From Acidobacteriota bacterium (GTDB lineage: Bacteria; Acidobacteriota; UBA6911): a DNA stretch of 35,268 nucleotides. Where the stretch lies: NCBI GenBank assembly GCA_012719355.1, contig JAAYAM010000130.1:1-35268 (forward strand), read 5' to 3'. Position numbers and translations under genes: made by a program. Under the pieces are notes generated by a model. The model searched no databases and was not told the DNA's origin. It was given only the letters and a program-made list of their open reading frames with translations. Shown here piece after piece: positions 1 through 35,268 of the stretch (position 1 is the first letter of the stretch; each line of letters starts with the position of its first letter).

Positions 1-28
1 GGGACTTGCCCCTCTCCCTTCCACGTTT

Positions 29-98
29 CCCCGGCACTTGCGTGCCGGGCTACAGTAGGAATAAAGAAAAAAACCAAGTCCCGGAGGGACGGCCGAAC
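29..98 (+). repeat. Dispersed palindromic repeat, copy 1
   Basis: This copy has the core shared by copies at 8292-8360 and 26736-26804. It consists of CCCGGCAC (30-37) and GTGCCGGG (42-49) as a stem-loop, an A-rich stretch of about 27 bases, then GTCCC-GGA-GGGAC (78-90) and a (G/A)CCGA tail. The three cores align with few substitutions. The first 28 bases and 99-120 hold nothing else I recognise. It lies beyond the 3' end of the HAD gene, so it may also act in transcript ending, but neither strand shows a proper T-run. Confidence 0.75.
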
Positions 99-120
99 AA
101 ATGCTATGCCGTAACACTGA

Positions 121-756
121 TCACTTCAGCGCGGGCCACTGCAGAAACTGATCGATATTCTCGCACCAGACATCGGGCCCGGCCTCACGCAGCTGCGTGT
201 TTACCGGGTACAATCCGGGAATCGCAACCGTCACTACGCCACCGCGCTTCCCCATCTCGATATCCTCCGGACAATCCCCGACATAGCAACAGACTTCCGG
301 CTTCTTGCCGAGCCGCTCCATCGCCAGCAGCAGCCCTTCAGGGTGCGGCTTCCTGCGTGCCACATCATCGCCGCAAACCAGAACCTTGAAAATATTTGTG
401 AGGCCGAGCAGCTCGATTTCCCGCGAGACCCTGGCGCGATCACCATTTGTGACAATCCCCAAAGCAGCACCACGACTCACCAGGCGGTCGAGGGCGTTTC
501 GAACTCCGGGTAACAGAGCCGGACTCTGTGCATTTCCGTAATGCAGGAGCCACAGTTCGTCGGCTTTGTCCCACTGGTCGGCGGGCAATTCCAGCGCCTC
601 GTACATCTTGTGCCAATCCGGCGAAAAGATCCTCTGGTATGTATCGAAACCAAGCTCGAGCCCAAGTTCGAGAAACGCCTTCTGAAACGCATTAAACGCG
701 TTCTGCGCGCTGTCGAATAGAGTGCCGTCCCAGTCGAAAAGAATCGTATCTATCAT
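121..756 (-). CDS. HAD-superfamily hydrolase, phosphoglycolate-phosphatase-like
   Basis: A cytoplasmic phosphatase of about 211 residues. HAD motif I is DWDGT near residue 8, where two aspartates form the nucleophile and acid pair. Motif II is the Thr in IVTNGD, motif III is the Lys in RRKPHP, and motif IV is GDCPEDIE. The region between motif I and motif II is a helical cap of the Gph/PGMB type. I chose the ATG at 756 because it follows the cytochrome stop codon by 2 bases and puts motif I at the usual distance from the N terminus; an in-frame start at 795 would overlap the cytochrome. It is last in an operon with the flavoprotein and cytochrome genes. The substrate is not evident; phosphoglycolate or another small phosphate ester is possible from the family alone. 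Confidence 0.88.
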   Translation of the reverse strand: MIDTILFDWDGTLFDSAQNAFNAFQKAFLELGLELGFDTYQRIFSPDWHKMYEALELPADQWDKADELWLLHYGNAQSPALLPGVRNALDRLVSRGAALGIVTNGDRARVSREIELLGLTNIFKVLVCGDDVARRKPHPEGLLLAMERLGKKPEVCCYVGDCPEDIEMGKRGGVVTVAIPGLYPVNTQLREAGPDVWCENIDQFLQWPALK

Positions 757-758
757 AA

Positions 759-1121
759 TCACATTTCGTATTTGAACAGGTGGCAGTCCGAACATATCGC
801 CCCGGACGTACCGTGTTCGCTATGACATGCCGTGCACGTTGCGGTGGTCCCGTAGTGGGGAGAGTCGTGTGGATTGTGCTCCACCGCTGCGGTGCGCTGC
901 GCCACCTTCTCGTAACTGCCATGGCATTTGAGACAGGCAGCGTCAGGAGGAATCTCCGGAGCAGAAGCAGCGTGGCATATGCCGCAGTTCGTCCCGTTCT
1001 GCGACACTCCAAGATGATGTTCTTTGACGGCCGCCTGCCGCTGCGATGCTTCCTGCGCAAAGGAGAAACCGAGCGCAAGCGCGGCAATCAGCAGCAGTGC
1101 CCATATATTCTGTTTTCGCAT
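759..1121 (-). CDS. Periplasmic tetrahaem cytochrome c
   Basis: A 120-residue secreted protein with a signal peptide (about residues 1-22, ending near FAQ) and four CxxCH haem-binding motifs: CGICH (46-50), CLKCH (63-67), CTACH (96-100) and CSDCH (110-114). Additional histidines at 35, 36, 82, 85, 89 and 103 can act as distal haem ligands. Size and spacing match the tetrahaem domain that is fused to the flavin domain in Shewanella fumarate reductase Fcc3; here it is a separate gene. It starts 32 bases after the flavoprotein stop codon with GAGGAA as ribosome binding site. The inferred role is delivery of electrons to the neighbouring flavoprotein in the periplasm. Haem motifs are certain; the partner is inferred from adjacency. 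Confidence 0.93.
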   Translation of the reverse strand: MRKQNIWALLLIAALALGFSFAQEASQRQAAVKEHHLGVSQNGTNCGICHAASAPEIPPDAACLKCHGSYEKVAQRTAAVEHNPHDSPHYGTTATCTACHSEHGTSGAICSDCHLFKYEM

Positions 1122-1153
1122 AACTTCCTCATTGTTTCTGGAAAATCAACCGT

Positions 1154-2689
1154 TCACGCCTTGCGCGCGGCTGCGTTTTCACCCGCAATGCGCCCCATGA
1201 CGAGACAGTCGGCGATGGCGCACGACCCGAGGCGGCTGGCCCCGTGAACGCCGCCGGTAACTTCGCCGGACGCGAACAGACGGGGGATTGGTTCTCCGGT
1301 GGCCATGTGAATCACCTGTGCCTTCGTGTTGATCTGAACGCCGCCCATGCAGTGATGTACCTTGACCCAGGCCCGCCCGGCGTAGAACGGCCCTTTTTCG
1401 AGAGTGATCTTCTTGAAGAAGGTCTTTCCGAATTCCCTGTCTTCACCGGCTTTTACGAAGGCATTATACCGGTCGACCTGCGCAAGCAGTCCCTCGCGGT
1501 TGATGCCGTAGAATTGGGCGAGAGCTTCTATCGTATCGAATTTATGAGCCACACCGTATTTGAGGGCGTTCCCCAATGAAGGAGATTCGCCGGTCCCCTC
1601 CTCCGCCACAAATGCGACAGGATAGACCGGATTTCCCGCTTCATCCTTGTGTTTCAGAATGGCGTCGGAACGCGTTTTCCGGTCGGCCATTTCGTTTACG
1701 AAACGTTTGCCGGTGCGGATGTCGACCATGATTCCGTACGGGAATGCGGCCTGCTGCAGAAACTGCGGCGACATTCCGAAGCCCTTTTCATCGGGGGATG
1801 CCCAGGGACCAAGTTGAATCTGATCAAGCTGGACCGGCGTAGCGCCCGCGCGCAGAAGAGCGGCGAGTCCTTCGGAAGTCGCTCCCGCATGATTGGTGCT
1901 TTGGAGCGAATTGTCCATGCCCGGATCCTGCCTCGTCCTGAAGCGCACGTCGGAAGAAAACCCGCCGCAGGCCATAACGAGACCGCTTCGGGCCCGGATG
2001 CGCCGAAGCCTGCCGCTGTCCTCATCGGGAAAGCGGTGACCCTCGCGGACGACGATGCCGGTTACTGCTCCGGAGGAATCCTGGAGGATCTGCTCGAGTT
2101 TCGTCCTGTTCCTGAAGATCACGCCCATATTGCGCGCGGCCTTGCCCAGCGGCACCGTAATGCCGCCACCGGAATTGTTCGTCGTCTGCAGGGTGCGCGG
2201 GATGGAATGCCCGCCGAACTGCAGCACGACATCCTTGTATTGCACCCCGTACTCGAGCGTGAATTCGTAAGCCCAGCGGGTTCCTTCCGCGATGACGCGA
2301 AGCAGCTCGACATGATTGAGGCCGCGGCCTGCCTTGAGCATGTCCTCCACCATCTGCTCGACCGAATCCTTAATTCCCTGCCGGGCCTGAAGTGGCGAAC
2401 CGGCGACCGCGAACGCGCCGCCGTTGATTGCTGAGTTGCCGCCGAAGACGGCCATCTTCTCGATCACGAGAACAGACGCGCCCCGCTTGCGCGCTTCGAT
2501 GGCGGCCGACGTCCCGGCAAAGCCGCTCCCGACGATCACGACATCATACTCTTCATCCCATCGATCGCCAGGGCCTGCTGCGAAACCCGACAACACCCCG
2601 ATAGAGGCGGCGGCGGATCCTGCCGCCGCTATCAGTAACGATCTGCGTGAGAGCGCCGGCGCGTTGGTGCGGGATCGATCCTTCTTCAT
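1154..2689 (-). CDS. Tat-exported FAD-dependent reductase, fumarate reductase / flavocytochrome c family
   Basis: About 511 residues. The N terminus has a twin-arginine signal (SRRSLLIAAAG). It is followed by the FAD dinucleotide-binding motif VVIVGSGFAGTSAA and the IEKM...GGNSAINGG segment typical of the fumarate reductase flavoprotein family. C-terminal landmarks also fit: GKRFVNE..DR, HHCMGGVQI (substrate-binding His region) and HGASRLG, where the Arg aligns with a substrate-binding Arg of Fcc3. I chose the ATG at 2689 because AGGAGG lies 5 bases upstream; a GTG at 2692 is closer to that site. The cytochrome gene downstream makes this a split flavocytochrome c. Family members reduce fumarate, methacrylate, urocanate or other enoates. 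The sequence does not tell which, so I leave the substrate open. Confidence 0.9.
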   Translation of the reverse strand: MKKDRSRTNAPALSRRSLLIAAAGSAAASIGVLSGFAAGPGDRWDEEYDVVIVGSGFAGTSAAIEARKRGASVLVIEKMAVFGGNSAINGGAFAVAGSPLQARQGIKDSVEQMVEDMLKAGRGLNHVELLRVIAEGTRWAYEFTLEYGVQYKDVVLQFGGHSIPRTLQTTNNSGGGITVPLGKAARNMGVIFRNRTKLEQILQDSSGAVTGIVVREGHRFPDEDSGRLRRIRARSGLVMACGGFSSDVRFRTRQDPGMDNSLQSTNHAGATSEGLAALLRAGATPVQLDQIQLGPWASPDEKGFGMSPQFLQQAAFPYGIMVDIRTGKRFVNEMADRKTRSDAILKHKDEAGNPVYPVAFVAEEGTGESPSLGNALKYGVAHKFDTIEALAQFYGINREGLLAQVDRYNAFVKAGEDREFGKTFFKKITLEKGPFYAGRAWVKVHHCMGGVQINTKAQVIHMATGEPIPRLFASGEVTGGVHGASRLGSCAIADCLVMGRIAGENAAARKA

Positions 2690-2858
2690 CACTTCCTCCT
2701 TCTTTGTGCGGGCAACAGTTTATTCAGTCCGGGACACCGAATGCAACATCAGGCGCTTTCAAACGTTGCGGCGGCTCTGAAAAGATGCTAGAAAAGCCCA
2801 GGCGGTGCCGGTCTGTTCGCGCTTCCGCCGAGATGAATGGGAGCCCTGCATTAGCAAC

Positions 2859-4877
2859 TTGAAACGAAATGCTGCTGTAAAGATCGGACTGGGGATTGAC
2901 GCGGGCGGAACCTACACCGATGCCGTGATCTTTGATCTCGAGAAGAACTTCCTCATCAGCAAGGCAAAGTCTCTCACCACGAGATGGGATTTCACCGCAG
3001 GCATCCGCAGGGCACTCGAGCAGATCGATCAGTCCTTCCTGAAGAAGACAGCGCTTGTCTCGCTGTCGACAACGCTTGCAACCAACGCCATAGTGGAGAA
3101 CGAAGGGCAGAAGGTCGGGCTCATCATTATGCCCCCCTTCGGACTGGATATCGTTCACAACACGTTCCAGGTACCGAAATCTCTCGTGCAGGGACAGCTG
3201 GATATCACCGGCCGCGAGATAGAGCCGGTGAATCCGGAAGAAATCAGATCGGTTGCGCGCCGTATGATTGAAAACCATGGCGTCACCGCATTCGCCGTAT
3301 CCGGATTTGCAGGTTCCATCAATCCGAAACACGAGCTCGAGATCAAGGAGATCCTGAGCGAGGAAACCGGCTTCTTTGTTTCATGCGGCCACGAACTGTC
3401 CGACACTCTCAATTTCCAGACCAGGGCCGTCACCGCAGTGTTGAACGCGAGGATCATCCCCAGGCTTGCCGGCCTGCTGCTGGATCTCGAGAAGGTGATG
3501 AAGGCCTACGGCATAGATTCGCCGGTTGTCGTGGTCAAAGGAGACGGCACCCTGATGAGTTCGGAGATGGCCAAGATGCGCCCTGTCGAAACGATCCTCT
3601 CGGGGCCCGCGGCGAGCGTTGCGGGCGCCAGACATCTGACCGGCATAGACGACGCACTGGTAGTGGACATGGGAGGGACGACCACCGACACGGCCGCGCT
3701 GTCGTCAGGCATGGTCAGACTCAATGACAACGGGTCAAAAGTGGGAAGACACAGGACGCACGTCAAGGCCCTCGATATCAGGACGGCGGGGCTCGGGGGC
3801 GACAGTCTGGTTCTGTATGAGAGGACGCAGTTCTCCATAGGCCCCCGACGGGTGGCACCGGTTGCATGGCTGGGACGGAATCGGCAAGGCACGGAAGCGG
3901 CTTTGGATTACCTGATGCATCACCTCAAACGCTATTCCCTCTCGACAGCGAGGATGCAGATCCTGGTGAAAACAGGCGCCAACAGAGCGATACGGCTCTC
4001 TTCCCTGGAAGAGAGAATCGCCGGACTCCTTGATCAAAGGCCTTATTCGCTGGACGAACTCCTTCATGTCACCCGCACCGCCACAGAAGAGAGCCTGAAC
4101 CTGCAGCGTCTGGAGGAGAACTTCATTATCCAGAGATGCGGCCTCACCCTTACTGACCTCCTGCATGTCAACGGCGTCTTTGAAGAATGGGATGCGGACA
4201 CGGCTCGCCGATATGCGGAGTTCTATGCGTTTCTGTCCCGTATGCCGTTGCGCGAAATGACTGATCATATCCTTGATCTGGGGGTCAAGCGGCTCTCGAT
4301 GGAATTACTGAAACGCCGCCTGGATGACGACACCGATGCAGACGCGATCGACGACTCTCCCGTCGCCAGGACTCTGGTTCACCGTTTCCTGAATGAACAG
4401 CATCCCGAGTACGAAGTGGAGATAAGGTTCAAGCACCCGGTAATCGGGATAGGGGCGCCGATCGGCTACTTTCTGCCGCGCGCCGTCGTTCCTTTCAAAG
4501 CGAAAGCTATCCTTCCGCCGAATGCCGACGTGGCGAACGCCATCGGCGCGATCACGAGCCATGTTTTCATCCGGAGACAGCTCCGGATAGCGCCCGACGG
4601 AGCGGGCGGTTTTGTGGTGGAAGGGGTTTCAGGAGCGCGCAAATTCGCAAGTATCGAGGAGGCGGACCGTTTTGCCAGGGCGGAATTGAAGGAGATGATT
4701 CACCAGAAGGCAATTGAGGCGGGAACGAGTTCGAGAACCATAAGGTTTGAAACGAGTGACAGCATACCGCTGGCCGCCACTGGGGAGGCGGTCTTTCTGA
4801 AAAGGACGATTTCGGCAAGTCTGAAGGGACATCCGGATCTGGTTGTCAGTTTGCCCGGAAGAATCGGTAAAGGCTAA
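2859..4877 (+). CDS. Hydantoinase/oxoprolinase-family (HyuA-like) ASKHA ATPase
   Basis: About 672 residues from a TTG at 2859. GLGIDAGGTYTD (about residues 10-21) is the first phosphate-binding loop of the hydantoinase/oxoprolinase family. SGPAAS (about 249) and DMGGTTTDTA (about 270) mark the second ATPase lobe. The C-terminal half carries GIGAPIGYFLP and PPNADVANAIGA. The start is uncertain: an in-frame GTG lies at 2805, but TTG 2859 puts the nucleotide loop at the usual distance and has GGGAG 15 bases upstream. No partner B subunit is present, as true N-methylhydantoinase or acetone carboxylase would need. Proteins of this type occur next to corrinoid methyltransferases. I infer an ATP-dependent accessory role in the methyl-transfer island, not hydantoin hydrolysis. 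The function is not proven. Confidence 0.8.
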   Translation: MKRNAAVKIGLGIDAGGTYTDAVIFDLEKNFLISKAKSLTTRWDFTAGIRRALEQIDQSFLKKTALVSLSTTLATNAIVENEGQKVGLIIMPPFGLDIVHNTFQVPKSLVQGQLDITGREIEPVNPEEIRSVARRMIENHGVTAFAVSGFAGSINPKHELEIKEILSEETGFFVSCGHELSDTLNFQTRAVTAVLNARIIPRLAGLLLDLEKVMKAYGIDSPVVVVKGDGTLMSSEMAKMRPVETILSGPAASVAGARHLTGIDDALVVDMGGTTTDTAALSSGMVRLNDNGSKVGRHRTHVKALDIRTAGLGGDSLVLYERTQFSIGPRRVAPVAWLGRNRQGTEAALDYLMHHLKRYSLSTARMQILVKTGANRAIRLSSLEERIAGLLDQRPYSLDELLHVTRTATEESLNLQRLEENFIIQRCGLTLTDLLHVNGVFEEWDADTARRYAEFYAFLSRMPLREMTDHILDLGVKRLSMELLKRRLDDDTDADAIDDSPVARTLVHRFLNEQHPEYEVEIRFKHPVIGIGAPIGYFLPRAVVPFKAKAILPPNADVANAIGAITSHVFIRRQLRIAPDGAGGFVVEGVSGARKFASIEEADRFARAELKEMIHQKAIEAGTSSRTIRFETSDSIPLAATGEAVFLKRTISASLKGHPDLVVSLPGRIGKG

Positions 4878-4885
4878 GTTTAGCT

Positions 4886-4914
4886 TTCAAAAGCCGGACG
4901 CGGCCTATTATAAT
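4886..4914 (+). promoter_or_regulatory. Predicted sigma70-type promoter for URO-D paralogue A
   Basis: TTCAAA (4886-4891) and a perfect TATAAT (4909-4914) are separated by 17 bases, just after the HyuA-like stop codon. Initiation near 4921 would give a leader of about 185 bases before the ATG at 5107. I found no cobalamin B12-box or other known riboswitch signature in that leader. Confidence 0.5.
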
Positions 4915-5106
4915 GCGGGCGTTCGTCCGCGTGGAGGCAGCCAGGTTGCACGGAGTCTCATCGGGTTTTCTTCGGGTGATATCCGGCTCACTGGGAGATC
5001 GGGCCGCGGAAGCAGTTATCATTCATCTGATTCCTGAGAAAGAACCGGATGCTGGGAACGACGAATTCCTAACAAAGGGCAAGAATTAAACTGGGAGGTT
5101 CTGCTG

Positions 5107-6108
5107 ATGAATTTAAAACAAACATTCATGTCCGCATTGCGCAATGAGAAGCCGATAAAGTGGATGGGATACGGATTCGAGGCATTTCCGAAGATCAAGT
5201 TCCACTGCGTTATGGATCCTATCTCGGTCTGGGACATTCTCCAGTTCACGGGTGAGGCGGCCATAGACAACTGGGGAGGCACCATTCGTTTCCTTCCCGG
5301 CGATCCCGGCTGGATACCGATCGTCAATGACGAGAACAAGGTCATCAAGGATATTACGAAATGGCGGGACTATGTGAAATTCCCCGAGATTCCGGACCTT
5401 GACTGGAGCGAGGCGAAAAAGACCATAGAAGGAATCGACAGAGAAACGACTATGGTCATGGTTCCGAGTTTCCGCGGCCTGTTCGAGCGCGCCCATTGCC
5501 TCATGCCTTTCGAGGAAGTGCTCATCAGCCTGTATGAGGAGCCCGAAGCAATGTATGAGTTCTTCGGCGCCTATGCCGAATGGAAGCTCAAGGTCTTCGA
5601 GCTGCTCATCGACAATCTGAAACCGGACATCCTGCACAGTCACGACGACTGGGGTTCCAAGACCGCTCTCTTCTTCTCTCCGCAGAAGTTCCGCGAGCTG
5701 CTGAAGCCTCATTACGCGCGGCTCTATGACTACGTCAAGAAACGCGGCGTCCTGATACAGCATCATTCCGACTGCTATATCCAGGGAATTGAAACCGACA
5801 TGGTCGATCTGGGAATCGACATGTGGCAGGGAGCCCTTCCTTCCAACGATCTGCTCGAGATAAAGAAGAACACGCAGGGAAAGATGCTCCTCATGGGAGG
5901 TATCGACCAGGGCATCATCGACAGGGCGGAGGCGACGGAGGAGGAGATCCGCGCTGAAGTCCGCAGGGCGATCGACACCTATGCTCCCGGCGGGGCATTT
6001 CTGCCGTGTGTCGGCAGCCTCGAGTGCATCAATGAGTGGGTGACTCCGATCGTCATTGACGAATGCAACCGGTACGGGGCGGAATGGCTGAAGAAGCAGC
6101 AGCAGTAG
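5107..6108 (+). CDS. URO-D-family corrinoid methyltransferase, paralogue A
   Basis: A 333-residue protein of the uroporphyrinogen decarboxylase superfamily, which includes the methyltransferases MtaA, MtbA and CmuA. The ATG has GGGAGG 8 bases upstream. Key landmarks are HDDWGS (179-184), HHSDC (219-223) and FLPCVGS (C301). C223 and C301 sit where MtaA-type enzymes keep two zinc-binding cysteines, so this paralogue could bind the Zn that activates the methyl acceptor or donor. A true heme-pathway decarboxylase is unlikely: no other haem genes are near, and a RACo, a corrinoid protein and a methyl-H4folate enzyme surround it. The role is inferred as methyl transfer between a substrate and the corrinoid protein; the substrate is unknown. 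It is closely similar in layout to paralogues B and C on the opposite strand. Confidence 0.87.
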   Translation: MNLKQTFMSALRNEKPIKWMGYGFEAFPKIKFHCVMDPISVWDILQFTGEAAIDNWGGTIRFLPGDPGWIPIVNDENKVIKDITKWRDYVKFPEIPDLDWSEAKKTIEGIDRETTMVMVPSFRGLFERAHCLMPFEEVLISLYEEPEAMYEFFGAYAEWKLKVFELLIDNLKPDILHSHDDWGSKTALFFSPQKFRELLKPHYARLYDYVKKRGVLIQHHSDCYIQGIETDMVDLGIDMWQGALPSNDLLEIKKNTQGKMLLMGGIDQGIIDRAEATEEEIRAEVRRAIDTYAPGGAFLPCVGSLECINEWVTPIVIDECNRYGAEWLKKQQQ

Positions 6109-6136
6109 CGCTAGCAGCCGCTCGCCGACAGTGAAC

Positions 6137-6179
6137 AAACAGAAAACCTCCCGTGCCTGATGCGGGAGGTTTTCTGTTT
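6137..6179. terminator. Strong bidirectional hairpin terminator after paralogue A
   Basis: A perfect 17-bp stem (6137-6153 pairs with 6163-6179) with a 9-base loop. The stem combines a GC-rich inner part (CCTCCCG/CGGGAGG) with an A-rich arm and a T-rich arm (TTTTCTGTTT), so it reads as an intrinsic terminator on either strand. It begins 28 bases after the stop codon of paralogue A and ends 25 bases before the TTG start of the RACo gene. It also locks away GGGAGG, the only strong Shine-Dalgarno-like sequence near the RACo start. Confidence 0.85.
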
Positions 6180-6204
6180 GAAGAATAAACCATAAGCATG
6201 AGCA

Positions 6205-8025
6205 TTGACATCATTGCACCACATTGAATTCGAACCTGTGGGAAGACGCGGCAGCTGTCCTGAAGGGATTTCGCTCCTGGATTGCGCGCGTCTGTTGAAA
6301 GTGGACATTGTCAGCATCTGCGGCGGCCTCGGCTCATGCCGCAGATGCCGTGTCCAGGTCGTATCGGGAGCGGTATCGGCGCCGACGGCCGTCGACCGCG
6401 AAACCTTCGCGGACGCGGAACTGAAACAGGGCTGGCGTCTTGCCTGCACGGCGTTTCCACAGGGCGATGTCAGGGTGCTGGTGCCGCCTGAGTCTCTCTC
6501 GACGCCCCAGCGCATGCAGGTGGAAGGCCTTGATCAGCAGATCGCCCCGGATCCGGCGGTTCGTATCTTCGATGTGCAATTGACTCCTCCCTCACTGGAA
6601 GACCCGAAGGCGGACGATTCAAACCTGTGGTCCGCGCTCGAACGCGATCACGGCGTGGCTTCGGGAATCATCGATCTTGCAGTGCTGCAGGTTCTGTCTT
6701 CCAGGCTCCGGGCTCTGAACTGGAGAGCGGATGTTGTCCTGCGCGAATCGGAGATCATAGCCCTGGATGCGCCCCAGACACGGTGGATCGGCCTTGCAGT
6801 GGATATCGGCACGACCAAGATCGCCGTGTACCTGGTGGACATGAAGAGCGGAGAGATAGCGGCATCGTCGGCTCTGATGAATCCCCAGATCTCTTATGGC
6901 GAGGACGTGGTGTCGCGGATCCATATCGCGGGCGAATCTGCGGAGAACGCCGCAAAGCTTCAGGCGCTCCTCGTCGATGCTCTCAACGGCACCATTGCCT
7001 CGATGTGCGATGGAATCGGCTCCGACCCGTCACATATTGTGGATGCGGTCATTGTCGCCAACACCGCCATCCATCATCTGTTCCTGCAGGCTCCGGTGCA
7101 GCAGCTGGGGCTGGTTCCGTATGTGCCGGCCGTTCGTTCGGCGCTGGACATCAAGGCCCGCGATCTCGGTTTGAAGACGGCTCCGGGAGGCTGTGTGCAT
7201 CTGCTGCCGAACGTGGCCGGCTATGTCGGTGCAGATCATGTGGCGATGCTGCTCGCAACCCGGATAGCTGAGCGGGACGGGATAACGCTGGCAATCGATA
7301 TCGGCACCAATACGGAAATCTGCCTGAATCGCCATGGCAGGATGAAAAGCGTCTCGTGCGCTTCCGGTCCGGCCTTCGAAGGAGCTCATATCGAGTTCGG
7401 AATGCGCGCCGCCCAGGGGGCGATCGAGCATGTGCGGCTGTCGGGTGATCGACTGGAAATCCAGACTATCGGCGGAGTGGCGCCGGTCGGGATCTGCGGC
7501 TCGGGCCTTCTCGACGGAATCGCTCAGATGCTTAACAGCGGAGTGATCGATGCTTCGGGCCGGATGCAGGACCATCCGCTCGTGCGGAAACGCAATGGCA
7601 GAAGGGAATTCGTTCTCGCCCAGCGTCCGGGCGAAAGCGACATTACCATATCGCAGAAGGATGTGCGGGAATTGCAGGCGGCGAAAGCGGCGATAAGGCT
7701 GGGAATACAGGCTCTGATCGATGATGCCGGCATTACAGAAAATGATATCGACCGGGTAATCATTGCCGGAGCATTCGGCACCTTCATCGATGTGCAGAGC
7801 GCTATCGAGATCGGGATGCTCCCCGCCTTGCCGCTGGAGCGCTTTCAGCAGGTGGGTAATGCGGCGGGTACCGGGGCGCGGATGGCTTTGATTTCGAAGG
7901 AAATGCGCCGGGCGGCGCTGGAGATTGCGGAGCGCGACGGATATGTCGAGCTTGCGTGCATTCCCGATTTCAACGAAAGATTCGCCGCCGCCAGTAACCT
8001 CGGCGCCGAGCTCCAGCCTGTGTAG
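6205..8025 (+). CDS. RACo-type reductive activator of corrinoid protein (2Fe-2S plus ASKHA)
   Basis: A 606-residue protein. The N-terminal ferredoxin domain has the plant-type 2Fe-2S ligands C39, C45, C48 (C-x5-C-x2-C) and C81. The C-terminal ASKHA domain begins with LAVDIGTTKIAVYLVD near residue 197, followed by MNPQISYGEDVVSRI, a second LAIDIGTNTEI loop, CASGPAFEG and GICGSGLLDG. This layout is that of the activators of corrinoid/iron-sulfur and O-demethylase corrinoid proteins, which use ATP and electrons to return inactive Co(II) to Co(I). An in-frame stop at 6199 limits the start to TTG 6205 or TTG 6214, and neither has a clear ribosome binding site. It lies downstream of a strong hairpin, so its expression signals are unclear. 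The target is most likely the corrinoid protein encoded at 12557-13189. Confidence 0.92.
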   Translation: MTSLHHIEFEPVGRRGSCPEGISLLDCARLLKVDIVSICGGLGSCRRCRVQVVSGAVSAPTAVDRETFADAELKQGWRLACTAFPQGDVRVLVPPESLSTPQRMQVEGLDQQIAPDPAVRIFDVQLTPPSLEDPKADDSNLWSALERDHGVASGIIDLAVLQVLSSRLRALNWRADVVLRESEIIALDAPQTRWIGLAVDIGTTKIAVYLVDMKSGEIAASSALMNPQISYGEDVVSRIHIAGESAENAAKLQALLVDALNGTIASMCDGIGSDPSHIVDAVIVANTAIHHLFLQAPVQQLGLVPYVPAVRSALDIKARDLGLKTAPGGCVHLLPNVAGYVGADHVAMLLATRIAERDGITLAIDIGTNTEICLNRHGRMKSVSCASGPAFEGAHIEFGMRAAQGAIEHVRLSGDRLEIQTIGGVAPVGICGSGLLDGIAQMLNSGVIDASGRMQDHPLVRKRNGRREFVLAQRPGESDITISQKDVRELQAAKAAIRLGIQALIDDAGITENDIDRVIIAGAFGTFIDVQSAIEIGMLPALPLERFQQVGNAAGTGARMALISKEMRRAALEIAERDGYVELACIPDFNERFAAASNLGAELQPV

Positions 8026-8363
8026 CGCATAGCGCATCAATGTTCGTATTGAGGCCCGTGATCGTTGTTCCTACATGCCGGAAATATTCGGTGCAACAAT
8101 CCCCACCCTGAAAAACGTTCCGTATTGGTGTCACGCCCATCTGATTACGGACACGGTGTATCGGAAATGTTCCGATGCATCAATCCACCGTCCGATAGGG
8201 TTTTTGTTACCGCACCGTGAATAATGTTCCGTATTGATGTTACGAAACATTTGTATCATGCATCCGTCCCGATAGGGACGGGTTGAGAATAGCCCGGCAC
8301 GGAAGTGCCGGGAATCAACAGGAACAAAGAAGAAAATCAAGTCCCGGAGGGACGACCGACCAT
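8026..8363. other. Convergent gap filled with repeats
   Basis: This 338-base stretch lies between the 3' ends of RACo and URO-D paralogue D. It has no credible gene. It holds two copies of an A(C/T)GTTCCGTATT(G/A)(G/A)TGT(T/C)ACG motif (from about 8115 and 8224), GTCCGATAGG/GTCCCGATAGGGAC segments and repeat copy 2. A short minus-strand frame at 8131-8340 consists of repeat sequence. Confidence 0.7.
8224..8362 (+). repeat. Dispersed palindromic repeat, copy 2 (extended)
   Basis: This copy begins with an ATGTTCCG...TTACG...AACATTTGT segment, continues with GTCCC-GATA-GGGAC (8265-8279) and GGTTGAGAATA, and ends with the core CCCGGCAC/GTGCCGGG stem-loop, A-rich spacer and GTCCC-GGA-GGGAC. The same order of parts recurs at 26593-26805. 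It sits between two convergent genes. Confidence 0.8.
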
Positions 8364-9434
8364 TTACGAATTCACCAAATCGGAAATCTGTTTCAGCCGG
8401 CTGAATTCCGCATCGACCGGGACGTGATCCGCAACCCCTATGATCGTCCGGCCGTCAATCTCCGCGAACGCTTTCGCTTCCTCGACCGACTTGATCAGAA
8501 CCGACAGGTCGTGCATCGGCATGACATAGTCCTGCGGAATCCCTCCCCATAACGTAATATCCGGCCCCGTCGCTTCTCGTGCCGCGGAAAGCTCCGCATC
8601 ACTTTGTGGCGGTCCCGATATTCCACTCAGGATATCAATCCCGCAGCCGGCCAGAAGCGGCAGCAGATGCCTGGAAATCCCCCCGATGTGCACCATCAGA
8701 TACCTGCCGCGCTGATGCAGCTGTTGGCAGACACTTCTGTAGCTTGCTTCCAGGTGGTTCTCAAACACAGCCGGCGAGATGAATTGTCCGTCCAGGTTAT
8801 CGGGCGCGACAAAGATGGAGTGAGGTAAATCCCCGGCGAGTTTCTGAATCAGCTCATTCCTTTTCTCTTCCATCACAGCCAGCATTTCCGTCAACCGCTC
8901 TTCCTCCGGACCCATCATAAGCATCAGCCCTTCGGTCCACCCGAGCAGCGAATGAAGCATGTTCGAGTACGGTGTCCTGGGAATCTGAACAGCATCCACG
9001 ATGCCGGAATCCGCATCGGCCTCAGCCGGCAAGGAAGCCTTCAGCCGGTACCGCATGGCTTTGACGATTTCCTCGGCCGCATCCAGATCATCCTCATCTT
9101 TGACCGGGTATTCCTTCTGCCACCAGTCCCGATCCGGCCCGAGCTCCCACAATTCCGAGAGGACTCCGCGCCTGGTGTGATACCTGATTACGCGTCTGGC
9201 TTCGCTTTCCTCGCGGGTAACTTCGATGCCGTCATATTCAAGCCGCCACGGCGTGTGAACCATCCACGCCGGACAATTCAGGGAGAAGGCGATGTCGGAC
9301 AGCGAGCTCTCGCTGTCCGGCAATGTACCCAGCCGCCTGTGCCATTCGAACCACTGACCCAGATCAGGCATGAACAGGGGCCGTCGCGAGCCACGGCCCT
9401 TGAACTGCTCCACCAGGGTTTCCTTGAAGTTCAT
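8364..9434 (-). CDS. Divergent URO-D-family protein, paralogue D
   Basis: A 356-residue member of the uroporphyrinogen decarboxylase superfamily and the most divergent of the four in this island. Where MtaA-type enzymes have H-x-C, this one has H249-I-G251, and no cysteine follows at the second ligand position (IIGVADHVP, 331-339). It also lacks the HDDWG motif of paralogues A-C, carrying APDNLDG instead. It therefore probably does not hold the standard catalytic zinc. Its ATG overlaps the acetyltransferase stop codon as ATGA, with GGAGG just upstream, so the two are translationally coupled. It could be a substrate-specific methyltransferase with another metal site, a non-catalytic partner, or an enzyme with different chemistry. 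Confidence 0.8.
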   Translation of the reverse strand: MNFKETLVEQFKGRGSRRPLFMPDLGQWFEWHRRLGTLPDSESSLSDIAFSLNCPAWMVHTPWRLEYDGIEVTREESEARRVIRYHTRRGVLSELWELGPDRDWWQKEYPVKDEDDLDAAEEIVKAMRYRLKASLPAEADADSGIVDAVQIPRTPYSNMLHSLLGWTEGLMLMMGPEEERLTEMLAVMEEKRNELIQKLAGDLPHSIFVAPDNLDGQFISPAVFENHLEASYRSVCQQLHQRGRYLMVHIGGISRHLLPLLAGCGIDILSGISGPPQSDAELSAAREATGPDITLWGGIPQDYVMPMHDLSVLIKSVEEAKAFAEIDGRTIIGVADHVPVDAEFSRLKQISDLVNS

Positions 9435-10225
9435 TTCCCGCCTCCATTCAGGATCAAATCCAGATCAAGGTTGAACTGTTCCTTCAGGATTGTAGTGAAT
9501 TGACGATCGTCTTCAATGGGGGTTTCCTGCAAACGATCCAGTTCCACCACCTTGAAGTGGCTATCCGTGAGCGTGATCCTTCCCTCTGCGGTGGGCATCG
9601 TACACATTCTCAGCTTCATGAAGAACGAATCCGGAAAAGTGGCGGTGAAGTGGTTGGACATGAGAAAGTCATCGGGGCCGCATTCAGCGAGTTCGAATCC
9701 GTACAGGGGGCTGTATTCGCCGCCCATCTTCTTTTCAAGCACATAGCCGAGTTTCGGATGCGAAACGATGCGGTAGGTATGTGCAAACTGCCGCTGCTCG
9801 GTGTTCTCCTCAAAGAGCAAAGGAGCAATGATGCCGTTGTTGCCGAACCCGACATCGGCAAGCCACCGTTTCCCACCGGTTTCCACCAGTATGACCTGAT
9901 GAGTCCTGGTCGTGTACTTCGAGCCGTCAAGCGCGACCCTTGCCAGGAGATTGGTGACTTTGAATCCCATCTCCTGCAGGACGAAGGAAAAGATGCCGTT
10001 CATTTCAAAACAGTATCCTCCTCGCCTGTCCCTGACGATCTTGCGGTAGAGCGATTCGTGATCCAGCAGAATCGGCCTCCGGTAAAACACGTCGAGATTT
10101 TCGAAGGGGATGTTGAGGGTGTGAGCGATGTGGATACTCCTCAGAGTATCTTCATTGGGGGTTGTCCCGTCTTTATAGTTGATCCTCTCAAAATAGGACT
10201 CCAGGCTGAAACTGTCATTCTTCAC
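9431..10225 (-). CDS. Arylamine N-acetyltransferase (NAT) family protein
   Basis: A 264-residue cytoplasmic enzyme with the full NAT catalytic triad: Cys72 in RRGGYCFE, His109 in TRTHQ and Asp124 in ADVGFG. The family moves an acetyl or other acyl group from CoA to aromatic amines, hydroxylamines or hydrazines through an acyl-cysteine intermediate. I chose the GTG at 10225 because AGGAG lies 6-7 bases upstream; a longer reading from GTG 10264 lacks this. It is placed inside the minus-strand methyltransferase operon between paralogues B and D and overlaps D by four bases. That position is unusual and suggests that it acts on the substrate or product of the methyl-transfer pathway, for instance an aromatic amine. 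This link is inference from context only. Confidence 0.92.
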   Translation of the reverse strand: MKNDSFSLESYFERINYKDGTTPNEDTLRSIHIAHTLNIPFENLDVFYRRPILLDHESLYRKIVRDRRGGYCFEMNGIFSFVLQEMGFKVTNLLARVALDGSKYTTRTHQVILVETGGKRWLADVGFGNNGIIAPLLFEENTEQRQFAHTYRIVSHPKLGYVLEKKMGGEYSPLYGFELAECGPDDFLMSNHFTATFPDSFFMKLRMCTMPTAEGRITLTDSHFKVVELDRLQETPIEDDRQFTTILKEQFNLDLDLILNGGGK

Positions 10226-10349
10226 TGAAAGCTCCTTTATGCTTTTTCCCGGGGCTTCCGACACCGGTCGTCGTGCGGGCGTGAGACCTTCGATATATCA
10301 GCATTTTCCGGACATGCGGAAGGACAGATGGATGGACGGATGGAATGGA

Positions 10350-10375
10350 GAGGAGGGCCGGCACGGCCCTTCCTC
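10350..10375. other. Intra-operon hairpin between paralogue B and NAT
   Basis: GAGGAGGGCCG (10350-10360) pairs with CGGCCCTTCCTC (10364-10375) around a GCA loop, with a single-base bulge. It lies in the 174-base gap between the stop codon of paralogue B and the NAT start. No T-run follows on the minus strand, so an mRNA-stability or processing element fits better than a terminator. Confidence 0.5.
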
Positions 10376-10399
10376 CCAGTGTTGCCGGTGAATTCGGTT

Positions 10400-11413
10400 T
10401 CAGGCCCTGATTCCGTGAACATCCTCATTGTAACGGGCGATCTCGTCGGTGATCAGCGGATCGACGTCTGGATGGATGCTCCCCGGAAGGCCGTAGGTCA
10501 AGCTGGGGATGAAGCCTCCGCCCGGCCCGTACTCCTGGCAGGCGCGGCGAACCTCGGCCCGGATAGTCTCTTCAGACGCTCCCGGCCAGTCGACGATGGC
10601 GGCGTCGATGCCGCCCATGAGTACCATGCGGCCGCCGAGCTGCTTCTGAATTCTAGGAATGTCGTTCTGGGGCACCACCCCCTGCCAGATGTCTATACCA
10701 AGCTCCACCATGTCTTCGGCTAATGGTTCGAGATAGCAGTCCGCGTGGTGCATGATCAGGACACCGTTGTCCCGGGCGTAGTTGTACATCTTGAAGTAGT
10801 AAGGTTTTATCAGCTCCCGCCATGTGTCGGGCTTCATGAACAGCGAGCGTTTGCTTCCCCAGTCATCGTGGGACAGGATGACGTCGGGTTTCAGATTATC
10901 TACGAGCAGCTTGAGGTAGTTGAAGCGGAATTCGCTGATGGCGGCAATGAGCTCCTTCATTGATTCCGGCTCGAGGAGAAGATTCGACAGCGTGTCTTCA
11001 AAACCCATCAGGTAGTGGCATTGTTCAAAAATGCCGGTCCCCATAAAGGCCATGACCATCTTCTCGTCCCGATTCACTTTGCCCGCCTCCTCAAGCGCGG
11101 GTTTCCAGAGCTCAGGATCTGAGCACGCTCCGACGATGTCGGGAACCTTCACGTACTTCTGCCACATGGTGACGTCGGGGACTACCTTGTTTTCAGGCGT
11201 TACATGAGGCATGGCGGCGAACTGCTCTTCCGGCCAGGCAATTTCGGTTCCCCAACGGTCTTTTGTAGTCTTTCCTTTTTCGCGGTTGCCGCGTGTGAAA
11301 TTGAGGCAGGGATCGGTGAGTACTGGAACGAAGGGCTGGTATTGATTGACGAGTCTGTCGGGCCTGCCGCCGGGTTTCAACAACTCCAGCAGATTCTGTT
11401 TCGGTGTAAGCAT
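10400..11413 (-). CDS. URO-D-family corrinoid methyltransferase, paralogue B
   Basis: A 337-residue protein, similar in layout to paralogues A and C, beginning MLTPKQNLLELL. It keeps HDDWGS (182-187) and HHADC (222-226), so the first candidate zinc-ligand cysteine (C226) is present. At the second position, where A has FLPC and C has FIPC, it has FIPS, with Ser304 in place of cysteine. It could use another ligand or act with a partner. It lies 98 bases after paralogue C in the same minus-strand series that starts with the methyl-H4folate enzyme. The function is inferred as methyl transfer to or from the corrinoid protein. Decarboxylation of uroporphyrinogen is not supported by context. Confidence 0.86.
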   Translation of the reverse strand: MLTPKQNLLELLKPGGRPDRLVNQYQPFVPVLTDPCLNFTRGNREKGKTTKDRWGTEIAWPEEQFAAMPHVTPENKVVPDVTMWQKYVKVPDIVGACSDPELWKPALEEAGKVNRDEKMVMAFMGTGIFEQCHYLMGFEDTLSNLLLEPESMKELIAAISEFRFNYLKLLVDNLKPDVILSHDDWGSKRSLFMKPDTWRELIKPYYFKMYNYARDNGVLIMHHADCYLEPLAEDMVELGIDIWQGVVPQNDIPRIQKQLGGRMVLMGGIDAAIVDWPGASEETIRAEVRRACQEYGPGGGFIPSLTYGLPGSIHPDVDPLITDEIARYNEDVHGIRA

Positions 11414-11434
11414 TCAGACTTTCCTTATCAATCC

Positions 11435-11467
11435 GCGCCTGCCGGCCTTTGGGCGACCGGCAGGCGC
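11435..11467. other. Intra-operon hairpin between paralogues C and B
   Basis: A perfect 11-bp inverted repeat, GCGCCTGCCGG (11435-11445) with CCGGCAGGCGC (11457-11467), around an 11-base loop. On the minus strand it is followed by GGATTGATAAGG and the start of paralogue B, with no T-run. It may tune the relative mRNA level or translation of B versus C. Confidence 0.6.
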
Positions 11468-11511
11468 AGACCGATACCGCTCAGCGCCGATTGACGACGT
11501 TCATTTCGGTT

Positions 11512-12531
11512 CTACTTGAACATTTCCTTGCTCATCTTATCGATTTCCACGGAAATGGCGTCATAGACACCGTCGTATACGGCACCCTTTCCTCCCTGGG
11601 TGATGCAGGGGATAAAGTAAAGCTTGCCGTTTTCCTCACAGGCCCTGCGCACGTGCTTGGCGACCAGTTCCTGGGTCCAGTCTTCACGGTCGACAAGACC
11701 GTTATCGATATCGCCCATGAAGGAGATCTTGCCGCCGTACTTTTTAATCAATTCGGAAACGTTATTCGTTGAGACGCATCCCTGCCAGATGTCGATTCCC
11801 ATCTCGATCATGGCGGGAACGAGATTGGCGCTGTACGCGTCGTTGTGATGGGCTATGATCTGAACTCCTCTTTGCCTGTAGTAGCCGTACCATTTCTTAT
11901 ACGGCTCCAGTAGGAATTCCTCGAACATGTCCGGCGACAGGAATGACGACTTGTGGCTGCCCCAGTCGTCATGCTGGAAGATCACCTCGGGAGCAAAATT
12001 GTCGCACACGAGCTTCGCATACTTGAGCTTCCATTCCGTGATAAAGTTGATGAGCTCCTTCATCGCTTCAGGTTCTTCATAGAAAGCGATCAGGCAGTCA
12101 TCCATTCCCATCAGGTAGTGGACCTGCTCAAAGATGCCGGGGGCTCCGAAGACGGTGACGAACAATTCGTTCCGGTCGATCCCTTCCAGCTGAGCCGCCT
12201 TGCACTTGTCCCATTCCGACTGCGGGTAATCAAGGGTCGGCGCTTTGACCACTTTCTCCCATTGGGTGATGTCCTTGATTACCTTGTGCTCCTGATCATG
12301 CACGGGGAAAGCTCCCGGCACATTGGCGGGCCAGGCTTTCGTAACGCCCCATGAGTCTTTCACCGGCGGACCGCCGATGACCGGCCTTGCCGAAGCGTCC
12401 ATGACCGGGTCTGAGAAGATCATACCGAAGGGCGCACTCGGAGAGCAGTCGAACGCCTCGTACTGGTTCACAAACCTGTCCGGCTTACCACCTCGGATGG
12501 TCTCCAGCAAATTCTGTTTTTTTGTCAACAT
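11512..12531 (-). CDS. URO-D-family corrinoid methyltransferase, paralogue C
   Basis: A 339-residue protein that begins MLTKKQNLLETIRGGKPDR, very like paralogue B. HDDWGS is kept (187-192). The first candidate zinc-ligand position is lost: the motif reads HHNDA (228-232) instead of HH-x-D-C. The second is kept as FIPC (C309). This is the mirror image of the change in paralogue B. The gene starts 25 bases after the corrinoid protein stop codon, so the two are almost certainly cotranscribed, and the corrinoid protein is its likely partner. The substrate is unknown. Confidence 0.86.
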   Translation of the reverse strand: MLTKKQNLLETIRGGKPDRFVNQYEAFDCSPSAPFGMIFSDPVMDASARPVIGGPPVKDSWGVTKAWPANVPGAFPVHDQEHKVIKDITQWEKVVKAPTLDYPQSEWDKCKAAQLEGIDRNELFVTVFGAPGIFEQVHYLMGMDDCLIAFYEEPEAMKELINFITEWKLKYAKLVCDNFAPEVIFQHDDWGSHKSSFLSPDMFEEFLLEPYKKWYGYYRQRGVQIIAHHNDAYSANLVPAMIEMGIDIWQGCVSTNNVSELIKKYGGKISFMGDIDNGLVDREDWTQELVAKHVRRACEENGKLYFIPCITQGGKGAVYDGVYDAISVEIDKMSKEMFK

Positions 12532-12556
12532 GAAAGAAGTGCCTCGTCTAAGTGCG

Positions 12557-13189
12557 CTACGCTGCTACAATCGCCTTTGCCTTCTCCGCGGCAGCTCCCG
12601 CGTCAGGTGCGTACGCGTCAGCTCCGATTTCGTCCGCAAATTTCTGTGTCACAGGCGCTCCGCCGACTATGATCTTGAACCCTGACAATCCGCTTTCCCT
12701 GATCGCATCCACGGTCTTCTTCAATGCGGGCAGAGTGGTCGTCAGCAGCGCTGAACACGCGACCAGCTTGACGTTCTGATTATTCTTGATGGCTGCAATG
12801 AATTTATCGGGCGCCTGGTCGACTCCAAGATCCACCATGTCGAACCCGGCACTGCCGATCATCATGCTGACGAGATTCTTTCCGATGTCATGAAGGTCGC
12901 CTTCAACCGTGCCGATCACGCACGTACCCAGAGACGTCGAGGCATCTGCGGCGAGATGAGGCTTCAGTACTTCAACTCCCTTTGCCATTGCTTTCGCCGC
13001 AATGAGCATTTCAGGCACGAAGATCTCTCCGGCCGAGAATCTGTCGCCGACCACCTTCATACCGTCGATCATCGCCTGAAGGATATCCTTCGCAACACTT
13101 CCTTCATCCAGGGCTTCCTGAACCAGACCCGGGACTATTTTGGTTTTGCCGATAATAACCTGTTCTTTTACTTCATCGATTTTGGCCAT
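12557..13189 (-). CDS. Corrinoid (cobalamin-binding) methyl-carrier protein
   Basis: A 210-residue protein with the two-domain layout of MtaC/MtmC/MtvC-type carriers. The N-terminal helical cap domain spans about residues 1-85. The C-terminal Rossmann-like B12 domain carries D98-L-H100-D-I-G103, where His100 is the lower axial cobalt ligand, then SALLTT (147-152) and VGG (175-177). It shuttles a methyl group as methyl-Co(III) between the URO-D-type enzymes and the methyl-H4folate enzyme. It is the only corrinoid protein in the window, so all four URO-D paralogues probably share it or use others encoded elsewhere. It lies between the AcsE-like gene and paralogue C. Its Co(II) state would be the substrate of the RACo protein. 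Confidence 0.95.
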   Translation of the reverse strand: MAKIDEVKEQVIIGKTKIVPGLVQEALDEGSVAKDILQAMIDGMKVVGDRFSAGEIFVPEMLIAAKAMAKGVEVLKPHLAADASTSLGTCVIGTVEGDLHDIGKNLVSMMIGSAGFDMVDLGVDQAPDKFIAAIKNNQNVKLVACSALLTTTLPALKKTVDAIRESGLSGFKIIVGGAPVTQKFADEIGADAYAPDAGAAAEKAKAIVAA

Positions 13190-13312
13190 ATTTTTCCCAC
13201 TCGTTACCGTAGTGCCCGAACCTTTCGGCCGGGGAAATATTCTTGTTACGCACGACAGATTCTGCTCGTGCCCACCATAACACGGCCGCCAAACAGCCTT
13301 CTATAAAAGTTC

Positions 13313-14119
13313 TTATTGTTTCTGCGTACCGAACAGGCCTGCCCTGAAGGCATGAATGAATTCGATACACATCTCGTCCCTGCCGAGTAATGCCTCGGTT
13401 GCGTATATCAAGCCTCTCAAATCCCTGTTCAGAGGATCAAGGATTACGCTGTCCAGCCCCGCATTCATGGCGAGAACGACAAATGCCTGGTTTATGATCT
13501 TTCTCGCCGGCAGGTTGAACGAAACATTGCTGGCCGCACCCGTCACATGGATGTCGGGATACTGCTTCTTGATCTCCTGCATTACTTTGATGATTACATT
13601 GATGCCGTCTTCAGAAGTGGCCAGCATTTCCACAAGAGGATCTATATGCAGCCTGGAAGGAGCGATGTTGTATTCCTTGGCCTTCTTCATCAACGCTTCG
13701 AATACCTCGAGGCGTTTCTCGGCCGTTCGCGGAATTCCCGAATCGTCGCACAGAAGCGCGATGCAATCCCATTTCGTATCCGCGATCTTGGGGAAAACGA
13801 TTTCGATCTTGTTTCCTTCCATCGATACGGAATTCACGATGCCGGGTCTTTTGCAGAAATCTATGGCTTTCGCGCACACTTCGGCGCTGGGACTGTCAAC
13901 CGCCAGCGGGGTATCGGTAACTTCCTGAACAAGATCAATCAACCATTTCAGTGTCTCCAGTTCCCTGGAAACCTCGACAGAAGCGCATACGTCGATGAAA
14001 TCAGCTCCCGCTTCGCTTTGAACTTTCGCAAGATTCCTGATGTAGTCAGCGTCTTTCGCTTCAATGGCCTTGCCTGTTGACGGAATGGACCCGTTAATTT
14101 TTTCAGCGATGATAATCAT
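13313..14119 (-). CDS. Methyltetrahydrofolate:corrinoid methyltransferase (AcsE/MtvA-like)
   Basis: A 268-residue TIM-barrel protein of the pterin-binding family. Residues that match the folate site of AcsE (MeTr) are in register: D75 in LAVDSPS, N96 in IVNSVS, D160 in LHIDPLV and N198 in ASNVSFN. DVCAS (43-47) replaces the usual DxNxG-type loop. It would move the methyl group between methyl-Co(III) and tetrahydrofolate, feeding methyl-H4folate into one-carbon metabolism or the Wood-Ljungdahl pathway. It is first in the minus-strand operon, with GGAG upstream of the ATG and a good promoter at 14219-14248. No acsB, acsC or acsD is nearby, so a role as the second methyltransferase of a demethylase system is more likely than in acetyl-CoA synthase itself. 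Confidence 0.92.
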   Translation of the reverse strand: MIIIAEKINGSIPSTGKAIEAKDADYIRNLAKVQSEAGADFIDVCASVEVSRELETLKWLIDLVQEVTDTPLAVDSPSAEVCAKAIDFCKRPGIVNSVSMEGNKIEIVFPKIADTKWDCIALLCDDSGIPRTAEKRLEVFEALMKKAKEYNIAPSRLHIDPLVEMLATSEDGINVIIKVMQEIKKQYPDIHVTGAASNVSFNLPARKIINQAFVVLAMNAGLDSVILDPLNRDLRGLIYATEALLGRDEMCIEFIHAFRAGLFGTQKQ

Positions 14120-14218
14120 TGTGCCTTTACTCCATTACTGAATTGTCGTATGTCGCCGTCGAAAATCGAATGGTGTCAGATATTTATTGCCTTATCCTCC
14201 ATCAATAATTCGCGGGCG

Positions 14219-14248
14219 ATTCTATCGGGAGCACGCAGAGCAAGTCAA
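14219..14248 (-). promoter_or_regulatory. Predicted promoter of the minus-strand methyltransferase operon
   Basis: On the minus strand, TTGACT (complement of 14243-14248) and TAGAAT (complement of 14219-14224) are 18 bases apart. The start of transcription would lie near 14212, giving a leader of about 90 bases before the methyl-H4folate methyltransferase ATG. I saw no B12 riboswitch motif in the leader. Confidence 0.6.
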
Positions 14249-14266
14249 TAATTATTTGAATTTGAA

Positions 14267-14292
14267 CCGCCTGCAGGGCTTGCGGCAGGCGG
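14267..14292 (-). terminator. Hairpin after the porin gene
   Basis: CCGCCTGC (14267-14274) and GCAGGCGG (14285-14292) form an 8-bp GC-rich stem beginning 13 bases past the porin stop codon. On the minus strand an A/T-rich stretch (TTCAAATTC...) follows. It is a plausible intrinsic terminator, though the T-run is broken. Confidence 0.55.
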
Positions 14293-14304
14293 GCCGGGCT
14301 GGAA

Positions 14305-15426
14305 TCAGAACCGGCAGTTCATCCGGATGCCGAACAGCACCGAGTGCGGACCGCCGCCGCCGGGGCGCAACACCCACTGAAGGTCCGGCTGAATCGCTAT
14401 CTTCGACGCGGCCTGCCATTTGTAAAAGACTTCCACGGCGGTTTCCCGGCTTGAATCCCCGGTCGCGGCAGAGGTCACCCCGACTCCGATCACATCTTCG
14501 GGACGCTTCCGGACGGCTCCCCGGTACGAAATTCCTCCACCGACATAATCACTGATTCCGTTGGGGTCTTCCGGGGCCAGTCCCCAATGGAGGAACAGGC
14601 CCGGACCGCCGGGTTCTTCTTCCGAAGGCTTGCGAAACCAATAGTCGGCAGTGCCGTAGACACCGTAATCATTCGCCTGCCGCCAGAAGCCGAATCTGAA
14701 TATCGCCGACTGCAGGAATCTGTCGGGCACCGGTTCAATTTTCACTTCCGACAGGGTGTACGGTCCCGTCTCGCTTCCGCGGAAGACTCCCGCTCCGAAC
14801 GACATCCAGGGGAGCATGTCGACCCAGGCACTCGCGCCCAAGACCGGCCGCGGATAGGTGGGCATGGGATTATTCGGCATCAATCCATAGGACGCATTGA
14901 TGAATTCAGAACCGTTTTCAATTACGCCGAACTCCGAATCCGCGTACTGCCTTCCGAGACGCGTTCTCAGCCTCCCATGAAAATACTCATCGGAGTACCA
15001 CGCCTCCGTCACCCTGGTGAAGCCCGCATCGTCAAGACTGCTGAGACTCTGAAGCGCGCCGACCCAGGATTCGTTCACTCCGCGGCCATGCAGACTCTGC
15101 GCTCCAAGAAAGAACTGTCCCCGGCCGACGCCGGCTTTGGACAGATCGAGAGAGAGCGCGGCATCAACGCTTCCGAGGTATTCCCCGCCCCTCCGGGACC
15201 TCAGTCCGCCCCTGAGCTTTCCGAAATACTCCGCAGTATATCCGGCTTCGTATTCAACGCCGCGCTCCGCCAGTCTCCGGCGCAGACTGCGTTCCTCCAG
15301 CCTGCTCTTCAAAGGCTCAGGAGCCGGCGCTGAATAGATTTCCTCTGCCGGCAGGACTGTGCACAGCGGCAGCAAGACCCCGGCCAGGACTATCAACTGT
15401 CGCTTAAGAACATGAGCTGAGCACAT
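14305..15426 (-). CDS. OprB-family outer-membrane porin
   Basis: A 373-residue outer-membrane beta-barrel of the carbohydrate-porin OprB type. The N terminus from ATG 15426 has a signal peptide (QLIVLAGVLLPLCTVLPA, cut near AEE). Repeated aromatic and glycine-rich strands follow. The segment from FFLGAQ through TEAWY, RLRTRLGRQYADSEFG and FINASYG to a final F at the C terminus is typical of the family, and GRQ...FINASYG is its best landmark. I chose 15426 because it puts the signal peptide at the N terminus with AGGA upstream; a longer reading from 15543 runs into the preceding small gene. It starts 11 bases after the FeoB-associated peptide gene and may be cotranscribed with feoAB. The solute is unknown, and a metal or organic acid is as likely as sugar. 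Confidence 0.82.
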   Translation of the reverse strand: MCSAHVLKRQLIVLAGVLLPLCTVLPAEEIYSAPAPEPLKSRLEERSLRRRLAERGVEYEAGYTAEYFGKLRGGLRSRRGGEYLGSVDAALSLDLSKAGVGRGQFFLGAQSLHGRGVNESWVGALQSLSSLDDAGFTRVTEAWYSDEYFHGRLRTRLGRQYADSEFGVIENGSEFINASYGLMPNNPMPTYPRPVLGASAWVDMLPWMSFGAGVFRGSETGPYTLSEVKIEPVPDRFLQSAIFRFGFWRQANDYGVYGTADYWFRKPSEEEPGGPGLFLHWGLAPEDPNGISDYVGGGISYRGAVRKRPEDVIGVGVTSAATGDSSRETAVEVFYKWQAASKIAIQPDLQWVLRPGGGGPHSVLFGIRMNCRF

Positions 15427-15437
15427 TCGGCAGGATC

Positions 15438-15644
15438 CTATCGCAGGGCGGTTTCGTTTCGGGTTGTTCCCGATGGTTCTCGAGAAGCCTTTCTCCCGAT
15501 CCGGCAATGGTCGTGCACTCCGCAGGCGCTCTTGGCCGTGCATGCGCAGGCCGGCGTGTCTCCATGCATGGTGCGATAGACGGAACGGCCCGCAAGCGTC
15601 AGTACAAGACCGATGATCAGCGCGACGAAAATGTATTCAAGCAT
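15438..15644 (-). CDS. FeoB-associated Cys-rich membrane peptide
   Basis: A 68-residue peptide with one N-terminal membrane span (residues 4-18) followed by a cysteine cluster at C33, C35, C41 and C47. This matches the small FeoB-associated Cys-rich proteins often encoded just after feoB. It starts 17 bases after the FeoB stop codon, with AGGA as ribosome binding site. The C-terminal 20 residues past the cysteine cluster are not typical. It is thought to support ferrous iron uptake, perhaps as an iron-handling partner, but the family is little characterised. Confidence 0.75.
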   Translation of the reverse strand: MLEYIFVALIIGLVLTLAGRSVYRTMHGDTPACACTAKSACGVHDHCRIGRKASREPSGTTRNETALR

Positions 15645-15661
15645 TCGTTATCCTTTCTGCT

Positions 15662-17734
15662 CTATATCCCGATACCCGCCCGGACCCCCACTTGATAGAC
15701 GGCCGTCGTCAGGATGTATGCCAGCACGGTCAGGCCTGCAAACTGCAGGAGCGCCCAGTAGAACGATCCGCTCTCTCTCCACGTGACCGCCACCGTCGCC
15801 ATGCACGGCGCACTGATGAGGCAGAACAGCATGATGCAGAATCCCACGAGAGGAGAATAATTCTGTTGCAACCGCTGCCGCAGAGGAGCTTCGTCTTCGC
15901 CGGCGGCGTAGACGATCCCCATCTGGGCTACAAAGACTTCCTTGGCGGCGACTGCTCCCAGCAGCGCCGTGCCGATCTTCCAGTCGAAACCCATGGGACG
16001 CAGGACCGGCTCGAGAAAGCGTCCGATCCTCCCCGCGTAGGAGTTGCTCAGGCTGTCTGCCGGTTCTTCCACCAGTCCGGCCGCTTCAGTCAACTCGGCC
16101 TGAGCCAGGGCCCGGCTTTCCTGTTGCGGAAAAGTCGTGAGCGCCCAGAGCAGGATGGATATCGTCAGGATGACGGTTCCGGCCTTCCTGAGGTACATTG
16201 CGCATCTTTCCCACACATGCAGGATCGTGTCGCGCAACCTTGGGATTCGGTAGGGAGGAAGCTCCATGACAAAGGGTGCAGCCGCTCCCTTGAACAATGT
16301 CGACTTCAGAAGCTTCGCCGAGAGAATTGCCAGTACTATGCCGATCAGATAAATCGACCACAGCAACGGCGCCTGCCATTGCACTGCGAAAAAGGCCGGG
16401 ATTATCAGGGCATAGATAGGCAGACGGGCGCCGCAGCTCATTAAAGGCGCAATGAGCATCGTCGTCAGCCGGTCGCGTCGGTTCTCGAGAGTCCGGGTCG
16501 CCATAATCGCCGGAACCGAACATCCGAATCCGAGCAGCAGCGGAATTGAGCTCTTGCCGTGCAGCCCGATCCTGTGCATGAGCCGGTCCATTATGAATGC
16601 GGCCCGCGGCATGTAACCGGAATCCTCCAGCAGCCCGATCGCCAGGAAAAGCACAATCACGTTGGGGAGAAAGACGATCACGCTGCCCACTCCCCCGATG
16701 ATGCCGTCGACCAGCAGCGAGCGCAGCGGACTGTCGGCGCCCGCCGGCCAGAAGGAAGATACTGTTGCGGCAAGCCGTCCGATACCAGATTCGATCCACT
16801 CGCAGGGAAGGCTGCTCAGATTGAACGTGGCCCAGAAGACGGTAAACATTGCGGCAAGAAAAATCGGTATGCCGTAAACGCGGTGCGTCAGCAAAGCATC
16901 GGCCTTGTCGGACAGGGTCTCCTTCGGCGACTCACGGTGAACCGCTGCTTCGCAAGTCCGGCTGATGAAATCGTAGCGTTCCTGTGCCAGCAGGGTCTCG
17001 GCCGACTCCTCCAGTTTGTCTTCCAGACGCGCGCTCTGCAGCTTCGCCTCCTCCATGACGGCAGAGCCGTTCCACTGCCTGGCAAATTCCGGATCCTTCT
17101 CCAGAAGTTTGATTGCAAGCCAGCGGGACGGCAACGACTGGCCTTTGAGGTTCCCGTTGACCCTGGATTGAATCAGTCGAAGAGCCTGTTCAAGATCCGG
17201 CGAGTAGGTCGGAACTATGCCGGCTTTCTTTTTCCTTCCCGCCTCTACAACGCAGTCGAGCAGCGCCGACATCCCCTGCCGCCTGTGACCGACGGTGGGA
17301 ACGATCGGAACCCCGAGCGTCTCCGATAGGCGCGCCACATCAAGCCTGTCGCCTCTTGCTTCGGAGATGTCCATCATGTTGAAGTTGAGAACAAGCGGGA
17401 CCTCGAGTTCCATGAACTGAACCGCGAGATAGAGATTTCGTTCGAGGTTGGAGGCGTCGATCACGCAGACCACGACGTCCGGCCGGTCTTCGAGAATGAA
17501 TCTTCTTGCGACGACTTCTTCGGGGGAATATGCGGTAAGGCTGTAGGAGCCCGGAAGATCGACAATCCGGATGTCGACTCCACGATGGCTGCACTCACCT
17601 TCCTTCTTCTCAATCGTCACTCCGGCGTAGTTGCCGACATGCTGCCGGGATCCGGTAAGATTATTGAAAATGGTGGTCTTTCCGGAATTGGGATTGCCGG
17701 CCAGGGCAACAGTAATCTTCCTGATCGCTTCCAC
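15662..17734 (-). CDS. feoB: Ferrous iron transporter FeoB
   Basis: A 690-residue inner-membrane Fe(II) importer. The cytosolic G domain has G1 (GNPNSGKTTIF, about 14-24), G3 (DLPGSYSL) and G4 (NMMD). The linker region is followed by a membrane domain with two Gate motifs; the first follows GYMPRAAFIMD and contains GFGCSVPAIMATR, and the second half ends in GFCIMLFCLISAPCMATVAVTWRE (cited in part). GTG at 17734 is preceded by AGGAG at a 5-base distance. It sits between feoA and the Cys-rich peptide and completes a regulator-feoA-feoB operon. Length and motifs are those of a normal, intact FeoB. Confidence 0.97.
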   Translation of the reverse strand: MEAIRKITVALAGNPNSGKTTIFNNLTGSRQHVGNYAGVTIEKKEGECSHRGVDIRIVDLPGSYSLTAYSPEEVVARRFILEDRPDVVVCVIDASNLERNLYLAVQFMELEVPLVLNFNMMDISEARGDRLDVARLSETLGVPIVPTVGHRRQGMSALLDCVVEAGRKKKAGIVPTYSPDLEQALRLIQSRVNGNLKGQSLPSRWLAIKLLEKDPEFARQWNGSAVMEEAKLQSARLEDKLEESAETLLAQERYDFISRTCEAAVHRESPKETLSDKADALLTHRVYGIPIFLAAMFTVFWATFNLSSLPCEWIESGIGRLAATVSSFWPAGADSPLRSLLVDGIIGGVGSVIVFLPNVIVLFLAIGLLEDSGYMPRAAFIMDRLMHRIGLHGKSSIPLLLGFGCSVPAIMATRTLENRRDRLTTMLIAPLMSCGARLPIYALIIPAFFAVQWQAPLLWSIYLIGIVLAILSAKLLKSTLFKGAAAPFVMELPPYRIPRLRDTILHVWERCAMYLRKAGTVILTISILLWALTTFPQQESRALAQAELTEAAGLVEEPADSLSNSYAGRIGRFLEPVLRPMGFDWKIGTALLGAVAAKEVFVAQMGIVYAAGEDEAPLRQRLQQNYSPLVGFCIMLFCLISAPCMATVAVTWRESGSFYWALLQFAGLTVLAYILTTAVYQVGVRAGIGI

Positions 17735-17767
17735 ATTAACTCCTGTTCTTAAGAGCGCGCACTACCG

Positions 17768-17808
17768 TTGCCCCACATAAAGTTCGTTGCTCCGAACTCA
17801 TGGGGCAA
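17768..17808. other. Hairpin in the feoA-feoB gap
   Basis: TTGCCCCA (17768-17775) pairs with TGGGGCAA (17801-17808), and the inner AGTTCG (17781-17786) pairs with CGAACT (17793-17798). The two stems are separated by an uneven internal loop. Eight A residues adjoin it on the plus strand, so on the minus strand the T-run precedes the hairpin. It is therefore not a terminator for the feo transcript. A processing or stability role is possible. It also contains a 21-codon minus-strand frame from ATG 17802, which has no ribosome binding site. Confidence 0.55.
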
Positions 17809-17814
17809 AAAAAA

Positions 17815-18039
17815 TCAGCTGACCCAGAGGCAGCGGGCCATCTCCTGCCCTAACGCCAGGCGGCCGTCTCCGACTGACACGATAAACGAGCCGGAGAGGT
17901 TCCGGCGGATGACCATGAGTTCAGTTCCGGGAATAAGTCCCAGAGATGCCAGGCGGGCCCGCAAGTCCCGGTTTCCGCCGATCCGGTTCAGACAGAATTT
18001 CTCCCCTTCCCTGGCCGTATTCAGAGGCCTGCTGTTCAT
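17815..18039 (-). CDS. feoA: FeoA domain protein
   Basis: A 74-residue SH3-like FeoA protein. The signature region is LRARLASLGLIPGTELMVI, a common FeoA core, followed by SFIVSVGDGRLALGQEMA. It is a cytosolic regulator or partner of FeoB in Fe(II) import. Its ATG overlaps the stop codon of the DtxR-family regulator gene as ATGA, so the two are translationally coupled. Confidence 0.93.
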   Translation of the reverse strand: MNSRPLNTAREGEKFCLNRIGGNRDLRARLASLGLIPGTELMVIRRNLSGSFIVSVGDGRLALGQEMARCLWVS

Positions 18040-18809
18040 ACCCGCCCCTCTTCTAGAACCGCGACAGTCACCAGCTTCGCCTCTTCTTTGCGAAGTGAAA
18101 GATGATAACCACGCAGCTTGAAATCGATCGGATCGCCCAGAGGCGCAATTCGTTCTACCGCAATTACGACACCGGGAACCATGCCCATGTCGATCAGTCT
18201 TTTATGCACCTCTCCCTGTCCGCGCACTTTCACCAGTCTTGCGCGCTGGCCTATCTTCAGGTCGCCCAGTGTGATGGTCCCGGCCTGCCGTTCTCTCCCT
18301 TCGTCCGGCTTGCTCTCCGGCTTCCCTTCGACCAGGGTTATGCATTCGGAACAGAGCTGCCTGTCAGGAACCCCCTTGCAGAAGGATTCGAATTTCTGAA
18401 TCCAATCGGTGCCGGCCCGTGGGCAGAGTTCAACGAAATCGACGAATTCGATGAAACGTTCGAGGATGCTTTGAGGGATGACATGCTCCATTTTGCAGGC
18501 ACCTTCTTCGGCAGTCTGGGCGTCGATGGACAGCACTCTTACGAAGAAGTCGCGCAAGGCCTCATGACGCCGGATCACATCTTCGGCGACGGCTTTGCCT
18601 TCATCGGTCAGGGTGATCAGGTCATAGGGCGCGTAATTCACCAGGCCCCGTTCCGCCAAGGCGCGCAGTGCGCCGGTCACGGAGGAATTGTTGACTCCAA
18701 GCCGGTTGGAGATGTCCTTGGATCTGGCTACTTTCTTGTCCGCGGCAATATGAAAGATCGCCTCGAGGTAGTCTTCCAGGCTGGCGCTCAGGGCAAGGCT
18801 TTCGCTCAT
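18036..18809 (-). CDS. DtxR/MntR-family metal-dependent repressor with C-terminal FeoA domain
   Basis: A 257-residue regulator. Residues 1-65 form the winged helix-turn-helix (LEDYLEAIFHI, SNRLGVNNSSVTGALRALAERGLV in part). Residues 70-125 form the metal-binding and dimerisation domain (RRHEALRDFF, CKMEHVI with C105, E108 and H109). Residues 176-250 form an FeoA/SH3-like domain. Between them lie four cysteines, C129, C144, C153 and C156 (C-x14-C-x8-C-x2-C), which may bind zinc or an iron-sulfur cluster. GAGAGGTGAG precedes the ATG. It is first in the regulator-feoA-feoB operon and probably controls it in response to Fe(II) or Mn(II). Which metal it senses cannot be read from the sequence. Confidence 0.92.
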   Translation of the reverse strand: MSESLALSASLEDYLEAIFHIAADKKVARSKDISNRLGVNNSSVTGALRALAERGLVNYAPYDLITLTDEGKAVAEDVIRRHEALRDFFVRVLSIDAQTAEEGACKMEHVIPQSILERFIEFVDFVELCPRAGTDWIQKFESFCKGVPDRQLCSECITLVEGKPESKPDEGRERQAGTITLGDLKIGQRARLVKVRGQGEVHKRLIDMGMVPGVVIAVERIAPLGDPIDFKLRGYHLSLRKEEAKLVTVAVLEEGRV

Positions 18810-18845
18810 TTCTCACCTCTCCTCGATAAGTGCTTAACGCGTACT

Positions 18846-18874
18846 ATCTTCGTCACGCCTAACATTGTTGTCAA
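18846..18874 (-). promoter_or_regulatory. Predicted promoter of the regulator-feoAB operon
   Basis: On the minus strand, a perfect TTGACA (complement of 18869-18874) is followed after 17 bases by GAAGAT (complement of 18846-18851), a weak -10. TTAGGC lies in the spacer, reminiscent of half of a DtxR/IdeR box, but no convincing second half is present. Confidence 0.45.
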
Positions 18875-18885
18875 GCAGTTTTTTC

Positions 18886-18914
18886 GGTCGGCCGTCCCTC
18901 CGGGACGGCCGACC
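18886..18914. repeat. Dispersed palindromic repeat, copy 4 (palindrome only)
   Basis: A perfect 13-bp stem, GGTCGGCCGTCCC (18886-18898) and GGGACGGCCGACC (18902-18914), with a three-base loop TCC. It is the same GTCCC-GGA-GGGAC end module found in the longer repeats, in inverted orientation, here extended into a longer palindrome. It lies between the TonB receptor stop codon and the feo operon promoter. The T-run is on the wrong side for it to terminate the minus-strand transcript. Confidence 0.8.
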
Positions 18915-18943
18915 AAGAACAATCTTCTACCCGCGCACCGGCA

Positions 18944-21154
18944 TCAGAAGAAGCGCAGCGTGTACGTGAACCTGACGCCTCTGCCGATTTCCGGCGCAAG
19001 ATCCTTGATAAATGACAGATGGTTCCGGTAAAGCCTGTCGCCTGCATTGAATAAACCGCCCGAAAACATATGAATCAAATTCGATCTTGCCAGGGTATAG
19101 GAAGCCTTCAAATTTATGACGGTGTACCCTGCCGTCGGCGTCTCTGTCGTATAGATACTGTCCTGATCGGCGGCCATCACCACTTCGGGCCTGAAGCTGA
19201 GTCCTCCCCACCGGGCATCCAATCCGATCTTCCCACGCAGCGGCGGGATCCTGGGCAAAGACTCTCCCGTGCCGATCAACCGCGCATCCACCAGGTCCAG
19301 ACCCGATTCCAGCCACAGGCTTCGGCGCAGTGCGACACTCATCTGCACTTCCCCGCCGACAAAGCGCGAGTCGGCCTGAGCAAAGTTCGCGACTCTCAGG
19401 CCGTGCTCCAATTCCCCGGTCAGGCTCAGATAGACGAAATCGCGGATACTGTAGTAATAGAAGTTTGCTTCGCTCTCGAGCCGGGAGCTTGCATGACGCA
19501 GCGACACGTCGATTCCGTCTGCAGCCTCCCGCTTGAGATCCGGGTTGCCGATCTCGAATGCGAGGTTCCCCACGTGAGGGCCGAAATTATACAGCTCTTC
19601 GATCGCCGGCGCGCGGTACGAATGTGTGTAGTTGGCGACCAGAGCGCCGTCCTCCCAGAGAGGGACGTGAATGCCGGCCGCGCCCGAAAAGCCGGCAAAT
19701 GAACGGTGCGGCAATCCGAGCGGACTGTAGGCCGTGCGATCGAACCGGCCGCCGAACTGCAGTCTTGCCCGTCCGAAGTCCATCTCCTGGAGCGTGAAAA
19801 GCGCAAATCCATTCCCCGTCGTCGGAGGCGAGAGAGCTTCCTCGCCCTGCGCGGTATAGTCCCGGTGAAACAACTGCAAGCCTGATGTACCGGTGAGGAC
19901 CGATTGCTTTCTCTGGATCAACGTTGCGCGCAGATTCACAAGTCTGTTGTCAAACGAAGTAGCGGGCTCATCGTTTTCCAGCTCCTTATGCATCCAGCGG
20001 CTGAAGCCGGCCGCAATTCTGAATTCCTCGAAAAAAGAATTTGCATTTTTCAACCCGGTATTGAGCCGGACGTTCTGCCACGTGAAGGTCTCATCGACGG
20101 ACGCGTGGTCGCCGTGGTCGCCGTCATCATGCTCGTGCTGGTGAAACTCCCCGGCGAACGGGATGCCGAGGCGCCCTTTATTGAAGGCATAGCCGATATT
20201 GAAAAATGGCCTGTCGGCAAACCAGCCGACGCCGGCGCTCCCGGAGGTCATACGCGTATCCGAGTTGTGCACAAGTCCGAGAGGGCTTGAATAATCACTC
20301 GTCACCTGGCGCGAGCCGCTGCTCCAGAAAAGCCAATTCCTATGACCGTATTCGACATTCACGTGCCCGCCGGCCTGGTTGTTGTTGCTGCCGCCCACAG
20401 CGGTCACCTGTCCGCGAAACCCGGGGTGGGAGCGTTCGTGCAGCATGTGGTGTCCGGTCACCATGTTCACAACCCCTCCGATCGCATTGCTGCCGTACAA
20501 CAGGGTTGCGGGGCCCTTCACAACTTCAATGCGATCCAGGTGTGCGGCATCCAGAGGCTCGGCGTGCTCGCCCGACTGGGCGGAGAGAGTTCCCGTGCTC
20601 AGGCCGTCGCTGAGAACAAGAACGCGGTCCCCGTCGAAGCCGCGAACCACCGGGCGTGAACTGCCGGGACCGAAACTGCGCTTGTGTACCCCGGATTCAC
20701 TCCCGACCACATCTCCCAGTCCAAAAGCGGTCTGCTCGCTGAGCCGGAACGAATCGACCGTCGAGATGGCGTGAAAAGTGTCGAAGGCGGTTTCCTCCCG
20801 CCCGGTTGCCGTCACCGAAACCTCGTACCGAAGCGGGGAAACAAGAAGCCCGAAATCGAGTGTGACATCCTGGCCGGGAGCGATTTCTATCTTCTTCACC
20901 TGACTCGTGAGCGCATGCATGTGACTCACGACATCGTACGTTCCGGCAGGTACGCCGTTGAATTCGTATCGGCCATGCTCGTCGGTCATGGTCGATCTGC
21001 CCAGCCGTACAATCGTCACCGTCGCCGCGTTCACCGGGCTTTCGGTAGTGTCGAGGACGACTCTTCCGCTCAACCTGCCGGCTTGATCGCTATAACCCTC
21101 GTTTCCATACAGAACAAAAAACAGAAGTAAACACAAGACCCCTGCACTGCGCAT
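18944..21154 (-). CDS. TonB-dependent outer-membrane receptor with His-rich loop, probable zinc or other metal uptake
   Basis: About 736 residues. A signal peptide (1-22) is followed by a carboxypeptidase-regulatory-like (Ig) domain (about 25-105). The plug domain follows, with RPVVRGFDGDRVLVLSDG (in part) and IEVVKGPATLLYGSNAIGGVVN (in part). The beta-barrel ends in an aromatic C terminus (RFTYTLRFF). Residues 338-350 form a His/Asp-rich external loop, HQHEHDDGDHGDH, as in the zinc receptor ZnuD. I chose the ATG at 21154 because AGGAGG lies 8 bases upstream; an in-frame ATG at 21175 lacks a site. It follows a DUF2946-like gene and a Fur-family-like operator. Zinc is my preferred substrate, with nickel or an iron chelate as alternatives. 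Confidence 0.92.
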   Translation of the reverse strand: MRSAGVLCLLLFFVLYGNEGYSDQAGRLSGRVVLDTTESPVNAATVTIVRLGRSTMTDEHGRYEFNGVPAGTYDVVSHMHALTSQVKKIEIAPGQDVTLDFGLLVSPLRYEVSVTATGREETAFDTFHAISTVDSFRLSEQTAFGLGDVVGSESGVHKRSFGPGSSRPVVRGFDGDRVLVLSDGLSTGTLSAQSGEHAEPLDAAHLDRIEVVKGPATLLYGSNAIGGVVNMVTGHHMLHERSHPGFRGQVTAVGGSNNNQAGGHVNVEYGHRNWLFWSSGSRQVTSDYSSPLGLVHNSDTRMTSGSAGVGWFADRPFFNIGYAFNKGRLGIPFAGEFHQHEHDDGDHGDHASVDETFTWQNVRLNTGLKNANSFFEEFRIAAGFSRWMHKELENDEPATSFDNRLVNLRATLIQRKQSVLTGTSGLQLFHRDYTAQGEEALSPPTTGNGFALFTLQEMDFGRARLQFGGRFDRTAYSPLGLPHRSFAGFSGAAGIHVPLWEDGALVANYTHSYRAPAIEELYNFGPHVGNLAFEIGNPDLKREAADGIDVSLRHASSRLESEANFYYYSIRDFVYLSLTGELEHGLRVANFAQADSRFVGGEVQMSVALRRSLWLESGLDLVDARLIGTGESLPRIPPLRGKIGLDARWGGLSFRPEVVMAADQDSIYTTETPTAGYTVINLKASYTLARSNLIHMFSGGLFNAGDRLYRNHLSFIKDLAPEIGRGVRFTYTLRFF

Positions 21155-21210
21155 TACCGCGTCCTCCTCTTTCATCGGTCGTTATAGCCGGCGTGATACC
21201 GAAATAGATT

Positions 21211-21516
21211 TCAGACCAACGGAGGAGGAGCCCGGGAGTGATCCGATTCGATAACAGGCTCGGATAGTGCCGGGTGAAGTTCAGGTTCTTTGAGCGGATG
21301 TCTCTCAGGGAGCAGCCCAATCGCACAAGAGTCAGGCTGCAGCACCGGCGGGTGGTGTATGAGGGTACAGATCTGACAGTCGTCGTGTGAGGAAAGCGCC
21401 GAGATATGTTCCGGCGTCACACCGAGAGCGAAGATGAGTGTCTCGGCAATCAGTATTCCGGACACCACTCTTGCTATCGATCCGCGCTTCAGTCCCGACG
21501 TCGTCACGGCAGACAT
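21211..21516 (-). CDS. Small DUF2946-like secreted or membrane protein
   Basis: About 101 residues. A hydrophobic segment (about 15-32, VVSGILIAETLIFALGV) is followed by a C-x2-C motif in DDCQIC and a His/Pro-rich stretch (TLIHHPPVLQP). This resembles DUF2946 proteins, which are often found next to metal-uptake TonB receptors. It ends 56 bases before the receptor start and is probably cotranscribed with it. The start is uncertain: the ATG at 21516 directly follows a possible -10 (TATTAA), which would make the mRNA nearly leaderless, and a GTG at 21507 is an alternative. It may assist metal handling in the periplasm, but this is not shown. Confidence 0.6.
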   Translation of the reverse strand: MSAVTTSGLKRGSIARVVSGILIAETLIFALGVTPEHISALSSHDDCQICTLIHHPPVLQPDSCAIGLLPERHPLKEPELHPALSEPVIESDHSRAPPPLV

Positions 21517-21526
21517 TTAATATGCA

Positions 21527-21542
21527 TGCAAATGAATTTGCA
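21527..21542. promoter_or_regulatory. Palindromic operator, Fur/Zur/Nur-like
   Basis: TGCAAATGAATTTGCA is a perfect 7-2-7 palindrome. It lies just upstream of the DUF2946-like gene and overlaps the presumed -35/-10 spacer (TTGCAA and TATTAA on the minus strand), which is the normal site for a repressor. Its form resembles TGnAAAT-ATTTnCA boxes of Fur-family zinc or nickel regulators. A further ATTTGCAT half-site occurs at 21578-21585. Confidence 0.55.
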
Positions 21543-21561
21543 ACCTGCAATACCCCACGAT

Positions 21562-21591
21562 TTGGGGGACGCATCGATTTGCATCCCCCAA
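21562..21591. terminator. Hairpin between the molybdenum hydroxylase operon and the DUF2946-like gene
   Basis: TTGGGGGA (21562-21569) and TCCCCCAA (21584-21591) form a perfect 8-bp stem with a 14-base loop. It lies 38 bases past the stop codon of the large subunit. No T-run follows on the minus strand, so termination is likely but not certain. Confidence 0.45.
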
Positions 21592-21629
21592 CCTGGGTCC
21601 GGACCTGTGGGAACGACGCCTGAACGCTG

Positions 21630-23783
21630 CTATGCGTTCTTTGCGGCGCGGGCGATACGTTCCGGCGTCAATGGCATCTGGAAAACCCGCACCCCGATTG
21701 CGTCGAAGAGGGCATTGGCGATAGCGCCTCCGACCGGCACGATTGCCGGCTCTCCTCCGCCTTTCGGGGGCAGATCATCGTTCCTGACCAGAAACGCGTC
21801 GATTTCCGGAAGATTCGAAAATTTCGGTACGGAATAATCGTCAAAATTGGCGGTCAGGATTTTTCCACCCTTGAACCGGATGTCTTCCGACAGGGTATAT
21901 CCAAGCCCCATCATGATGCACCCCTCCATCTGCATGATGGCGCCCGTGGGGTTGACCGCAACTCCCATATCCTGCGCGGCGACGATTCTCCTGACCTTTA
22001 TGTCATTCCCCTTGTCGACGGAGATCTCGGCGATCTCGGCCACGTAGCTTTCCGCATCAATACCGCATGCGATCCCGATTCCGCGGCCGCTCGGACCGAC
22101 GGCGGGTTTGTAACCGAAGCGCTCCGCCGCCGCCTCGAGCACCCTGCGCATCCGGGCATCGGAGCAGTTCTTCAGACGGAATTCCAGCGGGTCGACCTTG
22201 AGGCGGGCCGCCATTATGTCTATCTGGGATTCCCTGGCAAACACGTTTATGTTCGCTCCGGGAGCCCGCCATGCGCCCGTCGCGAAGGGATGAGCCTTCG
22301 TAGCCCCGCCGCCCATCCAGCTTCCGTACGTCCGCATGAGGTTATGGGGCACGTCGTAGAACTGCTCGGCGGCACGGGATCCGGCGTAGTAAACGTGGTA
22401 GTCCCACAGGCACATTTTGCCGTTCGCATCGACGCCGGACTTTATTCTTACGATCGCCGCAGGACGGAAGGAGTCATAGAAGAACTCCTCGGCCCTGTTG
22501 TACGAAACCTGGACCGGTTTGCCCGTGATTTTGGCGAGCCGTGCGGCTTCAAGAGCCTGAAGCCCGGTGCTCTTGCCGCCGAAGCCGCCGCCGACGTAAG
22601 GTGTGATCACTCGAACTTTGTCGGGCTGCATACCGAGCGTTCGGGCTATTTCCTGCTGGGCGGGGAAAGGAGTCTGGGTGGATATCCACACCGTCAGCTT
22701 CCCGCCTTCCATCTTCGCAACCGCGGTATGGGTCTCGATTGAAGCGTGAGCGCCGTAACCATTAAGGTATTCGGCCTCAAACAACGTCGCCGACGCTTTC
22801 TCTCCGGCGGCGAGATCGCCTTTGCGTTCGAGTTCCTGAGGCTTGGCGGCAACTTTAACGAGGTGTTCAAAAATGTTGTTCTCGTCCAGCGTCGACTCCG
22901 GAACGTCGAACTCGGCCTTGATCGTATCCAGGGCTTTTTCAGCGGCCTCAGGATCCTCGTGAAGAACCGCGATCAGTCCGTCCTGGTTTATTACGGTTGC
23001 TCCCGGGTATTTATCGGCCTCTGAGGTATCGGCGCTCTTGAGTGTGGCGCCGTGAGCCGGCGGCCGCAGCACTTTGGCGTACATGAGCCCCGGAAACCGC
23101 AGATCTCCCGTAAACCGGGCCTTCCCGGTGACCTTCTCGATGGCGTCGACACGGACGGGCGATTGCCCGATCAGGGTGAACTGGGACACGGGCTTCGGCG
23201 CCGGCTTCTGCTCGAGCTTGCGCGTGATCTTCTGCCCTTTCGTCAGCTGGGCATAGGTGACACGGCTCTGGCGATCGGAACCGGAATAGATAACACCCTT
23301 TTCGATTTTCAGCCGGCCTTTGTCAACCTTCAGCTGCTCGGCGGCCATTTCCAGCAGCACGGCTCTCGCCTCGGCCGCTGCCGACCTGAGTGCGGGCCCG
23401 AAAATCCGGATCGACATGGAACCGAACGTCCCCATATCCCAGGGGCACAGGTCAGTGTCACCCATGATCATGTGCACCGATTCGAGCGGAACATCCAATT
23501 CATCGGCAGCCATCTGGGCGAGCGCCGTCATGTTCCCCTGTCCCTGCTCGATCTTTCCCGTGAAGACCGTTATTTTGCCGTCCTCCCCGATCCTGAGATA
23601 CGCATTCACGTCGGGAGGTGCGCCGCCGCCGGGTCCGCCGAAACCGAATCCCTTGGGGCGCGCGCCCTGCGCCGCCTCGGCCGGAGACTCGACGGTGAAG
23701 AAAATGACAAGTCCTCCGCCCACGAATTTCATGAAATCGCGCCGGTCAAGTTTTGCAGCAATGCTGGATTCTGTCTTTCCCAT
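21630..23783 (-). CDS. Tat-exported molybdopterin-dependent hydroxylase, large subunit (IorB-like)
   Basis: About 717 residues of the xanthine dehydrogenase superfamily. The N terminus has a twin-arginine motif, LDRRDFMKFVGGG, as in isoquinoline 1-oxidoreductase beta subunits. Molybdopterin-binding landmarks include GKIEQGQGNMTALAQM, GQSPVRVDAIEKVTGKARFTGD (in part), YVGGGFGGKS, GAWRAPGANINVFARESQID (in part) and near the C terminus GGGEPAIVPVGGA, where the Glu is the likely catalytic base. I prefer the ATG at 23783 (CGAGG upstream); an ATG at 23798 would overlap the small subunit stop as ATGA. No FAD subunit is encoded, so electrons probably pass from the Fe-S subunit to a quinone or cytochrome. 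The substrate is an N-heterocycle or aldehyde, unresolved. Confidence 0.9.
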   Translation of the reverse strand: MGKTESSIAAKLDRRDFMKFVGGGLVIFFTVESPAEAAQGARPKGFGFGGPGGGAPPDVNAYLRIGEDGKITVFTGKIEQGQGNMTALAQMAADELDVPLESVHMIMGDTDLCPWDMGTFGSMSIRIFGPALRSAAAEARAVLLEMAAEQLKVDKGRLKIEKGVIYSGSDRQSRVTYAQLTKGQKITRKLEQKPAPKPVSQFTLIGQSPVRVDAIEKVTGKARFTGDLRFPGLMYAKVLRPPAHGATLKSADTSEADKYPGATVINQDGLIAVLHEDPEAAEKALDTIKAEFDVPESTLDENNIFEHLVKVAAKPQELERKGDLAAGEKASATLFEAEYLNGYGAHASIETHTAVAKMEGGKLTVWISTQTPFPAQQEIARTLGMQPDKVRVITPYVGGGFGGKSTGLQALEAARLAKITGKPVQVSYNRAEEFFYDSFRPAAIVRIKSGVDANGKMCLWDYHVYYAGSRAAEQFYDVPHNLMRTYGSWMGGGATKAHPFATGAWRAPGANINVFARESQIDIMAARLKVDPLEFRLKNCSDARMRRVLEAAAERFGYKPAVGPSGRGIGIACGIDAESYVAEIAEISVDKGNDIKVRRIVAAQDMGVAVNPTGAIMQMEGCIMMGLGYTLSEDIRFKGGKILTANFDDYSVPKFSNLPEIDAFLVRNDDLPPKGGGEPAIVPVGGAIANALFDAIGVRVFQMPLTPERIARAAKNA

Positions 23784-23794
23784 GATGTGCCTCG

Positions 23795-24256
23795 TCATCT
23801 GGCGGCAACGCTCTCAATAGCCTTCACGATACGCTGGTGAGCGCTGCAGCGGCATAGATTATCTTCCATGCCCGCGATGATCTGCTCGCGGGTGGCCTTA
23901 GGATTCCTGAGAAGCAAGGCGTAGGCGTTCATGATCATGCCCGGTGTGCAGAAGCCGCACTGCACAGCGCCGTGCTCGGCAAAGGCTTTCTGCAGCGGGT
24001 GAAGCTGATCTCCCTTTGCCAGCCCTTCTATGGTGGTGACTTCCTTGCCGCGTACCTCGCGCACCGGCAGCATGCACGAGCGCACCGCTTCCCGGTCGAT
24101 CACCACCGTGCAGGCTCCGCACAGATATCTGCCGCAGCCGTATTTCGTTCCGGTCAGGCCCAGGTCCGTGCGAAGAACCCACAGAAGCTTCCTGTCGCCG
24201 TCCACGGTAATGGTTGTGGATTTGCCGTTAAGCTTGAAAGTAATCGTTTCTGTCAT
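23795..24256 (-). CDS. Molybdenum hydroxylase 2Fe-2S subunit (IorA-like)
   Basis: A 153-residue subunit with two [2Fe-2S] clusters. The plant-type cluster motif is CGRYLCGACTVV with a later Cys (RSC). The second cluster is CGFCTPGM and CRCSAH. It carries electrons from the molybdenum site of the large subunit to an external acceptor. I chose the ATG at 24256 (MTETITFKLNG) because family members begin there; an in-frame start at 24325 adds a tail unlike the family. It is first in the operon, and its stop codon lies within the start region of the large subunit. No signal peptide is present, so export would be by hitchhiking on the Tat signal of the large subunit. Confidence 0.93.
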   Translation of the reverse strand: MTETITFKLNGKSTTITVDGDRKLLWVLRTDLGLTGTKYGCGRYLCGACTVVIDREAVRSCMLPVREVRGKEVTTIEGLAKGDQLHPLQKAFAEHGAVQCGFCTPGMIMNAYALLLRNPKATREQIIAGMEDNLCRCSAHQRIVKAIESVAAR

Positions 24257-24299
24257 GTCAGGGCTCGCTTTTGACTGGTGTTGTTGAAAATGCCCGGCG

Positions 24300-24305
24300 A
24301 TTGTA
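24300..24305 (-). promoter_or_regulatory. Candidate -10 element for the molybdenum hydroxylase operon
   Basis: TACAAT on the minus strand (complement of 24300-24305), about 45 bases before the small subunit ATG. The -35 region (GCTTGC, 16 bases upstream) is weak. The rest of the gap to 24465 shows no clear element apart from the AGGAGG (24449-24454) of the SRPBCC gene. Confidence 0.3.
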
Positions 24306-24465
24306 GCAGAAAACGGAATCTGCAAGCCAGTGCTGTCTCAGGGGAAAATAATCCCGGACACACGCGTCAGGGAAAGGTGGGCATCTTCACGGGGATAACA
24401 GGGTTACGTCCGATTCCTTCTGGCATGTCGGTTGCGTCCTGCAGTCGGTCAGGAGGATTTATTCT

Positions 24466-25365
24466 ATGTGGAATCAAGGAAGGAGCCGACTGGCGCGCGG
24501 CCTTGGATGGTTCAGCATCGGGCTGGGACTGGTCGAAATCGTCGCGCCCGGCCGGACGGCCCGATGGATAGGCGTTCCAAAGAGCCGCAACCTCCTGCGT
24601 TTCTTTGGAATGCGGGAGATTGCCAGCGGCGTGATCCTGTTGTTGCACCACAAGCCCGGTGAAGCAGCCTGGTTGAGAGTCGCGGGTGACGCGGTAGACC
24701 TTTCATTTCTGGGAGCTTCTCATCTATCCCGTTCGACCGACAAATACCGGCTTGGCATCGCCACCGCAACCGTAGGAGCGGTAACCGCGCTGGACATCAC
24801 GTCCGCGCTGGTCCTCAGCCACAGGGACCGCGGCCGCATAGTCCGGACCCACACCATAACCATCAATCGGCCGGTTGAGGACGTCTACCGGTTCTGGAGC
24901 AATTTCGAGAACTTCTCGCGCTTCATGAGTCACGTCGAATCGATCCGGATCACAGGAGAGAAGCGTTCCCACTGGACCGTGAGAGCTCCTGCCGGGAGAA
25001 CCGTGGAGTGGGAAGCGGAAATCACCGAAGACCGGGAGAATGAAAAGATTGCGTGGCGCTCCCTAAAGGGAGCCGACATCGACAACTCCGGGCAGGTGGA
25101 GTTCTTTCCGGCGCCCGGCGGCCGCGGGACCGAAGTACGGGTCCGTATCGAATACTATCCGCCGGGAGGCGCTCTAGGCGCGGCACTGGCGGGTCTGCTC
25201 GGTGAAGAGCCGGGAACTCAGCTGAAGGGCGACCTGTACCGCCTGAAACAGGTGATGGAGACCGGAGAAGTCGTCCATTCCGATGCGAGCATCCACATGG
25301 GCCTGCATCCGGCTTCGCCGCCGCCGGAATCGTTCTGGAATCCGCAGAGCCGGTATACACACTGA
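24466..25365 (+). CDS. Membrane-anchored SRPBCC (cyclase/dehydrase-like) protein
   Basis: A 299-residue protein in two parts. Residues 1 to about 120 contain membrane-like helices (GWFSIGLGLVEIVAP, FGMREIASGVILLL, LGIATATVGAVTALDI). Residues 125 to about 265 form a SRPBCC (START/Bet v1-like) ligand-binding domain, with TITINRPVEDVYRFWSNFENFSRFM (in part) as the best landmark. AGGAGG is 11 bases upstream of the ATG. The downstream dehydrogenase starts 21 bases after the stop codon, a pair commonly found together in environmental bacteria. The ligand is not known; lipid or aromatic binding is typical of the fold. Confidence 0.82.
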   Translation: MWNQGRSRLARGLGWFSIGLGLVEIVAPGRTARWIGVPKSRNLLRFFGMREIASGVILLLHHKPGEAAWLRVAGDAVDLSFLGASHLSRSTDKYRLGIATATVGAVTALDITSALVLSHRDRGRIVRTHTITINRPVEDVYRFWSNFENFSRFMSHVESIRITGEKRSHWTVRAPAGRTVEWEAEITEDRENEKIAWRSLKGADIDNSGQVEFFPAPGGRGTEVRVRIEYYPPGGALGAALAGLLGEEPGTQLKGDLYRLKQVMETGEVVHSDASIHMGLHPASPPPESFWNPQSRYTH

Positions 25366-25386
25366 GTATCGTGGAAGGGAGAAGAT

Positions 25387-26559
25387 ATGAAAGCAAACTG
25401 CTGGATGGGGCCCAAAAACCTTGAGGTGCGGGAGGTTCCCGATCCGAAAATCCTGAACCAGCGTGACGCGATCGTGAAAATCACCTCGACAGCCATCTGT
25501 GGCTCCGATCTGCACCTGTACAACGGATTCATCCCGGCGATGGAACCGGGGGACATACTTGGCCATGAATTCATGGGAGAAGTCGTCGAGGCAGGCAGCG
25601 AGGTCAAGAACCTCAAGGTCGGAGACCGGGTCGTCGTACCCTTCCCGATAGCCTGCGGCAGTTGCTGGAATTGTCAGCAGGGGATGTATTCACTCTGCGA
25701 GAATTCGAATCCCAATGCCTGGATGGCTGAAAAGCTTATGGGGTATTCGCCTGCGGGAATCTTCGGCTACACCCATCTTCTTGGAGGATATGCCGGCGGG
25801 CAGGCGGAGTTCGCCCGGGTGCCTTTCGCCGACTTCGGTCCCATCAGGATCGAGGACGGATTTACCGACGAACAGGTGCTGTTTCTCTCCGATGTGTTCC
25901 CTACCGGATACATGGCGGCAGACCTTTGTGACATTCAGCCCGGAGACACCATAGCGGTCTGGGGATGCGGACCGATAGGGCTGTTTGCGATCAGAAGCGC
26001 CTACATGCTCGGGGCCGAGAGAGTGATCGCAATTGACCGTTTCCCGTACCGGCTGGAAATGGCCAGGGAGAAATGCTGCGCGGAGCCGCTGAACTACGAG
26101 GAAGTGAATGTCCTGGAAGCCCTGAAGGAGATGACGGGCGGCCGCGGGCCGGATGCCTGTATCGATGCCGTCGGAATGGAAGCGCACAAGCCGGGCCTGC
26201 TCGGCATGTATGATCGCGGCAAACAGGCGATAAAGCTTGAGACAGACCGGCCGCACGCCCTGAGGGAAGCCATACTGGCCTGCCGGAATGGCGGGACCGT
26301 GTCGGTGATCGGCGTCTACAGCGGATTCATCGACAAGTTTCCTATGGGCGCCGTCATGAACCGTTCCCTCACGATAAAGTCAGGCCAGGCGCATGTTCAT
26401 CGGTATCTGCGTCCTCTGATGAACAGGATTGCCGGCGGTGAAATCGATCCGGAGTTCATCGTTACACATACGATGAGCCTTGATGAAGCGCCCGAAGCGT
26501 ACGAGATGTTCATGAACAAAGAGGACGATTGCGTCAAAGTCGTTCTGAAGCCGCATTGA
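25387..26559 (+). CDS. Zinc-dependent alcohol dehydrogenase (formaldehyde dehydrogenase-like MDR protein)
   Basis: A 390-residue medium-chain dehydrogenase. Catalytic zinc ligands are in CGSDLH (Cys38 region) and GHEFMG. The structural zinc has four cysteines in [15 protein letters not shown]. The nucleotide fold has [11 protein letters not shown] followed by AIDRFPYRL, where the Asp at the end of the second strand favours NAD+ over NADP+. Length and the NPNAW...[16 protein letters not shown] segment fit the glutathione-dependent or dye-linked formaldehyde dehydrogenase branch. GGAAGGGAG precedes the ATG. It probably oxidises an alcohol or an aldehyde adduct. It lies in an operon with the SRPBCC gene. 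The exact substrate is not determined. Confidence 0.9.
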
Positions 26560-26592
26560 TTATGGCCGGTCGTCCGTACACCAACCCACCAA

Positions 26593-26805
26593 ATGTTCCG
26601 CATTGGTGTTACGCAACATTTGTGTTGCGCATGCCCGTAAACGACCCGTCTCGCCAGGGACGACCGACACGTTCGGCATGCGTGACATGAATGAAAACCA
26701 CGGCCGCGCGTCCCGTCAGGGACGCGTTGAGAATAGCCCGGCACGTAAGTGCCGGGTTCCATAGGAATAGAGAAATAAATCAAGTCCCGGAGGGACGGCC
26801 GAACG
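26593..26805 (+). repeat. Dispersed palindromic repeat, copy 3 (extended)
   Basis: Same order of parts as copy 2: ATGTTCCGCATTGGTGTTACG-AACATTTGT, then GACCCGTC-TCGCCAGGGACGACCGA, CGCGTCCC-GTCA-GGGACGCG, GTTGAGAATA, the CCCGGCAC (26737-26744)/GTGCCGGG (26749-26756) stem-loop, A-rich spacer and GTCCC-GGA-GGGAC. It fills most of the 284-base gap between the convergent dehydrogenase and PrmA-like genes. Confidence 0.8.
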
Positions 26806-26843
26806 TGGTTCTTTGTTCCTACACCCGGTAATACATCCCGCGG

Positions 26844-27680
26844 TCAATGGCGTACTTCGAGGGCGACCCATTCATCCCGCGCGCTCTGCGCCGTGATTCG
26901 CATCCCCTGTTGCGTGATAATTTCCGCAACTTCACTCACATCCTGATGCAATAATCCCGAAAGACACGCCTTGCCGCCGCGCCCCAGAAAGCCCGGCAGA
27001 AGCCGGCACAGCTGCGGCAACGACCGTATGTCCATATTGGCCAGGACCACGTCGAAATCTCCCGTCTTAATCTCCTCAAAGGACGCCACCCGCAACTCCA
27101 GTTCCGGACCGAATCCGTTGACGCGGCAATACTCCGCGGCACATTCAATCGCGACCGGATCGTTGTCAAACGCCAGCGCCGAGGCCGCACCCAGCCGGAT
27201 GGCGGCCATCGACAGAATCCCGCTGCCGGTCCCGGCATCGAGAACTCTTTCCCCGCCGGAGATGTTCTCTTCCAGCCATTCGACCACCAGCTGCGTTGTC
27301 GCATGATAACCGGTGCCGAAGGCCCGTTTCGGATCAATCACCAGCTCGATCGCATCATCCCGCTCATCCGCCGCATGCCAGCTTTGCCGGATCACGATCC
27401 TCTTGCCAATCCGCACCGGCGTGAGCGAAGCGGCCCAGACCGAATTCCAGTCCTGGTCGGGAACCACCCGGACGGTCAGCAGATCTTCCGGCTTTTCCAC
27501 TCCCAGGATCGACAGCGCCCCTTTCAACTCATCAAGCGCAGACGAATCCCACTTCTCTTCGGAATAATAAAGATATCTCGCGCCGTCGGCTTCCCAGGAA
27601 CCCAGCACGTCATGCTCCAGCAGTGCCAGCAGTTCCCCGGAATCCACATCACCACGAATCGCAACTTCGACGAAATTCAT
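26844..27680 (-). CDS. Ribosomal protein L11 methyltransferase-like (PrmA family)
   Basis: About 278 residues. The SAM-binding Rossmann domain has VLDAGTGSGILSMAA (about 146-160), ALAFDNDP and DFDVVLANMD. An N-terminal domain precedes it, as in PrmA. The PrmA signature FGTGTHPTT appears here as FGTGYHATT, and the usual ANIL motif is ANMD. These changes near the substrate site leave room for a different methyl acceptor. I prefer ATG 27680 since PrmA proteins begin there; the in-frame ATG 27716 adds a proline-rich tail. Neither start has a Shine-Dalgarno sequence. It is a single gene, convergent with the dehydrogenase. Confidence 0.82.
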   Translation of the reverse strand: MNFVEVAIRGDVDSGELLALLEHDVLGSWEADGARYLYYSEEKWDSSALDELKGALSILGVEKPEDLLTVRVVPDQDWNSVWAASLTPVRIGKRIVIRQSWHAADERDDAIELVIDPKRAFGTGYHATTQLVVEWLEENISGGERVLDAGTGSGILSMAAIRLGAASALAFDNDPVAIECAAEYCRVNGFGPELELRVASFEEIKTGDFDVVLANMDIRSLPQLCRLLPGFLGRGGKACLSGLLHQDVSEVAEIITQQGMRITAQSARDEWVALEVRH

Positions 27681-27716
27681 GGGTGCACAATACAGGAGGG
27701 GCGGATCGGATGGCAA

Positions 27717-28071
27717 AAAAAAAGTCGCTGTGACCGGGTTTTCCCTGTCGAGATCTCTCGTCCGCCTAACTTCTTAAGCAGATTCGAGTTTTTTCTGGCC
27801 TGACGTTACTGCCCGCCAATTAACTGTTGCCCTTAATTGGCTTCGGCCAGTTTTCCTGAACAACGAACAAACCCCAAAAGCCCATCCGTCACTCAGGTTT
27901 TCTCGTCCAAGGTCCCTTTATCACAGCGACCATCTTCAGTATGCCGAACGCGCGATAGACTGTCAAGCCTTTTATGAAACTCTTTATCACAATATCTCCT
28001 GTCTCATCTTTTCACAGACTTTACAGACTCCATTATTCCGTACTACTCCGAAGTTAGTCTTCCGCTGCGGA
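27717..28071. other. Gap with a nested inverted repeat, no gene seen
   Basis: This stretch lies between the divergent PrmA-like and NYN-domain genes. CTGGCC (27795-27800) and GGCCAG (27845-27850) enclose a perfect 9-bp repeat, GCCAATTAA (27815-27823) and TTAATTGGC (27833-27841). TTTTCC follows on the plus strand. Base composition is more A/T-rich than in the flanking genes. I see no coding frame and no RNA family that I recognise. Confidence 0.5.
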
Positions 28072-28539
28072 ATGTGGCACACTATGGGCATGCCCTATTG
28101 GTTCGACGGCAACAACCTGATAGGTCAATCGGTTGCAGCTGCGAAGGAGGATTCGCGGGTGCGCCGGGAATTCCTGTCGACTCTCTCCCGCTACCGCAAA
28201 TCGGGAGGAGGGCGTTTCACGGTCTATTTCGACGGGGACGATCCCGATCGCAGGGCCGCGCCGCCGGGGATCGCGGTCCGGTACACTGCGCCTGTCTCGG
28301 CGGACGAGGAGATATGCCGGCGTCTCCGGGAGATCAGGAATCCGTCGGAAGTAATCGTTGTCACCAATGATCACGCGCTTATGCGCCATTGCCGCGATGC
28401 CGGCGCCTCCGTGCTCCCATGGGACGGCTTCGTCTCCCGCATCCGCAAGCGACGCTTACCCGGTTCGGCCAGGGAGCCGGAAGAAACCGTCAACGTTGAG
28501 GAGTGGCTGAAGTACTTCGGTCTTGACAAGAACCGGTAA
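28072..28539 (+). CDS. NYN-domain (YacP-like) predicted RNase
   Basis: About 155 residues with the NYN/PIN-like nuclease fold. Acidic landmarks are WFDGNNLIG, VYFDGDDPDR, SADEEICRRL and VVTNDHALM, which provide the metal-binding aspartates. The family is related to YacP (Rae1), a ribosome-linked endoribonuclease of Firmicutes. The start is uncertain: ATG codons at 28072, 28084 and 28090 are in frame, none has a strong ribosome binding site, and family alignment would favour 28090. It lies 17 bases before the PLP-enzyme gene and is probably cotranscribed. A function in RNA decay is inferred from the family only. Confidence 0.82.
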   Translation: MWHTMGMPYWFDGNNLIGQSVAAAKEDSRVRREFLSTLSRYRKSGGGRFTVYFDGDDPDRRAAPPGIAVRYTAPVSADEEICRRLREIRNPSEVIVVTNDHALMRHCRDAGASVLPWDGFVSRIRKRRLPGSAREPEETVNVEEWLKYFGLDKNR

Positions 28540-28556
28540 CGGACAAGGAGGATCGA

Positions 28557-29807
28557 ATGGATAGCAAGAAGCCGCCGTACGTCGTCCGGCCAACCACAGC
28601 CGTCCTGACCCGGGGATTCGATCCCAGCCTGTCGGTGGGTTCGGCGCGTCCGGCCGTGTTCCGGTCATCGACCTATGTCTTCTCTTCGCCCGAGTCCGCC
28701 GAACGTTCTTTCGCAATCGCCCTCGGCAGGGCACAACCCCGGCCGGACGAGAATGTCGACCTGATCTATGCGCGCATTTCCCACCCGAACGCCGAAATCC
28801 TCGAAGACCAGATCGTGCCTCTCGAACCCGGCGCCCGCGACGCAGCCGTTTTCAATTCAGGAATGGCAGCCATCTCGACGATCTTCTTTACAGTCTGCCG
28901 GCCAGGCAACACTTTTGTTTATACGACGCCACTTTACGGCGGAACATATCATCTGATACACCAGATCCTGGAGCCGTTCGGGATACACGGGATTCCCGTT
29001 CGCGCGGGCGATACCGGCATGATGAGGAAGACTATCGCCTCGGCCCGGAACCTTCGTGTTGTGTTCATCGAAACTCCGGCAAACCCAATCCTGACCATGA
29101 CGGACATCGCGGCCGCGACGGCTGAAGCCAAACAGCATCCGGACTCCCCGCTCGTTGCCGTCGACAACACCTTTCTCGGCCCGACTTTTCAGCATCCGCT
29201 CGAGTGCGATGCGGACCTTGCGGTGTATTCGGCAACCAAGTTTCTGTCCGGATTCAGCGATCTTATCGGCGGAGTCATCCTCGCGCGCGATCCGTCTCTA
29301 ATCGCCGAACTCCACGGCACACGGGCGATTCTGGGGAATATCCTGCAGGCGGATGAGTGCTGGCTGCTCGACGGCAGGCTTCCGACCGTTACGCTGCGCA
29401 TGAACCGCCAGAGCAAGAATGCCCAGCGCATCGCGGAAGACCTTGCCCGGCATGAAAAGATCTCGAAGGTTCACTATCCAACTCTGTTCGAGGATCCCGA
29501 ACAGGTGCGTATCCGGGACGCCCAATGCCGTTTTCCGGGAGCAATCTTGTCCTTCGAGTTGAAGGGGGGAAAGCGAGCGGCTTTTGATTTCCTGCGCAAC
29601 CTGCAGATAGCAAGGTGTGCGGTCAGCCTGGGAGGAGTCGAGACGCTGGTCTGCCATCCCGCCACAACGACTCATTCCGAAATGAGTGAGGAAGACAGGC
29701 TCAATTCGGGCGTGACCGACTCACTTGTCAGGGTGTCAGTCGGAATTGAGGACTGGCGCGACCTGCTGCACGATTTCCGCCAGGCGCTTGATGCGATCGG
29801 CGAGTGA
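28557..29807 (+). CDS. Cys/Met-metabolism PLP enzyme (cystathionine gamma-synthase / methionine gamma-lyase family)
   Basis: A 416-residue PLP enzyme of fold type I. The PLP lysine is in YSATKFLSG. Other landmarks are YARISHPN, FNSGMAAIST, TTPLYGGTYHL, ETPANPILTMTDI, VDNTFLGP and SLGGVETLVCHPATTTH (in part), all typical of the trans-sulfuration family. AGGAGG is 5-6 bases before the ATG. The family includes cystathionine gamma-synthase, cystathionine lyases, O-acylhomoserine sulfhydrylase and methionine gamma-lyase, and the reaction cannot be assigned from these motifs. No met or cys genes are adjacent. The enzyme is intact and of normal length. Confidence 0.9.
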   Translation: MDSKKPPYVVRPTTAVLTRGFDPSLSVGSARPAVFRSSTYVFSSPESAERSFAIALGRAQPRPDENVDLIYARISHPNAEILEDQIVPLEPGARDAAVFNSGMAAISTIFFTVCRPGNTFVYTTPLYGGTYHLIHQILEPFGIHGIPVRAGDTGMMRKTIASARNLRVVFIETPANPILTMTDIAAATAEAKQHPDSPLVAVDNTFLGPTFQHPLECDADLAVYSATKFLSGFSDLIGGVILARDPSLIAELHGTRAILGNILQADECWLLDGRLPTVTLRMNRQSKNAQRIAEDLARHEKISKVHYPTLFEDPEQVRIRDAQCRFPGAILSFELKGGKRAAFDFLRNLQIARCAVSLGGVETLVCHPATTTHSEMSEEDRLNSGVTDSLVRVSVGIEDWRDLLHDFRQALDAIGE

Positions 29808-29812
29808 GGCGC

Positions 29813-31477
29813 TCAGATCCCCGAATCGAGTTCCTTTGACGGATCGAACCGGTCGAACAGCTTCCCGAGCCACATGATTCCGAGCACCGCCTCGGCGATC
29901 AGTACCACGGCCGACGCCAGGGCCGCGACAGGAATGATCGCCTGGCCCGCGACACGATACCCCGGGATCAACACCAACGTGAACACTAAAGCACCGGGAA
30001 CGGCAGCGATCACGAGCGAGACGGCGGTTGCAATCGACGATATGAGTCTTTCGCCCATCGCCTCGATCCCCTGTTTGTGCTCTTTTCCCAGCTGAATCCA
30101 TCCGGGCAGCAGCAGCGCCGACGCATTCTGGACCAACGTACCGATAAACCCGAGACACGGAAGCAGCAGAAAAGCCGCCGCTCCTGCGTAGAACCGTTGC
30201 GGCGCGGAGTAGCTCACCTCCTCCGTATTGGGAAGTACGGACGCCGCAATGAAAATGAGCGCCCACTGCATCAGGGTCAGCCGCGTAGCAGGGGCGAGAA
30301 CTTCCCCCAGCACGATCTCCCGGCCGGAAAGGGGATACGTTTTCAGCAAGCCTGCGTGCGTCAGATCGGTCCGCAGGTCTTCGCGCAACAGCACGGGTCC
30401 CAGGAAGGTAAGGAAGCCGGCCAGCGCGACGGCCAACGCTCCGGTTATGGCGGATGCGGTCTCGCTCCCGACAAGATTCAAGGCAAGGATCAGGATCGCG
30501 ACCATGACGGCTGAAAGAGTTATTGCCTTGCGGCCCGAAAACCGCCCGGCCAGCAGAAGGTTTTTCCAGTAGATCGCGATGAATGGAGCACCGGCGGGTT
30601 TGAGCGCAAACGGCTGCGCCCGCCTGCGTTTGGGCTCACGCGGCGCTTCCCTCATTTTTCCCAGCACGGCCGACTCGAGTCCGCCCGAACATAAGAGAAT
30701 CCACCAGTAGACGGCCGCCAGAATGATAAGCCCGGGAATCAACAGCATTACAAACTCGAAAAACCCGGGAGCAAACGCGGGCCGAAGCAGAATCCTGAAA
30801 GGGAGCAGAAAGAGGAAGAGGGGGCCCGAGTTGGTCACCAGGTGCAGCCACGAGAGCAGAGACTGCGGCGTCAGATCGGACGCGGCCGGAGGAGGGAGGA
30901 AGCGCCAGATCCACAATGCGCAGCCGATCGCCGCCACAAAGACTATGCGTGAGATCCGCGGCCTTAACTTCCTCCCTGCGGGAGTGTGGGGCGTCAGCCA
31001 CACCGCGATCCGGAATATGCTGAGGAACGAGTACACCAGCCAGATCGTGACAAGCAGAAATTCGGGCCGCCAGACGATGCCGCCCCTGCTGAAAACGAGG
31101 AATGTCACCAGCGAACCGAACAGGATGCCCGGCTGCGCCCGGGCTATCCGGTACTGCAGCACGTCCGCGCGGCTCACGGGCGCAGGAAACAGAATCTGGA
31201 CTTCGGCCTCGTCGAAGACCTTTCCGCGCGTGGAGAAAACCCAGTGGTAGAGCGTCACCAGCGTCAAAAGGACGGTGAACACTGCTTCCAGCAGTTGCAG
31301 CGCATCGCGGTCCGGAGCCGGCGCCGCCCTGAGCGGGTATTTGAAAAACACAAAGGCAAGGTACCCAAGACCGGCCAGCACGGAAATGAGGTATTTCGGG
31401 CTGCGCAGTCTTCTCAGCCTCGAAAGGATGCGGTTTTTCAGGCTGTACAGCAGGAGAAAACGAAATGCGCCGCTCAT
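29813..31477 (-). CDS. ABC-2-type exporter permease
   Basis: A 554-residue polytopic membrane protein with about 12 hydrophobic segments, beginning with a positively charged N terminus (LLYSLKNRILSRLRRLRSPK, in part). It has no ATPase motif. Its ATG overlaps the stop codon of the ATP-binding gene as ATGA, so the two make a coupled exporter pair. The pattern is that of large putative ABC exporters with duplicated halves. The cargo is unknown. The gene converges on the PLP-enzyme gene with a gap of 5 bases between stop codons. Confidence 0.82.
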   Translation of the reverse strand: MSGAFRFLLLYSLKNRILSRLRRLRSPKYLISVLAGLGYLAFVFFKYPLRAAPAPDRDALQLLEAVFTVLLTLVTLYHWVFSTRGKVFDEAEVQILFPAPVSRADVLQYRIARAQPGILFGSLVTFLVFSRGGIVWRPEFLLVTIWLVYSFLSIFRIAVWLTPHTPAGRKLRPRISRIVFVAAIGCALWIWRFLPPPAASDLTPQSLLSWLHLVTNSGPLFLFLLPFRILLRPAFAPGFFEFVMLLIPGLIILAAVYWWILLCSGGLESAVLGKMREAPREPKRRRAQPFALKPAGAPFIAIYWKNLLLAGRFSGRKAITLSAVMVAILILALNLVGSETASAITGALAVALAGFLTFLGPVLLREDLRTDLTHAGLLKTYPLSGREIVLGEVLAPATRLTLMQWALIFIAASVLPNTEEVSYSAPQRFYAGAAAFLLLPCLGFIGTLVQNASALLLPGWIQLGKEHKQGIEAMGERLISSIATAVSLVIAAVPGALVFTLVLIPGYRVAGQAIIPVAALASAVVLIAEAVLGIMWLGKLFDRFDPSKELDSGI

Positions 31478-32205
31478 TCCTCGCCCGGCCCGATGATGTG
31501 GATGAAGATCTCTTCCAGGCTGAGATCGCCTCGCAATTCGGGGATATTCCGGGAAATCTCTTCCAAGGAACCGTCGATGATCTTCTTCCCTTCTTTCAGA
31601 ATCAGGATGCGGCTGCAGATCTCCTCCACCAGGTGGAGCATGTGCGAACTGACAATTACGGCCGCTCCGTCCCGGGCTCTCTTGACAATCGTCTCTTTCA
31701 TGCGACGCATCCCGAGCGGATCGAGGCCGGTCAGCGGCTCGTCGAAGACCAGGTTGTCGGGAGAGTGCAGGAGTCCGCAGGCGATTACCAGCTTCTGTTT
31801 CATGCCTCGCGACAGCTCGGCCGGCAGCGAGTCTCGCCGCCGTGAGAGCTCGAGCTCCTGCAGAAGGGTCGAGGCCGTCGTTTCGAAGCCTTCCACTCCG
31901 TAGATCCTCGCGATGAATTCGAGATGCTCGAATACCGTCAGGTGGTCGAACAGGCGCGGTTCGTCAGGCATGAAGCTTATGCGCTTCTTTGCCGCAATCG
32001 GATCACTGACTATTGAGTGTCCATCAATCCGGACATCGCCGGCGGTCGGAGGAATGATTCCGACGATGCAGCGCAAGGTAGTGGTCTTCCCTGCTCCGTT
32101 CGGACCAACGATGCCCAGCACTTCTCCCGCTTCGACTCGAAACGAAAGGTCCTTCACAGCGGCAAAAGATCCGTACTTTCTGGTAACCCGGTCGACTTCG
32201 ATCAT
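31474..32205 (-). CDS. ABC transporter ATP-binding protein
   Basis: A 243-residue nucleotide-binding subunit. Walker A is GPNGAGKTTT, the signature is ELSRGMKQKL (the LSRGM form common in ABC-2 exporters), Walker B is NLVFDEPLTGLDP, and the switch His is in VSSHML. The Q-loop is replaced by FMPDEPRLFDHLT. I chose the ATG at 32205 (MIEVDRVTRKYG); an in-frame start at 32367 adds 54 residues unlike the family. It energises the neighbouring permease for export of an unknown substrate. Confidence 0.92.
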   Translation of the reverse strand: MIEVDRVTRKYGSFAAVKDLSFRVEAGEVLGIVGPNGAGKTTTLRCIVGIIPPTAGDVRIDGHSIVSDPIAAKKRISFMPDEPRLFDHLTVFEHLEFIARIYGVEGFETTASTLLQELELSRRRDSLPAELSRGMKQKLVIACGLLHSPDNLVFDEPLTGLDPLGMRRMKETIVKRARDGAAVIVSSHMLHLVEEICSRILILKEGKKIIDGSLEEISRNIPELRGDLSLEEIFIHIIGPGEE

Positions 32206-32357
32206 AGGCGATTCTGAGTGTAACCAAAAAGACGTGCCAGGGCAAAGGCCCTCGCGGGTGCCGTCGTGGAATCGGACGGATCCAGGTGCTACACTTTTCT
32301 CAGCGTGGTTAGGAAATAGCCGAACGCAGCGGCGCCCGCCGCACGGGAGAAAAGACA

Positions 32358-34169
32358 TTGGATGCAAATCCCGACGGAGACCTGATCGTTAACGATTTCA
32401 ACATCCAGATAGCGACCGTCAACGGCTCCGGGAGCCAGTCGGCCAACATGGTTCTGATGCGGTCGATTTTTCAGATGGGGATACCGGTGAGCGGAAAGAA
32501 CCTCTTTCCTTCGAACATCGCGGGGCTCCCGACCTGGTTCACCATCAGGGCGAGCAAGGATGGATACACAGCCCGAAAAGCCGAGATCGATTTCATGGTC
32601 GCGCTCAATCCGCAGACGGCGCGGCAGGATGCGGCCTCAGTCCGGCCCGGAGGCGCGCTTCTGGCCGACGAAGCCCTGGGACTCAAGGGGGTTCGCAGCG
32701 ACATATCATGCTATGAAGCCCCGTTCATGAAGCTTGCCGCCGAAGTCACCAGCGATTCACGCATCAGGAAGCTTCTGGCGAATATGGTGTACGTGGGAAT
32801 TCTCGGCCGGCTGTTGTCGATAGATCCGCGCGAAATTGAAAAAGGAGTGGAGAAGCAGTTCAGGAGCAAGTCGAAAGTCGTCGAACTGAATCTCAGGGCT
32901 GTGAAAACCGGATACGGGTATGCTTCCGACAGGCTGGTCAAAGCCGACAATTTCGTGCTCCGGCCGATGGACAAGACGCGGGGCAAGATCATCATCGACG
33001 GAAACGGAGCCGCAGCCCTGGGCGCAGTCTTCGGCGGCTGCACAGTGGTGACATGGTATCCGATCACCCCTTCCACTTCCCTGGTGGAACAGCTTATCGA
33101 TTACATGCGCTCCTACCGCATCGATCCCGCGACGGGCAAAGCCACGTTTGCGGTCGTGCAGGCCGAGGATGAACTTGCCGCGCTCGGGATGGTCGTCGGC
33201 GCCGGATGGGCGGGAGCGCGTGCTATGACATCGACCTCAGGGCCGGGGCTGTCGCTGATGTCGGAATTTGCAGGGCTGGCATATTTCGCCGAGATTCCGG
33301 CGGTAGTCTGGGACATTCAGCGCGTCGGGCCTTCGACCGGCCTTCCTACCCGGACGAGCCAGGGAGACATCCTGTCGGCCTGGTGCCTGAGCCATGGCGA
33401 CACGAGGCACATCGTCCTGATTCCATCAACCGTCGAGGAATGCTTCATCTTTGCGCAGGAAGCATTCAACCTGGCGGAGAAGTATCAGACGATTGTATTC
33501 TGCATGAGCGATCTCGATCTCGGGATGAACAACTGGGTCTCAAACGAATTCAAATATCCTGACGACATTCCGATCGACAGGGGCAAGGTTCTCTCCCGGG
33601 AAGACATCGAAAAGCTGCAGAAGTTCTCAAGATATCTTGATATCGACGGAGACGGGATCCCGTTCAGGACTATTCCCGGCAACGGCCATCCCGCCGCCCC
33701 TTATTTTACTCGGGGAAGCGGTCATGACATCGCGGCCGAATACAGCGAAAGCCCGGAAGCTTACACGGCGCTGATGCACAGGCTGAACCGTAAGATCACC
33801 GGAGCAGCGGATTCCATCCCGCAGCCGGTGATCTGCGAGCGTGGATCTTCAGTCGGAATCATTGCCTACGGCAGCACCGATCACGCAATCGGGGAATGCC
33901 GCGACAAGTTGAGGCGGATGTACGGACTCGAAACCGATTACATCAGAATCCGCGGCCTTCCCCTCAATGGTACAGTCGCCTCCTTTCTGCACCACCACGA
34001 CAGGAATTACGTGGTCGAGCAGAACCGCGACGGCCAGATGCGCATGATCCTCGCGGCGGAATTTCCGGAGGCGGCTGACAGGCTCTATCCCGTGCTGCAC
34101 TGCACCGGCATCCCCATCGACGCCGGTTTCATAACAAATGAAATCATCAGGCTGCAACGTCATGAGTGA
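32358..34169 (+). CDS. 2-oxoacid:ferredoxin oxidoreductase, fused gamma-alpha subunit (KorA-like)
   Basis: A 603-residue protein. Residues 1 to about 190 are the gamma domain (NGSGSQSANMVLMRSI, NLFPSNIAGLPTWF). The alpha/PP domain follows with YPITPSTSLVEQL, QAEDELAALGMVVGAGWAGARAMTSTSGPG (in part) and GLPTRTSQGD. The C-terminal domain ends in the YVVEQNRDGQM segment. Gamma-alpha fusion is typical of KorA-type enzymes that oxidise 2-oxoglutarate or other 2-oxoacids to acyl-CoA, CO2 and reduced ferredoxin. The start is TTG at 32358, with GGGAG 8 bases upstream. It overlaps the beta gene by 8 bases. No delta (ferredoxin) subunit is present in the window. The oxoacid is not determined. Confidence 0.92.
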   Translation: MDANPDGDLIVNDFNIQIATVNGSGSQSANMVLMRSIFQMGIPVSGKNLFPSNIAGLPTWFTIRASKDGYTARKAEIDFMVALNPQTARQDAASVRPGGALLADEALGLKGVRSDISCYEAPFMKLAAEVTSDSRIRKLLANMVYVGILGRLLSIDPREIEKGVEKQFRSKSKVVELNLRAVKTGYGYASDRLVKADNFVLRPMDKTRGKIIIDGNGAAALGAVFGGCTVVTWYPITPSTSLVEQLIDYMRSYRIDPATGKATFAVVQAEDELAALGMVVGAGWAGARAMTSTSGPGLSLMSEFAGLAYFAEIPAVVWDIQRVGPSTGLPTRTSQGDILSAWCLSHGDTRHIVLIPSTVEECFIFAQEAFNLAEKYQTIVFCMSDLDLGMNNWVSNEFKYPDDIPIDRGKVLSREDIEKLQKFSRYLDIDGDGIPFRTIPGNGHPAAPYFTRGSGHDIAAEYSESPEAYTALMHRLNRKITGAADSIPQPVICERGSSVGIIAYGSTDHAIGECRDKLRRMYGLETDYIRIRGLPLNGTVASFLHHHDRNYVVEQNRDGQMRMILAAEFPEAADRLYPVLHCTGIPIDAGFITNEIIRLQRHE

Positions 34170-35184
34170 GACACTCAACCACATAGGTCTCAGGCTTCAG
34201 GACTATAAAGGGAAAGACTCCACGTTGTGCGCCGGCTGCGGGCATGACGCGATCACCAGCCAGATCATCAGGGCTTTTTTCGAATACGGGGTGGATCCGG
34301 CGCGCGTCATCAAGCTGTCGGGCATAGGCTGCTCATCGAAGACGCCGGCCTACTTTCTGAGCCGTTCCTTCGGGCTCAACGCCCTTCACGGCCGCATGCC
34401 CTCGATCGGAACAGGAGCCGTGCTGGCAAACAGGCGGATGATTGCAATCGGGGTGAGCGGCGACGGAGATACCGCATCAATAGGAATGGGACAGTTCGTC
34501 CACCTGATGCGCCGCAATGTTCCTATGATCTATATCATGGAGAATAACGGCGTCTACGGGCTGACAAAGGGACAGTTCTCGGCCACGGCCGAAGAGGGCG
34601 CGAAGCTCAAGACAGGGGTCACAAACGAACTCCCCGCGATCGACTGCTGCATCATGGCGATAGAACTCGGATGCGGCTACGTCGCCCGTTCTTTTGCCGG
34701 CGATCCCAAACAGCTCGTTGCGCTTGTGAAAGGAGCGCTGGGACACAGGGGGACCGCCTTTATCGACGTGCTTTCGCCCTGCGTGACGTTCAACAACCAC
34801 GAAGGGTCGACCAAGAGCTACAAGTATCTTAAAGAATCGGAGGAACTCCTGCACGAGATCGGATTCATCCCTTACTACGAACAGATCTCGGTAGACTACC
34901 CGGCGGGATCAGCGAAGGTGGTCGAGCTGCATGACGGGTCGCGCCTGACATTGAACAAGCTCGAGAAGGAGTACGATCCCACGAATCAGCCGGAGGCGCT
35001 CAGAAGGATCAGGGAGGCGAATGTAACAGGGGAGGTTCTGACGGGGCTGTTGTACATAGACACGAGCAAGCCCGGTTTTGTCGAGTCGCTCAATCTGCAG
35101 GATGAGCCTCTGGCGATTCTTCCGGCGGAGAAGGCGCGCCCGTCGCGGGAGGCGCTGCGCGAGATAATGGAGCAGTTGAAATAA
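34162..35184 (+). CDS. 2-oxoacid:ferredoxin oxidoreductase, beta subunit (KorB-like)
   Basis: A 340-residue TPP-binding subunit. The TPP motif runs from G100-D-G-D-T to N128-N129. Cys23, Cys26, Cys57 and Cys207 are the ligands of the proximal [4Fe-4S] cluster. It works with the upstream gamma-alpha subunit as an oxygen-sensitive ferredoxin-reducing enzyme. I chose the ATG at 34162 (MSETLNH), which overlaps the alpha stop codon; an in-frame ATG at 34138 lies deep in the alpha gene. It is longer than simple KorB proteins owing to a C-terminal tail of about 60 residues after NVTGEVLTGLLYI. Confidence 0.93.
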   Translation: MSETLNHIGLRLQDYKGKDSTLCAGCGHDAITSQIIRAFFEYGVDPARVIKLSGIGCSSKTPAYFLSRSFGLNALHGRMPSIGTGAVLANRRMIAIGVSGDGDTASIGMGQFVHLMRRNVPMIYIMENNGVYGLTKGQFSATAEEGAKLKTGVTNELPAIDCCIMAIELGCGYVARSFAGDPKQLVALVKGALGHRGTAFIDVLSPCVTFNNHEGSTKSYKYLKESEELLHEIGFIPYYEQISVDYPAGSAKVVELHDGSRLTLNKLEKEYDPTNQPEALRRIREANVTGEVLTGLLYIDTSKPGFVESLNLQDEPLAILPAEKARPSREALREIMEQLK

Positions 35185-35226
35185 CCGGCCGGATCGCATC
35201 ATTCTTCGCGACGCCGTGATTGATTT

Positions 35227-35241
35227 TTTCGGTCGTCCCTA
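35227..35241 (-). repeat. Partial end of a dispersed repeat
   Basis: TTCGGTCGTCCCTACG on the plus strand resembles the GGGAC-GACCGAA end of the longer repeats, in reverse orientation. The rest would lie beyond the window or is degraded. No gene starts in the last 84 bases. Confidence 0.4.
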
Positions 35242-35268
35242 CGCATTATGAAAGGGTGCCGCTGCCCA

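Follow-up and report, generated by a model that had tools for sequence, protein, structure and literature searches.

An island of genes at positions 2859-14119 of the window, by which we mean the whole 35,268-nucleotide stretch analysed, probably encodes an anaerobic corrinoid O-demethylase system that passes methyl groups from aromatic methyl ethers to tetrahydrofolate (H4folate). The window belongs to a draft MAG of an Acidobacteriota bacterium (G000; 377 contigs). The island combines three candidate methyltransferases I (MT I) of separate ancestry with one corrinoid protein (CP), one methyl-corrinoid protein:H4folate methyltransferase (MTII) and one reductive activator. The chemistry is already known from acetogens, and clusters in which several MT I genes accompany one CP gene are already known from Methermicoccus and Acetobacterium dehalogenans.

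Layout and conservation of the island

On the plus strand, the genes for a HyuA-like ATPase, the uroporphyrinogen decarboxylase-like (URO-D) protein A and a RACo-type activator converge with a minus-strand unit encoding URO-D B, an arylamine N-acetyltransferase, URO-D C, URO-D D, the CP and the MTII. Domain searches thus recover, in their places and in two convergent units, all the genes named by the initial annotation, whose list lacked the N-acetyltransferase. That annotation had also suggested looking for the same gene order in related genomes. The island is indeed conserved in four congeners, where A, D and the RACo gene stay together, and the recurrence of the same genes indicates that their clustering is not due to chance. 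The number of promoter-like sites is close to that expected by chance (8 vs 5.0 ± 2.2). A flavocytochrome-type reductase encoded at 1154-2692 was considered as a further part of the pathway and rejected, since it does not adjoin the island in the congeners.

The URO-D proteins and the accessory genes

URO-D A (5107-6108, plus strand; 43.5 bits to PF01208), C (10400-11413, minus strand; 65.7 bits) and D (11512-12531, minus strand) are probably methyltransferases I of the acetogen type. The three motifs conserved in more than 90% of 78 homologues (FE..H, HDDWG and HH.D) are present in all three proteins, the last as HHSDC in A. Pairwise identities are 37-44% among A, C and D and about 24% between these three and B, so the URO-D genes are not recent duplicates, and A, C and D fall into three separate clades of the tree, in agreement with the earlier view of several diverged methyltransferases. 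Their relatives come from Acetobacterium, Alkalibaculum, Blautia and MAGs of Deltaproteobacteria or Spirochaetes, often with CP and MTII genes adjacent. In the tree, C groups with proteins of Blautia parvula and a Spirochaetes MAG, and D with proteins of Acetobacterium and Alkalibaculum. D has homologues at 60-69% identity in these two genera, other Bacillota and Deltaproteobacteria, and MTII-CP-D neighbourhoods occur in many Bacillota, including, among its best relatives, Desulfosporosinus. These homologues and their neighbourhoods mark D as a probable methyltransferase of the O-demethylase type. It is through Acetobacterium and other homologues, together with the literature, that A, C and D can be putatively linked to the characterised MT I proteins MtvB, OdmB, VdmB and MtoB.

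The initial annotation held that a grouping with true HemE would overturn the pathway reading. None of the four proteins shows one: A-D score at most 19.4 bits against the TIGR01464 cut-off of 302.95 and lie apart from HemE in the tree. A true HemE of G000 is encoded elsewhere (contig C40, 408.7 Pfam bits) and branches apart from A, C and D. The link to MtaA, MtbA and CmuA that had been put forward is not supported, as all four proteins stay below the MtaA and MtaA/CmuA family thresholds (41.5 bits or less for TIGR01463, with a cut-off of 235.4, and 28.2 or less for NF040654, with a cut-off of 400).

In A. dehalogenans, the MT I zinc motif is E-X14-E-X20-H, which we did not treat as defining. 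It is absent from A, B, C and D; several A. dehalogenans paralogues carry it, but the D-clade protein of that organism (L048) does not. A second zinc motif, D-X27-C-X39-C, is likewise absent from A-D, and neither motif is universal among the homologues. Zinc itself is not universal in O-demethylase MT I proteins, the M. thermoacetica enzyme being free of it (PMC13222342).

URO-D B (8364-9434, minus strand) is a different case. Its PF01208 score of 21.9 bits falls under the Pfam cut-off of 23.9, so that its place among four URO-D-superfamily genes is marginal by sequence, although its predicted structure is a URO-D fold with 4ay8/4ay7 as best fold matches. The motif alignment finds none of FE..H, HDDWG and HH.D in B, which sits on a separate long branch and has orthologues in G001, G003, G005 and G006. 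Since B is a diverged protein that combines this fold with the loss of all three motifs, any MT I role for it is conjectural, and a methyltransferase function, proposed initially for every one of the four URO-D proteins, is retained as probable for A, C and D and is unsupported for B. Inside the same unit, the stop of the neighbouring arylamine N-acetyltransferase gene (9431-10264, minus strand; PF00797, 3.9e-68) and the start of B share 4 bases; the best solved relative of the acetyltransferase is 1e2t (8.6e-45), and the alignment shows an intact Cys-His-Asp triad.

The HyuA-like ASKHA ATPase (2859-4877, plus strand, with an alternative ORF start at 2805) has its PF05378 and PF01968 matches confined to residues 11-331, and its predicted structure is of too low confidence to be informative (mean pLDDT 45.1). 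Full-length orthologues at 67-76% identity occur in the islands of the congeners, and no HyuB partner is found among the annotated neighbours of the gene. This ATPase is perhaps involved in maintenance of the corrinoid system. The congener G007 lends no support to a corrinoid role, as no recognisable corrinoid gene lies near its HyuA gene. We regard B, the ATPase and the N-acetyltransferase as putative accessory proteins.

Probable corrinoid protein sharing and the methyl donor

The CP (12557-13189, minus strand) comprises a helical PF02607 domain and a PF02310 domain, with a DLHDIG motif that fits DxHxxG and 1y80 as best solved relative (4.5e-49). The adjacent MTII (13313-14119, minus strand) is AcsE-like (NF005719, 337 bits against a cut-off of 259); its best solved relatives, 4o0q/4o1e/4o1f (3.5e-92, residues 1-267), are O-demethylase MTII structures. 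The activator (6205-8025, plus strand) has the full RACo domain set (PF14574, PF17651 and PF17650) plus a 2Fe-2S Fer2 domain, and its best solved relative is 3zyy (1.3e-107). Together, these families, the CP and MTII matches and the MT I motifs bear out the earlier reading of a corrinoid methyl-transfer system feeding H4folate.

G000 contains one close CP, vs 37 CP matches in A. dehalogenans, which makes it likely that the island CP is shared by several MT I proteins. The single shared CP proposed initially for all URO-D proteins therefore stands as likely, with contrary evidence for A: in G004, the A orthologue directly follows MTII and CP genes whose products are 40% and 36% identical, respectively, to those of the island, so A may not use the island CP. 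G004 also has its C orthologue beside MTII. Contig C114 of G000 carries a second CP/MTII pair similar to the A-linked pair of G004, and it is possible, if rather doubtful, that the extra URO-D proteins do not share the island CP, which would serve only D (perhaps also C), with A using the C114 CP and B, which lacks any MT I motif, not being a methyltransferase. Such a division sits poorly with the 447-aa URO-D partner that the C114 CP already has, with the joint retention of A, D and RACo in the congeners' island and with the consecutive order of C, D and CP on one strand.

As to the donor, plant-derived methoxylated aromatics are very probably the substrate class, as judged from the D relatives beside CP and MTII genes, including those of Acetobacterium, from the O-demethylase relative of MTII and from the feruloyl esterases of the congeners. 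A feruloyl esterase gene adjoins D in three of the four congeners (G003, G005 and G006; about 90% identical among them), and a tannase-family gene lies nearby in G003 and G005. In G000, and this counts against the aromatic reading, the 72% relative of the esterase gene is on contig C80, away from the island. A molybdenum hydroxylase beside the congeners' D gene is suggestive but was not retained as part of the pathway, given that the large size of its family (nine matches in G000) makes adjacency weak evidence.

The aromatic-ether assignment is weakened by the fact that close relatives of O-demethylases can take other donors: CdmB, a UroD-superfamily MT I from the same region of the superfamily, acts on chloromethane and not on methoxylated aromatics (PMC13222342). 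Gene clusters for glycine betaine methyltransferases, moreover, have been reported to contain HyuA-like genes (PMC9768040). The top NCBIfam model of the CP is the glycine-betaine-specific MtgC, though with a score far under its cut-off. Glycine betaine MT I proteins belong to the MttB superfamily, however, and the island has no member of it. With the D homologues and gene order being those of acetogen-type MT I systems, and feruloyl esterase genes flanking the congeners' islands, it is quite unlikely that haloalkanes, methylamines or methyl thioethers are the main donors. The initial choice among O-, N- and S-methyl compounds can thus be narrowed, most probably, to an aromatic O-methyl ether.

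Proposed mechanism and its significance

We propose that RACo would spend ATP to reduce the CP to Co(I), upon which D, C and probably A would each move a methyl group from a different class of methoxylated aromatics. MTII would then transfer the methyl group from CH3-Co(III) to tetrahydrofolate. By mostly sharing one CP and one MTII, MT I enzymes of separate ancestry would widen the substrate range. In principle, methyl transfer through corrinoids can run in both directions, and MetF could supply methyl-H4folate for the methylation of an aromatic or other acceptor; such a reverse flow is very improbable, given that the closest relatives come from organisms known for demethylation and that, in the congeners, the islands have esterases at their flanks that release methoxycinnamates.

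The bacterium is unlikely to be an acetogen. Acetyl-CoA synthase (CdhC/AcsB, PF03598) has no match in G000, G005 or G006, whereas G007 and two controls match, and this absence, in a draft MAG for G000, argues against full acetogenesis. Methyl-H4folate is therefore probably oxidised or used in biosynthesis. Both MetF and formyl-H4folate synthetase (FTHFS) are encoded in G000, and the most likely fate of the methyl group is conversion by these enzymes to formate or CO2, or use in biosynthesis.

The O-demethylases of acetogens and Desulfitobacterium (MtvABC, OdmABD, VdmAB and Dhaf_0720-0722) likewise combine a UroD-superfamily MT I, a small DxHxxG CP, an AcsE-like MTII acting on H4folate and a RACo-type 2Fe-2S activator. 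The island differs in that a single CP and MTII are accompanied by several MT I genes from separate clades, in including the activator gene, in its additional HyuA-like, N-acetyltransferase and B genes, and in belonging to a genome without detected acetyl-CoA synthase; the activator of A. dehalogenans is encoded by a single-copy gene outside the demethylase clusters. Three clusters of A. dehalogenans (L158, L159 and L160) also have one CP with two or three URO-D genes, but most of the extra genes fall in a clade other than those of A, B and C, and neither HyuA-like nor N-acetyltransferase genes were detected in these three loci. The Mto system of the non-acetogen Methermicoccus shengliensis (MtoA, MtoB1, MtoB2, MtoC and MtoD) is similar in having multiple MT I genes per CP (two there) and a single activator that bears a 2Fe-2S site at its N-terminus, whereas its acceptor is tetrahydromethanopterin, reached through the MtrH-like MtoA, in place of the H4folate-type MTII of the island (PMC8630106). 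The glycine betaine clusters with HydA of Sporomusa and Ca. Formimonas resemble the island in having a hydantoinase-like gene next to those for CP, MTII and RACE, but their MT I is of another kind than the URO-D proteins of the island (PMC9768040).

A bolder and unlikely scheme would see in this non-acetogenic Acidobacteriota genus one corrinoid hub serving many methyltransferases, with the HyuA-like ATPase as a second, dedicated hub-maintenance factor, and B and the N-acetyltransferase in an unrecognised step on amino- or acyl-substituted methoxyaromatics. The HyuA-like and N-acetyltransferase genes are in any case specific, testable additions to the island.

Expression of methoxy-demethylation genes by Acidobacteriota has already been reported for peat (PMC10805028), and the island provides candidate genes for methoxydotrophy in uncultured members of the phylum. 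With few CPs in G000 vs dozens in Acetobacterium, it offers a clean case for studying CP sharing among MT I enzymes and the division of specificity between them. Lastly, if the proposed pathway is correct, demethylation would proceed without a detected acetyl-CoA synthase and the methyl carbon would exit as formate or CO2, which would bear on anaerobic lignin carbon flow.

Gene content and conservation of the island

All eight genes named in the initial annotation of the island (2859-14119) are present at their positions and belong to the expected families; a ninth, encoding an arylamine N-acetyltransferase (9431-10264, minus strand; PF00797, E = 3.9e-68; closest solved relative 1e2t), had been overlooked. 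Its Cys-His-Asp residues are retained in the alignment, and there is a four-base overlap between its stop and the start of B. The plus-strand unit comprises, in order, the HyuA-like ATPase gene (HyuA, 2859-4877), the URO-D-superfamily gene A and the reductive activator RACo (6205-8025). The minus-strand unit comprises the methyl-H4folate:corrinoid protein methyltransferase (MTII, 13313-14119), the corrinoid protein (CP, 12557-13189), the URO-D genes D and C, the N-acetyltransferase and the fourth URO-D gene, B. These convergent units meet between 8025 and 8364.

MTII scores above the NCBIfam model cut-off for methyl-H4folate:corrinoid methyltransferases and matches over its full length (3.5e-92) 4o0q/4o1e/4o1f, structures of a Desulfitobacterium O-demethylase MTII, although listed as 'dihydropteroate synthase'. 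The closest solved matches of RACo and CP are 3zyy and 1y80, respectively, the latter from Moorella (PMC3727330).

The same gene set is kept in four congeners (G001, G003, G005 and G006). There, D-CP-MTII lies on the minus strand and HyuA-A-RACo on the plus strand; B, accompanied or not by the N-acetyltransferase, is again on the minus strand, and a further D-like gene, D′, is on the plus strand. The island genes are divided between two contigs in G003, and the N-acetyltransferase is absent from the island of G001. Relative to the congeners, the window (contig C44) carries the D-CP-MTII block on the opposite side and C in addition, with D′ elsewhere in the 4.57 Mb genome (contig C82). An A-like match at 1e-30 occurs in only 7 of the 297 genomes of the phylum Acidobacteriota, so the trait is patchy, a distribution that fits gain by transfer.

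Lineages of the URO-D proteins

None of the four URO-D proteins reaches the HemE cut-off (best 19.4 vs 302.95 bits), nor the MtaA/CmuA or MtaA cut-offs; the true HemE of this genome sits on contig C40 (408.7 bits). In the tree, that HemE falls apart from A, C and D. Pairwise identity among A, C and D is 37-44%, and B is ~24% identical to these three. In a tree of 96 proteins, built by a quick method with SH-aLRT support values and with long branches flagged, A shares a clade with proteins of genome G048, congener G004 and a Deltaproteobacteria MAG (support 100). C clusters with proteins of Blautia parvula, a Spirochaetes MAG and G004 (support 97), whereas D falls among Acidobacteriota orthologues and, in a wider grouping, beside proteins of Acetobacterium and Alkalibaculum. 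These three distinct groups indicate that A, C and D are old separate lineages assembled together rather than local duplicates. On a contig of a Spirochaetes MAG, a D gene (L028:10001-11011) shares 82% identity with that of the window and falls within the congeners' D clade, which points to a recent transfer or a binning error.

The motifs FE..H, HDDWG and HH.D are among the columns conserved in >90% of 78 homologues; A, C and D carry all of them, and B has none of these three motifs. The predicted fold of B is URO-D (pLDDT 77), its best fold matches being the M. mazei methyltransferase 4ay8/4ay7 and UROD structures (TM ~0.6), and the gene is retained in the island of four congeners. Any methyltransferase role of B is putative. 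URO-D genes of a separate clade also lie beside ordinary genes for methyltransferase I (MT I, which methylates CP) in A. dehalogenans and others (L158, L161, L166), several without at least one conserved motif; 'accessory URO-D' genes may thus be a general feature.

Probable sharing of the corrinoid protein

The genome of the window holds three CP matches. Besides the island CP, contig C114 encodes a relative with 36% identity, and contig C6 has a match within a 1252-aa frame, taken to be MetH; there are two each in G003, G005 and G006, and 37 in A. dehalogenans. Because A, C, D and D′ reside in one genome with few CPs, the simplest reading of the gene content is that they share the island CP. 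A may instead work with the C114-type CP: in G004 an A orthologue occupies the URO-D place directly after a CP and MTII of that type. In the window's genome, however, the second MTII-CP-URO-D set, on contig C114 (L271:8820-11642), already has a URO-D neighbour of its own (447 aa). Such clustering around a single CP is not new, since A. dehalogenans clusters (L158, L159, L160) likewise have one CP with two or three URO-D genes, and MtoB1 and MtoB2 of Methermicoccus have been described with a single MtoC (PMC8630106).

Methyl donor, methyl fate and accessory genes

The gene adjoining D in G003, G005 and G006 matches the feruloyl-esterase part of NF041944 (483 bits, L105; 490 bits, L108), and a tannase-family gene lies near the island in G003 and G005. 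Feruloyl-esterase/tannase-type enzymes liberate ferulate and similar methoxylated acids. Because such esterases flank the congener islands and D has relatives in acetogens that demethylate, the donors inferred as most likely are aromatic O-methyl ethers, although CdmB, related to O-demethylases, has chloromethane as its substrate (PMC13222342).

Acetyl-CoA synthase (PF03598) has no match in G000 (the window's genome), G005 or G006, with matches in G007 and two control genomes; formyl-H4folate synthetase and MetF were both found. The probable fate of the methyl group is therefore oxidation towards formate or CO2, or else consumption in biosynthesis. Engineered A. woodii is viable by converting methyl groups to formate (PMC10284823), and D. 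hafniense requires an electron acceptor for growth on vanillate (PMC3306737). Divergent from HyuA, the window encodes a flavocytochrome-c-type reductase (1154-2692, minus; TIGR01813, 486.8 bits), whose closest solved relative is the urocanate reductase 6t85. It bears a twin-arginine-like signal and might act as an electron sink for an enoate, but is not adjacent to the island in congeners.

HyuA-like genes were previously reported from glycine betaine methyltransferase clusters (PMC9768040). The orthologue is kept together with A and RACo in congeners, and a 48% relative in congener G007 has no recognisable corrinoid gene nearby. A relative of the N-acetyltransferase (54% identity) adjoins MTII-D-CP on an unrelated Bacillota contig (L052), and at L053 and L057 the gene lies ~6 kb from a cluster of this type, a recurrence that hints at a functional link.

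An OprB-type porin gene (14305-15543, minus), with no relative among the other loci fetched, lies directly beyond MTII. At 15662-18809 (minus), FeoB adjoins a repressor that is iron-dependent and carries a fused FeoA domain. A molybdenum hydroxylase large subunit (21630-23798, minus) has a twin-arginine-like signal and a domain order rearranged in profile matches. In congeners, a molybdenum hydroxylase subunit occurs a few kb past D′ (L106:3368-5722), and in a Deltaproteobacteria MAG a 58% relative (L034:9253-11622) directly adjoins a gene of the D type. G000 has nine matches to this family; after its orthologue, on contig C52, comes a frame for an OYE-like reductase.

The pathway reading of the initial annotation thus largely stands, narrowed to an O-demethylase-type island that belongs to a known kind of system, notable for its host, its small set of corrinoid proteins and its unexplained accessory genes.
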